The notes: generated from the letters alone by a model not told the origin. DNA of 64,000 nt from a virus (IMGVR_UViG_3300025168_013778:1-64000); one strand, 5' to 3'; positions 1 through 64,000 are shown, counted from the stretch's first letter. Program-made: numbers and translations.

Positions 1-530
1 TCTACTATCGCCAAACATCTAACCCCATCTAACTTGTGTGAAGCAAACCATGTTTGTGTATCAAAATTAACTTTACCTTTTTGTTTATCATAAGAGTTAG
101 CTAACGCTACCTTAAAAGTTGGAACACATTTTGGTATTGCTTTGTTGATTAGGTCCGCTCCAGTTCTTGTTTTTAAATTTTTATCCAGAATACAAAAAAC
201 TAAATCCTGTTGCCATTCTTCCATGTGTTGTGTGTACCCTTTAACACTTTGGATTGCCTCATGACCTGTTATAGTTCTTTTAGTTAATGCGTCTAATAAA
301 TAAAATAAATCGTTGTACCCTTCTCTAGGTTCTAACTTTTTATTTTTCTTAACTGTTGCACTCGTTAGGTGGAATTGTTTGAACGGTGAATACGTATACT
401 TTAAAACTTGTTTAATTATATAGTCATCATTGTACTCTTTAATGATGTCAATCTTATCATTAGTTGAGTTGGTGGCCTTTAGTTTATCCACAAATTCTTG
501 TATTCTTTTTAAATCTATATTTTCATTCAT
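1..530 (-). CDS. ATP-dependent DNA ligase, N-terminal part (runs off window)
   Basis: The minus-strand frame opens with ATG at 530 and stays open to base 1, giving about 176 residues with no stop, so only the N-terminal part is present. Near the window edge it reads W-F-A-S-H-K-L-D-G-V-R, the KxDGxR motif I of nucleotidyl transferases, whose lysine becomes adenylylated. An N-terminal helical region of about 165 residues before motif I fits the T4 gp30-like ATP-dependent ligases. The enzyme would seal nicks during phage DNA replication and repair. It lies 21 bases downstream of the 552-1022 gene and is probably read from the promoter at 1027-1057. The downstream ligase motifs lie outside the window and could not be checked. 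Confidence 0.85.
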   Translation of the reverse strand, partial: MNENIDLKRIQEFVDKLKATNSTNDKIDIIKEYNDDYIIKQVLKYTYSPFKQFHLTSATVKKNKKLEPREGYNDLFYLLDALTKRTITGHEAIQSVKGYTQHMEEWQQDLVFCILDKNLKTRTGADLINKAIPKCVPTFKVALANSYDKQKGKVNFDTQTWFASHKLDGVRCLAIV

Positions 531-551
531 AGGTTAATTATTTTTATTTTT

Positions 552-1022
552 TTATTTATCCCAGCTTATTTTTTGTACTTTAATTCCGTCATAAGTATAC
601 TCACTCTGTATTCCCATTAACTTAAGAAAGTTTTTAACTTCAGCTACAGCCTCATTTCTAATTTCAGTACGAATTGTTTTATTTACTTGATTACCCCAAA
701 GACTGTCATACTTAGAGTCATAACCACCCCAGTAGTTTTTCTTTGTTCTTGTAGCTTTAGCAATTTCCACCAATACTTTTTCGGCACCGTAACTTGGTTT
801 TTTTTCTACCTGACCCTTAACTTTTATGTTTACAAAAATTCTACCCCATTTATTATTACACGGTGTTAGATGACAATACTCATCTTCTTGCTCCGCTTTA
901 ACCATTGTAATACGATAATCAATATCCAAACCACCTCTCCAAGAACGAGTAGAGTCTAGAGTGTTTAGAGAAAATCTTTTTTTCTTAATAATTCGTTTTA
1001 GTTGTATAGGTAATTTTTTCAT
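552..1022 (-). CDS. hypothetical protein (156 aa)
   Basis: No family was recognised. The protein is basic at its N-terminus (K/R-rich in the first 17 residues) and has a mixed alpha/beta-looking body with W-x-R-I-F-V-N-I and G-A-E-K-V-L-V-E-I strands. There is no signal peptide or membrane segment. It is the first gene after a host-type promoter whose -7 box ends only four bases before the ATG, so its message may be leaderless or begin at a slightly later start. It is followed closely by DNA ligase, which suggests an early or middle replication-period gene. The function is unknown. Confidence 0.6.
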   Translation of the reverse strand: MKKLPIQLKRIIKKKRFSLNTLDSTRSWRGGLDIDYRITMVKAEQEDEYCHLTPCNNKWGRIFVNIKVKGQVEKKPSYGAEKVLVEIAKATRTKKNYWGGYDSKYDSLWGNQVNKTIRTEIRNEAVAEVKNFLKLMGIQSEYTYDGIKVQKISWDK

Positions 1023-1026
1023 ACTA

Positions 1027-1057
1027 CAAAGATAAGAAATTTTAATTAAACCACAAA
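1027..1057 (-). promoter_or_regulatory. Bacteroidota-type promoter (TTTG-N19-TATCTTTG)
   Basis: On the minus strand TTTG (1054-1057) is followed after 19 bases by TATCTTTG (1027-1034), the -33/-7 arrangement recognised by the Bacteroidota housekeeping sigma factor. The -33 TTTG is itself the end of another TATCTTTG (1054-1061). The extended -7 context TTATCTTTGTAGTAT is shared with the promoter at 56139-56146. It stands just after a terminator and just before the 552-1022 gene. Confidence 0.65.
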
Positions 1058-1080
1058 GATAATTTTAATTTTTTTTGCAT

Positions 1081-1103
1081 AAAAAAAGAGGTATAAAACC
1101 TCT
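1081..1103 (-). terminator. rho-independent terminator
   Basis: Read on the minus strand this is AGAGGT-TTTAT-ACCTCT followed by seven T. The six-pair stem with a T run would end transcripts coming from the 1318-7844 operon. A fresh promoter follows about 25 bases downstream. Confidence 0.65.
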
Positions 1104-1162
1104 ATAAACATTTTCAGAACCATAATGGTCTTTGAACCTCCGTATACTAAGGCCTACTAATG

Positions 1163-1246
1163 TTACACTCCTAAATAAAAAACAATCACCATAATGATTA
1201 TGTATAGAACTGGAGTTACGTCTATTTTTGGTTGTGTTGTGTCCAT
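1163..1246 (-). CDS. possible 27-residue membrane peptide
   Basis: In the 295-base gap between 1023 and 1317, an ATG at 1246 opens a 27-codon frame ending in TAA at 1163. It begins M-D-T-T-Q-P-K-I-D-V and ends with about 15 hydrophobic residues (V-L-Y-I-I-I-M-V-I-V-F-Y-L-G-V), so it could be a single-pass membrane peptide. No ribosome site is evident, but other genes here lack one too. It could be a chance frame, since AT-rich DNA readily encodes I/V/F/Y runs. The rest of the gap holds the terminator, a small inverted repeat (ACCATaATGGT near 1120) and the promoter. Confidence 0.3.
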   Translation of the reverse strand: MDTTQPKIDVTPVLYIIIMVIVFYLGV

Positions 1247-1317
1247 ACTAATAAGTAATATAAATTACTTAAAAATAGAGTAAGTGTGTGTTATATTATT
1301 GTTAAATAATTATTAAC

Positions 1318-2868
1318 CTATTGTCTGTAGTCCGCTGGTGGATTACCAAAATAATTAGCTTGATTTACTACTTGGAATTTAACTGTTTCAAAGTAAGTAT
1401 TTTTTTCTAAGTTAGAAATTGCTTGGATATCTATAAAGTATTCGTTAGGGACCATATCACCTGTGTCTATCATAAAATAGTTTTGATTGTGGGTTCTATT
1501 TATTTTAGTCCATTCTTGAGTCTCAACCTGAGTTGTTCCTTGTTTAACGTACACCCTATACTGTAATAAATCTAAAGCTACTGGGAAATTAGTGGTATAT
1601 TGTTGTCTAGCTGAAACTAGGACTTTTCTTATGTCCCCATTTACGATTTTTTCATCCATTTTAAGACCTGATACAGAATAACCGTAGTGTTTTGGTAATC
1701 CAGCGTTAGTTCCTATGTCAAAATAATCAGAATTTGACTTTAATGTTACTTTATTAGTTACCTCATCTTGACAATTACCGTTAATATTTAAATTAAACCA
1801 TCTATCTTTAAACATACATGGTGAAACATATTCGTCACAAGCAACTGTAAAACAAGCACAATAAACACCTTTTGTCACTTGAGATGCTGTAACAGTACTT
1901 ATAGCTGTCCCTCCATTATCGTAAAGTTGTACGGTAGGTAAATTATCTAAATTTACTGGAACACCACCAGCGTTTACGTACAAATATAAACAATTACTTT
2001 TACCCGCGTAGAAAAAATCTCTATCGTCTGAAATATAATCGTCATATACAGTTTCAAGATAAGGTTCAAAAAATGTCTGAGTATACTTAGTAAAAAAACC
2101 AACAGAATAACTTTCTGTTAAACCAGTTAATCTCTCCAACTGCTCTACAAACGCTACCCCATACCCACTTATGTTCCTACTACCAGATAATACACCATTT
2201 ATTTCTGTAGTAACATCAAAAGCTATGTTTTCATTACCATTGTCGAAAGTTTGGGTGTCAATTATTTCCGGGGAACAAGTAGTGTAGTTGTATATACCCA
2301 TACATGGCCATGATGAAGTGGTAGTTGCAGAATACCAGTTACTAGGTACAGTAGAAAAAGATTTATCATCTAACCCAACAAAGTCACTAGACATATTACT
2401 ATAATCATAACCCACCCCCTCACTCCAAGTCGTACCTGTAGGCACTTTAAATAAAATTAAATCAAATGAACTTGCTCTTCTTTTATTTTTTGCGGTTATA
2501 GTATTTAATAATTCGTCATCAAAAAAAGAAGTATTTACCATTCTTATTGTATGTTTAGCTATAGAGTTGTTACATCCATGACTACCCGTTATAATGGTTT
2601 TGTTTGACACTTTACTTTCTAAGTCCGTAATGTCTAAGTCAAAAATAAATCTACTATAGTCATTATTTATACGAATAGATGTGTAACCAGTTAAAGCTAC
2701 CCCTTCTGGATTAACACAAATATCTGCAGGAATACCAGTAAACTTACAATCTCTTCTCGATGAGCCACCACCATAATATATTTCAGTTACTGGGTTTTTA
2801 GCTGTATTAGTCTGGTCGTAAGACAATAAAGTGTTATTTTTCTTAAAATATGATTTGTGTACGGACAT
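1318..2868 (-). CDS. virion structural protein, probably tail fibre or baseplate appendage
   Basis: A 516-residue protein rich in Ser, Thr, Asn, Gly and Tyr with many short beta-prone segments and scattered Cys (C-K-F-T-G, S-H-G-C-N-N, S-W-P-C-M-G), a composition typical of phage fibre or baseplate-decoration proteins. It resembles the large plus-strand protein at 37751-40333 in its frequent T-G-x-T/S-x-C phrases. There is no signal peptide or membrane segment. It is the last gene of the minus-strand structural run (4763-6739, 4553-4759, 2890-4560, this gene) and is followed by a terminator at 1081-1103. The specific role is not established. Confidence 0.55.
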   Translation of the reverse strand: MSVHKSYFKKNNTLLSYDQTNTAKNPVTEIYYGGGSSRRDCKFTGIPADICVNPEGVALTGYTSIRINNDYSRFIFDLDITDLESKVSNKTIITGSHGCNNSIAKHTIRMVNTSFFDDELLNTITAKNKRRASSFDLILFKVPTGTTWSEGVGYDYSNMSSDFVGLDDKSFSTVPSNWYSATTTSSWPCMGIYNYTTCSPEIIDTQTFDNGNENIAFDVTTEINGVLSGSRNISGYGVAFVEQLERLTGLTESYSVGFFTKYTQTFFEPYLETVYDDYISDDRDFFYAGKSNCLYLYVNAGGVPVNLDNLPTVQLYDNGGTAISTVTASQVTKGVYCACFTVACDEYVSPCMFKDRWFNLNINGNCQDEVTNKVTLKSNSDYFDIGTNAGLPKHYGYSVSGLKMDEKIVNGDIRKVLVSARQQYTTNFPVALDLLQYRVYVKQGTTQVETQEWTKINRTHNQNYFMIDTGDMVPNEYFIDIQAISNLEKNTYFETVKFQVVNQANYFGNPPADYRQ

Positions 2869-2889
2869 TAGTTTTTTATTAATAAATAT

Positions 2890-4560
2890 CTAGTTGATTC
2901 TTATATTTTTATTTAATACTGTTTTATCGAATTCTTTTAGCATTGTCTCCAAAGATTCCCAAGATTCCTTTCCTCCGTGTTGTGTTTTATCTACTGTAGG
3001 TGTGCCAGGTTCTTTATGTTCGTGGTACTTTAAAAAATCCACTATTGTTGTTAAAGCTTTTTTTAATTGTTCCCCCCTTACTAAAGGTTCAGTTTCCTTA
3101 TCAATTAACTTAACTAAGGTTTTTTGGTCAATACCTAAATTTTCTCTAGCTGAAGGAATGTTGGTGTTATCTACTAACGGAATGGTTTTTCCTCTATTTG
3201 GAATTCGTGTGTCGTGGGAGTAAAAAACTATTTTATCGGTTAACATGGTTATGACTCCTTGAGTTTTGGTCTCAGTACTTTCTTTATCATATTTTTTGAC
3301 AATTTCTTTTGTAGGTACATTTTTTTCATTTCTAGACCAAGATAATCCCCAATATTGGTTACCGTTTACACCTATAAGTCTTATGTTTTCTTTTACTTTA
3401 GTGGCATTAGACGCGGTTGTGCTGTTAGGTATTAAAGTATCGTTAGAATTTAATTGATTTCTTAGAGTACTACTAGGTCTAAAGAAAAACGGGTGTAATG
3501 CTAGTATTTCTTCATTATTTGGTGCCGCAGAACCAATATCAATATATTCTCCAGATTTTATGTAAGTACCATCACCTAAAAACCCTTCATATCCCCCCAT
3601 ACCCATGGGGTCAGTTAATTTCTTTCCGTTTCTATTGTCTACTTCTTCTAAAAATGTATTAACTAAAGTTGTAACGCCTGAAAAACTTTGATTAAAAAAA
3701 CTAACTCTTGCTCTTTCCTTAAGAGTAGCGACGGTTAAGATGGGTGTGGTCAGCCCCATATTTTTTGTTGTCACTTTTTCTTTGTCTGGCAAAGATTCTA
3801 CCTTAAATAGAGTCACACTACCATTAAATTTACCATCTGATGGAGCTAAATCTAAAATATCATATTCCACCACATAGTTTATATTACTTTCTTGTACACT
3901 TAATTCTTTTTCTTCTGTGGGTAATAAGGTTAATCCTTTTTCAAAACTATCTACTTGAATTAAACTTTGTTTTACATTGTATATTGGGAATTCTGGTTTT
4001 TGGTTGTTGTGAGTAAATTTCCCTGAACGTAAAACTATTTGTCTATTTCCTAGAACAACGTCCGAATTGTGTCTTCCATCTAAACTAATAGAACCTGGGT
4101 ACGCAAAACTACCTTCTGAAACAGAAGAATCAGTTATTGCTCTTGCGGCTTCTACTCTAGTACCTTTAGAAGTGTGCAGTCTTCCATCTGCATATGCTTC
4201 ACCACTTAATTTGTGGGGTTGGGAAATACTTGGTCCTAAATATTCTTTATTTTGAGTGTCGTTATCTGAACTATATAAAAATATTTTAACGTTTTCATTA
4301 GACTCTGGAACCACATTAATATAATAAGGCAGTAAAGGTGCAGAAATATGTGGGTCATCTTTACTCCAAAACACGTCTTCAGTTCTTGGATATAAATCTT
4401 TATTTTCCTGACTTATTTTTTGACATATGGACGTATCGTAGTCCTTGGGATTGTTACCAGAATAATTATCATCTGTTACAACTCTAATTCTACCAGCTAA
4501 TAAAGGGTCGTCACTGTTTATACAAACCCCAAACAATATCATTTTTACATCTTTAGGCAT
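2890..4560 (-). CDS. baseplate protein with N-terminal OB-fold-like domain (gp5/VgrG-like)
   Basis: The 556-residue protein starts with a pattern seen in baseplate spike/hub OB-folds: G-V-C-I-N-S-D-D-P-L-L-A-G-R-I-R-V-V (about residues 11-28), where a D-P-L-x-x-G-R-V/I-R-V phrase is typical of gp5/VgrG-type domains. It continues with D-P-H-I-S-A-P-L-L-P-Y-Y-I-N-V-V-P (about 69-85), also common in such tail proteins. The C-terminal third is helical and charged. No lysozyme domain is visible, so it would be a hub or spike protein rather than a T4 gp5 equivalent with enzyme activity. It overlaps the preceding small coiled-coil gene by 8 bases. The family call is by pattern only. Confidence 0.5.
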   Translation of the reverse strand: MPKDVKMILFGVCINSDDPLLAGRIRVVTDDNYSGNNPKDYDTSICQKISQENKDLYPRTEDVFWSKDDPHISAPLLPYYINVVPESNENVKIFLYSSDNDTQNKEYLGPSISQPHKLSGEAYADGRLHTSKGTRVEAARAITDSSVSEGSFAYPGSISLDGRHNSDVVLGNRQIVLRSGKFTHNNQKPEFPIYNVKQSLIQVDSFEKGLTLLPTEEKELSVQESNINYVVEYDILDLAPSDGKFNGSVTLFKVESLPDKEKVTTKNMGLTTPILTVATLKERARVSFFNQSFSGVTTLVNTFLEEVDNRNGKKLTDPMGMGGYEGFLGDGTYIKSGEYIDIGSAAPNNEEILALHPFFFRPSSTLRNQLNSNDTLIPNSTTASNATKVKENIRLIGVNGNQYWGLSWSRNEKNVPTKEIVKKYDKESTETKTQGVITMLTDKIVFYSHDTRIPNRGKTIPLVDNTNIPSARENLGIDQKTLVKLIDKETEPLVRGEQLKKALTTIVDFLKYHEHKEPGTPTVDKTQHGGKESWESLETMLKEFDKTVLNKNIRIN

Positions 4561-4759
4561 TAGTATTTACTCTTTTTTTCAACTCAGTGTTTAATTTATT
4601 GTAGTCCCTTTCCAGCTCATCCATTTGATGAGTAAGCTGAATTACTGTATTTTTAGACTCGTCAAACCTACTTTTTAAAAATACCATAACATCAGCTAAG
4701 TCTTTATTAGGTACTTTACTATAATTCTCTAAAACATTTTTTATTTTTTCTATATCCAT
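4553..4759 (-). CDS. small coiled-coil protein (68 aa)
   Basis: A 68-residue, mostly helical, highly charged protein. The second half (I-Q-L-T-H-Q-M-D-E-L-E-R-D-Y-N-K-L-N-T-E) has heptad spacing of hydrophobics typical of a coiled coil. It is translationally coupled to its neighbours: 3 bases after the 4763-6739 gene and overlapping the OB-fold protein by 8 bases. It may act in baseplate assembly or as a small chaperone, by position only. Confidence 0.55.
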   Translation of the reverse strand: MDIEKIKNVLENYSKVPNKDLADVMVFLKSRFDESKNTVIQLTHQMDELERDYNKLNTELKKRVNTNA

Positions 4760-4762
4760 AAT

Positions 4763-6739
4763 TTAAACTATTAATCCTGTTCCTGTTCCACTTTCTGTTA
4801 CACCAGGTCCTTGTGGACTTTTAACGTTCTGTGGGTAAGTAACAATTTTTACTACACTATTTTCACTTCTTTCTTTTTCTACACCTCGTATACTATTATA
4901 TAACATAACAACAGAAGCGTTTGGTGACCCATCTGCGTGGTCTGCGGTATTAAATCCAGTTTCTTGTAAATTTTCTAATACGTTTTGAAATGCTCTTGTA
5001 TCACTAAATCCTGGTCTACTAGCAGTAGCAAATAAAAGTGGTTTAGGTATGTTTATTCCACCCGGTGGTGGAGGTAATCTTAATAATTGTAATAAACTAT
5101 TTAAGATAGACTTACAATTGGCTAAATCTTCTATTAACTGTAATGCTAACATTAATAAATTAAGAAGGTTTTGTATAATAGCAAATTGTTTTAGATACTT
5201 TTCTTTTATTATTTCTTTCATAATCTGAGCGATAAGTTGTAAGATAATTCTTTTTATCTCATCAAAAAGTATCTCAATCATAAGTTTAAATAACCTTCTT
5301 ACAATTTTTTTAATTAACCTAAAGAATTTTTTAACTAAATCCATAATGTCATTATTGTCAAAACTATTACCTTGTGATTTCATAGCTATAGCAATAGGTA
5401 AAAGGACTTTAGGTGTTAAAATAAGATTTATTAAAATTTTAGGTAACTCTTTAAGGATATTTGCGTCAAAGTCAGCTTTTATATTTGGAAGATTAAATGA
5501 TAAAGTATCGTCACCCATACTTTCAACGGCTTTATCTATGGACTGGTTTAGGTTCATATCAATAATACCTTCATTACTCTCTGACAAAATACCATTTATA
5601 TCTTCATTTAATTGGTCAACATTTATCCCTGTTTCTATATTGTCACAACTGGCAAACCTCATTAATCCTTTAACCTTTAAAGATGTTTCATCTTCTAAGT
5701 TTAATAAATCTTGTGGTCCAAAAGCAAAAAAATCTTCCTCCTCTCCTTCATAAGTGTCAGTTAAATGAGCAGTAGCAGAGGTACTTATTTCACCACCATC
5801 AGAACCATCCTCATCGTCACCACACATACCTAAAATACGTTTTATAATTTCAGCAAATTTACCATCCAACTCAACCTCTTTACCACTTCTATCGATTTGG
5901 ACACTTAGTGACCCCATTAACACTTCAAAAATTTGAGCTAAAAAATTATGTTTTTCAAAAATTTTAACAGAGTCATAATAGTCTCTCATAAAATCAGTTA
6001 CTTTTCGGTCATTTTCAGCACCTCCACAACCAAAATCAGCAATATTATTATCAGAAAATGTGTTATCCACCCCAACAGGTCTAACTAAATAAGAATCAAC
6101 CCCATCGAATTCTATGGTAAAAAGTCTATTTCCACTAAAACCCATGTAGTCTTCTTGGGTACTTGGATTTTCCAATCTACCATATAGTCCTTTATTGGCG
6201 GAAAAAGGAAAAGAACCAGTAACTATATCTTGTTTTTCGTAAGTAGCCTTACCTACATTAGATAGTGGACTATTTTTTAATAAACCGAATGGGTCTATAC
6301 TCTTAACTGGTATTTTTAATAAATTAGCATCTACAGTAGATACTCCCCCATTAACCACACAATTCCCGTTGTTAGTACCATTCGCTGAAGGTATTACAAA
6401 ATTTAAATCACAGTTTAAAAACTGGACCATTTCCTCAAAAACAATCTCCTTAACCTCTGGTTCGTATTTACCTAATTTTTTAACTAAATTTTTTCTTATA
6501 CGGGTTATACTTTCATTACCCCCACCTACTTTAATTAGGTCTAAAAAATACTCTATTAAGTTATTGGATTTTTCGTTTATAGAATCTATAGAACCCATTA
6601 CATTTTTTAATGCGGTTTCTCTAGCTAAATCTTTTTTGGCCTTTATAACGTTACCAAAATTCTGTAATTTAGATAAACCTTTCTTTTTTGCGTCTTTTGT
6701 GTCCTGTATTAGGTTTCTTTTTTTCTTTTCTTCAGCCAT
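4763..6739 (-). CDS. large virion or baseplate-associated protein (658 aa)
   Basis: Not recognised by family. The first 70 residues are basic and helical (K-K-K-R-N-L-I-Q-D-T). The middle carries acidic Gly/Asp-rich stretches (around residue 310). A long, strongly amphipathic helical block runs from roughly 465 to 570 (repeated I/L with K/R, as in L-I-K-K-I-V-R-R-L-F-K-L-M-I-E-I-L-F), followed by P-P-P-P-G-G and a C-terminal Gly/Thr tail. The helical block is amphipathic rather than a clean transmembrane segment and could be a coiled or membrane-interacting tail component. Position within the structural operon supports a virion role. Confidence 0.45.
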   Translation of the reverse strand: MAEEKKKRNLIQDTKDAKKKGLSKLQNFGNVIKAKKDLARETALKNVMGSIDSINEKSNNLIEYFLDLIKVGGGNESITRIRKNLVKKLGKYEPEVKEIVFEEMVQFLNCDLNFVIPSANGTNNGNCVVNGGVSTVDANLLKIPVKSIDPFGLLKNSPLSNVGKATYEKQDIVTGSFPFSANKGLYGRLENPSTQEDYMGFSGNRLFTIEFDGVDSYLVRPVGVDNTFSDNNIADFGCGGAENDRKVTDFMRDYYDSVKIFEKHNFLAQIFEVLMGSLSVQIDRSGKEVELDGKFAEIIKRILGMCGDDEDGSDGGEISTSATAHLTDTYEGEEEDFFAFGPQDLLNLEDETSLKVKGLMRFASCDNIETGINVDQLNEDINGILSESNEGIIDMNLNQSIDKAVESMGDDTLSFNLPNIKADFDANILKELPKILINLILTPKVLLPIAIAMKSQGNSFDNNDIMDLVKKFFRLIKKIVRRLFKLMIEILFDEIKRIILQLIAQIMKEIIKEKYLKQFAIIQNLLNLLMLALQLIEDLANCKSILNSLLQLLRLPPPPGGINIPKPLLFATASRPGFSDTRAFQNVLENLQETGFNTADHADGSPNASVVMLYNSIRGVEKERSENSVVKIVTYPQNVKSPQGPGVTESGTGTGLIV

Positions 6740-7107
6740 TACATTGTGTAGGGTTTGTCATTGGAGTTTGTTTCTCCCTTATTAATCATGGCATTTAAAG
6801 CTTCTCTATCGTCATCACTAAGTGAAAGACCAGTATTTTCAGTATTAAGTTGTTTTTGTAATAAGTTGGTTTGTATTTTAGCTAATTGTATCTTTTTTTC
6901 AATAGCAGAATCAACAATTTTTTGTTGTTCTTTTATTACAGGACCTAATAACTGTAGGTCATCTGGTCCCTGCATAAAACTTAACATTTTGTTCTGTATA
7001 CGTATAGCGGTATTTCGTTGTTCTACACATTCGTTGTAGACTTCTTGCATTAATGCTAGAGCACTTTCTTTTTGAAAGGTAATTTGTTTCTTTTTTGGTC
7101 TTGGCAT
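6739..7107 (-). CDS. small helical protein next to the late sigma factor (122 aa)
   Basis: A 122-residue helical protein with a basic start (M-P-R-P-K-K-K-Q) and a long central helical pair (about residues 15-90) with Q/K/L-rich heptads. It overlaps the next gene by one base. Size and architecture (short basic start, central coiled coil, flexible acidic tail) resemble small terminase subunits of T4-like phages, but no diagnostic motif is seen and no large terminase lies nearby, so this is only a possibility. It could also be a transcription co-factor, as it sits between the sigma factor and structural genes. Confidence 0.45.
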   Translation of the reverse strand: MPRPKKKQITFQKESALALMQEVYNECVEQRNTAIRIQNKMLSFMQGPDDLQLLGPVIKEQQKIVDSAIEKKIQLAKIQTNLLQKQLNTENTGLSLSDDDREALNAMINKGETNSNDKPYTM

Positions 7108-7148
7108 AGTAAATTATTTTTATACCTATAAATATTTGAAACTAAACT

Positions 7149-7844
7149 TTACTCGTCTTGGAATTGCGTTGTAAGGGCTTTATAAATTACTTTATATTTT
7201 TTAAGTGAATTTCTAATCTCTTTTGTAGTTAAATTCGTCATTTCTCTCAGAGAAAGTAAAATTAAATTTTTATTAAATTTATTACCCGCTCCATGTAAGA
7301 ATATCTCATTATAGTTAGTAAAGACTTCTATTAAAGCCATACCTATTTTTCTTTCATTTTCATTTAGATTAGTAATTGACATAAATTCTTCTATCTCATC
7401 GACTAATGTATTAATGAATTTATTAATGTCCACTTCTTCAGTGTCTATATAATATACTTGGTCTGGACGTTCTTCGATACTAGAAGACATGTCTTCATAT
7501 GAAAGGGTTCTGTTTGTGTGTTTTTGGTCTTTGATTATTTGACCCATTAAATAATTTTTACAAATTGTTCCGAAATAAGAATATGCTTTTTTACCTTTTT
7601 CGGGTTTAAACTTTTCAGCTTTTGTAATTAAAAAAGAAAGAGTGTCAGCGTGAATATCTCTAAATTCTTGACCTTTTCTATAAAGTTTATAACGTCTAAT
7701 AATACTATCAATCATTTTATTTATGGGTGCATAGAGATGTTTTCTATAGACATCATTCCTTTGGTCCATAGTGGTAGCGGTCAAGAACATACATACAGCA
7801 TGTTCTTGTTCGCGTCCAAAATAAAAAGTAGTTTTAGCAGTCAC
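7149..7844 (-). CDS. late-transcription sigma factor, gp55-like
   Basis: A 231-residue protein with the layout of small phage sigma factors: an N-terminal helical region with Y-A-P-I-N-K-M-I-D-S-I-I-R-R-Y-K-L-Y (about 38-55), then F-R-D-I-H-A-D-T-L-S-F-L, then K-A-E-K-F-K-P-E-K-G-K-K-A-Y-S-Y-F-G-T-I-C-K-N-Y (about 76-99), which matches the region-2 phrase of T4 gp55-type and sigma-70-like factors (F-D-x-x-K-x-x-x-A-Y-x-Y-x). It would redirect host RNA polymerase to TATAAATA late promoters, several of which lie in this window. The start codon is GTG at 7844, overlapping the TAG of the upstream glycosyltransferase. The gene is shorter than a housekeeping sigma. Confidence 0.72.
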   Translation of the reverse strand: MTAKTTFYFGREQEHAVCMFLTATTMDQRNDVYRKHLYAPINKMIDSIIRRYKLYRKGQEFRDIHADTLSFLITKAEKFKPEKGKKAYSYFGTICKNYLMGQIIKDQKHTNRTLSYEDMSSSIEERPDQVYYIDTEEVDINKFINTLVDEIEEFMSITNLNENERKIGMALIEVFTNYNEIFLHGAGNKFNKNLILLSLREMTNLTTKEIRNSLKKYKVIYKALTTQFQDE

Positions 7845-8635
7845 TAGTCAAGACTTGGTTCATATTTTATACCTCTATCGGTAGTGAAAAAATATTCTTT
7901 TTTAGCTGCATCAATCCAAAACTTAGCTTCGTCAGGATTTACAATTTCCTGTTCTTTATTTCTATAATTCCAGAAAAGAGAGTTTTCTCTCATGTTAGTA
8001 TGTTTGTAACCAACCTTAGGAATTGTCATAATTTTCTTATCGTTATATGTAGCTCTTAATAAAAATTCATAAACAAATGTTAATTTCATGGAAGGTTTAA
8101 ACCCACCTATGTCCTCAAAAGAAGACTTTTTAAATGCGACACCACTTGTTTGGAAATTTTGGTATTTTAATAGACACCCATTATCTAGGTAACCCATTTT
8201 ATCACTAAAATTCATTGCCCATACAGCTTCATTAGTGAAGTTTAGGAATTCACCACCTTCGTTAACATCTACCACAATAGGTAAAAAGGCTTCTACATCA
8301 TCGTATGCCTCAGCGTACTTCTTAAAATTGTCTATCCAAATATTTGAGAACTCATCATCAATTTCTAAAATTGTAAACCAGTCAGTCTCAATCCCCTCAA
8401 CAGCAACATTAATTTGTGAAGTAAATTGGCTATCACCGTCATTCTCTATTAAAGTAACGTCTAAGTCACCAAAGTCATAACTTTCTAAAAAGTCTTTAAC
8501 CTGTGGTGTGTGTACGACATAATTTTTATCTGCAACAACTTTTTGTGTTTTGATGCTTTCTATTGCTTTTCCGAAATACTCTTCTAATTGGGGAGTCATT
8601 TCATTAATTGGTATAATTGTACTAATAGTATTCAT
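7844..8635 (-). CDS. GT-A type glycosyltransferase (family 2-like)
   Basis: A 263-residue protein with a GT-A-like body. Its N-terminus is S-T-I-I-P-I-N, a W-F-T-I-L-E-I-D-D-E-F (about 86-96) stands where the DxD metal/nucleotide-sugar site is expected, and G-V-A-F-K-K-S-S-F-E-D-I-G-G-F-K (about 163-178) matches the family-2 phrase that precedes the acceptor loop. No membrane segment is present. It is the downstream end of the carbohydrate block, and its stop overlaps the sigma-factor GTG. Donor and acceptor are unknown. Confidence 0.65.
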   Translation of the reverse strand: MNTISTIIPINEMTPQLEEYFGKAIESIKTQKVVADKNYVVHTPQVKDFLESYDFGDLDVTLIENDGDSQFTSQINVAVEGIETDWFTILEIDDEFSNIWIDNFKKYAEAYDDVEAFLPIVVDVNEGGEFLNFTNEAVWAMNFSDKMGYLDNGCLLKYQNFQTSGVAFKKSSFEDIGGFKPSMKLTFVYEFLLRATYNDKKIMTIPKVGYKHTNMRENSLFWNYRNKEQEIVNPDEAKFWIDAAKKEYFFTTDRGIKYEPSLD

Positions 8636-8636
8636 T

Positions 8637-9725
8637 TTATTTTTCTTCTTTTTCTGTAAATTTATTCAAAGCATTTGCAATATCATTTTCTTTTTCTTGG
8701 AAAAGTGACCCAAAATATTCTAATAACATTTCGCTTTGAGTTTTGTCATCATATTTTGCTACTGTTTCATCCATTTTTTTGTATAGTTCTTCAGGTACAC
8801 TATCCTCCAACCAAGTCTTAACATAAGCGTTAATGACATCTACAATTGAGTTAAAGTCGTAAGTCCAGAAACCATTATCTTCTTCTAACCATTCTGGTTT
8901 TAGATTAGGTATTTTACCTACTACCGGTACACCAGATTTCATACACTCTAATGGGAAAGTTCCAAACCCAGAAATGTCATCAACCCAAACAGCACCACAT
9001 GCTTCCTTCATATTACTAGCGAAATCATCAGTAGACATTCCTCTCATGTCTCTAAATGTTATCCATCTAAATTGTGGGTATTTAGTGTAAAAAGATTTTA
9101 CAATTTTCATAGTGTCTCTAGGTTCTCTAGTATGTATTAACATAACAGGTGGTTGTAAAGTTTCACTTTTAGAAAATTTATCTGAAATACCATTAGGGAT
9201 AACCGATACCTCAGCACCTGGGAACATCCCTCTAATGTATTCTCCAGAAACTCTAGAAGTAGTTATAACTCGATTAAATCCAAAATTCACCCAACTAGCT
9301 CCTGGTTGTAACATTTCAAATATGTAATCATATGATTGACAAAGTACGATTTTAGTACAAAACATCTCACCAGTCTGTTCCATAACATGAGCATACATTT
9401 CAGGTACAATTAAAAAATCAGAAGGCCCAACTTTAAGTTGTTGACTTTCAATAGAAGCATGAGGAAGACTAGAGTACTCTTTACCTAACCAGTCAGAAAG
9501 ACCCATAGTGTTTTCGTCTCCTTCAAATTTGTAATTGTCTTTTTCGTGTAAGATAATTGCGTCATATCCAGCATTATTTAATAGTTTAACGTATTCATAA
9601 ATGACAGCAACAGATGCTTTAGGGGCACCTTGTGTGTCCTGTGTTAAAAAGTAAATTTTACTTTTTTTGTTTTTTACTAAGGCTAGAGATTCCTCTAGGT
9701 TTTTAATTTTTTCTTCGTCTTTCAT
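8637..9725 (-). CDS. GT-B type glycosyltransferase
   Basis: A 362-residue soluble protein with two Rossmann-like halves. The N-half has the A-P-K-A-S-V-A-V-I-Y-E-Y-V-K-L-L-N-N-A-G-Y-D-A-I-I-L phrase typical of GT4 acceptor domains. The C-half has P-N-G-I-S-D-K-F (about 178-185) and later D-D-I-S-G-F-G-T-F-P-L-E-C-M-K-S-G-V-P-V (about 249-268), the E-x7-E-like donor-binding region with G-F-G-x-x-P-L-E-x-M-x-x-G-x-P-V. It probably transfers a sugar from a nucleotide donor. It lies one base upstream of the GT at 7844 and 2 bases from its other neighbour. Confidence 0.75.
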   Translation of the reverse strand: MKDEEKIKNLEESLALVKNKKSKIYFLTQDTQGAPKASVAVIYEYVKLLNNAGYDAIILHEKDNYKFEGDENTMGLSDWLGKEYSSLPHASIESQQLKVGPSDFLIVPEMYAHVMEQTGEMFCTKIVLCQSYDYIFEMLQPGASWVNFGFNRVITTSRVSGEYIRGMFPGAEVSVIPNGISDKFSKSETLQPPVMLIHTREPRDTMKIVKSFYTKYPQFRWITFRDMRGMSTDDFASNMKEACGAVWVDDISGFGTFPLECMKSGVPVVGKIPNLKPEWLEEDNGFWTYDFNSIVDVINAYVKTWLEDSVPEELYKKMDETVAKYDDKTQSEMLLEYFGSLFQEKENDIANALNKFTEKEEK

Positions 9726-9727
9726 TT

Positions 9728-10036
9728 TTATTTTATTTCTTTTAAAACATTATTTTCGATAAGGGTATTGAAGGCTAATTTAAAATCAAACCCCGTTTTA
9801 TCTAAAGCTAAATAACTAATACTGTTATCCATCTCTTCACTTTGACTTAAGACAACCTCTAACATTAATCTAAATATTTCATATTTGGGTGCATTAATCT
9901 CAAATTTATTTCCGTCGGTATTACCAATCATTACTAATTCTAAAAATGCTTCAACATCTATCACCATTTTAGCTCCATAACAATCTAATTGTAAGTTCTT
10001 TAAACTATTATTAAATACTTTTCTATTTATTTTCAT
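9728..10036 (-). CDS. hypothetical protein (102 aa)
   Basis: A 102-residue predominantly helical soluble protein with no recognised motif and no Cys pair or membrane segment beyond one Cys. Its start overlaps the 10023-10586 gene by 14 bases, so the two are probably translated together. It lies between the PhoH/pseudo-HAD pair and a glycosyltransferase. The function is unknown. Confidence 0.55.
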   Translation of the reverse strand: MKINRKVFNNSLKNLQLDCYGAKMVIDVEAFLELVMIGNTDGNKFEINAPKYEIFRLMLEVVLSQSEEMDNSISYLALDKTGFDFKLAFNTLIENNVLKEIK

Positions 10037-10586
10037 CTATTATTTTGGATAGATTTTTTATGGATTTTATTGTAAAATCACTTTTTATATTCTTATTATA
10101 CTTATTTTTAAATTTTATTGAAGTCTTATCGCTTGGTTTTTTATTTAATACGGACTCTTCACTAGTTACAAATATATCAGTTTTATCCCAAGCCTCGTCT
10201 GATTTATTTAGTGGGTAAAACTCTATAGAGTCAATTAAAGACCCATGTTTTGCTAAGAATACTAGAGTTGCAGGTTTTGATTTTTCTATTTCTTCTGAAA
10301 CAAGAACAATTTTATATTCATCTCTAAATTTTTTATAAAAGTCATTAAGGTCTATAAAAGAAGAACCTTCTTCTAATTCATTCGAATAACCGAAAAGCTG
10401 AAGTGGACACTCCACATACATAAAATTAATTAGGTCTTCTTGTGTGTCAAACTCCAAATGCTTAACTAAATCCAAATCAGGTAGTTCACCCTCAAACTCT
10501 TTTTCATTATATTTGTTATTTAAAGATATTAATTTAGTGGTAATATCCCTTAAAACACCAGTAATACTTATAGAAATTCTTTTCAT
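10023..10586 (-). CDS. HAD-like protein with degenerate catalytic motif (187 aa)
   Basis: The N-terminus reads K-R-I-S-I-S-I-T-G-V-L-R-D, which lines up with the HAD-fold phosphatase/nucleotidase motif I (hhhDxDGVLRD) with the two catalytic aspartates replaced by Ser and Thr. The motif II-like strand I-V-L-V-S-E-E (about 95-101) and a late T-D-I-F-V-T-S-E-E-S (about 135-144), which would be motif IV, keep the order of a HAD fold. If the fold assignment is right, the protein lacks the nucleophile and is probably a non-catalytic binding or regulatory relative. It overlaps the next gene by 14 bases and sits 3 bases after PhoH. The assignment is by motif order only. Confidence 0.45.
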   Translation of the reverse strand: MKRISISITGVLRDITTKLISLNNKYNEKEFEGELPDLDLVKHLEFDTQEDLINFMYVECPLQLFGYSNELEEGSSFIDLNDFYKKFRDEYKIVLVSEEIEKSKPATLVFLAKHGSLIDSIEFYPLNKSDEAWDKTDIFVTSEESVLNKKPSDKTSIKFKNKYNKNIKSDFTIKSIKNLSKIIDENK

Positions 10587-10589
10587 AAT

Positions 10590-11255
10590 TTAATAACCGT
10601 TTAATAGTGTTAATAATTCTTCTATAGACTCATGTCTATGACTATCATTAAGTACGCATTTAAAAACATAATCTGAATTTGTTAATTTAGACATGTCATG
10701 TATCGCTGAATAATTTTTATCTTTCAAATCTATTTGATATGAATCTCCACAAAATATCATTTTTGAGTCTTTCCCCAGTCTACCAATTGCCATGGCTAAC
10801 TGACCTTTCGTTAAGTTTTGAAATTCGTCCACAATTACAATTGCGTTATCAAAAGTTCTTCCCCTAAAATGGGCCAGTGACACCAACTCAATCTGTTCCG
10901 AGTTTTCCATTTTTTCTAATATGTTAGGTTTATTATATACCTTTCTCATATTACTTCTAATAGGTACTAACCAAGGTTCCATCTTTTCTCTTTCAGAACC
11001 AGGTAAGAACCCATTGTCTTCTGTGGATATAGTTGGTCTTGTAATTATAATACTATTATATTGTTTTTTAAAAAACATGTCTAACGCAACTTGTACTGCT
11101 AGTAATGTTTTACCACTTCCTGCTCTACCAACAACAAAATTGTAAGGGTTTTTTAAAATTTCTGCCTTAGCTTTTTTTTGTTCCGGCGATAAGGTTATGG
11201 AAAATCTAACAGAACCTTTAGGCGGTGTTTTATCTAAATTAGTTTTTGCCATCAT
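10590..11255 (-). CDS. phoH: PhoH-like P-loop ATPase
   Basis: A 221-residue protein with Walker A G-R-A-G-S-G-K-T at 43-50, the PhoH-specific T-R-P-T-I-S (about 72-77) followed by G-F-L-P-G-S-x-x-E-K-M-x-P-W-L (82-96), Walker B A-I-V-I-V-D-E-F-Q-N (138-147) and C-G-D-x-x-Q-I-D. This is the classic phage PhoH, a predicted ATPase/helicase-like protein common in marine and Bacteroidota phages whose role in infection is not settled. Two adjacent ATGs (11255 and 11252) are possible. It stands inside the carbohydrate block, between RmlD-like and unknown genes, in a tightly packed operon. Confidence 0.92.
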   Translation of the reverse strand: MMAKTNLDKTPPKGSVRFSITLSPEQKKAKAEILKNPYNFVVGRAGSGKTLLAVQVALDMFFKKQYNSIIITRPTISTEDNGFLPGSEREKMEPWLVPIRSNMRKVYNKPNILEKMENSEQIELVSLAHFRGRTFDNAIVIVDEFQNLTKGQLAMAIGRLGKDSKMIFCGDSYQIDLKDKNYSAIHDMSKLTNSDYVFKCVLNDSHRHESIEELLTLLNGY

Positions 11256-12055
11256 AATATAAAATTTTTCATTTCTTTAATTTGTTCCTCTAATTCAGGA
11301 ACATTAATAATAGGTTCTAAATCACTCGCTAATGTCCTATCACATTTTTCATAAGTATCTTTAGCTGTAACTTTAATGTTAAGTTCGTAGTGATTACTTA
11401 TTATTTCTACTAGTTCCTTTTTTGTAACTGAAGTTGGTGAAAACATATGTCTACACCCATCCCAAAATAAATTTTTAGATACTATTTCAGAACAAATTTT
11501 TGCAAATTGTAAACATGTAACCCCATTCCAGTGATGGTTAGTATATCCAAATATGTGATTACCCTTTTCTGATTTCACCCATTCTACTAAAGACCTAGAA
11601 GTTCTTAATTCTTCACCTATAATAGATGTTCTAATTAAAGTACAGTTCTTAGGTTCACCAAGAGACTTGGTTCTACCATAAATGTCGGTAACATCGTGTT
11701 CATCTTTTTCAGTATAACCACCTTTATTACCTATAAAAACACAGTCGGTAGTTGGGTGTATCATTCTTACACCATATTGTTTACAACTATCAGCTAATTT
11801 ATGTGGAAATAAAGAATTTACAATTAAAGCATTTTGAACACCTAATTCATCTACTCTAGGTTTTATAGTTCCCATACAATTTATTACAACATCACCTTCT
11901 GAGACCCCACCAAAAAATCGTGAAAAGGATAGTCCACACATATCAGAAGCGTCTAATTGACTTCTACCTACATTAATAACATTATAGTAATTAGATAGGT
12001 ATTTCGAAACATACCTACCTAACATTCCTGAAGAACCTAGAACAAATATTTTCAT
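11252..12055 (-). CDS. dTDP-4-dehydrorhamnose reductase-like (RmlD) short-chain dehydrogenase
   Basis: I place the start at the ATG at 12055, one base after the RmlC-like stop, because M-K-I-F-V-L-G-S-S-G-M-L-G begins a normal NAD(P)-binding Rossmann fold (G-x-x-G-x-x-G). Starting at 12100 would add 15 residues overlapping the upstream gene. D-V-V-I-N-C-M-G and M-I-H-P-T-T-D-C-V-F-I-G match RmlD and related deoxysugar reductases (S-T-D-x-V-F), and Y-G-R-T-K-S-L-G-E holds the Y-x-x-x-K catalytic pair. It would reduce a 4-keto sugar nucleotide, probably the product of the RmlB/RmlC-like enzymes encoded nearby. The exact substrate is not established. Confidence 0.75.
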   Translation of the reverse strand: MKIFVLGSSGMLGRYVSKYLSNYYNVINVGRSQLDASDMCGLSFSRFFGGVSEGDVVINCMGTIKPRVDELGVQNALIVNSLFPHKLADSCKQYGVRMIHPTTDCVFIGNKGGYTEKDEHDVTDIYGRTKSLGEPKNCTLIRTSIIGEELRTSRSLVEWVKSEKGNHIFGYTNHHWNGVTCLQFAKICSEIVSKNLFWDGCRHMFSPTSVTKKELVEIISNHYELNIKVTAKDTYEKCDRTLASDLEPIINVPELEEQIKEMKNFIL

Positions 12056-12056
12056 T

Positions 12057-12476
12057 TTATCTATATTCTTCATCCCAAATATTCCACTTATCATACTCAA
12101 ATCTTATATCATCATCCATACTTTCTTCAAGAGTGGATGTAGAATAGAAAATAATTTTAGTGTTCTCCTCAAGATTTTTAAATCCATTAGCGTGACCAGG
12201 TGGAATCCATAGAATTTTAGGTGTTTTGGAACTTAACACAAATTTTTCTATTTTTTGGGTATCTAAATTTACCACACCAATCAATGCACTACCTTGAGAC
12301 ACGTAAACATATTTTCCTTCATGTTTATGTCCATGCCATGCTCTAATAAAATCACGTCTGTGATTCTCAACTTGGTAGAATCTTTTAACCCCACCAAAGT
12401 CAAATTCATTTACGAAGGACACAGAACCTCTATCATCAACTACTGTACCACCGCCTATTACTTTTGCTTCTTTCAT
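12057..12476 (-). CDS. RmlC-like cupin, dTDP-4-dehydrorhamnose 3,5-epimerase family
   Basis: A 139-residue single-domain cupin. D-R-G-S-V-S-F-V-N-E-F, F-Y-Q-V-E-N-H-R-R-D-F-I-R-A-W-H-G-H-K (about 33-51), Y-V-Y-V-S-Q-G and I-L-W-I-P-P-G-H-A-N-G-F follow the RmlC pattern, where the N-x-x-x-x-x-x-R-G-x-H-x-H His is a catalytic base. Here the motif is I-R-A-W-H-G-H. It is shorter than classical RmlC (about 180 residues) and nearer the short capsule-type epimerases and WxcM/FdtA-like isomerases, so 3,5-epimerisation or ketoisomerisation of a dTDP-4-keto sugar are both possible. It lies between RmlD-like and SDR genes with no gap. Confidence 0.72.
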   Translation of the reverse strand: MKEAKVIGGGTVVDDRGSVSFVNEFDFGGVKRFYQVENHRRDFIRAWHGHKHEGKYVYVSQGSALIGVVNLDTQKIEKFVLSSKTPKILWIPPGHANGFKNLEENTKIIFYSTSTLEESMDDDIRFEYDKWNIWDEEYR

Positions 12477-13439
12477 TTAAAAAGTTTTTATTTTTCTTAA
12501 TTCAGTTAGATAACCACCATTATGATAAACTAAATCTTCAGGGTCTTTTATTCTAGACTCCTCAAACATTTTAACCATTCTTTCTACCTCATGTTCTACA
12601 GTTATTGTAGGTTGGTAGGTGAAAGTACTTAGTGATTTACTATTATCTACTTTATAGTTTCTAGCATCTTGAAAAGAGATTTGGGTATACTTTATTTCCG
12701 TATTAGGAATTAATGCTGCTACTCTTTCCCCTAGTTCTTTTATAATAACATTTTCTTTTGATAAAACATAGATTCCATCGTATTCTTTTTCACACGCTTC
12801 AGTTATGTATTCCGCAATATCAATAACTGAAATAATTGGTCTCCACTGTTCTCCCCCATTAATGTTTATTTTACCATATTTTAATGCTTTCATAGTTAAC
12901 ACATTAACCACTAAATCCATTCTTAATCTACTGTACGTATCACCCAAACCGAATACTGTACCCAATCTAAAAATCGTCCCTCCTCTTTTGGTTACATATT
13001 CTTCAGATTTAAGTTTTGTACTAGCGTAAGAAGATAATGGGTTAGTTTCACTATTCTCATCTAACATACCATCTTGAGCTCCATAAACTGAACATGTTGA
13101 CATGAAGACAACGTGTTTATCAACCGGAATACTTTCACAAGCATTTTTAATTGATTTGTAGTTTATGTCTTCGGTTAATTCTTGGTCTACACTACATGCC
13201 GGGTCACCAACTAAAGCGGCCATTAAAACAATAACGTCAAAATCCTCAGAAGCTTTTGCTAATTTTTTATGGTCTCTTATATCACCATGTATAAATTTAA
13301 CACCTTTAAGGTATCTATTTTCATATAGTAGGTTGTCATATATAGTAACATCATGACCATTTCTAATTAATGTGTCACTAGTTAATCCACCTATATATCC
13401 TGCTCCACCTACAACTAATACTTTTTTATTCATTTCCAT
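12477..13439 (-). CDS. NAD-dependent sugar epimerase/dehydratase (extended SDR)
   Basis: A 320-residue extended SDR with G-G-A-G-Y-I-G-G (about 10-17), V-V-F-M-S-T-C-S-V-Y-G at the catalytic Ser/Thr strand, Y-A-S-T-K for Y-x-x-x-K, and R-L-G-T-V-F-G. It acts on a nucleotide sugar bound in the C-terminal domain. Substrate specificity (UDP- or dTDP-sugar) cannot be read reliably. A second ATG two codons in (13433) is possible; the start overlaps the next gene by 14 bases. It clusters with RmlC/RmlD-like and GDP-sugar genes. Confidence 0.8.
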   Translation of the reverse strand: MEMNKKVLVVGGAGYIGGLTSDTLIRNGHDVTIYDNLLYENRYLKGVKFIHGDIRDHKKLAKASEDFDVIVLMAALVGDPACSVDQELTEDINYKSIKNACESIPVDKHVVFMSTCSVYGAQDGMLDENSETNPLSSYASTKLKSEEYVTKRGGTIFRLGTVFGLGDTYSRLRMDLVVNVLTMKALKYGKININGGEQWRPIISVIDIAEYITEACEKEYDGIYVLSKENVIIKELGERVAALIPNTEIKYTQISFQDARNYKVDNSKSLSTFTYQPTITVEHEVERMVKMFEESRIKDPEDLVYHNGGYLTELRKIKTF

Positions 13440-13776
13440 ATTTTTTTACTTCGGGATTAAATCCAGCATTTAAATCCCCACTTTTATATCTTGTAAACAT
13501 AGAGATTACTTTTTCATCTATGCATTTTTTTAATCTAGCTCTTTCTCTAACTAACTTTACGTCCTCTACTGATGCCCAAGATTTAAACTCTTCATCGGTA
13601 GGACGTAACATTACCTCATCTTTTAATTTATATAACTTAAAATTAACAATAGACAACCTATCAACTAACTCACCCATAGACATTAATTCCTCAAAAGGAT
13701 TACCTAAGGTGTAACTTTGGTCGTAGTTGTCTATAGACGTTAAAATAGTATTTTCTATATTATCACTTATTTTCAT
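13426..13776 (-). CDS. small helical protein, paralogue of the 14731-15087 gene
   Basis: A 116-residue protein with the phrase M-G-E-L-V-D-R-L-S-I-V-N-F-K-L-Y-K-L-K-D (about 33-52) and later K-K-C-I-D-E-K-V-I. The same pattern (S-E-L-I-D-K-L-T-I-V-H-I-R-L-W-Y-L-E-D) occurs in the protein encoded at 14731-15087, so the two are diverged copies flanking the GDP-fucose/colitose synthase gene. The pattern recalls DUF4254-type proteins of bacterial glycan clusters, from memory only. There is no membrane segment. A helper role in glycan synthesis is inferred from position. Confidence 0.55.
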   Translation of the reverse strand: MKISDNIENTILTSIDNYDQSYTLGNPFEELMSMGELVDRLSIVNFKLYKLKDEVMLRPTDEEFKSWASVEDVKLVRERARLKKCIDEKVISMFTRYKSGDLNAGFNPEVKKYGNE

Positions 13777-14744
13777 AACTTATCACTAATTTTTTTATAA
13801 TACTCTACAGTATTTTTTATTCCTTCTCTTAGGTCAGTTTTTGTAGACCAACCGAGATGGTTTATTTTTGTGACATCTAAACATTTTCTTTCCATACCCA
13901 TAGGTTTAGAAAGGTCACATTCTATTTTACCTTTAAACCCACACACATCTTTAATGATATTAGATAATGTTAAAATGTCCACATCAATTCCAGACCCAAC
14001 GTTTAAAAACTTTTCAGTATAGTCTAGATTGGACATAGACCAAACCATAGAATCTACCAAATCATCAACATATAAAAATTCTCTTCTAGTATTTCCATTA
14101 CCCCACAATTCTACTTTACTTGAATTTAGTTCTGTTGCGTCTACAAATTTTCTAACTAAAGCGGCCATTACATGTGAGTTATGTAAATCAAAATCATCTT
14201 CTGGACCATAGAGATTACAAGGTATTAAGGATATAAATCTGGTTAGATGTAAATCTTTATTGTGTTGTTTACCATATAATTTATTAGCATATTCACATAA
14301 TTTTAAACCAGCAATTTTAGCTAAAGAGTAACCTTCGTTTGTTGGTTCTACTGGGGATTCTAACATACACTCTTCTTTAAATGGTTGTTGAGCATTTTTT
14401 GGGTAGATACAATTTGACCCTATAAATAAAACTTTTTTAACTTTTGTTTTAATTGAAGCTTCTATTAAGCTATTTTGTATTTCTAAGTTGTCCATTAGGT
14501 GACCGTAAGGGTCATCTAAATTAGCCTGAAGACCACCACACTTAGCGGCACAAATAAATAGAAAATCAAAACTATATTTTTTAAATAGGTTTAAAGTGTC
14601 AGCTTGACTTCTAAGGTCTAATTCATCTCTATTAAAGATATGTACATTAGTGTAACCATCAGTTACTAATTTCTTGTATAATCTACCACCCAAAAAACCA
14701 CTATGCCCAGCGACGTATATCTTTGAATCTTTATTTAACTTCAT
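13773..14744 (-). CDS. GDP-L-fucose synthase or GDP-L-colitose synthase (extended SDR)
   Basis: A 323-residue SDR with G-H-S-G-F-L-G (13-19), the family mark I-G-S-N-C-I-Y-P (108-115; S-S-C-I-Y-P in GDP-fucose synthase), N-E-G-Y-S-L-A-K-I-A-G (136-146) with catalytic Y139 and K143, and N-L-Y-G-P-x-D-x-F. These enzymes epimerise C3/C5 (Fcl) or C5 (ColC) and then reduce the 4-keto group of GDP-4-keto-6-deoxymannose or its 3-deoxy derivative. A Gmd and a ColD-like gene are both present in this block, so either product, GDP-L-fucose or GDP-L-colitose, is plausible. Sequence alone does not separate them here. Confidence 0.82.
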   Translation of the reverse strand: MKLNKDSKIYVAGHSGFLGGRLYKKLVTDGYTNVHIFNRDELDLRSQADTLNLFKKYSFDFLFICAAKCGGLQANLDDPYGHLMDNLEIQNSLIEASIKTKVKKVLFIGSNCIYPKNAQQPFKEECMLESPVEPTNEGYSLAKIAGLKLCEYANKLYGKQHNKDLHLTRFISLIPCNLYGPEDDFDLHNSHVMAALVRKFVDATELNSSKVELWGNGNTRREFLYVDDLVDSMVWSMSNLDYTEKFLNVGSGIDVDILTLSNIIKDVCGFKGKIECDLSKPMGMERKCLDVTKINHLGWSTKTDLREGIKNTVEYYKKISDKL

Positions 14745-15087
14745 TTTCTTCTTTGTATCCTTTATATAATTTAGGATTTTCTACTGTTGGGTTAAACTTA
14801 CCATTACATAAATTTACTATCATTTTATCTAATGATTTTACTAACATAGGACGTTTTTCTTTAAAAGTAATATCTGCCTTTCTTTTTAATTCTGCTATCT
14901 TATGTGGGTCTGTTTCTGCATTGGTCGCATCTTCTAAGTACCATAATCTAATGTGTACTATAGTTAATTTGTCTATTAATTCGGAAAAAGTATCACTATG
15001 AATATTATCATATTCTGGAAATTTATCGTTGTCCAAAACTGATTTTACTTTTTGTTGGATGTATTTGTCTAGTTCTGTTCCTATCAT
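14731..15087 (-). CDS. small helical protein, paralogue of the 13426-13776 gene
   Basis: A 118-residue protein carrying S-E-L-I-D-K-L-T-I-V-H-I-R-L-W-Y-L-E-D (about 35-53) and a C-terminal K-S-L-D-K-M-I-V-N-L. It shares this pattern and its spacing with the protein at 13426-13776, indicating an old duplication. It is entirely soluble and helical. Its end overlaps the start of the GDP-fucose/colitose synthase gene by 14 bases. It is possibly of the DUF4254 type found in glycan clusters, and the function is unknown. Confidence 0.55.
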   Translation of the reverse strand: MIGTELDKYIQQKVKSVLDNDKFPEYDNIHSDTFSELIDKLTIVHIRLWYLEDATNAETDPHKIAELKRKADITFKEKRPMLVKSLDKMIVNLCNGKFNPTVENPKLYKGYKEENEVK

Positions 15088-15121
15088 ATCTTTTTTTTTA
15101 ATAATACCTAATTTTTATTAG

Positions 15122-15898
15122 TTAGTAAATGTACTTTTTGGTGTATAGTGGATGTGGGTCTTTTTCTTTTAACATTCTTTTTGCTTGATTAATGTGGTTG
15201 GGTGGGTGTACACCTTCGGACCAACCATTCCATTGTGACATCCATTTTTCTTTAAAATAATTTTCATTAAAGGGGTCGTTCATAGGTAATCTATCTGGTA
15301 GGTCCATTTTTTGTCTTTCTTTTACGTCAATGTCCTGATGTGACTTAGTGGATTCATCGTCAGAAGCGTTATGACTATATAAAACTTCCTGTGGGTAAAG
15401 TACTCTCATTTTTATACCATGTTCGGAACCACGCACCATAAAATCTGTATCGAAATGTGGACCTATTTTAAAACCTTCATCAAACCAACCCATTTTCGGA
15501 ATCACATTTTTATCTAACGCAAAAACCGAATGATTTTCTAACATAACATACTCCATTCCCTCACCAATGTTATTATAAAGTTCACTAAACCAACCCTCCT
15601 TTAAAAACTCTATGTCTGAACTAGCAAAAATCACATATCGTGTAGATGCTAACATCATACCTAAATTCCAAGCTTCAGCTAAACTACTCCTATAGGAAGA
15701 TTCACATACTCTAATTTTTCTTCCTTTTAAGGTATTTAAAAAGGTCCTAAGAGACTTAATAGTGTCTTCTGATGAATCTGCATCTACTAAACAAAAGTTA
15801 ACCCATTTAGGACATGTTTGGTGAGCAGTTAGTATTGAACGTTCTAAAAGCTCATATCTATTTCTAAAGGACCATATAAGTGTGAAATCATTAATCAT
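15122..15898 (-). CDS. GT-A family 2-like glycosyltransferase
   Basis: A 258-residue protein with a family-2 arrangement: F-T-L-I-W-S-F-R-N-R-Y-E-L-L-E-R-S-I start, F-C-L-V-D-A-D-S-S-E-D-T (about 36-47), A-E-A-W-N-L-G-M-M-L-A (about 73-83), Y-V-I-F-A-S-S-D-I-E-F (about 87-97; the S-D-I-E position replaces DxD), then F-D-E-G-F-K-I-G-P-H-F-D-T-D-F. It is soluble. It lies one base after the 15900 epimerase gene, in the same operon. Confidence 0.75.
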   Translation of the reverse strand: MINDFTLIWSFRNRYELLERSILTAHQTCPKWVNFCLVDADSSEDTIKSLRTFLNTLKGRKIRVCESSYRSSLAEAWNLGMMLASTRYVIFASSDIEFLKEGWFSELYNNIGEGMEYVMLENHSVFALDKNVIPKMGWFDEGFKIGPHFDTDFMVRGSEHGIKMRVLYPQEVLYSHNASDDESTKSHQDIDVKERQKMDLPDRLPMNDPFNENYFKEKWMSQWNGWSEGVHPPNHINQAKRMLKEKDPHPLYTKKYIY

Positions 15899-15899
15899 T

Positions 15900-16913
15900 T
15901 TATGCGTGTACTTTTTTTACCATGTAATTTACAACCTCTATTACAGATTCCTCCAAACCAACCTCAGCTTCAAAACCTAAAACTTCTTTTGCTTTATCGG
16001 TATTTGGTACTCTTTTTTGTACGTCGTATTTGTAACCAGTTTCACAGGTATAATTAAATTTAGTATCTGGTTTTAAAATTTTCCAAATTACCTCAGCTAA
16101 CTCTAAAACGCTAGTAGCTTGTGATGTTGATATGTTAAAATCGTTATTTATAGCTTTTTCCGATTCCATGGCCATTCTAATTCCTCTAGCCAAGTCTTTA
16201 CCATTAGTATAACATCTAACTTGGTCACCACAACCTAAAACGTGTAAAGGGTCTTGACCTTTTAGTATTTTATTGATTAAATCTGGTAATACATGTGACA
16301 TCATAAGTTTTATATTTCCACTTGTTACAGCATGTTCCGTAATAGAATCTTCTTCACCGACCCCAACACAATTAAAAGGTCGTATTATGGTGTAAGGTAA
16401 GTCGTACTGTTCATTAGCTCCTTTAGCGAAATATTCTACTGCTAATTTTTGGAATCCATAAGTTGACGATGGTGGTGGGCACTTAGTTACCTCATCTTCA
16501 GGTGTTGGGTAAACTGTGGTTTCTTCAAATACCATAGAACTTGAAAGTACAACTATTCTCTCTAACCAACCTTCTTGATAACCTTTAATTGCTGCGTCAA
16601 ATGTTTGAGCCAAAATTCTTTCGTTGGTGGCTAATAAATCATAAGCGAATTTATGGAAGTAAGAAATCCCACCAATCATAGCTGCTCCAGCAATAATTTG
16701 ATTTGGTTTTTCTTCATCTACAACAGAATTAAATTTATCACTTAAAACGTCTACTTCATATAGTTTAAAGTTCTTATGGGTGTCATGTGGTCTTACCACT
16801 CGTCCATATTTAGAGTAATTATCGACACCAACAACTTGGTGTCCCTCTTTCAATAATTCGTTACATATGTAACTACCAATAAATCCTTGGCTTCCAGTTA
16901 ATAAAATTTTCAT
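15900..16913 (-). CDS. NAD-dependent nucleotide-sugar epimerase (GalE/UDP-glucuronate type)
   Basis: A 337-residue extended SDR: G-S-Q-G-F-I-G-S-Y-I (7-16), V-V-L-S-S-S-M-V-F-E at the catalytic serine strand, S-S-T-Y-G-F-Q-K with Y-x-x-x-K, I-I-R-P-F-N-C-V-G-V-G-E, and Q-V-R-C-Y-T-N-G-K-D-L-A-R-G in the substrate domain. The R-P-x-N-x-x-G and substrate loops look like UDP-sugar 4-epimerases or related enzymes; the precise substrate is not known. It is followed 4 bases away by the UDP-sugar dehydrogenase-like gene, which suggests that they act on related sugars. Confidence 0.78.
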   Translation of the reverse strand: MKILLTGSQGFIGSYICNELLKEGHQVVGVDNYSKYGRVVRPHDTHKNFKLYEVDVLSDKFNSVVDEEKPNQIIAGAAMIGGISYFHKFAYDLLATNERILAQTFDAAIKGYQEGWLERIVVLSSSMVFEETTVYPTPEDEVTKCPPPSSTYGFQKLAVEYFAKGANEQYDLPYTIIRPFNCVGVGEEDSITEHAVTSGNIKLMMSHVLPDLINKILKGQDPLHVLGCGDQVRCYTNGKDLARGIRMAMESEKAINNDFNISTSQATSVLELAEVIWKILKPDTKFNYTCETGYKYDVQKRVPNTDKAKEVLGFEAEVGLEESVIEVVNYMVKKVHA

Positions 16914-16917
16914 AGTT

Positions 16918-17709
16918 TTAAAGTCTCATGCCGTCAAAAACGGTCTTTTTAAATTTATTATTTTCACTTTCCATAGTTTCAAAAAGTTTTAAGTCTAGTC
17001 CTAGTTCTTTAACAAAAGAATCTAAGGCTTTTGTGTCTTTAGGTAAACACATACCAGCATACCCTCTAAAGTTATCGTTAACATCTAGATATAGGTCTTT
17101 AGTAGTACCTCTTTTAATAAAAGTTTCTTTTACCTTGGTGTAGTCAGCTCCCACAGTTTTACAAATTTCATACATTTCATTTGCAAAAACCACTTTTAGT
17201 GCATTAATCACGTTTGAATAGTATTTTAGGAGTTCTGCTTCTGTTGGTGTTAAGTGTGAATGGCTTTTAGGGTAACTACCATGACATAACTTTACCATTT
17301 CATAGGTTGTTTGTGAATGGGACCCTATAGCTAGTAAGTCATGGTTTTCAGTAAAGTCTGAAATGGAACATCTTTCCCTTAAGAATTCAGGTACAAAACA
17401 AATTTCCATACCAGTTTCTTTTATTAATTTTTCTGTGGTCGTAGGTTTAACCGTAGATTTAATCGCTACAATTCCCGAATAACCTAAAGTATGTAACTCA
17501 TGAACCACACTTTCAACAATAGAGGTGTTACAAGACCCATCTTCATCTGAAGGGGTAGGTACACAAATGTAAGTAATCTGTGTATCTAAAACATCCTCAA
17601 TGTTAGTATCTAATGCTATGTCATGACAAATTACTTTATGTCCTAATTTTTCAAAACCATACTTACACGCTCCACCTATAATTCCTACACCTATAATTCC
17701 TATTTTCAT
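16918..17709 (-). CDS. short UDP-glucose/GDP-mannose dehydrogenase-like protein
   Basis: A 263-residue protein with the N-terminal NAD-binding and central domains of the UDP-glucose 6-dehydrogenase family: G-V-G-I-I-G-G (7-13), V-P-T-P (50-53), S-T-V-K-P (85-89), V-P-E-F-L-R-E (106-112), N-A-L-K-V-V-F-A-N-E (169-178) and the catalytic-cysteine phrase G-M-C-L-P-K-D-T-K-A-L (219-229; C221). It ends soon afterwards, so the C-terminal UDP-sugar-binding domain of ordinary enzymes (390-450 residues) is missing. It may still oxidise a nucleotide sugar as a dimer or with another partner. All catalytic residues look intact. Confidence 0.75.
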   Translation of the reverse strand: MKIGIIGVGIIGGACKYGFEKLGHKVICHDIALDTNIEDVLDTQITYICVPTPSDEDGSCNTSIVESVVHELHTLGYSGIVAIKSTVKPTTTEKLIKETGMEICFVPEFLRERCSISDFTENHDLLAIGSHSQTTYEMVKLCHGSYPKSHSHLTPTEAELLKYYSNVINALKVVFANEMYEICKTVGADYTKVKETFIKRGTTKDLYLDVNDNFRGYAGMCLPKDTKALDSFVKELGLDLKLFETMESENNKFKKTVFDGMRL

Positions 17710-17739
17710 TTCTTAATTTATTTATTTTTTATTCTTATC

Positions 17740-17771
17740 ACTTTATAGTAACTTATACTAACTTTATGATA
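17740..17771. repeat. three tandem 10-11 base direct repeats
   Basis: In the 76-base gap between the dehydrogenase-like gene and the methyltransferase there are three adjacent copies: ACTTTATAGTA (17740-17750), ACTTATACTA (17751-17760) and ACTTTATGATA (17761-17771). The spacing is one helical turn, as expected of a binding site for a protein on one DNA face. No clear host-type or TATAAATA promoter was found in this gap. Confidence 0.5.
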
Positions 17772-17785
17772 CGAAAATGTTTATG

Positions 17786-18604
17786 TTATTTAAATACTAC
17801 TTTAACAAATTCTGATTCACCCCATACACCAGCTCCCATCATAACTTGTCCAGCCGCCATTTCTGGTATTCCATGTTTCGCAAGTAAATCCCTATAAGTT
17901 TTCATAATACGTTCTTCAGTTGACTGTGTGCCTTCTGAAATTTTAATATCCGCTGGTATAGGTTTGTTAAACTCAGGAACTAATTCCACGGTCCCGTAAT
18001 TAGACAAAAACTCCAACCACCATTCAGTAGATTTAACATTATGGTGGTTAGTAGTATGTCCCATAGTTGAGTCTACTCCACCAGTATGGATAGAACATAT
18101 GTGTTCTTTAGAGATGTAGGAAACATTATCGTAAAAAGTTTTAATGTCTTTTTCGTGTATGTGTTCTGTAATCTCAAAAGCAGTAGACACATCAAAGTAT
18201 TTTTTTAAATCTAACGCTCTAAAATCAAATTTAGTTATGTCACAAACAACATAATTTTCCATAGAAATGTCTAACCCGTTTTTCTTATCTACACCATATC
18301 TACACCCGTCTAACCCATAACTTTCATATCCTTCATTTTGTAAAAGTTTAACCAAAACTCCTCTACTAGCACCAATGTCAATATGTTTTTTTCCACTATA
18401 ATTTAATTTATTTAACAACCCTATTGTGTGTCTAGCTTTACCTGGATTAGACATGGAGTGCATTCCATTAAAATTATGTTTCGCGTACTGGTCTAAAGAA
18501 TCTTCAGTTTCTATAGTACTAATCACATGACCAAAAAAGTACTTAAACGGATTTATTTTACCATTAAACTTTAAATCAAACTTATCTTCTAAAATCTCCT
18601 TCAT
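17786..18604 (-). CDS. class I SAM-dependent methyltransferase
   Basis: A 272-residue protein. H-I-D-I-G-A-S-R-G-V-L-V-K-L-L (about 74-88) is SAM motif I (hDxGxxxG), Y-G-L-D-G-C is motif II, and D-V-S-T-A-F-E-I-T-E-H-I (about 138-149) is motif IV/post-I, which is characteristic of UbiG/COQ3-like sugar or small-molecule methyltransferases. It is soluble. It probably methylates a sugar or glycan in the carbohydrate block. Confidence 0.78.
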   Translation of the reverse strand: MKEILEDKFDLKFNGKINPFKYFFGHVISTIETEDSLDQYAKHNFNGMHSMSNPGKARHTIGLLNKLNYSGKKHIDIGASRGVLVKLLQNEGYESYGLDGCRYGVDKKNGLDISMENYVVCDITKFDFRALDLKKYFDVSTAFEITEHIHEKDIKTFYDNVSYISKEHICSIHTGGVDSTMGHTTNHHNVKSTEWWLEFLSNYGTVELVPEFNKPIPADIKISEGTQSTEERIMKTYRDLLAKHGIPEMAAGQVMMGAGVWGESEFVKVVFK

Positions 18605-18606
18605 AT

Positions 18607-19380
18607 CTAATAATAATGATTTCCACCTAAAGGACTATTTCCTTGGTCCGGGTCTAAGTTAGTTAATAATCTACAATGGCTATTTACTTTGGCACCATCT
18701 TCTAACAGTGTGTGTAAAGCATTTTTCTTTGCGACAGAAGCTTTAAAATATTTTTTATCATATTGACTCATTAAATAGGACATCGTTAATCCTTGCTCAA
18801 TTTGCATATTTCTTCCTTTAGTCTTATTATGGCAATCTTTAAACAAGTCTGTTTTTACAAATAGACCAGGGAACTCAAAGAACCAAGGATTTTTAAATTC
18901 TTCCATTCTACGAAAAATTCTATACTCTTCATTTACAAGAATTGTGTTTTCTTCCATATGCTTTAAATCTCCTATATTACCAGACGCTGCATCATATTGT
19001 GTACCACCTAATGTCATAGATAACATCCCACACTCTCTTCCGTTTATTCTGTTTTCAAATACATTTTTTACATCTTCATATTTAGGCATTTTTGCCATTA
19101 CATCGTCTTCGTTATAAAACATTAATTCGGTGTCTATAAGTTTGAATGCTCGGTCCATGCTTAATATTCTACTTTTATGTGAATCAATTAATACATCCCA
19201 TCCCTTATCTTCAAAGTACTTAATTAAATCTTCTTGTACTTTATGATTATTAATTTCGTCAATAGATACTATTTTTTTCTTAAATGGGAACTCCTGGGAA
19301 TCTAGATAATCTATAGTGTTTTTTAACCACAAAAGTCTTTGTGGTGGAGAAATACCCATTATGTATGCTGTAACATCCAT
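18607..19380 (-). CDS. GT-A type glycosyltransferase
   Basis: A 257-residue soluble protein. The N-terminus V-T-A-Y-I-M-G-I-S-P-P-Q-R-L-L-W-L-K-N-T-I is typical of GT-A folds, T-E-L-M-F-Y-N-E-D-D-V (about 84-94) is a DxD-like metal site (E-D-D), and P-W-F-F-E-F-P-G-L-F-V-K-T-D-L-F (about 165-180) precedes a G-L-T-M-S-Y acceptor region. It is in line with the flanking methyltransferase genes (3 bases and 1 base gaps). Donor and acceptor are unknown. Confidence 0.65.
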   Translation of the reverse strand: MDVTAYIMGISPPQRLLWLKNTIDYLDSQEFPFKKKIVSIDEINNHKVQEDLIKYFEDKGWDVLIDSHKSRILSMDRAFKLIDTELMFYNEDDVMAKMPKYEDVKNVFENRINGRECGMLSMTLGGTQYDAASGNIGDLKHMEENTILVNEEYRIFRRMEEFKNPWFFEFPGLFVKTDLFKDCHNKTKGRNMQIEQGLTMSYLMSQYDKKYFKASVAKKNALHTLLEDGAKVNSHCRLLTNLDPDQGNSPLGGNHYY

Positions 19381-20628
19381 TTATATACTGATAAAATCTT
19401 CTAACTCCTCATAATCTTTAATTACCTTCATGGTTGGGAAAGCGATTATGTATTTATATCCATTTCCTTTTAATTTATCTATAATCATTTTAGAAAAATT
19501 CCAAGCAAAAATCATAATGTAATCTGGTTTATCTGTGTCATTATCTAGATGTGATTTATCTACAATTGGGACATGTGTACCAGCTATAAATCTTCCTGCT
19601 CTTTCTGGTGACTCATCTACAATATACTCTACAACGTCTGGAGTTACGTCCGCTAAATTACAAATCATGTTTGCTCTACCAGAAGCTCCATAACCACATA
19701 TCTTATGACCTTCACTCTTTAACTTTGCCAATGTTTCTTTTATTACCGAAATATGTTTTCTAACATCATCACCAAAATTATTTAACCAATCTATAGATGT
19801 TATCCCCCACTCTTTTTCGTCATCTAATCTTTTAATTACTTTTACTGGGTGTGCTGTGTAAGTATTCTCCACCACAACCCTAATACTACCCGAGTGGATA
19901 GGTATCTCATCAAAATCAATTATCGTCATATCAAATTGATTAAATAAGTTATTAAGTGCGGTCAAAGAATAATAATATAGGTGTTCATGATAAATGTTAT
20001 CATATTGTAGTTGCTCTATAAGGTTCTTAACATAGTGAACCTCAACAATAAACTTACCGCCTGGTTTTAAAGCTTTTTTTACACCCTTAACAATAGATTT
20101 TATATCATCTATATGGGCAAAACAATTATTAGATACAGCAACATCAAACTTAGACTCTAAATCATATTTATCGACTGCTTCTTCATTAAAATAATCGTTA
20201 ATTACATTACAACCTTTATCTTTAGCAACTTGGGAAATGTTTACCGCCGGTTCAACCCCAACACAATCAATACCTAAATCCTGTAAAGGTTTTAATAGAA
20301 CACCGTCATTAGACCCTATTTCTAATACTTTAGTTGGGTTAAATCTTTCTTTAATTAATTTAGCTACACCTGTAAAGTGTCCACTTAATCCTATAGATGA
20401 CATATAACGGTAATCTTTAAATAATGCATCTGCATCTATAACACTATCTGTTTGTAAAAGTGTACATTTATCACAAAATTGTACATTAAGGTTAAATTTT
20501 CTATCCTTTTCTAATTCTGATTTTGCTGGAAAATCTCCAGCTAATGGAACCAATCCATACTCCATGATTGATTTTAATTCTGTATTGTCACACACAGCAC
20601 ATTTTTTTCTAACTTTATAAATTTCCAT
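19381..20628 (-). CDS. sugar C-methyltransferase with zinc-binding N-domain (NovU/TylCIII type)
   Basis: A 415-residue three-part protein. The N-terminal domain has C10-x2-C13 and C52-x2-C55 for a zinc site. A central SAM domain has V-L-E-I-G-S-N-D-G (101-109) and a V-S-N-N-C-F-A-H-I strand. The C-terminal domain has I-C-G-Y-G-A-S-G-R-A-N, typical of the C-terminal Rossmann-like part of this family. Family members C-methylate 4-keto deoxysugar nucleotides on antibiotic and cell-surface pathways. The reaction would fit a branched deoxysugar made in this block. The length is as expected for the family (about 410). Confidence 0.87.
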   Translation of the reverse strand: MEIYKVRKKCAVCDNTELKSIMEYGLVPLAGDFPAKSELEKDRKFNLNVQFCDKCTLLQTDSVIDADALFKDYRYMSSIGLSGHFTGVAKLIKERFNPTKVLEIGSNDGVLLKPLQDLGIDCVGVEPAVNISQVAKDKGCNVINDYFNEEAVDKYDLESKFDVAVSNNCFAHIDDIKSIVKGVKKALKPGGKFIVEVHYVKNLIEQLQYDNIYHEHLYYYSLTALNNLFNQFDMTIIDFDEIPIHSGSIRVVVENTYTAHPVKVIKRLDDEKEWGITSIDWLNNFGDDVRKHISVIKETLAKLKSEGHKICGYGASGRANMICNLADVTPDVVEYIVDESPERAGRFIAGTHVPIVDKSHLDNDTDKPDYIMIFAWNFSKMIIDKLKGNGYKYIIAFPTMKVIKDYEELEDFISI

Positions 20629-21355
20629 TTAAAATATTTTTTACTCCTTTTTTATTATTATAATAATTGTTTATGTTTTCTGCCTTTAATTCACTAGAAC
20701 CCCAACCCAAGTAAGTCTTGTTCTGGTAAGTCCCTTTAAATGTATTAATGTCCTCATAGTTCACGTCTTTTTTTAATTGTGTTATTTGATTATTAACAAA
20801 ATCTTCATTCCACTTACTGTTGTAGTATTGGTGGTTTTTAGTGTTAGCGGGGCCCCAACTAGTTCCAGTATCAAGATACTCAGTTTCTTTACTTATATAA
20901 AGTGATAAATCATTTATAAAAAGTTTATTCATCCAATCAGTATCCTCAAACCCATTAACCTCATAACCTTCATCAAAAAACCCTACTCTAGTAGTTAACT
21001 CCTTACTAAAACCAAAAATACCTAGTAGGTAAGTTGCAACACAAGAGTAACCTTCTTTTAATTTATTTTCAATCCTAGTAATGTCGGTACTAGTAACTCT
21101 AATTTTATCACATCCAATAATGACATACTCTGTGTTTATTTCTTTTAGTGCTTGGTTCCACATACTAACTAAACCACTTTTATGGTTGTTATATATTACA
21201 TTAACCCTGTCCGATTTAATATATTCACCATCTGGTGAATCACTATTGTCGTCTATAATTAAAATGGGGTAATCACAACTATCTAAAAAAGTTTGAATGG
21301 CTTCGTTGGCCATATTAACCCTATTTCTACATGGAAAAGTTATAGTAAAATTCAT
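20615..21355 (-). CDS. GT-A family 2-like glycosyltransferase
   Basis: A 246-residue protein beginning F-T-I-T-F-P-C-R-N-R-V-N-M-A-N-E-A-I-Q-T-F-L, then P-I-L-I-I-D-D-N-S-D-S (30-40), S-G-L-V-S-M-W-N-Q-A-L and Y-V-I-I-G-C-D-K-I (about 75-83), a family-2 plan in which C-D-K stands at the DxD position. G-F-F-D-E-G-Y-E-V-N-G-F-E-D-T-D-W follows in the acceptor half. It overlaps the C-methyltransferase start by 14 bases and abuts the 21355 gene. Confidence 0.75.
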   Translation of the reverse strand: MNFTITFPCRNRVNMANEAIQTFLDSCDYPILIIDDNSDSPDGEYIKSDRVNVIYNNHKSGLVSMWNQALKEINTEYVIIGCDKIRVTSTDITRIENKLKEGYSCVATYLLGIFGFSKELTTRVGFFDEGYEVNGFEDTDWMNKLFINDLSLYISKETEYLDTGTSWGPANTKNHQYYNSKWNEDFVNNQITQLKKDVNYEDINTFKGTYQNKTYLGWGSSELKAENINNYYNNKKGVKNILNGNL

Positions 21356-22170
21356 TATTGTACGTCTATACTTTCTCCTCTCACAAAGTGATAAGTTATA
21401 CAGTCTCTAACTAAATAATTTTCATAACCCGCTGTTTGCATCCTATCATGGATTACCACATCACCAGTTATCCAATTCTCTATGTGTGGTAAAGGACCGT
21501 GGTCTAACCAATCTTGTTTTGTCATTAACCAAGAACAACCATCAGTTCTATCAATATTACCTAACGATGTATTTAGTTTTGTTGGTTTTCCCCAGTACTT
21601 AAGACAGTCATCTATTGTTAATATATTTTGTATTACCCCAGTATTCATTCTATTACAAAAGTCTTCAAAACCACCGTAATTAAACTCATGAAAAGTAGCA
21701 CCTAAATCTAACGCAAAATGTCTACTAATAGCACCTATTTGTCTTAACCTAGTTGCGTTTTCAATGGTGTTAGCTTGTAAAATAAACTTACTTTTATTAA
21801 GTTTTCTTAATTTTTCAGCTTCTTCGTAAAGGGACACAAAACTATCTCTAGAAAAAACTTGGTCGGAACCACCCCTAAACACATACCCATCATCTGAAAT
21901 TTCATAACCCAAGTTCCAACAAGCGTAAAGATTCTCAATAAAAACATCCGTAGGTTCGTCATAAATTTCTGTACGAATATTATTATCATTACAATAGTCT
22001 AGTATTGATTGTGTTATTTTTTCTGGAATCTTATTGTTTTTGTATACTATAACAATTAATTCTTTTTCACAAGTTAGTTTATCAAAACCAGCATAGGATT
22101 TTACATTGTTCATATGACCTTGTAATAAACTAAGGTCTTTACCGATAATCGTATAGTAAGTAAATTTCAT
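21355..22170 (-). CDS. GT-A-like glycosyltransferase
   Basis: A 271-residue soluble protein with a GT-A-like start (T-Y-Y-T-I-I-G-K-D-L-S-L-L-Q-G-H), a F-I-E-N-L-Y-A-C-W-N-L-G-Y-E-I (about 80-94) which in family-2 enzymes precedes the metal site, and G-Y-V-F-R-G-G-S-D-Q-V-F (about 98-109), where S-D-Q replaces DxD. It shares this order with the 15122 and 20615 proteins. Its stop and start overlap those of its neighbours by a single base each, indicating coupled translation. Confidence 0.6.
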   Translation of the reverse strand: MKFTYYTIIGKDLSLLQGHMNNVKSYAGFDKLTCEKELIVIVYKNNKIPEKITQSILDYCNDNNIRTEIYDEPTDVFIENLYACWNLGYEISDDGYVFRGGSDQVFSRDSFVSLYEEAEKLRKLNKSKFILQANTIENATRLRQIGAISRHFALDLGATFHEFNYGGFEDFCNRMNTGVIQNILTIDDCLKYWGKPTKLNTSLGNIDRTDGCSWLMTKQDWLDHGPLPHIENWITGDVVIHDRMQTAGYENYLVRDCITYHFVRGESIDVQ

Positions 22171-23321
22171 TATTTTATAATTTTATTAATTGTATCTATT
22201 ATTAGTTGTATTTCGTCGTCAGTCAAACTAGGATTGTTTGGTACATACAGACCGTGCCTATCTATAACATCACAGTTCTTTAATTCCTTTACACCAAAAT
22301 TTTCAGTGTAAAATGGTTGTTTACCCATTGTCCCACAAACTAAAGGTCGAACCTCAATTTCGTTTTCTATTAAAGCTTCTATAATTTCATTTCTTTTTGG
22401 GTGGATTACCGGGTAACAAAAACTAGATGTAAAAGTATTGTCTAACGGGTTAGGTTTCCAAAAGTCATTCTTTATGCCTTTTTGGAATTTTTGGAAATTC
22501 TTCTCTCTTTTTTCACAGATATAATCTAATTTTTCTAATTGTCCTATTCCAAGATAAGCCTGTAAATCGGTAGCTCTTAAATTAAATCCTGGATGGTAAA
22601 AAGTATAAAGTGAGTTAAAGTCACTAACATCATGTTGTGCTCTTACTTCCTCCTGCTTTTCTTTGTCCCAATCTCTATCCCAACCATGACTTCTAATACT
22701 TAAAAGTATATCATATATTTCTTTGTCGTCGGTACAAACCATTCCACCTTCTATCGTAGATATGTGATGACCAAAATACATAGAGTAGGATGACATTAGG
22801 CCGAAATTACCAATCTTAGTACCATCAAATTCTGTACCTAAAGACTCACAATTGTCTTCAAGTAGTATGACATCATATTTGTCACAAAGGTCCTTAATAC
22901 TCTTTAAATCAGGTGAAAAACCTAATATAGAAACACATAAGAATACAGCGGGAGACTCCTCCTTAAAGATTTTTTCTAACTCTACAACATCAACAGCTAA
23001 ATTATCCAGAGAAACATCACATAGTAGTGGTTCAAACTCTAACTGTAAAGCTGGAGCTAGGTCAGTAGCCCAACACAAACCAGGTATTACTACTTTTTTA
23101 TTTTTTAAAGATTTAGAACGTATTAATGCATATAACATTAATAAATTAGCGGAGGAACCTGAGTTACAATATACTGAGTACTTGGTCCCTAACCATTTAG
23201 ACCATTTTTCTTCGAATTCCTTTGTTAAAGGTCCTTTCGTTAATCGTGGGTAAGTCTTTAACCACTCAATTAAAGAATCAATATCTTTATTGTCTATTGT
23301 ATCATTAGTTAGATAAATCAT
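22170..23321 (-). CDS. PLP-dependent 3-dehydratase, ColD/E1-like (DegT family with His at the Lys position)
   Basis: A 383-residue fold-type I PLP protein of the DegT/DnrJ family: C-N-S-G-S-S-A-N-L (52-60) binds phosphate, L-L-E-D-N-C-E-S-L-G (153-162) holds the PLP aspartate, and Y-F-G-H-H-I-S-T-I-E-G-G-M (182-194) is the segment where aminotransferases carry the PLP lysine. Here the position is histidine (H186 by my count). Replacement by His is the mark of sugar 3-dehydratases such as GDP-4-keto-6-deoxymannose 3-dehydratase (ColD) and CDP-sugar E1. No Fe-S cysteine cluster of the E1 type is evident, and a Gmd gene is nearby, so the ColD reaction is favoured. Confidence 0.8.
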   Translation of the reverse strand: MIYLTNDTIDNKDIDSLIEWLKTYPRLTKGPLTKEFEEKWSKWLGTKYSVYCNSGSSANLLMLYALIRSKSLKNKKVVIPGLCWATDLAPALQLEFEPLLCDVSLDNLAVDVVELEKIFKEESPAVFLCVSILGFSPDLKSIKDLCDKYDVILLEDNCESLGTEFDGTKIGNFGLMSSYSMYFGHHISTIEGGMVCTDDKEIYDILLSIRSHGWDRDWDKEKQEEVRAQHDVSDFNSLYTFYHPGFNLRATDLQAYLGIGQLEKLDYICEKREKNFQKFQKGIKNDFWKPNPLDNTFTSSFCYPVIHPKRNEIIEALIENEIEVRPLVCGTMGKQPFYTENFGVKELKNCDVIDRHGLYVPNNPSLTDDEIQLIIDTINKIIK

Positions 23322-24205
23322 TTTTTTATTTTATTTATAAATTTTATTAAATCGGTTGCGTAGTTTAACCAACTCATATTTTCTACTTGACCTCTTCTTT
23401 TTAATAGAGGTTCTTGTACTTTATCTAAAATTTTAGATAAGGCATTAACATCGTTTGCTGGAAAAATATAGTCCGGTTCTAACTCATATCCAGCAAAACC
23501 AACATCAGCTGAAATCACTGGTGTACCAGTACTTAAAGATTCTTGAAAAGATATTGGTCCAGCAGTCCATAATCCAGGTATTAACAAGTAATCTATTTCT
23601 TGATAAAATTTTGGGTACACACTGTAGTCAGCGTCACCAGTTAATTTTAAATCAATATTATTTCTTTTAGCTATAGGTTTTAAAGCATCCCATCCATCAC
23701 CCAAAAATCTTAACTTAAAGTTTTTAAAGTCATAAGAAGATACCATTGCTTCCATAAATTGTTGTCCATATCCTGGATAACCTCCTCTTGAAACAACCCC
23801 TATAGTTAACTTTTTAAGTGGAAACATATCTCTAGGTTCTCCAGGTGTAATAGTTTCTATTTTATCTGCAGGCCAACCCATAGACTTTAACATGTCAGTA
23901 TACCTACCATTCATACTAACAATCCCATCTAGGTTCTCAAAAGATTTAGTTGTGGTTAATAAATTACGTAACCATTGAGCACTATTTCTGTCTGCGTGAG
24001 TAAAATATGCTACGTCTAATTTAGTTTTTTGACCATGGTAACAATTTTGTAAGTCAGCATAGTAATTTACGTCGGCATTTGGGTCGGCTTCGTGAGAAAC
24101 AGTCATAGTATATCCTTCTATATTTTCATTACAGGCCTTTGCTGTTCTTTCAGATATTTTTTGAAGTATCCAACCACTAGTAACAGTTACAATGTTTATT
24201 CTCAT
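23318..24205 (-). CDS. GT-B type glycosyltransferase
   Basis: A 295-residue protein with GT4-like features: [13 protein letters not shown] start, [17 protein letters not shown] (about 134-150) at the beginning of the donor domain, F-L-G-D-G-W-D-A-L, and [27 protein letters not shown] (about 209-235) with the E-S-L-x-x-G-x-P-V donor-site phrase. It is shorter than many GT4 enzymes. It overlaps both neighbours by 4 bases. Confidence 0.75.
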
Positions 24206-25167
24206 TTTAAAAGGTTTATATCGTTTTCTACCATTTTAGCTACTAATTCTTTAAAACTAGTTTTTCTTTTCCACCCTAATTCATTTTCTGCTTTACTAGA
24301 GTCACCTTTTAAATAATCTACCTCTGCTGGTCTCATAAATCTTGGGTCTTGTTCTACATACTTACTCCAGTCATTGATGCCTATATACTTAAATGCGATA
24401 TCTAAAAACTCTCTAATAGAGTAAGATTCACCGGTTGCGATAACATAATCATCTGGAGTATCTTGTTGCATCATTAACCACATAGCTTCCACATAATCAG
24501 GGGCATATCCCCAGTCCCTTAAAGAATCCAAATTACCTAAAGTTATTTTATCTGCCAAACCTAATTTAATTTTTGCCACACCGTCTGTAATTTTTCTAGT
24601 GACAAATTCGTGACCTCTTCTTTCAGATTCATGATTAAAAAGAATACCACTACAATTAAACATATCGTAAGACTCTCTATAGTTTTTTGTTATCCAATGT
24701 CCGTACAGTTTTGCAACACCATAAGGACTTCTAGGGTAAAAAGGAGTGCTTTCAGTAGCAGGATTTTCTGACATCCTTCCGAACATTTCAGATGAACTCG
24801 CTTGATAGAATTTAACTGGTTTATTGTACATTCTTATTGCTTCTAACATTCGTAAAACACCAAGACCAGTTATTTCACTTGTTTGTTCTGGAGTGTTCCA
24901 ACTCTCACCAACAAATGATTGTGCCGCTAGATTATATACTTCGTCTGGTTGAGACTCATTTAAACATCTTAATAGTGAGTTTTGGTCAGATAGGTCCCCC
25001 ATTAAAAAATTAACTTTTTCTAGTAAGTGTGAGGTGTTTCTAATATTTTTAGTGGAGGCTCTTCTTTCGACACCGAACACTTCGTATCCTTTTTCTAATA
25101 AAAAGTCAGCTAGGTGACTTCCATCCATTCCACTAATTCCTGTTATTAAAGCTCTTTTTTTAGTCAT
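24202..25167 (-). CDS. gmd: GDP-mannose 4,6-dehydratase
   Basis: A 321-residue extended SDR that matches Gmd throughout: [12 protein letters not shown] (9-20), [14 protein letters not shown] (77-90), Q-A-S-S-S-E-M-F-G (122-130), [10 protein letters not shown] (148-157; Y149 and K153), N-H-E-S-E-R-R-G-x-E-F-V-T-R-K-I and [14 protein letters not shown]. It converts GDP-D-mannose to GDP-4-keto-6-deoxy-D-mannose, the common precursor for GDP-fucose and, after the ColD-like enzyme, for GDP-colitose. The length is normal. No mannose-1-phosphate guanylyltransferase gene is in the window, so host GDP-mannose is presumably used. Confidence 0.95.
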
Positions 25168-25951
25168 TTGTTTTTTGTTTTTCTTCGTAAAGTTCTATTA
25201 TTTTCTTTTTATTTCTTGGGTCTACAACGTCAGTTTTGTTAAACCAAGAAGGTAATATGCCATCTTCTAGTGGGGCAACATCTAAAGTTTTTTCGTCTAA
25301 AAGTCTATCAAGGTCCCAACCCTTTTGACCAAAACCTTTATATGTATCGTACTTTGTTATAATTTGTGAGTCAGTAGCAAAACCTCTATGTACAACGTTA
25401 AATCCTGAATTTGCAACTCTTCTAAAAGTTAATGGATATTGTGGTTTATGTAATCCTGGACTATTATCAAATTTTAATCTTCCAGTGTTTCTCCATAAAG
25501 GACACCATTGACCATGTAATCCATGATAACCTTCATCTAACCTATAGTGGATATCACTTCTCCATAAATTATAATGACCAAAGAAAAAAGCTTCTATTCC
25601 TTGTTGCATTCCCGCATCACATAACCCTCTTAGATTTTGTCCATTATTGTCTAACAATCTACCATCTAAAAGTAGGTCACCATCTAACCATAAAACCCAA
25701 TCCACATCTGGGTGGTCAAGTAATAATTGGTCCATCAATTCTTGTTTACAGATTAATTCTTCTTTAAATCTGTTAGTTGGGGACTCTATAACCACGGTAT
25801 TGTCAAATTTTTTATAGTACTCTTTACTACCATCATCAGAGTTCTGGTCAAAGATATATCTATAGTCACAAGGTTCCGTACACTTAAACCAATTTTCTAG
25901 ATTACCTTTATTTAATTCGTTCCTTAATTGTGTAAAAGCTATTATTTTCAT
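25160..25951 (-). CDS. GT-A-like glycosyltransferase
   Basis: A 263-residue protein. The N-terminus [11 protein letters not shown] and [19 protein letters not shown] look like the nucleotide-binding beta strands of family-2 enzymes, and [15 protein letters not shown] (about 85-99) contains a good DxD site (D-G-D). It is soluble and overlaps gmd by 8 bases. It probably adds one sugar of the phage or host glycan. Confidence 0.7.
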
Positions 25952-25998
25952 TTTCTGTTTTTTTTAATTATAGTTATATTTAAACACTTTTTAAATGC

Positions 25999-26811
25999 TT
26001 AGTTGACTATTTTCCAACCCGTTTCTTTTAAAGTAACATCGTTAAAAAGTTTTTTATTTTTATCTAACAATTCTTGAGTATTTGTAACACCAGCCCAATT
26101 AAATTCACTGTAATGGTGTTGGTGTACTACGAATGGGGAGTCTACCACATTAACAACTAAACCTTTTCTCCTAATTCTTAATAATATCTCATTATCGTCA
26201 AACGCTATACCTTTAGCGTATCTCTCATCAAATCCCCCCATTTCTTGTATGTGTTTTGTTGGGATTACTGAACAAAAGTGATAAGCTACAGGTCTAAATC
26301 TGCTGTGGTTGTACCAGCCGTCACACCCATCACATTCTACTGGTCCTTGTTTAATTGGTGTCAGACACAGGTTAATTTTTTCTAACCACTTATCCGAATC
26401 AAAATTTATAGTCCCAAACCTATCTGTTACGTCCTCAGTTAATGAGTAACAACCAAAAGAAAAATAATCATTATCTTTAATATTTTCTATTGCTGTACTA
26501 ACCAGGTCCCCAACATGTAAACATTCCGGATTTTGTAACATGGTTAATTTTCCTGTAGCGGCTCTAATTCCAATGTTAAAAGGTACTGAAGGATTGTAGT
26601 ACCATTTATCTTCAGGGTTAAGTCTAATAACTTTAAAATCGAAATTAAAAGTACCTATTAAATCCTCTAACCTTTCCTCTTCCCTTGAACCATCGTCAAC
26701 AACTATAATTTCAATATCACTAGCGTACTTAGAGTTATTTATTGTTTTTAAAGTTCTAATAAATAATTCCTTTCTATTGTAGTATGCTGTTACTATGGAT
26801 AACTTTTTCAT
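25999..26811 (-). CDS. GT-A family 2 glycosyltransferase
   Basis: A 270-residue family-2 enzyme: L-S-I-V-T-A-Y-Y-N-R-K-E-L-F-I-R-T-L (3-20), I-E-I-I-V-V-D-D-G-S-R (33-43), N-I-G-I-R-A-A-T-G-K-L (79-89), then M-G-G-F-D-E-R-Y-A-K-G-I-A-F-D-D-N-E-I (about 191-209). The D-D-G-S and the GGFDExx...DDxE phrases are characteristic. There is no membrane segment. Its start overlaps the wecB-like stop by one base, and the 47-base gap on its other side is AT-rich without an obvious promoter. Confidence 0.85.
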   Translation of the reverse strand: MKKLSIVTAYYNRKELFIRTLKTINNSKYASDIEIIVVDDGSREEERLEDLIGTFNFDFKVIRLNPEDKWYYNPSVPFNIGIRAATGKLTMLQNPECLHVGDLVSTAIENIKDNDYFSFGCYSLTEDVTDRFGTINFDSDKWLEKINLCLTPIKQGPVECDGCDGWYNHSRFRPVAYHFCSVIPTKHIQEMGGFDERYAKGIAFDDNEILLRIRRKGLVVNVVDSPFVVHQHHYSEFNWAGVTNTQELLDKNKKLFNDVTLKETGWKIVN

Positions 26812-27887
26812 TAAAGTGAATTTTTTAATGTTTCTATTACTTTAGTAGAAGTCATTCCATCACCTAACCAATGACTGTCCATTAAATTTTTTGACTTTTT
26901 TAACCATTTTAAAGAATCGTACCAATCATCATTATATTCTTTTTCCATATTAATCATCATAGAACAATGGGAACCTATTGATTCGGGTCTTTCTGTATAT
27001 TCTCTTGGGACTAAAACGGGAGTTCCCATAATAGCAGGTTCTTCTTGAGCTGTTCCAGAATCAGATATAATAAATTTAGAATTATAGACCGATTTCATAT
27101 AATTTTTATAGGACATTAAAGGAACTACCTCTATATCACCTAAGTCAACACCATATTCTTCTATTTTATTTTTAGTCCTACCAAACTCTAACATTTTAAC
27201 TGGTAGTCTATATACCGCACTTACCCATTTTGTAAATTCAATTATATTAACTAAACGATGTTTATAGTTGAAATTTTCAGGACGATGAATATCTAGAATA
27301 ATCTGATTATTTTTTGGAGTACTTTTAAAATCTTTATTTTCCTTAATTAATTTTTTTGCTACCTCAACAATAGTATTACCTACCACATGTACCCCTTCTG
27401 TTATATTTTCTTTTTCTAATTTTTTTCTGTAGTTCTCATGATAAACAAATAATAAATCACTACATGTATCGCACACCATTCTATTCACTTCTTCTAACAT
27501 CCTTTTATCTCCTGAACGCATACCAGCTTCTATATGACCAATTCTATAACCTTCTTTTTTAAGAGCGACTGCAGAAACTACTGAATTAGAATCACCCAAA
27601 AACAATATAATTTCTGGATTAATATTTTTTTCTCTAAATAATTCTATTAGTTTTATTGAAAGGTCAGCGGTTTGATGAAAATGTTCTTTACCGGGACCAC
27701 CAACAGATAAATTATAATCGGGCTTTCGTATTTTTAATTCTTCAAAAAATACACCTGACAATAAATCATCATAGTGTTGTCCAGTATGTATTAAAATATG
27801 ATTAAATTCTTTATCTAATTTTTTAAATATTTCAGACATTCTTATAAAGTCTGGTCTAATTCCAGTTACTGTTACTATTGTTTTCAT
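26811..27887 (-). CDS. wecB: UDP-N-acetylglucosamine 2-epimerase (WecB family)
   Basis: A 358-residue protein with the full set of family marks: G-I-R-P-D-F-I-R-M (9-17), H-T-G-Q-H-Y-D-D (34-41), F-L-G-D-S-N-S (96-102), H-I-E-A-G-M-R-S (118-125), E-E-V-N-R (132-136), V-V-G-N-T-I and I-S-D-S-G-T-A-Q-E-E. It interconverts UDP-GlcNAc and UDP-ManNAc; the ManNAc could be oxidised by a UDP-ManNAc dehydrogenase. The dehydrogenase-like gene at 16918 is a candidate partner. The length is normal for the family. Confidence 0.92.
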   Translation of the reverse strand: MKTIVTVTGIRPDFIRMSEIFKKLDKEFNHILIHTGQHYDDLLSGVFFEELKIRKPDYNLSVGGPGKEHFHQTADLSIKLIELFREKNINPEIILFLGDSNSVVSAVALKKEGYRIGHIEAGMRSGDKRMLEEVNRMVCDTCSDLLFVYHENYRKKLEKENITEGVHVVGNTIVEVAKKLIKENKDFKSTPKNNQIILDIHRPENFNYKHRLVNIIEFTKWVSAVYRLPVKMLEFGRTKNKIEEYGVDLGDIEVVPLMSYKNYMKSVYNSKFIISDSGTAQEEPAIMGTPVLVPREYTERPESIGSHCSMMINMEKEYNDDWYDSLKWLKKSKNLMDSHWLGDGMTSTKVIETLKNSL

Positions 27888-27889
27888 TT

Positions 27890-28660
27890 TTATTTTATGT
27901 TAAATTTATCTTCTATTTTTTTTATGTTGTAAAACTTATCTGGAGCACCCCCCATTAAAGCTTGTTTACCATACTCCCAAGTATTAAAATAATTTACCAA
28001 CTTGTCAATGTTTTGAAAATTCGGACTTGCGGATGAGTTGGTTAACTTAACTCTAATGTCATTTCTAACATAACTTAAATGGTGCATTTCAATCTCCTCC
28101 CTAGTGAAGATTTTACAATTTCCAGCAGGCATTCTTCTAGTTGGGTCTACCAATACTGGAAAAGGGCACCCAACAAATGTTTTTCCTGGAGCTATTTTAT
28201 ATATTAACGAAACATAGTAGTCTTCCATTGGGTCTAATCTATATTCGGTATTTTTATAATATGTGACTAACTGACAAGCTGATGAATCATAGTTACCCTC
28301 CTCAATAGTTGAACACATAAATTTAAATTGTTTACTATCGTAATATTCGTCAGTGTCCATAGACATGTGGTGAGTACATTTTGCCCCTTCAGATAAAAAC
28401 AACCCAATGTTACGTTTCATAGACTCATTAAAATGACCACCTTGATTTATTTTTGGTTTGTATTCAAATAGTTCATCCACTAAACCTTTTTCTTTTAACG
28501 AGGTTAGTAGTGGTAAAAGATTTGGGTCACACTGGTTACCAAAGTTAGATTTTTCTTGATAAACCACAGATATAAAATCTACTTGGTCTCGTATACATAA
28601 TATAGATTTTTCTAATAGTTCTTCCCCATCAAATACGTTGTAAGATATTCCTAATTTCAT
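27890..28660 (-). CDS. putative GT-A-like glycosyltransferase
   Basis: A 256-residue soluble protein. L-G-I-S-Y-N-V-F-D-G-E-E-L-L-E-K-S-I (3-20) and H-H-M-S-M-D-T-D-E-Y-Y-D (about 96-107) look like the nucleotide-binding start and D-x-D (D-T-D) of glycosyltransferases that use a nucleotide sugar, including GT92-like and family-2-like enzymes. It lies between wecB and the two-domain glycosyltransferase. The acceptor is unknown. Confidence 0.6.
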   Translation of the reverse strand: MKLGISYNVFDGEELLEKSILCIRDQVDFISVVYQEKSNFGNQCDPNLLPLLTSLKEKGLVDELFEYKPKINQGGHFNESMKRNIGLFLSEGAKCTHHMSMDTDEYYDSKQFKFMCSTIEEGNYDSSACQLVTYYKNTEYRLDPMEDYYVSLIYKIAPGKTFVGCPFPVLVDPTRRMPAGNCKIFTREEIEMHHLSYVRNDIRVKLTNSSASPNFQNIDKLVNYFNTWEYGKQALMGGAPDKFYNIKKIEDKFNIK

Positions 28661-30178
28661 TTATTGTACTTTTATATATTTTAATAATTTTTTATTATGT
28701 TGATTTACAAATTGCATTAATTGATTAAAGTCTTCAGGTTTAATAGCCCCCTCACTTTTTCTAGTTCTACTTTCAAAATGGTAAGCCACAGCGTTACCAG
28801 CAAACATATTTTTTCTGCCTTTTATAATACATTGCATGTTAAGTTCAACATCCTCTAAACAATCCATATATTGTTCATTAAACATCCCAATCTCCTCGAA
28901 AAGAGACTTTTTTATTAATAGAAAAGCACCAGTATTACCCAACGTGTCTATTAAATTATTAACTGGGTAGTTATAAGAAGACCTAAACCCTTGATGCCCC
29001 AGACCAATCTGCATTCTACCATCTTTTTGGGGTTGTCCAAACAACATAACTCCTCCATGTTGGATGGTGTTGTCGTCAAAGTGTAGTCTAGCACCTACTG
29101 TACCACAACTTTTTTTATTTTTAATGTAAAGACCAACCATTTCTGTAATAGCGTCGTTTAACAACTCAATATCATTATTACAAAAAAGTAATAATTCACT
29201 ATCACTATCACAGTGATTTTTAACCACATCGTTATTTGTCCCAGCAAAATGGTAAAATTCAAACTCTATTAAATTTACTTTATTTTTATTACAATATTCT
29301 CTTATTAGTTTTAAATTATCTTCATCACTACCTGTATCTGCAACTGTAATTTTATAATTGGGATAGGTGGAGACATTAATTATTGAGTCAATACAACCTT
29401 TAAGTAATTCAAAATTATTTTTGTTTGGGATGATTATTTCTACTTTAGGTGTTTCTTTAAGTGATTTTTTTACCTCGTTAAATTTTATTTCAGGTTTAAC
29501 GTGAGTAGGTAATAAGGGTTCGTTGGTTTTTGAGTCCACAGAAAATTTTTCTACAAACTTTTTTCTATTTTCTTCCCATTCTTCATTGGTTTGACCTATA
29601 GATTTGTGTGTTATTTTTACATCAAAAATCACACCTAACTTGACACCAGCAATAAAATTGGAAAAACAAAAATCAACATCATAAAAGTGAAACCCTTCAA
29701 CTCCTTCATCAAAGGTGTTAACTATTCTTTTTTTGTGACAAGAAAAAAAAACACCATCTAAACAACATACATTTAAAATTTGTTTAGGAAAAGTAGAACT
29801 ATATGAATTAACCCAAGTTTTACCTTCGTGAGTGTGACTAACCCTACCAACCATTTTTGTTGTGTCTTGCCACCATCTACCAGTTGAGGACATATGTGTG
29901 GTTCCAGCAACACCTAAAATACCATAATCAGATTCTTTATACCTATCTAATAATTTTCTTCCCCAACCCTTACTATTAAAGGATATATCATCATGGGCTA
30001 AAACAACCACATCATTTTTTGCTTGTGATAAGGCTCTATTATAAATTTCAGTTAATGATGTCCCATCTGGATTTTCAAATGGAAGTATCTCAAGATTCTT
30101 AACACCACACGTTTTTTTAATGTGGTCAATATAGGAAGAATTTATTCTTCGTGTACTAAATGCTACGGTTAGACTCAT
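28661..30178 (-). CDS. two-domain GT-A glycosyltransferase
   Basis: A 505-residue protein with two successive GT-A domains. The first (about 1-215) has I-Y-N-R-A-L-S-Q-A-K-N-D-V-V-V-L-A-H-D-D-I-S-F with a H-D-D site. The second (about 245-490) is a clear family-2 domain: V-E-I-I-I-P-N-K-N-N-F-E-L-L-K-G-C-I, Y-K-I-T-V-A-D-T-G-S-D, L-L-F-C-N-N-D-I-E-L-L and G-M-F-N-E-Q-Y-M-D-C-L-E-D-V-E-L. Two-domain enzymes of this sort add two sugars or alternate linkages in polysaccharides. The start overlaps the rmlB-like stop by 23 bases. Confidence 0.85.
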   Translation of the reverse strand: MSLTVAFSTRRINSSYIDHIKKTCGVKNLEILPFENPDGTSLTEIYNRALSQAKNDVVVLAHDDISFNSKGWGRKLLDRYKESDYGILGVAGTTHMSSTGRWWQDTTKMVGRVSHTHEGKTWVNSYSSTFPKQILNVCCLDGVFFSCHKKRIVNTFDEGVEGFHFYDVDFCFSNFIAGVKLGVIFDVKITHKSIGQTNEEWEENRKKFVEKFSVDSKTNEPLLPTHVKPEIKFNEVKKSLKETPKVEIIIPNKNNFELLKGCIDSIINVSTYPNYKITVADTGSDEDNLKLIREYCNKNKVNLIEFEFYHFAGTNNDVVKNHCDSDSELLLFCNNDIELLNDAITEMVGLYIKNKKSCGTVGARLHFDDNTIQHGGVMLFGQPQKDGRMQIGLGHQGFRSSYNYPVNNLIDTLGNTGAFLLIKKSLFEEIGMFNEQYMDCLEDVELNMQCIIKGRKNMFAGNAVAYHFESRTRKSEGAIKPEDFNQLMQFVNQHNKKLLKYIKVQ

Positions 30179-31145
30179 ATTTATTTATGTAAAATTTAAT
30201 TGTTTCTGTTAATTCGGTTATAAAATCAGTTTTTGGTTTCCACCGTAATTTATTTTTTAATTTATCTGAATTAACCGCGTATCTGTCATCATGGCCAACC
30301 CTATCTTCTACAAACGTAACTAAGTTTCTAGAATCAGTCTCATTATTTTTTATGGTGTCGTATATTTGACATATTTTAGTGACCAAATTAAAGTTTGATA
30401 TTTCATTGTGAGTACCTATGTTATATTCTTCACCCGATTTTCCATTATGAAATACAACATCTAAAGCATCTACATGTTCCTTAACACTCAACCAATCCCT
30501 AACATTTTCACCTGTACCATATATAGGTATTGGTCTTTTGGTTACTAAAGATTTTACTATGGTCGGTATAAACTTTTCGTCATGTTGATGTGGTCCAAAA
30601 TTATTAGAACAATGAGTTATATTACAATTTAAATTATATGTTCTATGAAAAGAAAGTGTAAGTAGGTCTGCACAGGCTTTTGACGCTGCGTAAGGTGAGT
30701 TAGGTTTATAAGAAGTAAATTCATAAAAATGAGACTTTTCATTTAAAGGAAGGCTACCATAAACTTCATCTGTAGAAACACTTAATAGTCTACAACTGTG
30801 TTCTAAACATAAATTAATCATGTTAACAGTACCCATAATATTAGTGTCTATAAAAATGTCTGGATTTTTTATGGAGTTATCCACGTGTGTTTGAGCGGCT
30901 AAATGAAATACACCATCAAAACTATATAACTCAAATAACTTACTAATTATCCTAGTATCTGTTATATCTTGTTTGTGAAATGTTACATCATCTATCACTT
31001 CTTTTAAATTATCTATGTCACCTGCATAATTTAAATTATCTATAATGTGTAAATTATAGTGGGGGTATTTGTTAACTAGAAATTTAACCAGGTAACTACC
31101 AATAAATCCCGCTCCTCCTGTAATTAATATTGTTCTTGATTGCAT
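30156..31145 (-). CDS. rmlB: dTDP-glucose 4,6-dehydratase (RmlB family)
   Basis: A 329-residue extended SDR with G-G-A-G-F-I-G (10-16), S-T-D-E-V-Y-G (124-130, catalytic T-D-E), Y-A-A-S-K (152-156; Y152 and K156) and N-N-F-G-P-H-Q. These match RmlB, which makes dTDP-4-keto-6-deoxyglucose from dTDP-glucose. The RmlC- and RmlD-like genes at 12057 and 11252 would continue towards dTDP-rhamnose or a related sugar. No RmlA (thymidylyltransferase) gene is in the window. It is the first gene of the carbohydrate run in transcription order, five bases after dut. Confidence 0.92.
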   Translation of the reverse strand: MQSRTILITGGAGFIGSYLVKFLVNKYPHYNLHIIDNLNYAGDIDNLKEVIDDVTFHKQDITDTRIISKLFELYSFDGVFHLAAQTHVDNSIKNPDIFIDTNIMGTVNMINLCLEHSCRLLSVSTDEVYGSLPLNEKSHFYEFTSYKPNSPYAASKACADLLTLSFHRTYNLNCNITHCSNNFGPHQHDEKFIPTIVKSLVTKRPIPIYGTGENVRDWLSVKEHVDALDVVFHNGKSGEEYNIGTHNEISNFNLVTKICQIYDTIKNNETDSRNLVTFVEDRVGHDDRYAVNSDKLKNKLRWKPKTDFITELTETIKFYINKYESNRSI

Positions 31146-31150
31146 GTTTT

Positions 31151-31780
31151 TTATTTTATTCCTGTACTACCAAAAGCACCGTCTTGTCTATCAGAAGGGG
31201 ACAAATTATCTACCTCTGACATAACAGACCAATCTTTATTTAGTATAGGACAAACAACACCTTGTGCTACCCTATCACCATGTTCTATGATGTATTTTTC
31301 CTTACTTAAGTTTATTAAAATTATTTGTATTTCACCCCTATAGTTACTGTCGACAGTACCGGGAGTATTAAGTACCATTACACCTTTTTTAATAGCTAAA
31401 CCACTTTTAGGTCTTACTTGTAATTCATAACCAAAAGGTATTTCAAAAAATAACCCTGTAGGAACTAAAGACCTACCCATTGGTTCTATTGTCATAGTTT
31501 CTTCTAGATTAGCTCTAAAATCAAAACCACTATCACCTTTATAGATGTACGACGGGTTTTGGTTTGTACTTTTATTGATGAATTTAACTTCTACTTTAGG
31601 CTGACTATCCTCAAAAGCGGAAGAAATGTCCATATTATCTAACTCTTCTATACTTACACCTAATGTAGATTCCATGGTTTTTTGAAGTTCTTGTGGTGTA
31701 GGCATGTCTCCCTTGTCTAACGTTTGTAGTGTTTGTGCTACATTACGTAAATCTTTTAATTTATTTATTAAATCTTTCAT
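31151..31780 (-). CDS. dut: dUTPase with N-terminal extension
   Basis: A 209-residue protein. Residues 66-209 are a trimeric dUTPase with all five motifs: G-D-S-G-F-D-F-R-A (82-90), R-P-K-S-G-L-A (123-129), G-T-V-D-S-N-Y-R-G-E (141-150), D-R-V-A-Q (169-173) and R-Q-D-G-A-F-G-S-T-G (198-207). It hydrolyses dUTP to dUMP, protecting phage DNA from uracil and feeding thymidylate synthesis. The first 63 residues are an acidic, helical addition not found in the core enzyme (normally about 145-155 residues). It is coupled to the DEDDy exonuclease gene. Confidence 0.93.
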   Translation of the reverse strand: MKDLINKLKDLRNVAQTLQTLDKGDMPTPQELQKTMESTLGVSIEELDNMDISSAFEDSQPKVEVKFINKSTNQNPSYIYKGDSGFDFRANLEETMTIEPMGRSLVPTGLFFEIPFGYELQVRPKSGLAIKKGVMVLNTPGTVDSNYRGEIQIILINLSKEKYIIEHGDRVAQGVVCPILNKDWSVMSEVDNLSPSDRQDGAFGSTGIK

Positions 31781-31782
31781 TG

Positions 31783-32490
31783 TTAGTTAGTTATTTTTTG
31801 TACAAATTTTATTAAAGATAGAACATCTTTTTCACAATAGTTCTTAATCTTTTCTATTTTATCTTTTTCACTGGATTCATCATTATAGTAAAAAGAATGG
31901 AGATTTGCCCCATTTACCTCATTGTCCTTTGGGTTTGGAATCCCTAAAGACGCACACACTAACTCTAAAGAAGATAATCCCCTGTAAGAGTTAAAGTTCC
32001 AAACTTCTTTAGTATCTAAAACTCTAGACTCCCAAGGCTTTATTTTATAGTTTGGAATAATGTCCGGAGTTTTAATTCCATTAATAACCATTCTTTTTCC
32101 AATATAAGGTAGGTCAAAGTTTTTTACGTTATGTCCACAAATAAGGAAACCTAACTTATCTACTCTATTTAAAAGGGTAAAACACTTAGTTAAAATTTCC
32201 TTTTCAGTACCAATAAAACTATCCAACTTAGTCTCTCCATTATCTAAAACAAAACCAACAGAGATACAAACTATTTTTCCAAACTCAGCTAGAAGACCAG
32301 CACGTTTCATAAACATATCGTCACTTGTCAATTCCGAATCTTCAGGGTATTGTCTTTTAAAATACTCATAACCACTATCTTCCCAAACTTTATGTAGTTG
32401 TGGGGACTGATGATGTAAATCATCTAGGTCATAATAAAGACCTACTGTTTCTATATCTAGAAATAATAGTTTGTTTATGTTTTCAATCAT
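31783..32490 (-). CDS. DEDDy-type 3'-5' exonuclease
   Basis: A 235-residue RNase H-like nuclease. L-F-L-D-I-E-T-V-G (9-17, motif I with D12/E14), I-C-G-H-N-V-K-N-F-D-L-P-Y-I-G-K (about 125-140, motif II) and Y-C-E-K-D-V-L-S-L (about 219-227, motif III Y-x3-D) identify it as a predicted PolB-exonuclease-related 3'-5' exonuclease, frequent in Bacteroidota and their phages. It could act in replication, repair or host DNA turnover. The stop overlaps the start of the next gene by 4 bases. Confidence 0.82.
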   Translation of the reverse strand: MIENINKLLFLDIETVGLYYDLDDLHHQSPQLHKVWEDSGYEYFKRQYPEDSELTSDDMFMKRAGLLAEFGKIVCISVGFVLDNGETKLDSFIGTEKEILTKCFTLLNRVDKLGFLICGHNVKNFDLPYIGKRMVINGIKTPDIIPNYKIKPWESRVLDTKEVWNFNSYRGLSSLELVCASLGIPNPKDNEVNGANLHSFYYNDESSEKDKIEKIKNYCEKDVLSLIKFVQKITN

Positions 32491-32714
32491 TGTTGGTAAT
32501 ATTTTTTTAATGTTTCTAACTTGCCTTCAGCATCTGTTAATTGTGCCAATGCTTTACTTGATTCTCCTAAAAAATGTTTTGATGTGTGTTCTCCTATTGC
32601 GGTTCCTTTAGTAAAACACATATCTAATGTTAGTAAAGCCTCGTTAATTTCTGCTTCACATTCACTTTTTAATGCATTATATAATCTTTTTTTATGTGTA
32701 TGTTCTTCTTTCAT
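32487..32714 (-). CDS. hypothetical helical protein (75 aa)
   Basis: A 75-residue Lys/Glu-rich helical protein (N-terminal M-K-E-E-H-T-H-K-K-R) with one Cys pair far apart (C19 and C33) and no known motif. It is fully translationally coupled to the genes on both sides by 4-base overlaps. The function is unknown; co-transcription with dUTPase and the exonuclease suggests a role in nucleotide or DNA metabolism. Confidence 0.5.
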   Translation of the reverse strand: MKEEHTHKKRLYNALKSECEAEINEALLTLDMCFTKGTAIGEHTSKHFLGESSKALAQLTDAEGKLETLKKYYQQ

Positions 32715-32944
32715 TGTTTATAATAATTTGGTGTTAATTCTGGGTGTAAAATATCTTCGTATGGTGCTTTTACTACAGATATAATTTCTGAGTCTCTTGT
32801 GTCTTCACTAAGATAGTGTGCAAGTCTTTTATTTGCTTCAAACACAGATTCAGACTCTACAACATATTTAAATTTTTTAACTTTTGGAGCACCGTTATTA
32901 TCGATAACTCCAGTTTCAAATGCTACGATTGCTTGATAGTACAT
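32711..32944 (-). CDS. hypothetical protein (77 aa), possible DUF4494-like
   Basis: A 77-residue alpha/beta protein: Y-Q-A-I-V-A-F-E-T-G-V (2-13), K-F-K-Y-V-V-E-S-E-S-V-F-E-A-N-K-R-L (24-41) and an acidic I-I-S-V-V-K-A-P-Y-E-D-I tail. The two strands and central helix resemble small Bacteroidota proteins of the DUF4494 type, from memory only. It lies four bases downstream of the CDGSH gene and overlaps the 32487 gene. Confidence 0.5.
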   Translation of the reverse strand: MYYQAIVAFETGVIDNNGAPKVKKFKYVVESESVFEANKRLAHYLSEDTRDSEIISVVKAPYEDILHPELTPNYYKQ

Positions 32945-32948
32945 ATTT

Positions 32949-33128
32949 TTATCCTTTAAAATTTTCTAATTTATGTGTTCCATCACACATTGGTTGGGAT
33001 TTACTCTTTCCACACCTACACAACGCATAATTTTCACTAACTGTTACTTTTTCACCACCTTTTGTTACTGTGGTTTCTCCTTTGACCAAAATTGGTCCAT
33101 TTTCCATGATGTTAATTTCTACTGACAT
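32949..33128 (-). CDS. CDGSH iron-sulfur domain protein (59 aa)
   Basis: Read directly from the minus strand: ATG at 33128, TAA ending at 32949, 59 residues. The C-terminal half has C-R-C-G-K-S-K-S-Q-P-M-C-D-G-T-H, the CDGSH signature C-x-C-x2-[ST]-x3-P-x-C-D-G-[STA]-H with ligands C37, C39, C48 and H52. Such proteins bind a redox-active, labile 2Fe-2S cluster as a homodimer. No membrane anchor is visible, unlike eukaryotic mitoNEET. The position, 4 bases from the 32711 gene, supports a real gene. The role in the phage is unknown; electron transfer or Fe-S sensing are possible. Confidence 0.85.
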   Translation of the reverse strand: MSVEINIMENGPILVKGETTVTKGGEKVTVSENYALCRCGKSKSQPMCDGTHKLENFKG

Positions 33129-33155
33129 TTTTTTTCTTTTTTTTGTTTTTTATTA

Positions 33156-33401
33156 TTAATCCAACAAAACCATATAGGCTTTACTGTTATTTTCTCTAAA
33201 CCACTCTAAACCTTTTTTCATATCTGAAATGGTTTGTGGTTGTGTCATACCCATTTGTAATATTATTTGGGCTCCCATGATAAAATCATACATGGATAAC
33301 TCTTCTGCGGTTAGTTGGTATTCTTTACCAGAAAAAGCGTTTTTTGCTTTACCCCCTTCTGGGTATACTTCCCCATCAAACCATTTTGGTAATTTACTCA
33401 T
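33156..33401 (-). CDS. hypothetical protein (81 aa)
   Basis: An 81-residue protein beginning M-S-K-L-P-K-W-F-D-G-E-V-Y-P-E-G-G and with a helical second half (L-S-M-Y-D-F-I-M-G-A-Q-I-I-L-Q-M-G-M) containing a G-A-Q-I hydrophobic face. No signal peptide or defined family. It directly precedes the CDGSH gene in transcription, separated by 27 bases rich in T on the coding-strand complement. Many Bacteroidota phages carry small proteins of this appearance; no function can be assigned. Confidence 0.5.
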   Translation of the reverse strand: MSKLPKWFDGEVYPEGGKAKNAFSGKEYQLTAEELSMYDFIMGAQIILQMGMTQPQTISDMKKGLEWFRENNSKAYMVLLD

Positions 33402-33402
33402 A

Positions 33403-33834
33403 TTACATGTACTCGTTTACTGCTTCGTAAATTAATTCTTGTTCTTCCTCATTAAATTTATCTTCACCTTCTAAAAAAGTGGCATCACCACCGTTATCAT
33501 CACTATATTCTTCCACAATAAATTTATGTTCACCATAAGAACCGTAAGCTTCAAATTTAAAAGCAAACCATGATTCCCAGTCTTTTTCTACAATTACACT
33601 ATTTTCGTCACCTTTTTCGTCAGGTCTAATATACGTCATATCATCCAACTGTTCAAATATTACTTTTTTATCTTCATCACTGAAATTTTCCTCACCTTCT
33701 ATGTAAACAAGTTTTCTATCGTCATTCATGTCTTCCATGCTAGTTTTAAATTCTTTTCCTTTATAACTTCCGTTATATCTGTGATTGCCCTCTTCGTGGG
33801 TCTTTACTTTGTCATTAATTACTACTTCTGCCAT
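33403..33834 (-). CDS. hypothetical acidic protein with internal duplication (143 aa)
   Basis: A 143-residue acidic protein made of two similar halves: the first has L-V-Y-I-E-G-E-E-N-F-S-D-E-D-K-K-V-I-F-E (about 42-61) and the second T-F-L-E-G-E-D-K-F-N-E-E-E-Q-E-L-I-Y-E (about 118-136). Each half seems to be a few strands followed by a helix starting S/N-x-E-D/E. No enzyme motif was recognised. It is the most upstream of the small unknown genes, one base before the 33156 gene. Confidence 0.5.
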   Translation of the reverse strand: MAEVVINDKVKTHEEGNHRYNGSYKGKEFKTSMEDMNDDRKLVYIEGEENFSDEDKKVIFEQLDDMTYIRPDEKGDENSVIVEKDWESWFAFKFEAYGSYGEHKFIVEEYSDDNGGDATFLEGEDKFNEEEQELIYEAVNEYM

Positions 33835-33853
33835 TTTTTTTAATTTTTATTTG

Positions 33854-35077
33854 TTATGCTTTTTTTATTAGTTCTCTATAGATTTCTGCTCTTCTTTCAG
33901 TTACTCGGTCTATATGGTATTTTTGTACTGTTTCGTACAATCTCTCACCCAAATCTTTAACTAAAGAAGGGTTATTAATTAATCTTTTAATGTGTTGGTA
34001 CCACAATTTATGATTTTTAGACTCAGGAACCAATAGAGCGTTTCCTGTGTCGTTTATTGTCCCACCTTTTTCGTAAGCGTTAATACAATCTATTTGGTAA
34101 GGACCAAAGTCTTGAGCTATTAAAGCTTTTTTATGGAACCCAGCCTCAATTACTTTTAATTGTGATTTAACTTTATTAAACATATGGTGTTTAAGTGGGG
34201 CAAGACTAACATCAAACTTATTGTAATTAGAAGCGTAAGTAGTAATAGGTTTGGTCCAAACTCTTCGATATGAAGTATCTGTATCACCATACTCTTCACC
34301 AAATTTAAATTTCATTAATACTTGTTTTTGTTCCTCACTTAACCAAGTGTGGTTAGCGGTAAACAACTGTTCGTACTTATACCAAACCGACTCTTTAGGT
34401 GTTATGTCTCTAGTTTTTTGTTGTCCAGTTTTTTCGTCAATCATAGTTACATTTCCACGAGTATCAAAACCACATAATACAAATTGTGACTCGTCTTTAA
34501 ATGGGGATAACTTTTGTGAAACACCATTTAGGATTTCTAAATCTGCCATATGTGAAGAACCACCTAACCAACCAATTCTAACCCTATCACTAGGTTCTGG
34601 ATTACGGGTAAATTGTTTTTCGTTAGGGTCTATCGCGTTTTCTAAAACAAACACACTTTTACAAAACCTTTTTATCTCTTCTGCGAAAATAGGTGTGGTA
34701 GTAGTAACATGTTGTGCTCTTTTTAAGTTTTCTACAATCATTTCATCTAGTTTTCTACCTTTAACTAACATGTAAGCTGGGTGTTCTTTATTGGGTAACC
34801 AATAATCGTCTAAATCCATAATTGCTGGGATACCTAATTTATTTATTCCTTCTGAAAGTTTTTGTGCTAAGTTATAGTCTGGGTGTAGACTTCTATGATA
34901 ATGTATTAAATCGTATTGTTTTAACCATTCAGGGTCGTCTAATTTAGGTTCATAATCAATATCAACCCAAAACTCATCTGGATATAATTTTTGTAAACAT
35001 AAATGTGGGTCTACTGAGCGGAATTTGGAAACACCGGTTCTATCACTCGGTATTACTAGGATTTTGTATTTAGCCAT
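33854..35077 (-). CDS. GT-B type glycosyltransferase
   Basis: I place the start at the ATG at 35077 (M-A-K-Y-K-I-L-V-I-P-S-D), since the ten codons upstream to 35107 do not look like part of a fold. About 407 residues: an N-terminal domain with R-T-G-V-S-K-F-R-S-V-D-P and Y-D-L-I-H-Y-H-R-S-L, I-M-D-L-D-D-Y-W, then R-I-G-W-L-G-G-S-S-H-M-A-D-L-E-I-L (donor domain start), and V-S-L-A-P-L-K-H-H-M-F-N-K-V-K-S-Q-L-K-V-I-E-A-G-F (donor-site E). It is soluble. It lies between the late unknown operon's terminator (35133-35156) and a run of small genes, separate from the main glycan block. Confidence 0.8.
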   Translation of the reverse strand: MAKYKILVIPSDRTGVSKFRSVDPHLCLQKLYPDEFWVDIDYEPKLDDPEWLKQYDLIHYHRSLHPDYNLAQKLSEGINKLGIPAIMDLDDYWLPNKEHPAYMLVKGRKLDEMIVENLKRAQHVTTTTPIFAEEIKRFCKSVFVLENAIDPNEKQFTRNPEPSDRVRIGWLGGSSHMADLEILNGVSQKLSPFKDESQFVLCGFDTRGNVTMIDEKTGQQKTRDITPKESVWYKYEQLFTANHTWLSEEQKQVLMKFKFGEEYGDTDTSYRRVWTKPITTYASNYNKFDVSLAPLKHHMFNKVKSQLKVIEAGFHKKALIAQDFGPYQIDCINAYEKGGTINDTGNALLVPESKNHKLWYQHIKRLINNPSLVKDLGERLYETVQKYHIDRVTERRAEIYRELIKKA

Positions 35078-35130
35078 AAAATTAATTTCTTTTATGAAAA
35101 AGTACAAATAATAAAGTAATTAGTCAATTA

Positions 35131-35156
35131 AAAAAGGGGAGACAATGCTCCCCTTT
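35131..35156 (-). terminator. rho-independent terminator
   Basis: On the minus strand AAAGGGGAG-CATTGT-CTCCCCTTT continues into TTT (coding-strand A run at 35131-35135). The nine-pair stem closes the late operon 35181-37700 before the glycosyltransferase at 33854-35077. Confidence 0.8.
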
Positions 35157-35180
35157 AACTAAAAAATATAATATTTTTTT

Positions 35181-35894
35181 TTATTTCTTTTTAACAGTCT
35201 TAACTTTCTTAATGTTTCCTAAAAATATTTTGTTACCAACACGAAGTTGTAAATTCTCATTAATGTTACTTTCTTCTATATTAATTCCATTTTCGGTAAT
35301 TACTTCTTGGACACATTCTTTTATTACTTCTTTTAATGACTGATAATCTAAACCTGTGTTAAAATTTTCACTAATTACTGGTATAGGTGAGTCTTCTACT
35401 TTTTGTTTAGGTGGGATGTAGTTTCCTCTTTGTGGTGGAGGTGGTGGTGACACACTGTTATTGGAGGCAGACCTCATAGCACCAACACTAAACTCATCCG
35501 ACTTCATTTTTTCACTAACTTTGTTTATAAAATCATCATTTAACGTTGCTCCACCAGCTGATGCCGGGTCCTGAATAGGATTATCAATCATAAGTTTTTT
35601 AATTTCAGGTGGTAAATTAGATTTATTTATCCTTTCCTCGTTTAAACCAGCATGTGGTTTCATGTTGATAGGTTTTGGCATAGAAGTGGTTGGTGGTGCA
35701 CTTGAGGGGGAATTGGTTATATTGTCAGGAATATTGTATGTGGCCCTAGGTGTTTTAAATTCTTTTATCGGATTTTTTTGTATTGTAGTTGATGTTTCCG
35801 TTGATTGAAGTGTGTTTTTAGAAACATTTAGTTTGTCGTGAGACATAAAACGTTTCGCGTTTAATAATGATTGTTGTAGTTTGTTATTGTCCAT
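35181..35894 (-). CDS. low-complexity hypothetical protein (237 aa)
   Basis: A 237-residue protein with a largely disordered, Pro/Ser/Asn/Thr-rich middle (S-P-S-S-A-P-P-T-T, S-P-P-P-P-P-Q-R-G) and a short helical/basic C-terminal section (L-K-E-V-I-K-E-C-V-Q-E-V-I then K-K-V-K-T-V-K-K-K). No enzyme motif. Last gene of the late operon before the terminator at 35131-35156. It could be a scaffold-like or virion-associated protein; this is not established. Confidence 0.5.
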   Translation of the reverse strand: MDNNKLQQSLLNAKRFMSHDKLNVSKNTLQSTETSTTIQKNPIKEFKTPRATYNIPDNITNSPSSAPPTTSMPKPINMKPHAGLNEERINKSNLPPEIKKLMIDNPIQDPASAGGATLNDDFINKVSEKMKSDEFSVGAMRSASNNSVSPPPPPQRGNYIPPKQKVEDSPIPVISENFNTGLDYQSLKEVIKECVQEVITENGINIEESNINENLQLRVGNKIFLGNIKKVKTVKKK

Positions 35895-35897
35895 ATT

Positions 35898-36266
35898 TTA
35901 AAATTTTGCTATACACCATACTTGGTTCATGCTTTTATCGCCATTCGGATTAAAGTTAGGTCTAACCTCATCAAAAGTATCTAGTGTTTGGTCAAAATTT
36001 GTTATTCTATCTAATCTAAAAAATCTCCACCCAGGAATTCTTTGTGGGGTATCTGAGGCACCTTCTCTTTGCCATGCACGTAAAACAGGATTATTTCTTT
36101 TAGTAGTACCAGCGGCAACTGGTTCGATAGTTCGCCAACCTGGGTCTAGAGTAGTGTCACCTTGATAATAAATACTAGTTACAAATCTACCTTTGATGGC
36201 TCTACAGGCGTCGTCTCTGTTAGCGACCTCCAATAATAACGTTTTTAAAGTATTATTTAATTTCAC
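35898..36266 (-). CDS. small WYL-domain-like protein with a candidate packaging tag
   Basis: A 122-residue protein starting at GTG 36266. After the N-terminal M-K-L-N-N-T-L-K-T-L-L-L-E (a possible head-targeting tag) comes I-Y-Y-Q-G-D-T-T-L-D-P-G-W-R-T-I-E-P-V-A-A-G-T (about 32-54), N-N-P-V-L-R-A-W-Q-R-E and G-W-R-F-F-R-L-D-R-I (about 79-88). The order I-x-Y, R-x-I-E-P, then W-R-x-F-R-L-D-R-I is that of WYL domains, which bind nucleic acid or nucleotides and regulate bacterial promoters and defence systems. No HTH is attached. Co-transcribed with virion-like unknown genes from the 37738 promoter. Confidence 0.6.
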   Translation of the reverse strand: MKLNNTLKTLLLEVANRDDACRAIKGRFVTSIYYQGDTTLDPGWRTIEPVAAGTTKRNNPVLRAWQREGASDTPQRIPGWRFFRLDRITNFDQTLDTFDEVRPNFNPNGDKSMNQVWCIAKF

Positions 36267-36280
36267 AATAACTTTTTTTA

Positions 36281-36592
36281 TTAAGGTGTAAGACCTACAG
36301 AGTTAGTATTGTCGTCAGATACACTAATATACTGTTCTTTAAAATTAAAAGTATTTGTTTTAATAAGGTCTTTTCTTGTTAAATTATCAGTCTTTGTTCC
36401 TGTCTCTTGGTCATGGACACCTAAGAAGTTAGCATTACCTCTACCTTTTTCATCTCCATCACCCATAGCATTCGGATGTTGTGGTCCGTAAACGTCTTTA
36501 TCAGGGGCGTAAGTATTTCTTGGAAAAAGTTTATCTCTTTCCGATGTTGCGATATCTGTTAGTCTTTGACCAGCTGGTTCTTGTTGTGCCAT
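36281..36592 (-). CDS. hypothetical polar protein (103 aa)
   Basis: A 103-residue hydrophilic protein with many Gly, Asp, Asn and Thr residues and no hydrophobic core segment of note except I-K-T-N-T-F-N-F-K-E-Q-Y-I. Likely partly disordered. It lies between the WYL-like and the 36604 genes with 14- and 11-base gaps and may be a small virion component. No family recognised. Confidence 0.45.
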   Translation of the reverse strand: MAQQEPAGQRLTDIATSERDKLFPRNTYAPDKDVYGPQHPNAMGDGDEKGRGNANFLGVHDQETGTKTDNLTRKDLIKTNTFNFKEQYISVSDDNTNSVGLTP

Positions 36593-36603
36593 TTCTTTTT
36601 ATT

Positions 36604-37047
36604 TTATAAATAGTTTATGATTTGATTTATTTTATCTATTTGTTCTCTTAAATCCACATTAGGGTCCGGTACATTTACATTTGTTGGATTGGACCCGGTT
36701 TTTTCATGTTCTTTATAATGTGTATTAGCTAACCCACCTCTCATTTTATTTTTTTTAGTAGAAGCTTCTCCACTTCTAGTTTGTTCTTCCATCTTATGGA
36801 AAATTTTTTTACCGTAATCTCCACCAGTTAATTTGTAAGGCCAAGTACCTTTTTCTTCGTTTCTAAAAAAATTATTTATTTTTTTTAAAAGTTCTAAACT
36901 TATAATTGGTCTTTTAACCATGTTAATTGCCCTTTCATACCCTTTAGTTGTTTTTGGTCCAGTAAAATCATTAAGTGCTAATTTTATCTTTTCCATACAT
37001 TTTGTAGGGACCTTAAACTCTTTACCTTTTAAGTTAGTATCAGGCAT
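36604..37047 (-). CDS. hypothetical basic protein (147 aa)
   Basis: A 147-residue Lys-rich protein. Helical N-terminal half with K-G-Y-E-R-A-I-N-M-V-K-R-P-I-I-S-L-E-L-L-K-K-I-N-N-F-F (about 35-61), then L-T-G-G-D-Y-G-K-K-I-F, a Gly/Asn-rich linker and a C-terminal helix L-R-E-Q-I-D-K-I-N-Q-I-I. The K-x-x-x-K-K-I pattern occurs in phage proteins of unknown role. It overlaps the 37047 gene by one base. Confidence 0.5.
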   Translation of the reverse strand: MPDTNLKGKEFKVPTKCMEKIKLALNDFTGPKTTKGYERAINMVKRPIISLELLKKINNFFRNEEKGTWPYKLTGGDYGKKIFHKMEEQTRSGEASTKKNKMRGGLANTHYKEHEKTGSNPTNVNVPDPNVDLREQIDKINQIINYL

Positions 37048-37700
37048 TATTTAAGATTTTTAAAGTAATCTATTGGGTTTATTCCATCGGCTTTACACGC
37101 TTCTTTAAATTTTTTACCCATTTTATCTAAAATAGGGTTAGCACTATATAAATCCATTTCACCGTCAGATTGAAGTCCGTTATCTTTAGTTTTTTTATCT
37201 ACAATAACTTCTAAAACATCTCTCATTTTTTTTCTTGAATTATCTTTTATTAGAAATTCTGTTTCATCTGGATTTTCTAAATCCTTACCATAATCAACCG
37301 AAGCTTTATGTTTGGCTTTATCTTCAGAGTAACCTCTATCTTCTAAATCTTGTACTACTTCATCCGCGGTCATCAAATCAAAATCTTCCACCTCACCAAC
37401 GGCAGGACCAACATATGCTTCATTTCTTTCAACTGATTCACCCCAATATCTTTTATAATAGTAACCATACCCACTTCCTTTTTGGGCACCAGTTTTAACA
37501 ACATCATCACTAGTACTCCTACTAACTTTGTTTGTTTTGTTAATTCCTAGTGGGATTTTAGAGTTTAATAATGCCCCATCAAAGTCCACCAACTCATCCA
37601 ACTCTTCCTCGTCTTCATTATGTTGTAATCCTTCCCATTCTTCATGAGTTACATCCTTATGAGTGTCATCACACGAGCCTTTATGTTTTAACTTTTTCAT
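37047..37700 (-). CDS. hypothetical protein (217 aa)
   Basis: A 217-residue protein. The N-terminus has a C-x-D-D-T-H run (K-G-S-C-D-D-T-H) and an acidic middle, the C-terminus is helical (K-K-F-K-E-A-C-K-A-D-G-I-N-P-I-D-Y-F). No family recognised. It is the first gene of the late minus operon, starting 38 bases from the TATAAATA element at 37738-37745. Confidence 0.5.
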   Translation of the reverse strand: MKKLKHKGSCDDTHKDVTHEEWEGLQHNEDEEELDELVDFDGALLNSKIPLGINKTNKVSRSTSDDVVKTGAQKGSGYGYYYKRYWGESVERNEAYVGPAVGEVEDFDLMTADEVVQDLEDRGYSEDKAKHKASVDYGKDLENPDETEFLIKDNSRKKMRDVLEVIVDKKTKDNGLQSDGEMDLYSANPILDKMGKKFKEACKADGINPIDYFKNLK

Positions 37701-37713
37701 CTTTTCTTTTTAT

Positions 37714-37721
37714 TATAAATA
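37714..37721 (+). promoter_or_regulatory. T4-type late promoter element (TATAAATA), rightward
   Basis: TATAAATA, the consensus for T4 gp55-directed late promoters, lies 30 bases before the ATG at 37751, in the 50-base gap between divergent operons. The window encodes a gp55-like sigma factor. The 8-mer is AT-only, so chance hits elsewhere are expected; support is the orientation and the paired site at 37738. Confidence 0.55.
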
Positions 37722-37737
37722 TTATTCACATCCATAA

Positions 37738-37745
37738 ATATTTAT
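37738..37745 (-). promoter_or_regulatory. T4-type late promoter element (TATAAATA), leftward
   Basis: TATAAATA on the minus strand, 38 bases before the minus-strand ATG at 37700. Together with the rightward element at 37714-37721 it gives a crossing divergent pair that would drive both flanking late operons. Confidence 0.55.
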
Positions 37746-37750
37746 AAACT

Positions 37751-40333
37751 ATGGGACCACAGAATTTAAATAATTATTATTTCAACAGATTAGACGCAAA
37801 ATTGAATTTTAGCGCATACTACGACTTCTATTTAGCAGCAGACGAAAGAGAGTATAATAGGGAAGTTGTTTACTCTAATTCAATTATTGGGGTTCCCAAT
37901 ACTTTTCCTTCGGGTGGAAGTTTTTCATCTAATAAATTAGGTGTGTGGATGGATTTAAATAGTACAGGTACAACATACCAACCTACTATATTCTGTAATG
38001 ATTATATACCCACTAATACCTTACTTAGTTTATCTTATTGGGATGAGGCAAGACCAAATCAACACGATGTAGATTGTAGGTGCATTAAATGTGAAACTAA
38101 AGGGTTTGCTCCTGAAGGGTCCTTTGTTGAATCTATATGCGACATTGGTTTAACCGGTATAGATAATGGTTTAACTTATTATATGAGTGGTAATACAACA
38201 ATACCTGATTTATGTTTAACCGGGTTTACAACTCTAACAGCTATGTCTGTCACTGTAACAGCTAGTACTTTTAGTTATAGTAGATGTCTACTAAGGCCAA
38301 TATCTTGGTCCCCAAACACTCCAGGTGTCATATCCGGTGAACCTAATGGTACTTTTAGGTATCCATGTAACTCTAGTGGTGCAGTAACAGGGAGTACTTC
38401 GGCAACTACAGATAACTTTGGAATAATAAATTCCACTTTAAATTCTGGATATACTAGTTGTTGTTTCTTTACAGCTGGAACAGCTTATAGTGTCACAGTA
38501 AAAGATGCAAAACTAACCCCCCAATTCGGTTTTGGGGTTTTCACGGCAAACACACTAGTAAATTTAGGTTATACTTCCGCACCTTGTAAGTTGGATACGT
38601 TAAAATTATGGAAAAGTATGCCAGACAAGTATAAGTACGACCCTTTACATTATGACAGAAGATTTAAAATGCACGCTGTCACTGGATATACAAATAATAG
38701 TTACAATTATAACATTGTAAGTGTAAGTGGTTCATCAGGGTATTATAATGAATTATACGGTGGATTCTACCAAGGTTTTTGGAAGTTAGACGGTCACCCA
38801 TATGAGGTTTTACCACAAAGACCCGATTGTGGTTGGACAACTGAATGTTTACTTAAAATAAGGACCGGTTCTACAATTTGTACCTCTTCTAATAACACTT
38901 TAAATGAAAAATATCCAAACAACAAAGGATTTTTCTGGTATATTGGTACTAGGGCTGAAAATAAATTCTATAATGTATACTCTGGTGAGTGTGGTTTAAC
39001 TACCTGTGCTCAAGTAGACTTTAGTTGTACAGGTACTTCCGTATACCTTACAGCATCAGCAAGTACAGTAGTTGATGATGTTTGTGGAAATAATAGTAAA
39101 AGTTATATTACAGCTACCACCTACAATTCAGGGGTTGATGTTTGGAGTAATTCTTTAGGTTTAAGACTAACGGACGACTATAGGATTGGTTATCGAGCCA
39201 TATACTACACTGGGACTTGTATAAGTAGTGGAACTTGTGTGACAGGATTAACGTATAGTAGTGGGTTTACTGTGGTAGAAAAATATTCTGATAATATAAT
39301 ATGTCAATTAACAGGAACCACTCAGTCTGAACCTTGGGTTTTAATAACTGCTAGGTTTAGAAGAAATTATTGTTATGATAATAAGTGTGATTTATTAAAT
39401 GAAGGTGGGGTAAATGACTTATTAGAACCAATAACACCCAATACAATTAACTATATTGATACGTCAACACCCAATTACGGTGAACTTTTTCCAACACCAA
39501 TTAAAAAAGAAATTCACTTTTCTAAAAAATGGACAGATGCTAGGTGGTTAAGGACCGGGGTTTTAACTATATTCGTAAATGGTAGACCAGTTTTTGTTGA
39601 TGAGGACTTTGAAGAAATAATACCTAGAAGATTAAATACTGACCCACAGAAACAAGTTGGTGTTCCTTATAATATGAGTTGGGGTGGTGGGTCTCAGGGA
39701 CTTATAGACACATTAACTTTTATGTCTGGTTGTACTCAGGCATCCGCTGGACCACGTTCAAGAACCTGTAGACCATATACACAGGACCCTACAGATTTAA
39801 ATTTACTAATACAAGAATATTTTGCTGGTACTTGGGATGGTGGTATATCACAAATGAGATACTACCTAGAACCATTAGGGGCAGACGAAATTATTCATAA
39901 TTATTTAGTTAATAAAGATAGGTACTCTTTAATTGATTGTAGTTGTTTAAGTACTACTTGTGTCCCAGGAAGAGCAATCTATTTAAGGGATGGTGATTCT
40001 TTAGACATTATAATAGAGTATAATAATACGGATGTAACATACACAGATGATGACCCACCTGTATGTATAAATCACATGAACAACGTTGCTGTAGATAGGT
40101 TAAACCTATATGTCGACCCAAAGTATAACGGGGTAAGAATAAAGAGTGCGGTAATGGATAATGTACAAAGTTATGCTATTTATAGACATAGTAAATCTAC
40201 TGGATATGCTGCGGAATTAGTTACATTCCCATTCAACCTATTAGCGACTGATGTTGTAAATGTGTACATAACCCAAAGAATTGTATGTACAAATGTAGCA
40301 AAAGTTACTCTGTTAGGAAATTTGTATAAATAA
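37751..40333 (+). CDS. large tail fibre or virion protein with LamG-like C-terminal part
   Basis: An 860-residue protein with Cys-rich, beta-strand-rich body (repeated T-G-x-T and C-x-T phrases). Near residues 590-740, L-R-T-G-V-L-T-I-F-V-N-G-R-P-V-F, W-G-G-G-S-Q-G-L, F-A-G-T-W-D-G-G-I-S-Q-M-R-Y-Y and A-D-E-I-I-H-N-Y follow a laminin-G/concanavalin-like carbohydrate-binding fold (x-V-N-G-R, G-x-I-x-x-x-R-x-Y-x-x-x-L-x-x-x-E-I-x-x-N-Y). This could bind glycans on the host. First gene of the plus-strand run at 37.7-42.4 kb; driven by the late element at 37714-37721. It overlaps the next promoter element at its stop. Confidence 0.65.
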   Translation: MGPQNLNNYYFNRLDAKLNFSAYYDFYLAADEREYNREVVYSNSIIGVPNTFPSGGSFSSNKLGVWMDLNSTGTTYQPTIFCNDYIPTNTLLSLSYWDEARPNQHDVDCRCIKCETKGFAPEGSFVESICDIGLTGIDNGLTYYMSGNTTIPDLCLTGFTTLTAMSVTVTASTFSYSRCLLRPISWSPNTPGVISGEPNGTFRYPCNSSGAVTGSTSATTDNFGIINSTLNSGYTSCCFFTAGTAYSVTVKDAKLTPQFGFGVFTANTLVNLGYTSAPCKLDTLKLWKSMPDKYKYDPLHYDRRFKMHAVTGYTNNSYNYNIVSVSGSSGYYNELYGGFYQGFWKLDGHPYEVLPQRPDCGWTTECLLKIRTGSTICTSSNNTLNEKYPNNKGFFWYIGTRAENKFYNVYSGECGLTTCAQVDFSCTGTSVYLTASASTVVDDVCGNNSKSYITATTYNSGVDVWSNSLGLRLTDDYRIGYRAIYYTGTCISSGTCVTGLTYSSGFTVVEKYSDNIICQLTGTTQSEPWVLITARFRRNYCYDNKCDLLNEGGVNDLLEPITPNTINYIDTSTPNYGELFPTPIKKEIHFSKKWTDARWLRTGVLTIFVNGRPVFVDEDFEEIIPRRLNTDPQKQVGVPYNMSWGGGSQGLIDTLTFMSGCTQASAGPRSRTCRPYTQDPTDLNLLIQEYFAGTWDGGISQMRYYLEPLGADEIIHNYLVNKDRYSLIDCSCLSTTCVPGRAIYLRDGDSLDIIIEYNNTDVTYTDDDPPVCINHMNNVAVDRLNLYVDPKYNGVRIKSAVMDNVQSYAIYRHSKSTGYAAELVTFPFNLLATDVVNVYITQRIVCTNVAKVTLLGNLYK
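40325..40332 (+). promoter_or_regulatory. possible T4-type late promoter element (TATAAATA)
   Basis: TATAAATA lies at the very end of the 37751 gene, overlapping its stop codon, 28 bases before the ATG at 40361. Orientation and spacing fit a T4-type late element, but a chance hit in AT-rich sequence cannot be excluded. Confidence 0.4.
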
Positions 40334-40360
40334 AAAGATATTTAATAATAAAGAGAAGAT

Positions 40361-40681
40361 ATGTCTTGTAAGTGTAAAAATATAGTCGAAAATTTTCAAG
40401 GAGGTGATATACCGTTAACTACCACCTTCCTAGACGTAGCACAATTTAGTGCGGATAGTAGATTTAATGACATCATGTATTTGAATCATTCACCACATAG
40501 ATTTAATGGTGTGACTCAAATAAATGACGCACTTACTTTAATGACTTTGGGGTCTCACCCTAGTCCTCTAATTTTTGGAGATAAATTTAGGATTTTAGTT
40601 AATTCACAAGTTAATCATGCAGATACTTATGTAATACAGGGTACCATGGAATTAAATGGAGAATTAATGTTAAACCCTTAA
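40361..40681 (+). CDS. small structural protein (106 aa)
   Basis: A 106-residue protein with a start C-K-C-K-N-I-V and short beta segments (F-R-I-L-V-N-S-Q-V, M-E-L-N-G-E-L-M-L-N). The final part D-T-Y-V-I-Q-G-T-M-E-L-N-G-E-L reads like a triple-strand repeat of a phage fibre-associated protein. Lies between the large fibre protein and the 40726 protein in the same operon. Confidence 0.5.
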   Translation: MSCKCKNIVENFQGGDIPLTTTFLDVAQFSADSRFNDIMYLNHSPHRFNGVTQINDALTLMTLGSHPSPLIFGDKFRILVNSQVNHADTYVIQGTMELNGELMLNP

Positions 40682-40725
40682 CAATATAAAGTAGTTGAAT
40701 AAAAAAAGAAAAAAATAAATAAAAG

Positions 40726-41961
40726 ATGCCAGCAAAAATTAGATTTTATAAAGAAGCTAAAACAGCCATATCCACACCAGCAAGTCCTTATGTGACATTT
40801 TTTGCTGGGGCAGATGCCTTAATTCCAGACGGGTCTGGAAATTTAAACCATTTAACCGCTATAGACTCAGCGGGGAATCAATTAGTAATACCTTACTTAG
40901 ATGAGGCTTTAACCAACACTAGAGGATTAGCTTTTAAAGCTGATGTAGATATGAATGCGTTACTAACCCTTACATCTATGACTGCATCAGTGATAGGTAG
41001 AGTGTATCTAGCATCTACTGGTACAACACAGACATCTCAATATAACACAACAACTACACAAGCAACAGATGCTCTATCATTCGCAGCTTACAATAACCTT
41101 TTAGAGGACAATATTGTGATTAGTACTACTGGGATTACCTACATAACAGGTAGTTTACCTACATCTACCTACGCAAACAACTACTTTAGTTTATCTAACG
41201 GTTCTGGTGATACGGCAAGTCTTGGTTCGTTACCAGATAGTAACGAATACCAATTTAGAGTGTATGACCCTAGTAATTCACACCAAATAATAATCACACC
41301 TACTGGTATGACTATTGAGGTTTCCGGTACATCAGTTTTCCAATTCTCATCTACTGAAGGTTTGGTTGGTACCTCTTCAAGTGGGTCTTTTGGTAGTGTT
41401 ATTTCTAGTGGGATTACTTTACAAAGTGTATCATCACCATCTGGTACTACAGGTGGATTTACCGGACCATCTAGTGAAATTTTAACTCAAACGGTACAGG
41501 TAACCTCAGCACAAACAGCTGTCTTAGATTCTTACCATAATAGAATAACTTTAATTGAAGCACCAGGAGGTAATGAATTATTAGATGTTATAACAGTAAC
41601 TGGTAAGTTTAATTATTTAGGTAATTTAACCGGTGACCAACCATATTCAGCTAACACTAATGTGTATATTGTGTCTTCTGGTACAACCGCGACTACGTAT
41701 ATGCATGAAGGAGCTATGTTCTATTCACCAACATTCTTAAGTGGTCAAACAGGAAATGGTACAGTTTATAGTAAATTTACACAACCACCTTTAACATCAT
41801 TTCAGTCTATTAGTACAGACAAGGCCACTAATTTAAGTAATATGGGGTTAGGTCAACCAATTATGATTGCCACTCAAGGAACACCAGATGGACAAGGTTC
41901 TCCAGTCGCAAACTACGATAATTTCGCCATAAACGTGGTTTATAGAAAAACCCAATTCTAA
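40726..41961 (+). CDS. virion structural protein, Ser/Thr/Gly-rich (411 aa)
   Basis: A 411-residue beta-rich protein with numerous short S-x-T-T, S-S-G-S and T-T-G-I-T-Y-I phrases, resembling fibre or baseplate decoration proteins. The N-terminal half has a beta-rich region (about 45-130) with repeated T-L-T-S and I-G-R-V-Y. No enzyme motif. Between the 40361 and the BppU-like genes in the same plus-strand operon. Confidence 0.55.
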   Translation: MPAKIRFYKEAKTAISTPASPYVTFFAGADALIPDGSGNLNHLTAIDSAGNQLVIPYLDEALTNTRGLAFKADVDMNALLTLTSMTASVIGRVYLASTGTTQTSQYNTTTTQATDALSFAAYNNLLEDNIVISTTGITYITGSLPTSTYANNYFSLSNGSGDTASLGSLPDSNEYQFRVYDPSNSHQIIITPTGMTIEVSGTSVFQFSSTEGLVGTSSSGSFGSVISSGITLQSVSSPSGTTGGFTGPSSEILTQTVQVTSAQTAVLDSYHNRITLIEAPGGNELLDVITVTGKFNYLGNLTGDQPYSANTNVYIVSSGTTATTYMHEGAMFYSPTFLSGQTGNGTVYSKFTQPPLTSFQSISTDKATNLSNMGLGQPIMIATQGTPDGQGSPVANYDNFAINVVYRKTQF

Positions 41962-41968
41962 ATAAGAC

Positions 41969-42358
41969 ATGGAATTTTTTATTAGAAAAGATGCTACCGA
42001 ACCAATACTTAAAATGCAACTCATTCAAGATGGGAGAAATGATTATATGCATTTTCATGATAAGTTAGCTAACTCTTCTATTGGGTTTTCTATGAGAAGA
42101 GTAGATAATGGGGAGTTTGTTATACTTAATAAATCTGCAGGTATAGTATCTAAAACCACTATAGAACCTAACGCACCCGACGAATATTACATATATTATC
42201 GTTGGCAATCTTCTGACACATCCGAGGTTGGAAGGTACCAAGCACAATTTGACATAACTTTCATTGATGATGGGTCCGAACTAATTGTACCTATTAGAGA
42301 TGACTTATATATTAACATAAATGATAGTTTTGTTAGAAGTCAATGTAAATCATTTTAA
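41969..42358 (+). CDS. BppU-N-like baseplate/tail appendage protein (129 aa)
   Basis: A 129-residue beta-sandwich-looking protein: S-I-G-F-S-M-R-R-V-D-N-G-E-F-V-I, Y-Y-I-Y-Y-R-W-Q-S-S-D-T-S-E-V-G-R-Y-Q-A-Q-F-D-I-T-F (about 72-97) and a last P-I-R-D-D-L-Y-I-N-I strand. This order (x-F-x-M-x-x-x-x-G, Y-x-W-x-x-x-D-T-x-x-x-G-x-Y-x-A-x-F) is typical of the N-terminal domain of BppU-like baseplate proteins. Seven bases after the previous gene. Confidence 0.6.
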   Translation: MEFFIRKDATEPILKMQLIQDGRNDYMHFHDKLANSSIGFSMRRVDNGEFVILNKSAGIVSKTTIEPNAPDEYYIYYRWQSSDTSEVGRYQAQFDITFIDDGSELIVPIRDDLYININDSFVRSQCKSF

Positions 42359-42360
42359 TA

Positions 42361-42424
42361 TTTGATTTAAGCTAATTTTATTCCTATATTTAATTTAGTG
42401 TTAAGTAGAACTCGTGAAATCACG
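42361..42424 (+). promoter_or_regulatory. candidate promoter and leader hairpin of the DNA polymerase gene
   Basis: In the 98-base gap before the polymerase, TTTG (42361-42364) is followed after 20 bases by TATATTTA (42385-42392), an imperfect match to the host-type TTTG-N19/20-TATCTTTG promoter (last base A instead of G). A short inverted repeat CGTGAAATCACG (42413-42424) follows 33 bases before the ATG. T4-like polymerases repress their own translation through a leader hairpin; this stem is only 4-5 pairs, so that role is a guess. Confidence 0.3.
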
Positions 42425-42456
42425 AAGCCAATATTACAAACGTTAAAATTAAACAT

Positions 42457-45180
42457 ATGAAAATCAATCAAGAAATTATCCAAAGTTTCCTAGAGGGAAC
42501 TGACCCCGAAAAATACATTGTAGCAGTAGAATACGACTACAGAAGTAACTCCATTTATAAAATAAAAGAAGACCCAATAAACGGTAAATCAATCCAAAAA
42601 GATAAGTTTATTCCTTTTGCTTGGGTTGGCAATCTAAAACAAACTAATTTTTATTCCAATAGTAGGATAAGACAACAGGAAGCTATGAGTAAACATGGTA
42701 TCCTAATAGAAAAATTAAAAACTGAAGATAATGAAAGGTTAGAAGAGGGCCAAACTTATCTAGTAAAAACAACTAAAACTTATAGAAATTTAGTTAGCTT
42801 TTTTAGGGAAGGTGGGTTAAATCCCTGGGCCATGGAGACTAGACATTTAATAACCATTTTAAGTCCAGTAGAACAGTACTTAACACAAACACAAAAAAGA
42901 TTATTTAAAGGATTTACTGAGTATGAAGAAGTTCATAGGTTAATGTTTGATATTGAAACAACCTCATTACGACCACAAGACGGTATGATTTTTTTACTTG
43001 GTATGTTGGATAATAGGGGCAATAGTAAAATATTTTACGCTGATGATGACGAATCTGAAAGACAGTTAATAATAGACTTTTTTGATGAAATACACAGAAT
43101 AAAACCAACTATAATAGGTGGATATAACTCATCTTCGTTTGATTGGGATTGGTTGGAGAGGAGAGCTGAAATACTTGGTTTGAATATACGAGACATAGTT
43201 AAAACCCTAAATCCACACAGTCCATTTAAAAGAAGAGACTCAATACTAAAATTAGGTGCGGAGGTAGAAGACTATAAAAGTACCCAAATGTGGGGATACA
43301 ACGTTATTGATGTCGCTCACTCTGTTAGAAGAGCACAAACAATTAATTCCGATATTAAATCTTGGGGTCTTAAATATATTACTGAATTTATTGGAGCAAA
43401 TAAAGATACTAGGGTTTATGTTGATGGAGATAAGATTTCTTCTACTTATGCTGAAAATAAAGATTTCTTTTTTAACCCTAGAACTGGAAAATATAAATCG
43501 GTAGAAACTCCAGGATTAGAGGACTTAATAAAAAAACACCCCAACACATACGAAGTGTTAAATGGGCAAGAAGTAGTTAAAAAATACCTAGAAGACGATA
43601 TAGATGAAACTTTAAGGGTTGACGAACAATTTAACCAAGCTTCGTTCTTACTTTCCACTATGGTACCAACAACCTATGAAAGAGTTTCTACTATGGGTAC
43701 CGCTACATTATGGAAAATGTTAATGTTAGCTTGGTCTTATCACCAGGGTTTAGCAATACCAAAGAAAGAAGAAAAACGTCCTTTTGTTGGTGGTTTATCT
43801 AGATTAATTAAAACAGGTTATTCTGAGGACGTACTTAAACTAGATTTTAGTTCACTTTACCCATCTATACAATTGGTACACAATGTTTTTCCTGAGTGTG
43901 ACGTATCTGGAGCAATGGAAAGTATGTTAAAATACTTTAGAGATACCAGAATAAAATATAAAAAGTTAGCTTCAGAATTTTATGGTGTAGATGATAAGAA
44001 ATCTGAGTCTTATGGTAGAAAACAATTACCTATTAAAATTTTTATTAACTCTATGTTTGGGTCCCTATCTGCACCACAAGTATTTCCTTGGGGAGATATG
44101 GATATGGGTGAAAAGGTTACTTGTACAGGAAGACAATATCTAAGACATATGATTTCTTGGTTTATTGAGCGTGATTATTCACCTTTAGTTTTAGATACAG
44201 ATGGGGTAAATTTCTCATGTCCTAAAGGTTTAGAAAAACACTCTTATATTGGTTTAGGTAATAATGAGTTAGTAGTTAAAGACAAGGAGTATATTGGTTC
44301 TGAGGCACATGTTGCGGAATACAATGATTTATATATGGTAAATGAAATGGGGTTAGATACCGATGGACAATGGCCTTCATGTATTAATGTTTCTCGTAAA
44401 AACTACGCTCTTTTAACTGACAAAGGTAAGATAAAGTTAACTGGTAATACTATTAAATCAAAAACTTTACAACAGTATCTAGTGGAGTTTATGGATACTG
44501 GATTAGGTTTATTATTAAATGGGAAGGGTAAAGATTTTGTTGAGCACTACTATGAGTACCACACTAAAATATTTAACAAAAAAATACCCTTGGCTAAGAT
44601 TGCTAATAAGTCTAGAGTCAAATTAACATTAGATGAGTACCACAAAAGGTCAAAAAAAGTAAATAAAGCTGGAAACCCTATGTCTAGAATGGCACACATG
44701 GAATTAGCTATTAGAGATAATATAAGTGTTAATTTAGGTGATACAATATTTTACGTCAATAATGGTACAGCTTTATCACATGGTGATGTACAATCTAAGA
44801 AAAAGAAAGACGGAACCAAAGAAACCATTTTAAGGTGTTATATGGTAAAAGAAAATGACATGAAAAATAATCCAGATATGTTAGGTGATTATAATGTAGC
44901 CAGGTATATTAATATTTTTAATAAGAGAGTAGAACCTTTACTAGTTGTTTTTGGTCATGAAGTAAGAGATTCTTTATTAATAAAACACCCACAAGACAGA
45001 CAGTATTTTACAACTAAACAATGTGTACTAATAAATGGTTTATCTAGAAAAGAAGGTGACCAGGATACACTTGAAGAGGTTTTAACCGCATCTCCAGAAG
45101 AAATGGTTTTCTGGAATAAAATGGGAGAAGACAAAGATGCTTTTTTAGAGGAATTAGGAATTTTTAATACCGTCGGATGA
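42457..45180 (+). CDS. 43: DNA polymerase, family B (T4 gp43-like)
   Basis: A 907-residue replicative polymerase, about the length of T4 gp43 (898). Exonuclease motif I M-F-D-I-E-T (163-168), motif II G-G-Y-N-S-S-S-F-D-W-D-W-L and motif III Y-L-E-D-D-I-D-E-T are present. Polymerase motif A L-D-F-S-S-L-Y-P-S-I (about 462-471), motif B K-I-F-I-N-S-M-F-G-S (about 527-536) and motif C L-D-T-D-G (about 579-583) are intact. No intein or split is seen. It is flanked by tail genes, and its 3' end overlaps the S74 fibre gene on the opposite strand by 27 bases. Confidence 0.95.
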   Translation: MKINQEIIQSFLEGTDPEKYIVAVEYDYRSNSIYKIKEDPINGKSIQKDKFIPFAWVGNLKQTNFYSNSRIRQQEAMSKHGILIEKLKTEDNERLEEGQTYLVKTTKTYRNLVSFFREGGLNPWAMETRHLITILSPVEQYLTQTQKRLFKGFTEYEEVHRLMFDIETTSLRPQDGMIFLLGMLDNRGNSKIFYADDDESERQLIIDFFDEIHRIKPTIIGGYNSSSFDWDWLERRAEILGLNIRDIVKTLNPHSPFKRRDSILKLGAEVEDYKSTQMWGYNVIDVAHSVRRAQTINSDIKSWGLKYITEFIGANKDTRVYVDGDKISSTYAENKDFFFNPRTGKYKSVETPGLEDLIKKHPNTYEVLNGQEVVKKYLEDDIDETLRVDEQFNQASFLLSTMVPTTYERVSTMGTATLWKMLMLAWSYHQGLAIPKKEEKRPFVGGLSRLIKTGYSEDVLKLDFSSLYPSIQLVHNVFPECDVSGAMESMLKYFRDTRIKYKKLASEFYGVDDKKSESYGRKQLPIKIFINSMFGSLSAPQVFPWGDMDMGEKVTCTGRQYLRHMISWFIERDYSPLVLDTDGVNFSCPKGLEKHSYIGLGNNELVVKDKEYIGSEAHVAEYNDLYMVNEMGLDTDGQWPSCINVSRKNYALLTDKGKIKLTGNTIKSKTLQQYLVEFMDTGLGLLLNGKGKDFVEHYYEYHTKIFNKKIPLAKIANKSRVKLTLDEYHKRSKKVNKAGNPMSRMAHMELAIRDNISVNLGDTIFYVNNGTALSHGDVQSKKKKDGTKETILRCYMVKENDMKNNPDMLGDYNVARYINIFNKRVEPLLVVFGHEVRDSLLIKHPQDRQYFTTKQCVLINGLSRKEGDQDTLEEVLTASPEEMVFWNKMGEDKDAFLEELGIFNTVG

Positions 45181-46029
45181 CAGTATATACCAAGACCCGT
45201 CTGTAAAAATAAGTTCTATACAACTTTCAGTCCCAAGCTCTAATGAACCCCAAGTGTCATCTATTAAGCCAACTGATGTTTTAACCACACACTCAACCAT
45301 GGATTTAATGTAAACTTTATAACCTTCTTCACCTTCTAAAGTTATTTCACTCTTTTCACCCTTAACTATTAGGTATTCTTCTTTGTTGGTTGTGTAGTTT
45401 TCGGTAATGGTCTTAATTAGTTTTTTATCTGACGATTCTGAGCCTACCCAACCATCTAATAATCCATTTTTTAACACCCCCATTAAACCAACAGCTAAAA
45501 GTTTATATTTTACACCATCAGGTCTACCATCTATATCGTAATGAACAAACTCTTTTAGTCCTAGAGAATCCACTTCTTCAGCGATTAAACCTATACTTTC
45601 TTCCCCATTATGGTTCCATTTAAATTTTTTAGGTTCTAATTGAAGTAGTTTGGCGTAGGAAGAAAAAGGTAGTGTGGTAACATCATGTTTATACCTTAGA
45701 GAAGATGAGTGTTTGGTTACTTCACCTGTAGTGGGGTTAATTTGTAAATCTAAATTATCTGCTGTGGGTATTTGGTTTGGGTTTATTTGTACTGAAGAAG
45801 CCCAAGTATTTAGGTTAGGTTGTTGATTTAAGGCTAACACAACAGTAGAACCTGTGGTTGCACTCACCGTAAAGTTGTACGTGTCCGCACTATACCAATT
45901 TGCTCTTAAGTTATCACCTACGTTTGTAGAACCAGACATAGTAGCTGTAGTACACCTATTTTGGTATATTTGTCTAGAAAAGTCAGCTCTTGTTCTTAGA
46001 CCGCTTTGACCTAAATAATCATATCCCAT
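45154..46029 (-). CDS. tail fibre-type protein with S74 intramolecular chaperone domain
   Basis: A 291-residue protein. The region S-S-S-L-R-Y-K-H-D-V (about 108-117), L-E-P-K-K-F-K-W-N-H-N-G-E-E-S-I-G-L-I-A-E-E-V-D (about 131-154) and Y-K-L-L-A-V-G-L-M-G-V-L-K matches the peptidase S74 / intramolecular chaperone domain (S-x-x-R-x-K-x-x-I, F-x-W, G-x-I-A-x-E-V) that trimerises fibres and cleaves itself off. Unusually, about 110 residues follow the domain. Its end overlaps the polymerase gene by 27 bases on the other strand and its start lies two bases after the 46031 gene. Confidence 0.72.
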   Translation of the reverse strand: MGYDYLGQSGLRTRADFSRQIYQNRCTTATMSGSTNVGDNLRANWYSADTYNFTVSATTGSTVVLALNQQPNLNTWASSVQINPNQIPTADNLDLQINPTTGEVTKHSSSLRYKHDVTTLPFSSYAKLLQLEPKKFKWNHNGEESIGLIAEEVDSLGLKEFVHYDIDGRPDGVKYKLLAVGLMGVLKNGLLDGWVGSESSDKKLIKTITENYTTNKEEYLIVKGEKSEITLEGEEGYKVYIKSMVECVVKTSVGLIDDTWGSLELGTESCIELIFTDGSWYILSSDGIKNS

Positions 46030-46030
46030 A

Positions 46031-47143
46031 TTAAATTACGTTATAAGGGTCCTGAAAAGGACGATACTGTAATGATTTGTTAAGATTTTCAGCTTCACTC
46101 GCTTTTCTCTCCATCATCTTATCTTGGCGTAACCTCTCCAATCTCCCAACTAATTCCTCTATTAATTTAGATTTTTCATCTATAGCTTCTGAAGATAAAC
46201 TAGAATAGTCCATAGTCAATTCACTATCTGGTACTTTTAATGCTCCACTAAATTTACCTCTTACCCTACCCAAAGTTTCTTTTGCTAATGCGGTAAAATA
46301 TCTTCTAGCCCACGCTTTCGCGGCTGAATTTAATTCGTACCATTCTATATCTTGTAAAGGAACATCAGAAGGTAATCTAATAATGTCCGGGTTTTGTCTA
46401 TAACAATCGTCAACATCACCATCTGTATCGTAATACCAATACCAAACCCTATCATTTTTCATTAATTTATTACTAAAATCAAAATTACCACCAGGTACGT
46501 TATATAGGTGAAGAAACTTTGACCCTTCAGGTCCAGCAGTAATTCTATAGGTTAATTCACCACCGATTAATCTATTTTTAAGATTTCTATCACCCATTCT
46601 AAGTAGTATATCATAAGCAGGCATCATATAGTAAGACCCAACAATACCCATTTGAGACATTCCCATTCCTCCTCCTATTCCACCCATACCACCCATTCCA
46701 CCCATAAATGGGTCTAGAAATGATTGGTCTAGTTCAGGTCTAGTGTACCATAAAACTTCGTTTATTTCTCTACCAGCTGGTATTTGGTATATCTGTTGGT
46801 CTTTTACTAGAGTAATGTAATCTTTTTTTAATTGCCAAGGACCTCCAGCTTGTAAACCAACAATTTTAGAATACGCGTAAGTAAAGGAAGTCTCCCAATC
46901 TAAACTCCTAGTTGTAAACGCTCTAGCTAAATCAGCCTCATCTACATTTATCCCATATAAAGAAGACCATTGGTTCTCAATTAACCAATCTTGGACATAC
47001 ATCGCATAATCTTGAATTGCGAGTTCTAAGAGAGAATCTAACATCTCATCTTCTAACTCCACACCAATAATAGGTGCCCCTAATTGATGTCTCAATTGGG
47101 TAAAGAGTTTATTTCTTTCTGTTGGGTCTATTCCTGATGACAT
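46031..47143 (-). CDS. virion structural protein (370 aa), neck/tail type
   Basis: A 370-residue protein whose start N-K-L-F-T-Q-L-R-H-Q-L-G-A-P-I-I-G-V-E-L-E-D-E (about 11-33) and later A-W-A-R-R-Y-F-T-A-L-A-K-E-T-L-G-R-V-R-G-K-F (about 287-308) belong to a class of structural proteins common in T4-like marine phages (neck or tail region). A Met/Gly-rich stretch M-G-G-M-G-G-M-G-G-I-G-G-G-M-G-M sits around 150. The exact T4 counterpart cannot be named. A possible late promoter is 8 bases upstream of its ATG. Confidence 0.55.
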   Translation of the reverse strand: MSSGIDPTERNKLFTQLRHQLGAPIIGVELEDEMLDSLLELAIQDYAMYVQDWLIENQWSSLYGINVDEADLARAFTTRSLDWETSFTYAYSKIVGLQAGGPWQLKKDYITLVKDQQIYQIPAGREINEVLWYTRPELDQSFLDPFMGGMGGMGGIGGGMGMSQMGIVGSYYMMPAYDILLRMGDRNLKNRLIGGELTYRITAGPEGSKFLHLYNVPGGNFDFSNKLMKNDRVWYWYYDTDGDVDDCYRQNPDIIRLPSDVPLQDIEWYELNSAAKAWARRYFTALAKETLGRVRGKFSGALKVPDSELTMDYSSLSSEAIDEKSKLIEELVGRLERLRQDKMMERKASEAENLNKSLQYRPFQDPYNVI

Positions 47144-47150
47144 ACGCTTT

Positions 47151-47158
47151 TATTTATA
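47151..47158 (-). promoter_or_regulatory. possible T4-type late promoter element (TATAAATA)
   Basis: On the minus strand TATAAATA lies only 7 bases before the ATG at 47143. A start site a few bases downstream would give a nearly leaderless message, so this is a less certain promoter than those at 37714/37738 and 59057/59065. Confidence 0.35.
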
Positions 47159-47192
47159 AATATATTTTAATAACTATATACCCATAAATATT

Positions 47193-48929
47193 TTAATTAA
47201 TGTTTAACTCATTAAGGATGGCTGAAAGAATATCTTCATCGTTTATATTGTCTCCCATCACTGTATCAATAATATTTTTTTTATTCTGTAAAATACTGTA
47301 TATAGTTTGTTCTATCGTGTTTTCATAAATAGGGTAAATACAAGAAACATTTTTCTTTTGTCCTATTCTAAAAGCTCGGTCTTCAGCTTGAGAATGGTCT
47401 GAGGGTACAAAACTTAAATCGTTCATTATCACCACTTCCGCCTCAGTTAAAGTTATTCCAACACCACCAGACTTTAAATTTGATATAAAAAGTTTAACTT
47501 TTGGGTCTGTTTGGAACCTGTCCACACTCTCTTGTCGTTCTTCTTTTTTCATAGAACCGTGTAGTACAACAGAAACATCTTTAAACTTATCGTACATATC
47601 CATTAAAGGTTTTGTGAAATTTGTAAACACAATTACTTTTTTCTCTTGTTCTAAAGATTGTTCTATTAACTCACAAGTTACTTTAATTTTTTCATTAGCT
47701 ATAATTTGTCTTACTTTCATTAATTTAGCTAAATGGATTGCTAAATTTTGTTCTTGATTATCGTCCGACCAACTTAAATAGTCCCCCATTTCTTTTTTAT
47801 ATTCATAAGAACTTAATTCAAGATATATTGGGGTTATAATCTTATCTGGTAAATCTATAACCTCTTCTTTTAACCTTCTTAAAACTTTATTTTTAGTTCT
47901 GTCCCTTAATTCTTCTAGGTTGGATGAACCACTGACGTTCCATATTTTTCTTCCACCAGGACCCCTAAATTGTTTTCCATCACAATACCTGGTAACATAA
48001 CCAATCCAATTTACCGACACCCTACTTTCCACCAACTTTAATAAGTTGTAGTAGTTTATTGGTCTGGATGTCATCGGTGTACCAGATAACAACCAAGTTC
48101 TGTCAGATTTATTTATTATTTCATTAGCAATTTTTGTTCTTTGAGCTTTTGTATTAGATATGTAATGAGCCTCATCTACAATCACCAAATCAAAATTTGA
48201 TTCTAATATAGTTCTATTGTCATTTCCTTTTAATGTGTGAAAGTTTTTTAATATATCATAATTTATAATGACGTACTTTCCATCCTCCCATTTTTTGCCT
48301 TCGATAATACTTATTTTTTCTTTACTGTAATTTTCTATTTCTCTTTTCCAGTTAAGTTTTAAAGATGCGGGACATATTATTAATATTTTTTTAGATTTAA
48401 GAACAATGGAGGCTATAACCGCAGCTGTTGTTTTTCCTAATCCCATATCATCGGCTAATATAAATTTTTTATTATTCACTAATTTTTCTACAGCTTCTAT
48501 TTGGTGTTCTAGTGGGGGTCTATGAGAAAATGGTTCATAGTTAACTTCTATAGTTTCTTTGTTTTCGGGAATAAGTTGGGATTTAGGGACCCAAAAAGAG
48601 TATAGTTTTTCTGATTCAATTACCCTACCCCAAATGTGAAAAGACTTATCTTTTTGAACTAGTATTTTTTCTACCCATACTTTTGTTGGTTTTGTAGGTA
48701 ATATTTTTTGCTCTTGTAGTTGGTCACCATAATAGGTGTCAATATCTACCCATTTTCTGGCTATTTTAGGTATGTCGTTAAAATACTTTAATATGTATTC
48801 TGCTTGTGAACGACCTAACTTATAGTATTTACTAACACTCTTTTCTTTAATATCCAATATATAGTTATTGGCTCCATTATATGAGGCCAACATCTCCATA
48901 GCTTTTTTTTCTGGTATTTGTATATCCAA
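47193..48929 (-). CDS. SNF2-family helicase/ATPase
   Basis: A 578-residue SF2 helicase. Walker A D-D-M-G-L-G-K-T (160-167), D-E-A-H (252-255), L-L-S-G-T-P-M (motif III) and a C-terminal Q-A-E-D-R-A-F-R-I-G-Q (motif VI) identify the SNF2/Rad54-like class. It has an N-terminal extension of 150 residues. The first codon is TTG at 48929; an alternative ATG is at 48899 (residue 11). A role in recombination, replication or remodelling of protein-DNA complexes is probable. A late-type element is 40 bases upstream of the TTG. Confidence 0.88.
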   Translation of the reverse strand: MDIQIPEKKAMEMLASYNGANNYILDIKEKSVSKYYKLGRSQAEYILKYFNDIPKIARKWVDIDTYYGDQLQEQKILPTKPTKVWVEKILVQKDKSFHIWGRVIESEKLYSFWVPKSQLIPENKETIEVNYEPFSHRPPLEHQIEAVEKLVNNKKFILADDMGLGKTTAAVIASIVLKSKKILIICPASLKLNWKREIENYSKEKISIIEGKKWEDGKYVIINYDILKNFHTLKGNDNRTILESNFDLVIVDEAHYISNTKAQRTKIANEIINKSDRTWLLSGTPMTSRPINYYNLLKLVESRVSVNWIGYVTRYCDGKQFRGPGGRKIWNVSGSSNLEELRDRTKNKVLRRLKEEVIDLPDKIITPIYLELSSYEYKKEMGDYLSWSDDNQEQNLAIHLAKLMKVRQIIANEKIKVTCELIEQSLEQEKKVIVFTNFTKPLMDMYDKFKDVSVVLHGSMKKEERQESVDRFQTDPKVKLFISNLKSGGVGITLTEAEVVIMNDLSFVPSDHSQAEDRAFRIGQKKNVSCIYPIYENTIEQTIYSILQNKKNIIDTVMGDNINDEDILSAILNELNIN

Positions 48930-48968
48930 AGTAAATAATTTAACAAATAATTATAACCATTATCTAAC

Positions 48969-48976
48969 TATTTATA
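48969..48976 (-). promoter_or_regulatory. possible T4-type late promoter element (TATAAATA)
   Basis: TATAAATA on the minus strand 40 bases before the helicase start (TTG 48929), in the 65-base gap between divergent genes. The rightward gene (48995) has no exact copy in this gap, only TATAAAGT close to its start. Confidence 0.4.
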
Positions 48977-48994
48977 AAGTATAAAGGATGTTTT

Positions 48995-49510
48995 ATGGCA
49001 AAAAATAGAGTACCAATAACAAGAATTAATAAGTTTTTCGGAAGTGAGGATATGAATCTTCAAGAACGAATAGGCATGGAGTATTTGCATGGTAATCTTA
49101 ATTTTACTTTAGTACTGTTTAGAGTTGATAGGGAAAAGACTGTTGGGGATAGGGTATATGGAGAAGCTCTTCCTGAAGAAATTAGGTATTATGCACCGGT
49201 AGAATTTAAAGCTTTAGTAAAAATAGACCAACCAAGTAACGATTCTTATGCTGGTGGAATTATGAGGTATTTAGAAAGTGGTAACTTAACATTAAGTGTA
49301 TATATAAAACACCTAGAGGAGTTAGGTACTGACATAAGTTATGGTGATTATATTGGGTATCCAGAAACAGAAGACAAAACAAGATATTTTGTTGTGGCAA
49401 ATGATGGTAAAATAGCTAACGATAATTCACACACAATAGGTGGGTATAAACCATTTTATAGAACTGTAGTCTGCACCCCAACTTCAGAAAACGAATTTAA
49501 AGGAATTTAA
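48995..49510 (+). CDS. virion structural protein (171 aa)
   Basis: A 171-residue soluble protein with beta-strand character: Y-L-H-G-N-L-N-F-T-L-V-L-F-R-V-D (about 29-44), Y-A-P-V-E-F-K-A-L-V, G-N-L-T-L-S-V-Y-I and T-R-Y-F-V-V-A-N-D-G-K. It opens a two-gene structural operon with the 49512 protein (1-base gap), directly upstream of the sheath region. Likely a neck or connector component, by position. Confidence 0.5.
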   Translation: MAKNRVPITRINKFFGSEDMNLQERIGMEYLHGNLNFTLVLFRVDREKTVGDRVYGEALPEEIRYYAPVEFKALVKIDQPSNDSYAGGIMRYLESGNLTLSVYIKHLEELGTDISYGDYIGYPETEDKTRYFVVANDGKIANDNSHTIGGYKPFYRTVVCTPTSENEFKGI

Positions 49511-49511
49511 T

Positions 49512-50840
49512 ATGGCGTTACCTAAAAAAGTTAAAAAAACATTAAATATGTATCCGGTAGTTAGGAACCAACCTCACTACCCTTCTGGATACGATGGTTT
49601 ATCTACACCTAAAAGAAGAAAACAACTAGAGGAATTTATTAGTAAAGATGGTACATTTCTACCTAAAAGTGTGTTACACGAAGATTTAGATTTGGGGATG
49701 TTGGATTTTGTTAAAGATAGGTTAAGGGTCCAGATTGATGGTAAGAGTATAAATTTTATTGACCAAATATTAACGGTACAAAGGTGGGCAGAATTTTCAA
49801 ATACTTGGAGTTTTGCTGATGATGACAGACAAGTAGAACTTCCATTTATAGTGGTGGTTAGGCAACCTGACCCCCAGTACGGAACAAACCCAGCATTAAA
49901 TTACACAATACCAGATAGAAAAGCTTTTCATTATGCAAAAGTACCTACTTGGGATGGTCAAAGAAAGGGTATGGACTTATATAAAATACCACAACCGGTA
50001 CCTATTGATATAACTTACGATATAAAGATTGTTTGTAATAGGATGAGAGAGTTAAATCAATTTAATAAAATTATGTTACAAACTTTCACTTCTAGACAAG
50101 CGTACACTTTTGTTAAAGGACACTACATCCCAATCATTATGCAATCCATAAGTGATGAAAGTCAAATAAGTGATTTAGAAAAAAGAAGGTTTTATAATCA
50201 AACTTACCAACTACAACTACAGGGGTTTTTAATTGATGGTGAAGAATTTGAAGTGAGTCCAGCAATCTCAAGGTCTATAGTCCTAACTGAAGTAGAAACT
50301 AGAGTTAAAAAAAGAAAGTCACCACCAACAGAAGAAAACCCAGATGGTCCTTTTACAGAGGTAGTGTGTTTTGCTTCTGGAGCCACGGCTAGTGCTACCG
50401 CTATAATTTCAGGTGGTTCAGTTACTGGAATAACTGTAGATGTTACAGGTTCCGGATACTCAAGCATACCTTCAGTCAATTTAACTGGTGGTGGAATACC
50501 ACCAATATCAGCAGCCACTGCTGTAGCGGTAGTAACTAATAAAGCGGTAACGGCAATAGATGTTACATTTATGGGTACTGGGTACACTAGTACCCCAACT
50601 GTGGAGATTGGGCCTCCAGAGGAAACAGATGGGAGTAAAGTATTCCAATATAGTGGTAGTTTACAGATTGTAGATATGACTAACATTACTTCTTGTTCAA
50701 TAACCATAGACGGTATATCTACACCAGCTGCTAAATTTACAGAATATTATGTTACAAAAGGACAGACATTATCGTTTGACGTTATTAAGATAGACCCATA
50801 TAAATCTTCTTGTTTGACTTTTTCAGTTGATTTTGGTTAG
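49512..50840 (+). CDS. virion structural protein with beta-repeat C-terminal part (442 aa)
   Basis: A 442-residue protein. The N-terminal 290 residues are mixed alpha/beta with an R-W-A-E-F-S-N-T-W and N-Q-F-N-K-I-M-L-Q-T-F phrases that look like T4-like structural proteins of the neck/tail completion class. The part from about 295 to 375 has two copies of a short beta repeat, I-T-V-D-V-T-G-S-G-Y-S-S-I-P-S-V (about 317-332) and I-D-V-T-F-M-G-T-G-Y-T-S-T-P-T-V (about 355-370), a repeat also seen in other phage tail proteins. Ends overlapping the RHH gene by 4 bases in convergent orientation. Confidence 0.6.
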   Translation: MALPKKVKKTLNMYPVVRNQPHYPSGYDGLSTPKRRKQLEEFISKDGTFLPKSVLHEDLDLGMLDFVKDRLRVQIDGKSINFIDQILTVQRWAEFSNTWSFADDDRQVELPFIVVVRQPDPQYGTNPALNYTIPDRKAFHYAKVPTWDGQRKGMDLYKIPQPVPIDITYDIKIVCNRMRELNQFNKIMLQTFTSRQAYTFVKGHYIPIIMQSISDESQISDLEKRRFYNQTYQLQLQGFLIDGEEFEVSPAISRSIVLTEVETRVKKRKSPPTEENPDGPFTEVVCFASGATASATAIISGGSVTGITVDVTGSGYSSIPSVNLTGGGIPPISAATAVAVVTNKAVTAIDVTFMGTGYTSTPTVEIGPPEETDGSKVFQYSGSLQIVDMTNITSCSITIDGISTPAAKFTEYYVTKGQTLSFDVIKIDPYKSSCLTFSVDFG

Positions 50841-50998
50841 TCACCTCCGTAGATGTCTGGTTTAGGTTTACACCTATCTAAGATTAATTTTTCTACAAAA
50901 GCAAACATCTTTAAACCATTTTCTTCACAATATCTTTTTAAAATTTTGTGGGTTTGTGGTGTTATCTTAATATTTTTTACTCTTTTGGGGGTTGCCAT
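50837..50998 (-). CDS. small ribbon-helix-helix-like DNA-binding protein (53 aa)
   Basis: I choose the ATG at 50998 (M-A-T-P-K-R-V-K-N-I), because the upstream 13 codons to 51037 run through a set of GTATGA repeats. The 53-residue protein has a beta strand V-K-N-I-K-I-T-P followed by T-H-K-I-L-K-R-Y-C-E-E-N and F-A-F-V-E-K-L-I-L, a typical RHH pattern (strand-helix-helix). Dimers bind DNA in the major groove through the strand and often repress their own gene. It lies in the gap between structural genes with its likely operator at 51005-51035. Confidence 0.6.
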   Translation of the reverse strand: MATPKRVKNIKITPQTHKILKRYCEENGLKMFAFVEKLILDRCKPKPDIYGGD

Positions 50999-51004
50999 AA
51001 CAAT

Positions 51005-51035
51005 AAGTATGATAAAAGTATGACTTTTTTCATAC
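51005..51035. promoter_or_regulatory. three GTATGA half-sites, probable operator
   Basis: Upstream of the RHH start and of the sheath gene are AAGTATGA (51005-51012), AAGTATGA (51016-51023) and the inverse TCATAC (51030-51035). The two direct copies are 11 bases apart and the third makes GTATGA-N6-TCATAC with the second. Spacing by about one helical turn suits cooperative RHH dimers. Transcription of the RHH gene and possibly the sheath gene may be regulated. Confidence 0.5.
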
Positions 51036-51133
51036 ACATTAATTATTTAGCCATTTTAGTTAATGCTTTTCACTTCCTTCAGAATATTTATTTAAAAATC
51101 GAATAATAATAATAACTAAAAATAATAAAAGAA

Positions 51134-54100
51134 ATGGCGAGCGATTCTAACAAAGTATTTGTTTCTCCAGGTGTTTATACATCGGAGAAAGATTTAAGTT
51201 TTGTAGCACAAAGTGTAGGTGTTACAACATTAGGTTTAGCGGGTGAGACTTTACAAGGTCCAGCGTTTGAACCTATTTTAATAAGTTCATATGGTGAGTT
51301 TCAAACTTACTTTGGTACAACTAGTACTGAAAAGTATGTTGAGACACAGATACCAAAATATGAATTATCATATATAGCAAAAGCATATTTACAACAGTCT
51401 AACCAACTATTCGTTACTAGAGTACTTGGTTATTCTGGTTTTGATGCAGGACCTTCTTGGTCTATATTGACTAGGGGTAACGTAAATTGTGCTACTATAC
51501 AGTCACAATGTACATCTTGGAATAATGCTTATGTTCCTGGTTTTGCAAGTGGTGAAGGTACTTTCCCTGGTACTGGTTACTACCAAACAGGTAATACACA
51601 ATATGATATTCAATCCCCAACAGGATTTTATTACCAAGGTTCTGGACAAACTTCTTGTTATGGAGCTAGTGGTAAAACACCAGTATCTTATTTAGTAACT
51701 AACGTTCCAACATATTGGTCGGGTACTTCTGTGACTTCTGGTCCGTTAACAACTTTCGCAAATGGGTCAATGCAACCGTTAGGTGATGACTGGTACAGTG
51801 CAAATTTACCAGCAATGCTTGTTCCGACAATAGATGAAATAATAACTAAATATGACGGTTCAACAACTACACTACGTCAAGATTTAAACTCTTTCTTTTA
51901 CGCTTTATATAATAACTTCTCTCATCCATCAGTAACTTGTGCAACGGGAGCTACACCTTGTTACACTAATTTAAGTGGTACTTCACTAGCTTATCAATAT
52001 GGTGTGAGTAATTTTGATGTTGGTAACCCTAATTCGGGTAGTACGTGGCCTGCACCAGTAATTAACCAATCAGGTGGGTTTGTTGATGATACTTTCTGGG
52101 CAGCCTTTTCTGGTGTAAGTTCTAATAGATTAAATTCACAATACAATCCAAACGGATATGCTGACGCACCTTTCTGTGATGCTGGTAGTAATACAAACCA
52201 AAATGATAGTTGGGAATATACCTTCTTTGACTATGTAGATGGTGCATATACAGGAATATCTTTTACTATTGGTGTTGATGTTGCAGCTGGAGCTGTACAA
52301 GACGCAAGTACATCAGACAAAACTAATTTATACACTGGTAATACGTCTATGACGTTTACTTACTGGAGTGCTGCTACTTATTGTGATTTCGATAATCAAG
52401 TAGTTGCGACGTTTAGGTCTAGAGGTGTTAGTACCTTATCGTCAGGTGGTCCAGAATATAGAGTAACTGGTGCTACAGACGTAAGTTTTGTATGTACTGG
52501 AAGTACGTATGATGATGTACTAGTTAATCCATTCTCTACTTTCGCTATAGATGTAACAGATAAAGAAAATAGAGGATTTAGATTTGATACTAATATGGCA
52601 ACAACGGACAAAAAATACCTTAAAAAAGTATTTGGTGTACAACCATTTGATAAAGACATGTTAGAGGTACCTATTTTTGTTGAGGAGGCTTATCCAAATA
52701 TGTTAACTCACGCATACAAAAAAGGTTTTGTTAGAGGATTACAATGTACACTATTAAATTTACCAGAATTTAGAAACCCTAATAATACAAACACAATAGG
52801 TTTCTACCAAGAACAATGGCAAACACCGGTTACACCATATGTTGTTTCTGAATTACGTGGTAGTAAAGTTTATAAATTATTTAGAGTTGTTTCAGTGGCA
52901 GATGGAAACGCTGCAAATACAGCTATTAAAATTTCAGTTGTTAATATAAGTTTAGAAAGGTCAGAATTTGACTTAATAGTAAGAGACTACTATGATACAG
53001 ATTCTTCTCCTACAGTATTAGAAAAATACACTAGATGTAGTATGAACCCACAACTTAACACTTATGTAGGTAATAAAGTTGGTACAGTTAATGGTGATTA
53101 CGAGTTAAAGAGTAGGTATATCATGTTAGATATGGACCCAGAATTAGAAATGGATAATAACCTATGGGACGCTGTTCCTTGTGGGTTTGAGGGGTACATT
53201 AGTAGGTCTTACGACGCAATGAGAAGTCCTACACTATATTATAAAACTAAGTATGACGCACCTGGTGATGTTATTTATGACCCACCATTTGGAACTACTG
53301 CTGGTTTAACTAATAGAAGTTTAAGTTCTGGTGATAAAATAAGAACAACTTATTTAGGTATTTCAGATGTAGCACCTGGAGCATATGATGATGATTTCTT
53401 CCAGTACAAAGGAAAACAAGCACCAACTAACGCTTGTAATGACTCAACTGGTGATAACTGGGCTTGTTTAACACAAGGTTTCCACTTAGATAGTGGGGCA
53501 ACTTGTTCACAACATAGTGAGTTATGTGCACACATTCTATGTGGTTGTCCATACGGTTCAACATCTTCATCAGCGACTACAGACCAGTTTGCTGTAGGTG
53601 ACGCACCATTTACAAAAGAACCTACAAACATTGGTAGTCCATACTATAAATTACAATCTAGAAAATTCACATTCATGCCTTACGGTGGTTTTGATGGGTG
53701 GGACATTTACAGAAAGTTTAGAACTAATGGTGATGGTTACATCAGAGGAAAATCAGGATTCTTAAATGGAGCTTGTAGTACTACACAATTCCCTGGAGCT
53801 ACTGGAGACGGTTCGTTTAAATTCTTAACTAAAACACCATGGGGTGAAGCTGGGTATTTCGCAACTACAGACTATTACGCTTACCTATTCGGTATAAGAA
53901 CATTTAGAAATCCGGAAGCTGTTAACATTAATGTTTTCTCTACTCCTGGTATTGATTATGTAAACAACAGTAACTTAGTTGAAGAAAGTATAGAAATGGT
54001 TGTTGGTGAAAGAGCTGACTCACTATATGTGTGTACAACACCTGACTTTAACATGTTTGTGTCTTCACCTAGTGACCCATCTAACATTATACAACCTACA

Positions 54101-54757
54101 GAAGCGGTGGATAATTTAGATAACACTGGAATAGATTCTAACTATACGGCAACTTATTACCCTTGGGTATTACACAATGACACTGAAAATAACACTAGAA
54201 TTTGGTTACCACCAACATATGATGTTATGAGAAATGTCGCACTAACGGATAACATTTCGTTCCCTTGGTTCGCGTCAGCAGGTTATACTCGTGGTATTGT
54301 AAACGCTGTAAAAGCTAGAAAGAAACTTACTTTAGATGAAAGAGACACTCTTTACGCTGGTAGAATTAACCCAATCGCTACGTTCTCTGACGTTGGAACT
54401 ATTATTTGGGGTAACAAAACACTACAAAGTAGAGAGTCTGCTTTAGATAGAATAAATGTAAGAAGATTACTATTACAAGCTAGAAAACTTATTTCTTCAG
54501 TATCTGTAAAATTAGTGTTTGAACAAAATGATGAACAAGTTAGAAATGAATTCTTAGACTTAGTTAACCCAATCCTAGACTCTATTAGAAGAGAAAGAGG
54601 TTTAACTGACTTTAGAGTTGTAGTTTCTGATGACCCTCAACTAATTGACCAAAATACATTAGAAGGTAAGATTTACATAAAACCAACTCGTTCTCTTGAG
54701 TTTATTAGTGTCGAGTTCTTGATTACACCAACAGGAGCTTCATTTGAGAACATATAA
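51134..54757 (+). CDS. 18: tail sheath protein (T4 gp18-like), enlarged
   Basis: A 1207-residue protein, far longer than T4 gp18 (659). N-terminus V-F-V-S-P-G-V-Y-T-S-E-K-D and V-G-V-T-T-L-G-L-A-G-E-T-L-Q-G-P-A are the normal sheath start. The C-terminal 200 residues (L-T-L-D-E-R-D-T-L-Y-A-G-R-I-N-P-I, N-K-T-L-Q-S, I-N-V-R-R-L-L-L-Q-A-R-K-L-I, R-G-L-T-D-F-R-V-V) are the conserved contractile part. Between about 110 and 560 lies a beta-rich insertion with many Cys, Gly, Ser and Tyr. A further Cys-rich stretch near 760-830 (C-A-H-I-L-C-G-C-P) is also additional. Sheath subunits polymerise around the tail tube and contract to inject DNA. Confidence 0.9.
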   Translation: MASDSNKVFVSPGVYTSEKDLSFVAQSVGVTTLGLAGETLQGPAFEPILISSYGEFQTYFGTTSTEKYVETQIPKYELSYIAKAYLQQSNQLFVTRVLGYSGFDAGPSWSILTRGNVNCATIQSQCTSWNNAYVPGFASGEGTFPGTGYYQTGNTQYDIQSPTGFYYQGSGQTSCYGASGKTPVSYLVTNVPTYWSGTSVTSGPLTTFANGSMQPLGDDWYSANLPAMLVPTIDEIITKYDGSTTTLRQDLNSFFYALYNNFSHPSVTCATGATPCYTNLSGTSLAYQYGVSNFDVGNPNSGSTWPAPVINQSGGFVDDTFWAAFSGVSSNRLNSQYNPNGYADAPFCDAGSNTNQNDSWEYTFFDYVDGAYTGISFTIGVDVAAGAVQDASTSDKTNLYTGNTSMTFTYWSAATYCDFDNQVVATFRSRGVSTLSSGGPEYRVTGATDVSFVCTGSTYDDVLVNPFSTFAIDVTDKENRGFRFDTNMATTDKKYLKKVFGVQPFDKDMLEVPIFVEEAYPNMLTHAYKKGFVRGLQCTLLNLPEFRNPNNTNTIGFYQEQWQTPVTPYVVSELRGSKVYKLFRVVSVADGNAANTAIKISVVNISLERSEFDLIVRDYYDTDSSPTVLEKYTRCSMNPQLNTYVGNKVGTVNGDYELKSRYIMLDMDPELEMDNNLWDAVPCGFEGYISRSYDAMRSPTLYYKTKYDAPGDVIYDPPFGTTAGLTNRSLSSGDKIRTTYLGISDVAPGAYDDDFFQYKGKQAPTNACNDSTGDNWACLTQGFHLDSGATCSQHSELCAHILCGCPYGSTSSSATTDQFAVGDAPFTKEPTNIGSPYYKLQSRKFTFMPYGGFDGWDIYRKFRTNGDGYIRGKSGFLNGACSTTQFPGATGDGSFKFLTKTPWGEAGYFATTDYYAYLFGIRTFRNPEAVNINVFSTPGIDYVNNSNLVEESIEMVVGERADSLYVCTTPDFNMFVSSPSDPSNIIQPTEAVDNLDNTGIDSNYTATYYPWVLHNDTENNTRIWLPPTYDVMRNVALTDNISFPWFASAGYTRGIVNAVKARKKLTLDERDTLYAGRINPIATFSDVGTIIWGNKTLQSRESALDRINVRRLLLQARKLISSVSVKLVFEQNDEQVRNEFLDLVNPILDSIRRERGLTDFRVVVSDDPQLIDQNTLEGKIYIKPTRSLEFISVEFLITPTGASFENI

Positions 54758-54768
54758 AATAATTAAAA

Positions 54769-55782
54769 ATGAAACATAACATTAGAAAATCAGAAATAAT
54801 AAAGAGGTTAGGGTTAAGATTATCTTTACGGGAACATTCAGGTATTAAACCTAGTGAAATAAAATTAACACCAAACCAATTTGATAGGTTATTGGAAAAC
54901 TATATGGATTATGAAGAGTTTGAAATGGGTGAAAACTTTGGGGATGGGGACCTAACAATAGGTGACCCAACCTTACAAGGTATGGTAACCCAATCGGACG
55001 ACAACTACTTCCAGGACAGTGAATCACCTAGTGAGTTAGATGAAGGTATGGATGATGAAATGCCTGAGGAGGATTTAGATGAAATGTGGGCTAATTTAGC
55101 TGCAGCAGCTGCCGCAACTTTAGGAGCCAAAGCTGGTGAAAAAGTTGTAGATAAATATTTAGAAGAAAAAAATGACTTAGTTAAATCACTAAATGAATCT
55201 TATAAGATAATAAGAGAAACAATTAAATCTAAAAAAGGTGGTAAACTAAGGTTATCTAATTATAATTCTAGAGTAATATCTGAATCGTTTTACGGTAGTG
55301 GAAGTAATAGAAATCACCCAGGTGAGTCTGCAGCCGCAGGTTTAGAAAATATTATTAATAGTATTAAAAAAGGTTATGCTTTTGTTAAAGACCCTAAAAC
55401 TAGAAAACAGATTGAGAATACTCTAGTTAAGTTAAGTAATTTTATGACTTATACTGCTGAATTAATGGCGTCTGGTAGAGACCAAAGAGCTCCACAAAGT
55501 TACGATTCAGTATCCAAACCATTACCTTATCCAGATTTAGACGAACCAGAAGTTTTAGAAGATATCGACGATGAGATAGATATGGGTGAGGCAAACTGGA
55601 TTCAGGATGTAAATAAAGAATCAAAAAAGGACGGTACTGAAGGTAAATTTGGTGATTGGTGTGTAAGTAAAGGTTACAAAAATGGTTGTTCTGAAGCATG
55701 TATTGAGGAAGGTAGAAGAAGAGGTGGTGTGTGGCAAGAACGAGCTGACTACGCTCATACACTTTGTGGGTTTAAAAAGTAA
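54769..55782 (+). CDS. hypothetical tagged protein with acidic middle and Cys-rich C-terminus (337 aa)
   Basis: A 337-residue protein. The N-terminus (I-I-K-R-L-G-L-R-L-S-L-R-E-H-S) resembles the basic tag of the packaged-enzyme group but is less exact. The middle is acidic (D-E-G-M-D-D-E-M-P-E-E-D-L-D-E-M) with an Ala-rich helix A-A-A-A-A-T-L-G-A-K-A-G-E-K-V. The last 50 residues form a small domain with W-C-V-S-K-G, N-G-C-S-E-A-C-I-E-E-G-R and A-H-T-L-C-G (four Cys). Follows the sheath gene by 11 bases and is therefore probably late. Function unknown. Confidence 0.5.
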   Translation: MKHNIRKSEIIKRLGLRLSLREHSGIKPSEIKLTPNQFDRLLENYMDYEEFEMGENFGDGDLTIGDPTLQGMVTQSDDNYFQDSESPSELDEGMDDEMPEEDLDEMWANLAAAAAATLGAKAGEKVVDKYLEEKNDLVKSLNESYKIIRETIKSKKGGKLRLSNYNSRVISESFYGSGSNRNHPGESAAAGLENIINSIKKGYAFVKDPKTRKQIENTLVKLSNFMTYTAELMASGRDQRAPQSYDSVSKPLPYPDLDEPEVLEDIDDEIDMGEANWIQDVNKESKKDGTEGKFGDWCVSKGYKNGCSEACIEEGRRRGGVWQERADYAHTLCGFKK

Positions 55783-55806
55783 AAATTAAATAGAACATAT
55801 AGATAT

Positions 55807-55836
55807 AAAAAAACCACCTAATAAGTGGTTTTTTTT
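55807..55836. terminator. bidirectional terminator
   Basis: AAAAAAACCAC-CTAATAA-GTGGTTTTTTT, stem up to 11 pairs (55807-55817 with 55825-55835), with T runs on both strands. It separates the converging 54769-55782 (plus) and 55846-56082 (minus) genes. Confidence 0.85.
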
Positions 55837-55845
55837 ATTTAAGGA

Positions 55846-56082
55846 TTATTTTATTAACTTCCCCCCATTAAATAAAATTATAATAAAAATCATAGGACAT
55901 AAAAAAGGAGCTTTTAAATAGTGGGTAAATATGTAAAAATTATACCAACCGTTAGAAGGCGTACCATTTCTTCCTTCTTCTATTTCTAAATAATTTTCTT
56001 GTAGTTGTTTTTGGTTAATTAAAATAAAACCAGTCATTACTACCATTGAGAGTGTTAAGTATCCTAAAATGTATTCTATCAT
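55846..56082 (-). CDS. small two-segment membrane protein (78 aa)
   Basis: A 78-residue protein with two hydrophobic segments: I-L-G-Y-L-T-L-S-M-V-V-M-T-G-F-I-L-I (about 5-22) and A-P-F-L-C-P-M-I-F-I-I-I-L-F (about 58-71), and a polar middle. Probably a host inner-membrane protein made early, given the host-type promoter at 56139-56170 some 57 bases upstream. It might act in lysis control or superinfection exclusion; nothing specific can be shown. Confidence 0.6.
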   Translation of the reverse strand: MIEYILGYLTLSMVVMTGFILINQKQLQENYLEIEEGRNGTPSNGWYNFYIFTHYLKAPFLCPMIFIIILFNGGKLIK

Positions 56083-56138
56083 CGTCTTTTTATTTTATAA
56101 TTATTATTATTATTGTTAATTCCTATTATATTATACTA

Positions 56139-56170
56139 CAAAGATAATAAAAAGTTTCGTAATTACCAAA
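56139..56170 (-). promoter_or_regulatory. Bacteroidota-type promoter (TTTG-N20-TATCTTTG), leftward
   Basis: On the minus strand TTTG (56167-56170) and TATCTTTG (56139-56146) with 20 bases between. The context TTATCTTTGTAGTAT is the same as at 1027. It drives the small membrane protein gene. Confidence 0.7.
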
Positions 56171-56189
56171 CAAATTCACATTGTTTTTA

Positions 56190-56220
56190 TTTGTTATTTG
56201 TGGTTTTTTTCGTATCTTTG
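56190..56220 (+). promoter_or_regulatory. Bacteroidota-type promoter (TTTG-N19-TATCTTTG), rightward
   Basis: TTTG (56190-56193) and TATCTTTG (56213-56220) with 19 bases between, 23 bases before the ATG at 56244. It forms a divergent pair with the promoter at 56139-56170 and drives the small HAD gene. Confidence 0.7.
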
Positions 56221-56243
56221 TATTGAATTTAAAAAACAATTAT

Positions 56244-56681
56244 ATGAAATTATCCATGTTTGATTTTGACAATACCTTGGTCAAAACACCGTACGAAGAT
56301 AGTCCTTATCTCGACACAAAAGAAAGTTTAGACTCAGAAAAATGGGAGTTTAGCTTTAATAAAGAAACAGTAAAAAACTATTTTAATGAGTTAAACGAAA
56401 AAGAAGTTGTTACTGTTTTATTAACAAATAGAATAGATAGTGTTAAAGAACAGGTTATGTCTATACTTAAAACTAAAGATATTAATTTTAATGAAGAATT
56501 ATTTATATTAGGAAAAGACGGTGATAGGTCTAAAGGTAAGAGGGTTGAAAGTTTGATAAAAAAGTATCCTGAAACTACTGAGATTGAGTATTGGGAGGAT
56601 AAAGACAAACACATAGATGATGTAGTTAACTACTGTAAAAAATACCCAAATATTAAATTAAAAGTTAATAAGGTTATTTAA
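56244..56681 (+). CDS. HAD-superfamily hydrolase (145 aa)
   Basis: I start at the ATG at 56244 (M-K-L-S-M-F-D-F-D-N-T-L-V), directly downstream of the promoter. The longer upstream frame would include promoter sequence. Motif I is F-D-F-D-N-T-L-V, motif II V-L-L-T-N-R, then K-x-x-R and a final Y-W-E-D-K-D-K-H-I-D-D (motif IV). This is a small HAD phosphatase, possibly on nucleotides or nucleic-acid ends; related domains occur in RNA-repair proteins. It has no tag. The end overlaps the kinase gene by 8 bases on the opposite strand. Confidence 0.8.
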   Translation: MKLSMFDFDNTLVKTPYEDSPYLDTKESLDSEKWEFSFNKETVKNYFNELNEKEVVTVLLTNRIDSVKEQVMSILKTKDINFNEELFILGKDGDRSKGKRVESLIKKYPETTEIEYWEDKDKHIDDVVNYCKKYPNIKLKVNKVI

Positions 56682-57339
56682 TTTTTTCTATGTTATCAGA
56701 TGGTCTATCTGATAAATCAATTAATTCTTTATTGTCGACGGTCCACACATTATCAAAAATAGGTATCATATTTCTCATATTATCTTTAACTTGTTGATGG
56801 TATTGAGCTACCATTTCAGGTGGTAAACTTCTAGGTCTTTCATCGTTTCTAAGTTGTGCGAGTTCTAAAGGTGTTCTAACATACACTAAAGTTGTGTTAA
56901 AACCATTTTCTTTGGCCAACCCATGTACTTCCTTCATTACTTTTTCTTGCCCACCACCAGCGTCATATACAACATTAACTGATTGATTTCTTTCTTGTTC
57001 TAAAAACTGTTTTAAAAATTTTACTGTCAGGTTTTTTGGGTCGGACGTTGTGTAAGTCATGTCTAAGATTTGTTGATACCCTTCAGGTGTAGATATATTT
57101 TCCTCCCACTCATCACCCCATAATTTTTTTGCTGTCATAACCCTAACCTGGTCAACATTAAAGTTTTTAACATTATCTAAATTAATTAGGTTATTAGTTA
57201 TAAAACTTTTACCAGCTCCTGGACCACCAGCGATAACCACAAAATTATTGTTTGGTTGATTAAACCCAATAACTTTTTCCTCCAACAACAATGTTGGTGT
57301 TGTTTCCTCTCTTAATATTTTTTTAATTAAGTTTCTCAT
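56674..57339 (-). CDS. P-loop kinase, zeta-toxin/PNK-like, with N-terminal packaging-type tag
   Basis: A 221-residue protein. Residues 1-21 (M-R-N-L-I-K-K-I-L-R-E-E and L-L-L-E) are the shared tag. Then I-A-G-G-P-G-A-G-K-S (36-45; Walker A), F-N-V-D-Q-V-R (about 59-65), V-V-Y-D-A-G-G-G (about 112-119), and V-Y-V-R-T-P-L-E-L-A-Q-L-R-N-D-E-R-P-R (about 142-160), the lid-like part. This order is of zeta toxins and PNK-like kinases, which phosphorylate UDP-sugars or nucleic-acid 5' ends. The gene is the last of the minus operon from the SOD gene, overlapping its upstream gene by one base. Confidence 0.72.
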   Translation of the reverse strand: MRNLIKKILREETTPTLLLEEKVIGFNQPNNNFVVIAGGPGAGKSFITNNLINLDNVKNFNVDQVRVMTAKKLWGDEWEENISTPEGYQQILDMTYTTSDPKNLTVKFLKQFLEQERNQSVNVVYDAGGGQEKVMKEVHGLAKENGFNTTLVYVRTPLELAQLRNDERPRSLPPEMVAQYHQQVKDNMRNMIPIFDNVWTVDNKELIDLSDRPSDNIEKIK

Positions 57340-57599
57340 TATCGAGTTTTTAGGTATTGGATTATTGTCTCTACCATTCCAGCATCAAAAAACCTACTAT
57401 CAAACTCACCTATTACTTCATATTCGTCTGGTTTAGGTCCTTCAACACTTATCGATTGTGGTGAATCATAATATAAAACGTATTTTGGGTGGTCGTATCC
57501 TTCGATATATTCCATCACTATTTCTCCACCCCTATATTCCTCTCTGGAAAGTTCGTCTATTTTGAACTCTTGTAGTAATTTTTTTATTTTCTTTCTCAT
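57339..57599 (-). CDS. small tagged hypothetical protein (86 aa)
   Basis: I choose the ATG at 57599, one base after the preceding stop (57601-57603). It starts M-R-K-K-I-K-K-L-L-Q-E-F, which matches the shared tag; a start at 57656 would hide it inside the upstream gene. The rest (I-V-M-E-Y-I-E-G-Y-D-H-P-K-Y-V-L-Y-Y-D, Y-E-V-I-G-E-F-D-S-R-F-F-D) is a small beta-rich domain of unknown function. It is coupled to the kinase gene by the TAATG overlap. Confidence 0.6.
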   Translation of the reverse strand: MRKKIKKLLQEFKIDELSREEYRGGEIVMEYIEGYDHPKYVLYYDSPQSISVEGPKPDEYEVIGEFDSRFFDAGMVETIIQYLKTR

Positions 57600-57600
57600 G

Positions 57601-58335
57601 TTACCAAGCTCTACAACTCCAATATCTTGCTTTCCATTTAGGCCCTGGATTATCACAATTATGTCTTGCCCTAAAAGCTTTTCTTCTTGCTGGGTTAGAT
57701 TTTTTTATTCTCATTGTTTTTTCACCTTTCTTTTTAGCGGATGTACCACCATGACCAAAATTAACTTTAACAACGTTACCTTTGTCATTTTTAACATAAA
57801 CTTTAAACTTCTTTACGTCACCTCTGGTTGGTTTGTTTAACTTTACCTTCCTACCTCTATATTCAGCTTCTTGTATTATACTTTCATTTTTAAATCCTTT
57901 ACATGCCGATGGTGTAGGTCTACATCTAGGTTTTTTTCTATTCTCACCTTTACTCCTACCACAAGGCTTACATTTACCGTCTCTACATGTGTTACAATCA
58001 ACCCAACCACCCGTTTTACCAGGAGCTCCCTTTCTTTTAAACCAATCTCTTAAACTAGTCTCTGAACTAGGTTTTTTGGTTAACTTTCTTTTTTCATTTA
58101 AATCTAATTCTTCTTTTGTGGTTGTTTTGCCCCAGTTAGACGCTCCGACTTTCCTACATTTAGATAACGCACCTGACGCATAAGCAGACGGCCAAACATC
58201 ATACCTTGCTCTTACTTTACGGTAACAAGCATCTTTTTTTGTTTTAGTTTTCTTTTTTTCATCCAGGTTAATCTCATTACCTGGTTGAAACATCATTAGT
58301 TTTTTTACCTGTGACTCTGTTAGTTTAATTTGCAT
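57601..58335 (-). CDS. basic, three-module cysteine-rich protein (244 aa)
   Basis: A highly basic protein of three recognisable small modules. About 36-70: A-C-Y-R-K-V-R-A-R-Y-D-V-W-P-S-A-Y-A-S-G, then S-K-C-R-K-V-G-A-S-N-W-G. About 93-150: L-R-D-W-F-K-R-K-G-A-P-G-K-T-G-G-W-V-D, C-N-T-C-R-D-G-K-C-K-P-C-G-R-S and C-R-P-T-P-S-A-C-K. About 158-244: V-K-L-N-K-P-T-R-G-D-V-K-K-F-K-V-Y-V, F-R-A-R-H-N-C-D-N-P-G-P-K-W-K and Y-W-S-C-R-A-W. Such modules occur singly or together in marine phages and giant viruses (DUF5872-type and relatives, from memory). Zinc or DNA binding is likely. It stands in the late SOD operon. Confidence 0.6.
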   Translation of the reverse strand: MQIKLTESQVKKLMMFQPGNEINLDEKKKTKTKKDACYRKVRARYDVWPSAYASGALSKCRKVGASNWGKTTTKEELDLNEKRKLTKKPSSETSLRDWFKRKGAPGKTGGWVDCNTCRDGKCKPCGRSKGENRKKPRCRPTPSACKGFKNESIIQEAEYRGRKVKLNKPTRGDVKKFKVYVKNDKGNVVKVNFGHGGTSAKKKGEKTMRIKKSNPARRKAFRARHNCDNPGPKWKARYWSCRAW

Positions 58336-58366
58336 ACTAATAAATATAGATTTTAGTTTAATTATT

Positions 58367-59032
58367 TTATTTTAACTCTTGGTATTTTTTGGATACGTTA
58401 TCCCAATTAACTATCTTCCAAAAGTTTTTTATATATTTTTTTCTGTCTGCCATATAGTTTAGATAGTAGGCGTGTTCCCAAACATCTAAACCTAATAAAG
58501 GTTCACCTAAGTTATCCATTAAAGGGTTGTCTTGGTTGGGGGTACTTACAATTTTTAGTCTTCCGTTTTTAATCACCAACCAACACCAACCAGAACCAAA
58601 TACTTTAGCGGCTTCCTCATCAAATTGTCTTTTAAAGTTATCTAAACTACTAAAGTCTTTATTAATCTTTTTCTTAAGTTCATCTGAAAGTTCTGTTTTA
58701 TTAGGTGTTATGTAATCTTTAAAAAATAAACTGTGATTATAGTAACCTCCGGCATTATTTCTCGTAAATGTATCATAGTTCTTAATTCCCCTAATAATCT
58801 TTTCTATATCTTTAGAAGGATTTTTTCTTTTAGATAGAGCTTCATTTAGTTTGGTGGTGTAACCTTTATAGTGTTTATTGTAGTGTTCCCACATTGTTTC
58901 ATAACCTACGAAGTCTTTTACGGAATTATAATCATATGGCAAAGTAACTCTCCTAAAGAATGTTTTTTTTGCCTCAACTAGTAAATCTTCGTTAGATTGT
59001 TCCCTTAATATTTTTTTAATTAAATCTCTCAC
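58367..59032 (-). CDS. sodA: manganese-type superoxide dismutase with N-terminal packaging-type tag
   Basis: A 221-residue SOD starting at GTG 59032. The shared tag M-R-D-L-I-K-K-I-L-R-E-Q is followed by D-L-L-V-E-A-K-K (17-23), an L-x-E-A site resembling T4 gp21 cleavage sites. The SOD domain follows from about 25: L-P-Y-D-Y, W-E-H-Y-N-K-H (48-54; H50), N-N-A-G-G-Y-Y-N-H-S-L-F (92-103; H100), F-G-S-G-W-C-W-L-V, and L-D-V-W-E-H-A-Y-Y (182-190; D183 and H187). The four metal ligands are all present. A-G-G before the second ligand and N-Q-D-N-P-L-M are the manganese-type marks. It would detoxify superoxide. Confidence 0.92.
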   Translation of the reverse strand: MRDLIKKILREQSNEDLLVEAKKTFFRRVTLPYDYNSVKDFVGYETMWEHYNKHYKGYTTKLNEALSKRKNPSKDIEKIIRGIKNYDTFTRNNAGGYYNHSLFFKDYITPNKTELSDELKKKINKDFSSLDNFKRQFDEEAAKVFGSGWCWLVIKNGRLKIVSTPNQDNPLMDNLGEPLLGLDVWEHAYYLNYMADRKKYIKNFWKIVNWDNVSKKYQELK

Positions 59033-59056
59033 TGTTTCCTATAACATTTTATATAA

Positions 59057-59064
59057 TATAAATA
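59057..59064 (+). promoter_or_regulatory. T4-type late promoter element, rightward (deoC operon)
   Basis: TATAAATA 24 bases before the deoC ATG at 59089. It is immediately followed by its own reverse complement (59065-59072), giving the 16-base palindrome TATAAATATATTTATA in the 56-base divergent gap. Confidence 0.6.
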
Positions 59065-59072
59065 TATTTATA
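59065..59072 (-). promoter_or_regulatory. T4-type late promoter element, leftward (sod operon)
   Basis: TATAAATA on the minus strand, 32 bases before the SOD start at 59032. Back-to-back with the rightward element, it would direct the SOD-to-kinase operon late in infection. Confidence 0.6.
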
Positions 59073-59088
59073 TACAAACAACAACCGC

Positions 59089-59895
59089 ATGCTGAATGAA
59101 GAAATAAAAAGAATTAAGTCTCTCATGATAATAAGAGAGCAAGAAGAGATGAATTTATCGTCTTATTTGGATTCTACTTACTTAAAAACACCAGAACAAG
59201 CGGGTATTGGTGAAGAAGAAACAGACGTAATAATATTTGATACAATTAAAGATGCCATAGAACATAATATGAAGTTAGTTATGATAAGGCCTGAGTATGT
59301 TAAAACAGCTCGTGAATTCATAGATAGTAAAGGAGCTAATGTGTTAGTTGGTACCGTTATAGGTTTTCCTAATGGTGATACTGGTCAGGGTGCTAAAATG
59401 GATGAGGCTATAAAAGCTATAGAGGATGGGGTGGATGAATTAGATTTTGTTGTAGATTACAAAGCTTTTAAAAATGGTGACCTAGATACAATCATGAAAG
59501 AGGTTAGTGAAGGAACAGCTATTGGTATAGCAGATGGAAAGGCTGTTAAGTGGATTATAGAATCAGCAGCTTTAAATGACGAAGAAATAGCTGAACTTAC
59601 AAGATTAATTAGTAAAATAGTGATAGAAACAGTTGGTCAGGAAAAAGCTAGTAATGTTTTTGTTAAAACGTCAACAGGATTTTACCAGTCCGATGACGGT
59701 AGACCAATAGGTGCAACACCAGAAGCGGTAAGTATTATGAAGTCCAACTCTGGACCTTTACAAGTTAAAGCGTCTGGTGGTATTTATAGTAAAGAAGACG
59801 CTGAAAAAATGATAGGGGCGGGTGCAACTAGATTAGGTACTTCTGCCGCTAAAGATATAATGGTTGGGAATAAAATAGATAATACGGAATACTAA
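59089..59895 (+). CDS. deoC: deoxyribose-phosphate aldolase with N-terminal packaging-type tag
   Basis: A 268-residue aldolase. Residues 1-20 (M-L-N-E-E-I-K-R-I-K-S-L-M-I-I-R-E-Q-E-E) are extra and similar in kind to the shared tag. The enzyme follows: Y-L-D-S-T-Y-L-K (26-33), V-G-T-V-I-G-F-P-N-G (87-96), D-E-L-D-F-V-V-D-Y (116-124; D119), F-V-K-T-S-T-G-F (191-198; Schiff-base K193) and V-K-A-S-G-G-I (226-232; K227). It splits 2-deoxyribose-5-phosphate into glyceraldehyde-3-phosphate and acetaldehyde. The catalytic triad is complete. Next to a deoxyribosyltransferase-like gene, overlapping it at TAATGA. Confidence 0.93.
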   Translation: MLNEEIKRIKSLMIIREQEEMNLSSYLDSTYLKTPEQAGIGEEETDVIIFDTIKDAIEHNMKLVMIRPEYVKTAREFIDSKGANVLVGTVIGFPNGDTGQGAKMDEAIKAIEDGVDELDFVVDYKAFKNGDLDTIMKEVSEGTAIGIADGKAVKWIIESAALNDEEIAELTRLISKIVIETVGQEKASNVFVKTSTGFYQSDDGRPIGATPEAVSIMKSNSGPLQVKASGGIYSKEDAEKMIGAGATRLGTSAAKDIMVGNKIDNTEY

Positions 59896-60779
59896 TGAGA
59901 AATAAAATTAAAAATCTTTTAAGAGAATTCGAAGAGAATAAGAATACCGCATATGATGAAATTTACTCACTACCTTACAATTTAAGGAGTGAATTACAAA
60001 ACCAATTAGAAATGTTGGTTTCTGCCGACCAAACTATGGATTTAGAGGAAATTGAGTACGGTGGTATACCGGAGTTAAAATCTTCTGGTAACATTTTTAA
60101 CCAAATAAGTAAGTGGTTTAAGAGGTACTTAACAGATAAAGCTTCTGATTTTTTAATTAATGCAAGTGCAGATGAAATGCAAGACACCATAAAAATGTTA
60201 AAAGTTCTTGACCCTAAAGATATGAATGGAATCTTTGAACCTAGAGCAATGTATTTGGGTGGTGGTATTGATTTTGCCACAGACGCTTTATCTTGGAGAA
60301 CAAAAGTAGAGGATTATTTTGGTGAGGGACACGTAGTTAAGGGTACTAGGTTATTAGACTTGGTAACTACAGGTACAATGGACTTTAAGGGGTTAGAGAC
60401 ACCGGCAATATTAAATCCTTTAAGAGCTGAAACAGTAAGGGATGAAGATGAAGAATTCCAAAACCTTTTTAAAGCGTGGAAAGCTAATAAATTAACAGGT
60501 GAGCAGTTTGAGGTGTTTAGGGAAAAAATTAGAGAACAAATTGTTGTACAAGATTTATACATGTTAAAAGTTTGTGACACTAACTTAATTAATTTTGATG
60601 GTACTGCTGGTGCTGGAACGTTTGGTGAAGCACAGGTTAGTGCATTAAAAAATTCACAAGTATTTATTTGGTTAACTAATGGAATGAAAATATCAAATAT
60701 TTCCCCATGGATGATGCCTTCTATAACTAAGATATTACAAGAAGATGAATTATTTCCTTTTTTAGCCAACTTTAAATAA
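59895..60779 (+). CDS. nucleoside 2-deoxyribosyltransferase-like protein, tagged
   Basis: A 294-residue protein with the exact tag M-R-N-K-I-K-N-L-L-R-E-F. The body (about 115-294) has A-M-Y-L-G-G-G-I-D-F-A-T-D-A-L-S-W-R (118-135), I-V-V-Q-D-L-Y-M-L-K-V-C-D-T-N-L-I (216-232), G-A-G-T-F-G-E-A-Q (239-247; E245 as the probable catalytic Glu) and I-S-P-W-M-M-P-S-I-T-K-I. This order is of NDT-fold enzymes: x-Y-L-x-G x-x-x-x-x-W-R, D-x-x-x-x-x-x-x-D, then G-T-x-x-E. It may exchange or hydrolyse the base of a deoxynucleoside (or another nucleotide glycosidic bond). Residues 12-110 are an added helical part. Homology is inferred by motif order. Confidence 0.6.
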   Translation: MRNKIKNLLREFEENKNTAYDEIYSLPYNLRSELQNQLEMLVSADQTMDLEEIEYGGIPELKSSGNIFNQISKWFKRYLTDKASDFLINASADEMQDTIKMLKVLDPKDMNGIFEPRAMYLGGGIDFATDALSWRTKVEDYFGEGHVVKGTRLLDLVTTGTMDFKGLETPAILNPLRAETVRDEDEEFQNLFKAWKANKLTGEQFEVFREKIREQIVVQDLYMLKVCDTNLINFDGTAGAGTFGEAQVSALKNSQVFIWLTNGMKISNISPWMMPSITKILQEDELFPFLANFK

Positions 60780-60782
60780 AAG

Positions 60783-61433
60783 ATGCCTTATAGAATAAAA
60801 AAACATACATTGTCTGAAAGTGTTAATCAAAATCGATTAATACTGTTGGATGTTGACGACACAATTCTTAAACCGTCACAAATCTACATATATAGAAATT
60901 TACCAACAGACTCTAGTGAGGTTAAACTTACCCCGTCGGAGTATGCTCATGAAAATGTTACAGAAGAAAATAAAAACTATTACGACTATAGAGACTTCTT
61001 AGACCCAATAAAAATAAAAAGGTCAATATCCCAAGCAGAACCAATAATATCTAACCTATCAATCATGGACGACCTTTTATCTAGAGGTTATCAATTAGGT
61101 ATTTTAACAGCTAGGTCTTCTGAAGACGTAGTTTTTAAGGGATTAAAGGATTGGTTAATGTATAAAGATAAAGATGGTAAGTTAATCCCTATTGGTGATA
61201 AGTTAAATAGAGAAAATGTATTTGCTGTTAATGACACACAAAGGGTTAAGGGGTTAAAGGGTGAAACTGACTACGATAAAAAAGCTGAGGTGATGGAGTC
61301 ACTATTAGAAGTGTATGATGAAATATTATTTATAGATGACGACATTAAGAACATTAAAGAAATGAGAAGGCTTAAAGGAAGATTATCAAGAGAACTAAAT
61401 AATAAGCTTTTTATAAAGCATGCTTTATATTAA
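60783..61433 (+). CDS. HAD-superfamily phosphatase (216 aa), possibly tagged
   Basis: A 216-residue protein. After a basic start M-P-Y-R-I-K-K-H-T-L-S-E-S comes R-L-I-L-L-D-V-D-D-T-I-L (19-30; motif I DxDxT), Y-Q-L-G-I-L-T-A-R-S (about 103-112; motif II) and E-I-L-F-I-D-D-D-I-K-N-I (about 179-190; motif IV). The residues between 50 and 95 are a cap-like insertion. Related to polynucleotide 3'-phosphatases and nucleotidases. Third gene of the deoC operon, 3 bases after the NDT-like gene; the T4 Pnkp kinase and phosphatase are one protein, here kinase and HAD are separate. Confidence 0.8.
   Translation: MPYRIKKHTLSESVNQNRLILLDVDDTILKPSQIYIYRNLPTDSSEVKLTPSEYAHENVTEENKNYYDYRDFLDPIKIKRSISQAEPIISNLSIMDDLLSRGYQLGILTARSSEDVVFKGLKDWLMYKDKDGKLIPIGDKLNRENVFAVNDTQRVKGLKGETDYDKKAEVMESLLEVYDEILFIDDDIKNIKEMRRLKGRLSRELNNKLFIKHALY
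61412..61429. repeat. perfect 18-base palindrome at gene end
   Basis: TATAAAGCATGCTTTATA is a perfect palindrome at the last codons of the HAD gene (stop at 61431-61433). No T run follows, so it is a poor terminator; it could be a protein-binding site or a hairpin in mRNA. The following 146-base gap to 61580 is AT-rich with another inverted repeat (GCATA...TATGC near 61455) and no clear promoter. Confidence 0.4.
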
Positions 61434-61579
61434 TTTATATATAAAAGCTAAAAGCATATATTTATTTATGCATATAACACTATTATATATATTTTGCAAG
61501 TAAAGGGTTAAAAGATAACTATTTTTAATAAACCGTATATTTATTAGTAAATAAAGATATTAAAACAAAAAAATAAGAC

Positions 61580-62068
61580 ATGGCTGATTTATTAATGAAA
61601 ATGCCCATACCGTACGAACCTAAAAAGAAAAATAGGTTTATTTTAAGATTCCCATCGTCTTTGGGTATTAACGAATGGTATGTGGAAAGTACATCCAGAC
61701 CTAACATATCCATAGGGTCAGTAGAAATTCCTTTTTTAAATACCTCAACGTATGTTGCTGGTAGATTCGTTTGGAACACAATAAACGTAACATTTAGAGA
61801 CCCAATCGGTCCTTCAGCTGCACAAGCTTTAATGGAGTGGACTAGGTTACACGCGGAATCAGTTACAGGTAGAATGGGGTACGCTGCTGGATACAAGAAA
61901 GACATTGATTTAGAAATGTTAGACCCTACTGGTGTGGTTGTTGAGAAATGGATTCTACAGGGAACGTTCTTAACTGACGTAAACTTCAACGACTTATCCT
62001 ATAGTGATGAAGGTTTAGCAAACATATCAGCTACATTAAGACCTGATAGATGTATATTAGTATACTAA
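61580..62068 (+). CDS. 19: tail tube protein (T4 gp19-like)
   Basis: A 162-residue protein, the same length as T4 gp19 (163). N-R-F-I-L-R-F-P (about 17-24), W-Y-V-E-S-T-S-R-P (about 33-41), F-V-W-N-T-I-N-V-T-F-R-D-P-I-G-P-S (about 63-79) and A-L-M-E-W-T-R-L-H (about 83-91), then I-D-L-E-M-L-D-P-T-G-V-V-V-E-K-W, follow the conserved tube fold. It polymerises to form the inner tube inside the sheath. A terminator follows. Confidence 0.92.
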   Translation: MADLLMKMPIPYEPKKKNRFILRFPSSLGINEWYVESTSRPNISIGSVEIPFLNTSTYVAGRFVWNTINVTFRDPIGPSAAQALMEWTRLHAESVTGRMGYAAGYKKDIDLEMLDPTGVVVEKWILQGTFLTDVNFNDLSYSDEGLANISATLRPDRCILVY

Positions 62069-62090
62069 AATAGTTTACAAAAAATTAATT

Positions 62091-62120
62091 AATCCATATC
62101 TTGTAGGTATGGATTTTTTT
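62091..62120 (+). terminator. rho-independent terminator
   Basis: AATCCATA-TCTTGTAGG-TATGGATT followed by T: eight-pair stem (62091-62098 with 62108-62115) and T run to 62120. Directly downstream of the tail tube gene, it would limit read-through into the assembly genes. Confidence 0.85.
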
Positions 62121-62192
62121 ATTCCATATTTAATAATAGAAAGTAGTTTACTTTAATTAAAATAAGTGTAAATTTTTTACAAGAAAAATATT

Positions 62193-62957
62193 ATGGACCC
62201 AACACAAGCATATCAACCACAACATGAGATTAATGTTCCTTATGATGTGGTAACATTACCATCTAAAGGTATATTTTATAAAAACAAGATAACTTCAGTT
62301 AAAGTTACTTATCTTACAGCGTCTGACGAAAATGTATTAACGTCACAAAACCTAGTAAAAGAAGGTAATTTAATAAATGAGTTATTACGTAGAAAGATTG
62401 TTGCCTCAGACATTAAAGTAGAAGATTTATTAGATTGTGACAAAGAAGCTATCTTAATATTTTTAAGAAATACTGCGTATGGCAGTGAATATAATTTAAA
62501 GTTAATCGACCCCAAAACTCAAAAACCTTTTGACTATGTTGTTGATTTAGGAGCTATATCTTTTAAAGACTTTGATTTAAAACCTGATGATAGTGGTGAA
62601 TTTGAGTTCATATTTCCAGTATCAAGAAAAAAGGCTAAATTTAAGTTTTTAACCCCTGATGATGAAAAATCATTAGAAACACTACAGGACCAATACAAAG
62701 GAACACAAGTAGTACCATCAGTAACTAAAAGATTAGAATTATTAATAAAAGAGATTGACGGTGAAAGAAGTCCAGAACAACTTGCAATATGGATTCAAGC
62801 TATGCCAATTAAAGATTCTCAAGCACTTAGACAATACATAACTGGTAACAAACCAGGGTTAGACTTAACAATTTCAACTACAGCACCGTCCGGAGAAAAG
62901 GTCACATCACGTGTGGCATTTGGTGCGGAGTTTTTTCGTCCTTTCTTCGGAGTATAG
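62193..62957 (+). CDS. 26: baseplate hub/tail assembly chaperone (T4 gp26-like)
   Basis: A 254-residue protein with V-V-T-L-P-S-K-G-I-F-Y (about 19-29), V-T-Y-L-T-A-S-D-E-N-V-L-T, L-L-D-C-D-K-E-A-I-L-I-F-L-R-N-T-A-Y-G-S-E-Y. The L-P-S-K-G-x-F-Y start and the later D-K-x-x-I-L-x-x-L-R-x-x-x-Y-G belong to the T4 baseplate-hub protein group (gp26/gp51-like). It lies between tail tube and tape measure, where tail assembly chaperones of many contractile phages stand, and its end probably shifts frame into 62938-63138. The short form ends at 62957. Confidence 0.7.
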   Translation: MDPTQAYQPQHEINVPYDVVTLPSKGIFYKNKITSVKVTYLTASDENVLTSQNLVKEGNLINELLRRKIVASDIKVEDLLDCDKEAILIFLRNTAYGSEYNLKLIDPKTQKPFDYVVDLGAISFKDFDLKPDDSGEFEFIFPVSRKKAKFKFLTPDDEKSLETLQDQYKGTQVVPSVTKRLELLIKEIDGERSPEQLAIWIQAMPIKDSQALRQYITGNKPGLDLTISTTAPSGEKVTSRVAFGAEFFRPFFGV

Positions 62958-63138
62958 GCAAGCTGTGCTTGATGAAATCTACTATCTAGTAAAATACGGT
63001 AATTTTACCCATAAATCGGTATATAACATGCCAATATTTGAAAGACGTTATTATTTAGGAAAACTATTGGGTGAGTTTGAAAAAAAGAACGAAGCTAGGG
63101 AACAAGCAAAAAACAAAGCTAGGAACAAAATGAGCTAG
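62911..63138 (+). CDS. C-terminal extension of tail assembly protein by frameshift (frame +1)
   Basis: The frame (62911-63138) has no ATG before 63028; its only early start would be GTG at 62911, inside the previous gene. With the proposed shift at 62931-62937 the fusion adds 66 residues (V-L-S-S-E-Y-R-Q-A-V-L-D-E-I-Y-Y-L-V-K-Y-G) to 248 residues, 314 in all. The added part is helical and strongly charged at the end (A-R-E-Q-A-K-N-K-A-R-N-K), as in GT-type extensions that bind the tape measure protein, which is encoded immediately downstream. Confidence 0.55.
   Translation: MWHLVRSFFVLSSEYRQAVLDEIYYLVKYGNFTHKSVYNMPIFERRYYLGKLLGEFEKKNEAREQAKNKARNKMS
62931..62937 (+). promoter_or_regulatory. 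candidate programmed +1 (or -2) frameshift site
   Basis: In the frame of the 62193 gene the sequence reads GAG TTT TTT CGT. The second TTT (62934-62936) can re-pair as TTC (62935-62937) by moving one base forward, and the next 0-frame codon CGT would be slow in this AGA-preferring genome. This +1 shift joins the gp26-like frame to the 62938-63138 frame, as happens at the tail-assembly genes of many phages. Confidence 0.5.
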
Positions 63139-63178
63139 AAATTTAAACCCCATCTATTTATAACTATAAAACAATACT

Positions 63179-64000
63179 ATGGCACAGATATGGGATAAGT
63201 TTAACATGAGTAAGGCACAATGGATGAACATGCCTAAAGAAAACCAGCAAATCCTTACAAAACATCTTAGCACATCAGCAACATTTAGTAACATGCCCGA
63301 AAATAATCTTAAGGGAGCTAAAGATTATCTTGGTTTAATTACTAAAACAACTCACGCCCAAATAGAAAATTTGAGTTTAATGACTCAGATAGGTAAACAT
63401 GATGAGGCGGGTGTGGTTGCTCAAGACCAAATTAATAGTTTAATTGAAAAAGAATTAACATTAAGAAAACAAGTAGTTACACAACTTGGTCAGGTAGGTA
63501 GTTTACAACAACAAACATCAGCTAATATATTAGACGCAGCTGTACAACTTCACAAATTTGGAATAGACACAACAAGAACATTTGAAACTCTTTCAGAAAT
63601 AAGTGAAGAGGTAGGTAGGAACCTATCAATCAGTAGTGAGGATTTAGAGAGGTTAACGTTAATGTCGGTTTCTTTAAATATGACTGCACAAGAATCTGCT
63701 GAAGTAGTTAAAGGTTTTGAACAAATGGGATTGTCTATGGGTGCTGCTGTAGACAAGTCTATGGAAATGGCAGAAGTAGCTAGACTACAAGGACTTAACG
63801 TAGACAAATTTATGGGGGATATCGCTAATAGAATGGATACCCTTAACAGTTACAACTTCGCAGACGGTGTAAAGGGATTTGCTAGAATGGCTGCACAAGC
63901 TCAGAAACTAGGTTTAGATATGGGTAAAGTGGTACAACTAGCCGAAAAAGTTATGAGTCCAGAAGGAGCTATAGAATTAGCAGCAAACCTACAAGTGTTA
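63179..64000 (+). CDS. tape measure protein, N-terminal part (runs off window)
   Basis: ATG at 63179; the frame is open for 274 codons to the end of the window. M-A-Q-I-W-D-K-F-N-M-S-K-A-Q-W, then long helical stretches rich in Q, A, L, E and M (I-E-N-L-S-L-M-T-Q-I-G-K, G-F-A-R-M-A-A-Q-A-Q-K-L) typical of a tape measure that spans the tail and sets its length. It follows the tail tube and the assembly-chaperone frames, the usual place of this gene. No hydrophobic anchor is visible in the present part. The remainder lies beyond the window. Confidence 0.8.
   Translation, partial: MAQIWDKFNMSKAQWMNMPKENQQILTKHLSTSATFSNMPENNLKGAKDYLGLITKTTHAQIENLSLMTQIGKHDEAGVVAQDQINSLIEKELTLRKQVVTQLGQVGSLQQQTSANILDAAVQLHKFGIDTTRTFETLSEISEEVGRNLSISSEDLERLTLMSVSLNMTAQESAEVVKGFEQMGLSMGAAVDKSMEMAEVARLQGLNVDKFMGDIANRMDTLNSYNFADGVKGFARMAAQAQKLGLDMGKVVQLAEKVMSPEGAIELAANLQVL

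Follow-up and report, generated by a model that had tools for sequence, protein, structure and literature searches.

The window, by which we mean the whole stretch of DNA analysed, comprises 64,000 of the 64,359 bases of an IMG/VR virus contig from an uncultivated T4-like phage. T4-like tail genes are present, and the sheath protein matches T4-like sheaths. A megablast search against phage records revealed no nucleotide match to known phages, and an Rfam search of the window also gave no match. The contig is a fragment, and genes for the portal, gp21 and gp23 were not found within its 64 kb. A long close relative, the 232-kb contig G003, has PolB, helicase, sigma factor, dUTPase and tail genes in common with the window.

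Leader peptides in the window

Four proteins of the window, encoded by the genes at 56674, 57339, 58367 and 59895, open with a strict 11-residue leader, M[RK]xxIK[KN][IL]L[RQ]E, here called type A. When all N-termini in the window were shuffled with their composition preserved, 0.0055 leaders were found on average, with a maximum of 1 in 2000 shuffles. The genes and leaders considered are as follows.

36228..36266, minus strand: leader-like N-terminus MKLNNTLKTLLLE of the WYL-like protein encoded at 35898-36266; [IL]xE present at the corresponding position in six relatives
54769..55782, plus strand: 337-aa protein following the tail sheath; claimed leader unsupported
56674..57339, minus strand: tagged AAA_33 or zeta-toxin-like P-loop kinase (Pfam E 2.5e-10)
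57307..57339, minus strand: type A leader MRNLIKKILRE of the kinase gene; kept in orthologues L243-L247
57567..57599, minus strand: type A leader MRKKIKKLLQE of the 86-aa protein encoded at 57339-57599; MKARIKKILRE in the G003 homologue
58258..58335, minus strand: type B leader MQIKLTESQVKKLMMFQPGNEINLDE of the 'DVWPSAYA/HVA1' protein encoded at 57601-58335
58367..59032, minus strand: tagged Fe/Mn superoxide dismutase (SOD) with a GTG start (Pfam E 3.9e-41; PDB matches to E 4.6e-57)
58973..59032, minus strand: 20-residue N-terminal extension of the SOD, MRDLIKKILRE plus a second site, DLLVE
59089..59139, plus strand: type D leader MLNEEIKRIKSLMIIRE of DeoC
59089..59895, plus strand: DeoC-like deoxyribose-phosphate aldolase (Pfam E 2.4e-6)
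59895..59927, plus strand: type A leader MRNKIKNLLRE of a 294-aa protein; E11 invariant in eight homologues
59895..60779, plus strand: the tagged 294-aa protein, 'NDT-like' being the name used in the preliminary description
60783..61433, plus strand: HAD-like protein; claimed leader weak

The preliminary description of this DNA had reported the common leader on these four proteins, and for the most part its observation is real, though only partly confirmed. It had also listed looser versions. At 54769 this was not borne out, as the G003 homologue has no such leader, and the protein at 60783 does not fit the position pattern and no relative of it was found in the genomes searched. The start of the protein at 35898, which matches Pfam WYL below the cut-off (E 0.0033), held up in its relatives. 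The N-terminus of DeoC differs in type from type A, but its [ILV]xE end is kept in all six orthologues. One carrier had been overlooked, namely the protein encoded at 57601-58335 on the minus strand, which starts with a leader of a second type (MQIKLTESQVKKL...) and whose homologues in L014 and G003 carry a type A leader instead. The enzyme names given to the SOD (strongly), the kinase and DeoC were supported by the domain matches, but 'NDT-like' was not, as Pfam and PDB profile searches with the protein encoded at 59895-60779 found no match. The AlphaFold model of this protein (pLDDT 47) was too poor for a fold search.

It had further been stated that [LI]xE follows or ends each leader. The leader's own end is indeed [LI]xE, but further sites at residues 14-40 were not enriched after the leader (23/69 tagged against 477/1175 untagged proteins). 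A second [LI]xE is conserved solely in the SOD and kinase families; in the kinase orthologues L243-L247, LLLE, FLSE or LLYE is retained ahead of EKV.

Spread and anatomy of the leader

A DNA pattern for the leader had at least 120 matches in viral contigs, whereas 257 Gb of genome sequence from bacteria and archaea yielded 11. Of these cellular matches, one lies in a Prochlorococcus single-cell genome, on a contig of 63,985 bp, which is the same size as one of the viral contigs. Among 182 distinct tagged proteins there were at least 76 clusters that showed no detectable resemblance to one another past the leader, and the frequencies in this sample are biased as the contigs were collected by means of the leader itself. 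The type A consensus across contigs, MKxLIKKIL[KR]E, is basic. Column information is high through residue 11, intermediate at residue 12, where E or S is found, and near zero or at background beyond it. Hydrophobic residues at E-2, E-3 and E-6, counted back from the final E, are invariant in all 76 cluster representatives, though these positions were partly fixed by the search pattern. As several columns had been fixed in this way, a further test left residues 8-11 unconstrained. I-L-[KR]-E remained predominant, and [LI]xE was found at residues 9-11 in 46/57 N-terminal but only 3/12 internal matches.

Sister leaders were also found. The type B form, MKKIIKLNENDIENLVKKIIKE, occurred 43 times at N-termini and twice internally. 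Types C and D (ISSEERNRIRGLHITE and LNEEIKRIKSLMIIRE, respectively) occur less often and have an appreciable background of internal matches. Every leader type ends in a hydrophobic residue followed by x-E.

The domains recognised in tagged proteins include SOD, AAA_33 kinase, NUDIX, C39 peptidase, SET, SprT-like and GP88, and a single tagged protein of 480 aa combines M23, peptidoglycan-binding and SLT domains. One tagged protein had a weak match to the anti-CBASS phosphoesterase Acb1 (E 4.5e-4). In G003, several tagged proteins are clustered at 53-60 kb, adjoining a protein of 1787 aa that ends in the kinase domain of the window, with the junction ERLLRE/EKVVGF. The leader is not shared equally with replication proteins. 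In seven relatives, none was found on the polB, helicase, recA, ssb, primase, thyA, dUTPase or sigma factor genes, nor on those for the terminase, portal, sheath, tube, hub and wedge.

Leaders of the superoxide dismutases

Residue 24 of the window SOD aligns with residue 4 of cellular MnSOD, and the phage protein thus has about 20 extra N-terminal residues, with the second site, LLVE, ending at residue 20. Both Pfam Fe/Mn SOD domains were matched and, on inspection, the metal ligands of the cellular enzymes are present. No bacterial relatives of the window SOD were found in a search of genome contigs. SOD orthologues with type A leaders have LVTE, LLTE, FLSE or IIAE at the position of the second site, and in L220 the first E has been lost (ILRS) while LLTE is retained. 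The SODs of L222-L227 have a type B leader ending in LILE or LLLE, and in two relatives the SOD is part of a longer fusion protein, with LLITE or LLTE ahead of the domain. The N-termini are type A, type B or unrelated, and all end in [LIV]xE, which precedes the domain's PY by 9-11 residues. The SOD leaders have thus been exchanged whole while the junction site stayed constant.

The jumbo phage PA5oct also encodes an Fe/Mn SOD (EST35_0261). It starts with MNDSIKKYISIAE followed by A, ending the N-terminus in SIAE before that A, and its record is marked 'ESI-MS/MS'. A gp21-like protease was identified in PA5oct by inspection. PA5oct is a distant phage (Arenbergviridae), and its SOD is 27% identical and has a different leader. 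In PA5oct, a bare N-terminal [LI]xE showed no association with detection by mass spectrometry (20/93 against 39/137), and the list of detected proteins contains likely contaminants such as ribonucleotide reductase. The detection of the PA5oct SOD is therefore weak evidence. As both this control and that for second sites show that [LI]xE says little when taken alone, it is the whole leader together with its context that carries the argument.

Relation to the phage head

Peptidase_S77, the family of the gp21-type protease, was found in 11/24 leader-bearing contigs, G003 included. In the major capsid proteins of seven relatives, L[IL]NE followed by [AST] is kept in the N-terminal region just before the mature domain. 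This site corresponds to the cut in T4 gp23 at FLTE-65, which removes 65 residues (PMC9958956). In G009, four proteins with type B leaders and one with a type A leader are encoded between gp21 and gp22, the genes for protease and scaffold, and in G006 one of each type is found in the same interval.

The T4 internal proteins IPI-III reportedly carry a capsid-targeting sequence (CTS), as described by Mullaney and Black in 1996. Like the T4 CTS (PMC9026906, PMC9958956), the leader consists of about ten N-terminal residues with hydrophobic residues at E-2, E-3 and E-6 and an [LI]xE end, and it is placed ahead of mature parts unrelated to one another, in phages that encode a gp21-type protease. In the CTS of IPIII, mutations have shown residues 4 and 7 to be needed for targeting and residues 8 and 10 for processing (PMC9026906), and these correspond to E-6, E-3, E-2 and E, positions that are invariant or nearly so in the leader. 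No sequence homology between the leader and MKTYQEFIAE of T4 was found, and only the residue pattern is in common. Unlike the T4 sequence, the leader is basic and exists in several types, and it is known here from sequence alone, on at least 76 unrelated clusters that include metabolic and cell-wall enzymes. A closer likeness is seen in T4 gp24, which loses a 10-residue peptide (PMC9958956). This propeptide reads MAKINELLRE and is close to MRNKIKNLLRE, sharing the near-identical form I-x-x-[LI]-L-R-E, although gp24 is a shell protein whereas the cargo of the leader consists of enzymes.

The preliminary description had proposed that the enzymes enter the prohead, lose the tag and are injected. 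The register shared with the T4 CTS and gp24, the gp21 genes and capsid sites of the relatives, the neighbouring prohead core genes, the unrelated carriers, the untagged replication genes and the exchanged SOD leaders make capsid targeting of the gp21 type the best reading, and a well supported one at the sequence level, although the proteins at 54769 and 60783 do not fit and the extra [LI]xE sites failed their control. The leader most probably works like the T4 CTS, with no visible homology to it. The explanation we favour, and consider probable, is that the leader is a capsid-targeting propeptide from which the enzyme is cut free, kept in the head and ejected with the DNA. Proteins bound for the prohead would carry a short amphipathic N-terminal helix (type A, B or C/D), which would attach to the prohead core and terminate at an [LI]-x-E site of a gp21-type maturation protease. 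Once the shell had been assembled, the protease would cut behind the E and the leader would leave. That the mature enzymes stay in the head and are injected is what we infer from the analogy with T4; the benefit may lie in redox protection, nucleotide chemistry, and attack on the cell wall or defence at the earliest moment of infection.

All of the targeting evidence applies equally if the proteins are packaged and processed but serve to fill the core or to shield the DNA in the head, as the SOD might do against oxidative damage in sunlit water, and the conserved SOD chemistry would be equally useful to virion and cell. We regard this as unlikely, though worth keeping in mind. The protein with M23, SLT and peptidoglycan-binding domains, the zeta-like kinase and the weakly matched Acb1-like phosphoesterase have no obvious use in a virion, and T4 IPI is injected along with the genome (PMC9958956), while Alt is packaged and injected (PMC5512222). 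The leader might instead direct proteins elsewhere without being cleaved, for instance to the inner membrane or to a compartment built by the phage, with [LI]xE marking a mere helix end. Short basic amphipathic helices do bind membranes, but the exact [LI]xE end that survives the exchange of SOD leaders, the leader genes lying between gp21 and gp22, and the register with T4 gp24 and the CTS make this rather improbable.

There is very little chance that the leader reflects the copying of a promoter or a translation signal together with the opening codons, with no selection on the peptide. An oriented ATATTTAT motif does lie upstream of 28/83 tagged genes against 238/1548 others, and the Ile8 codon is mostly ATA. 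Yet the motif is absent from most tagged genes and the leader from most genes with the motif, the E and L of the leader are conserved while synonymous bases vary, and in each case listed, identical leader peptides of unrelated proteins have different coding sequences, so that the peptide is the conserved entity. DNA-level copying as the source of the leader was therefore rejected. Tandem arrays of near-identical tagged paralogues are found (e.g. G013 85764-87111 and L116), but descent of all tagged proteins from one ancestral gene is next to inconceivable and was refuted for the set as a whole by the dissimilarity of the 76 clusters behind the leader, among them SOD, P-loop kinase, M23/SLT, NUDIX, C39 and GP88 domains, in agreement with the earlier argument against common descent of whole genes.

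Two further groups of phage proteins are comparable. The polyvalent proteins are predicted to be packaged and injected multi-activity effectors (Iyer et al. 2017, PMC5512222), and the 1787-aa protein of G003, which shares the kinase domain of the window and contains an HExxH-like stretch, resembles them. The window proteins differ in being single-domain, each with its own leader. In the phiKZ-like phage SPN3US, the propeptides of ejection proteins removed by the prohead protease are thought to target head proteins (PMC5694885). Unlike the window leaders, these are mostly longer than 100 residues and have a different protease motif. No literature on the leader described here was found in a search that mostly did not reach subscription journals.

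We consider the odds slightly in favour of a broader view, in which a large clade of uncultivated T4-like phages would use a few interchangeable N-terminal address peptides as a general loading system. Any enzyme gene gaining the peptide would then yield virion cargo, and this would include SOD, DeoC, kinases and peptidoglycan hydrolases, possibly along with counter-defence enzymes acting ahead of any phage gene expression. If so, the first 11-25 residues would reveal which gene products enter the head and are probably injected, and many 'hypothetical proteins' would become predicted effectors. Some so-called auxiliary metabolic genes would take effect at entry, through protein brought in by the virion, and not late in infection, and the leaders could serve directly as tags for packing cargo into phage heads. 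A 'PSAYRSGAIVRCRK' protein with NIIKEILSE/KK was also seen in a cultured relative, Flavobacterium phage immuto 2-6A.

A motif upstream of gene starts

The motif ATATTTAT was found at gene starts in five related viral contigs (G003, G006, G009, G010 and G024) with a biased orientation, 266 forward versus 52 reverse, and in these genomes it mostly lies either 12–13 or 20–26 bases upstream of the start codon. The genes it precedes include, in some genomes, those for the tail tube and the portal. It was not found ahead of the replication genes checked. ATATTTAT is possibly a late promoter that would give a very short leader RNA. Within the type A leader itself, the Ile8 codon was ATA in 62 of the 76 representatives, one per mutually unrelated cluster of tagged proteins, while that for Ile5 was mostly ATT.

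Large and fused proteins in relatives

A 1787-aa protein encoded at 45839–51202 in G003, the 232-kb relative (5839–11202 in L134), contains an HEHTH stretch and ends in the kinase domain of the window, an arrangement resembling that of polyvalent injected proteins. At 82409–83935 in G013 and 55243–56781 in G014, a single protein comprises the superoxide dismutase domain followed by about 290 further residues. The leader-tagged protein at 2527–3069 in contig L041 matched the anti-CBASS protein Acb1 weakly (E 4.5e-4, below the cut-off).

Phage distribution and a possible host

Window positions 57601–58335 (minus strand) encode a DVWPSAYASGAL/HVA1-type protein; 380 phage records, the majority from marine cyanophages, contain relatives. 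In two of those records that were examined, the terminase gene was one to three genes away from the gene of this type. The leader was also found on a 63,985-bp contig of the Prochlorococcus single-cell genome AG-409-L21, and G024 has the same length; the two are probably one phage contig, with an uncertain link to Prochlorococcus as host. Elsewhere in the window, positions 7844–31145 carry a long series of minus-strand genes whose products, judged from translations only, resemble glycosyltransferases, sugar epimerases and aminotransferases.
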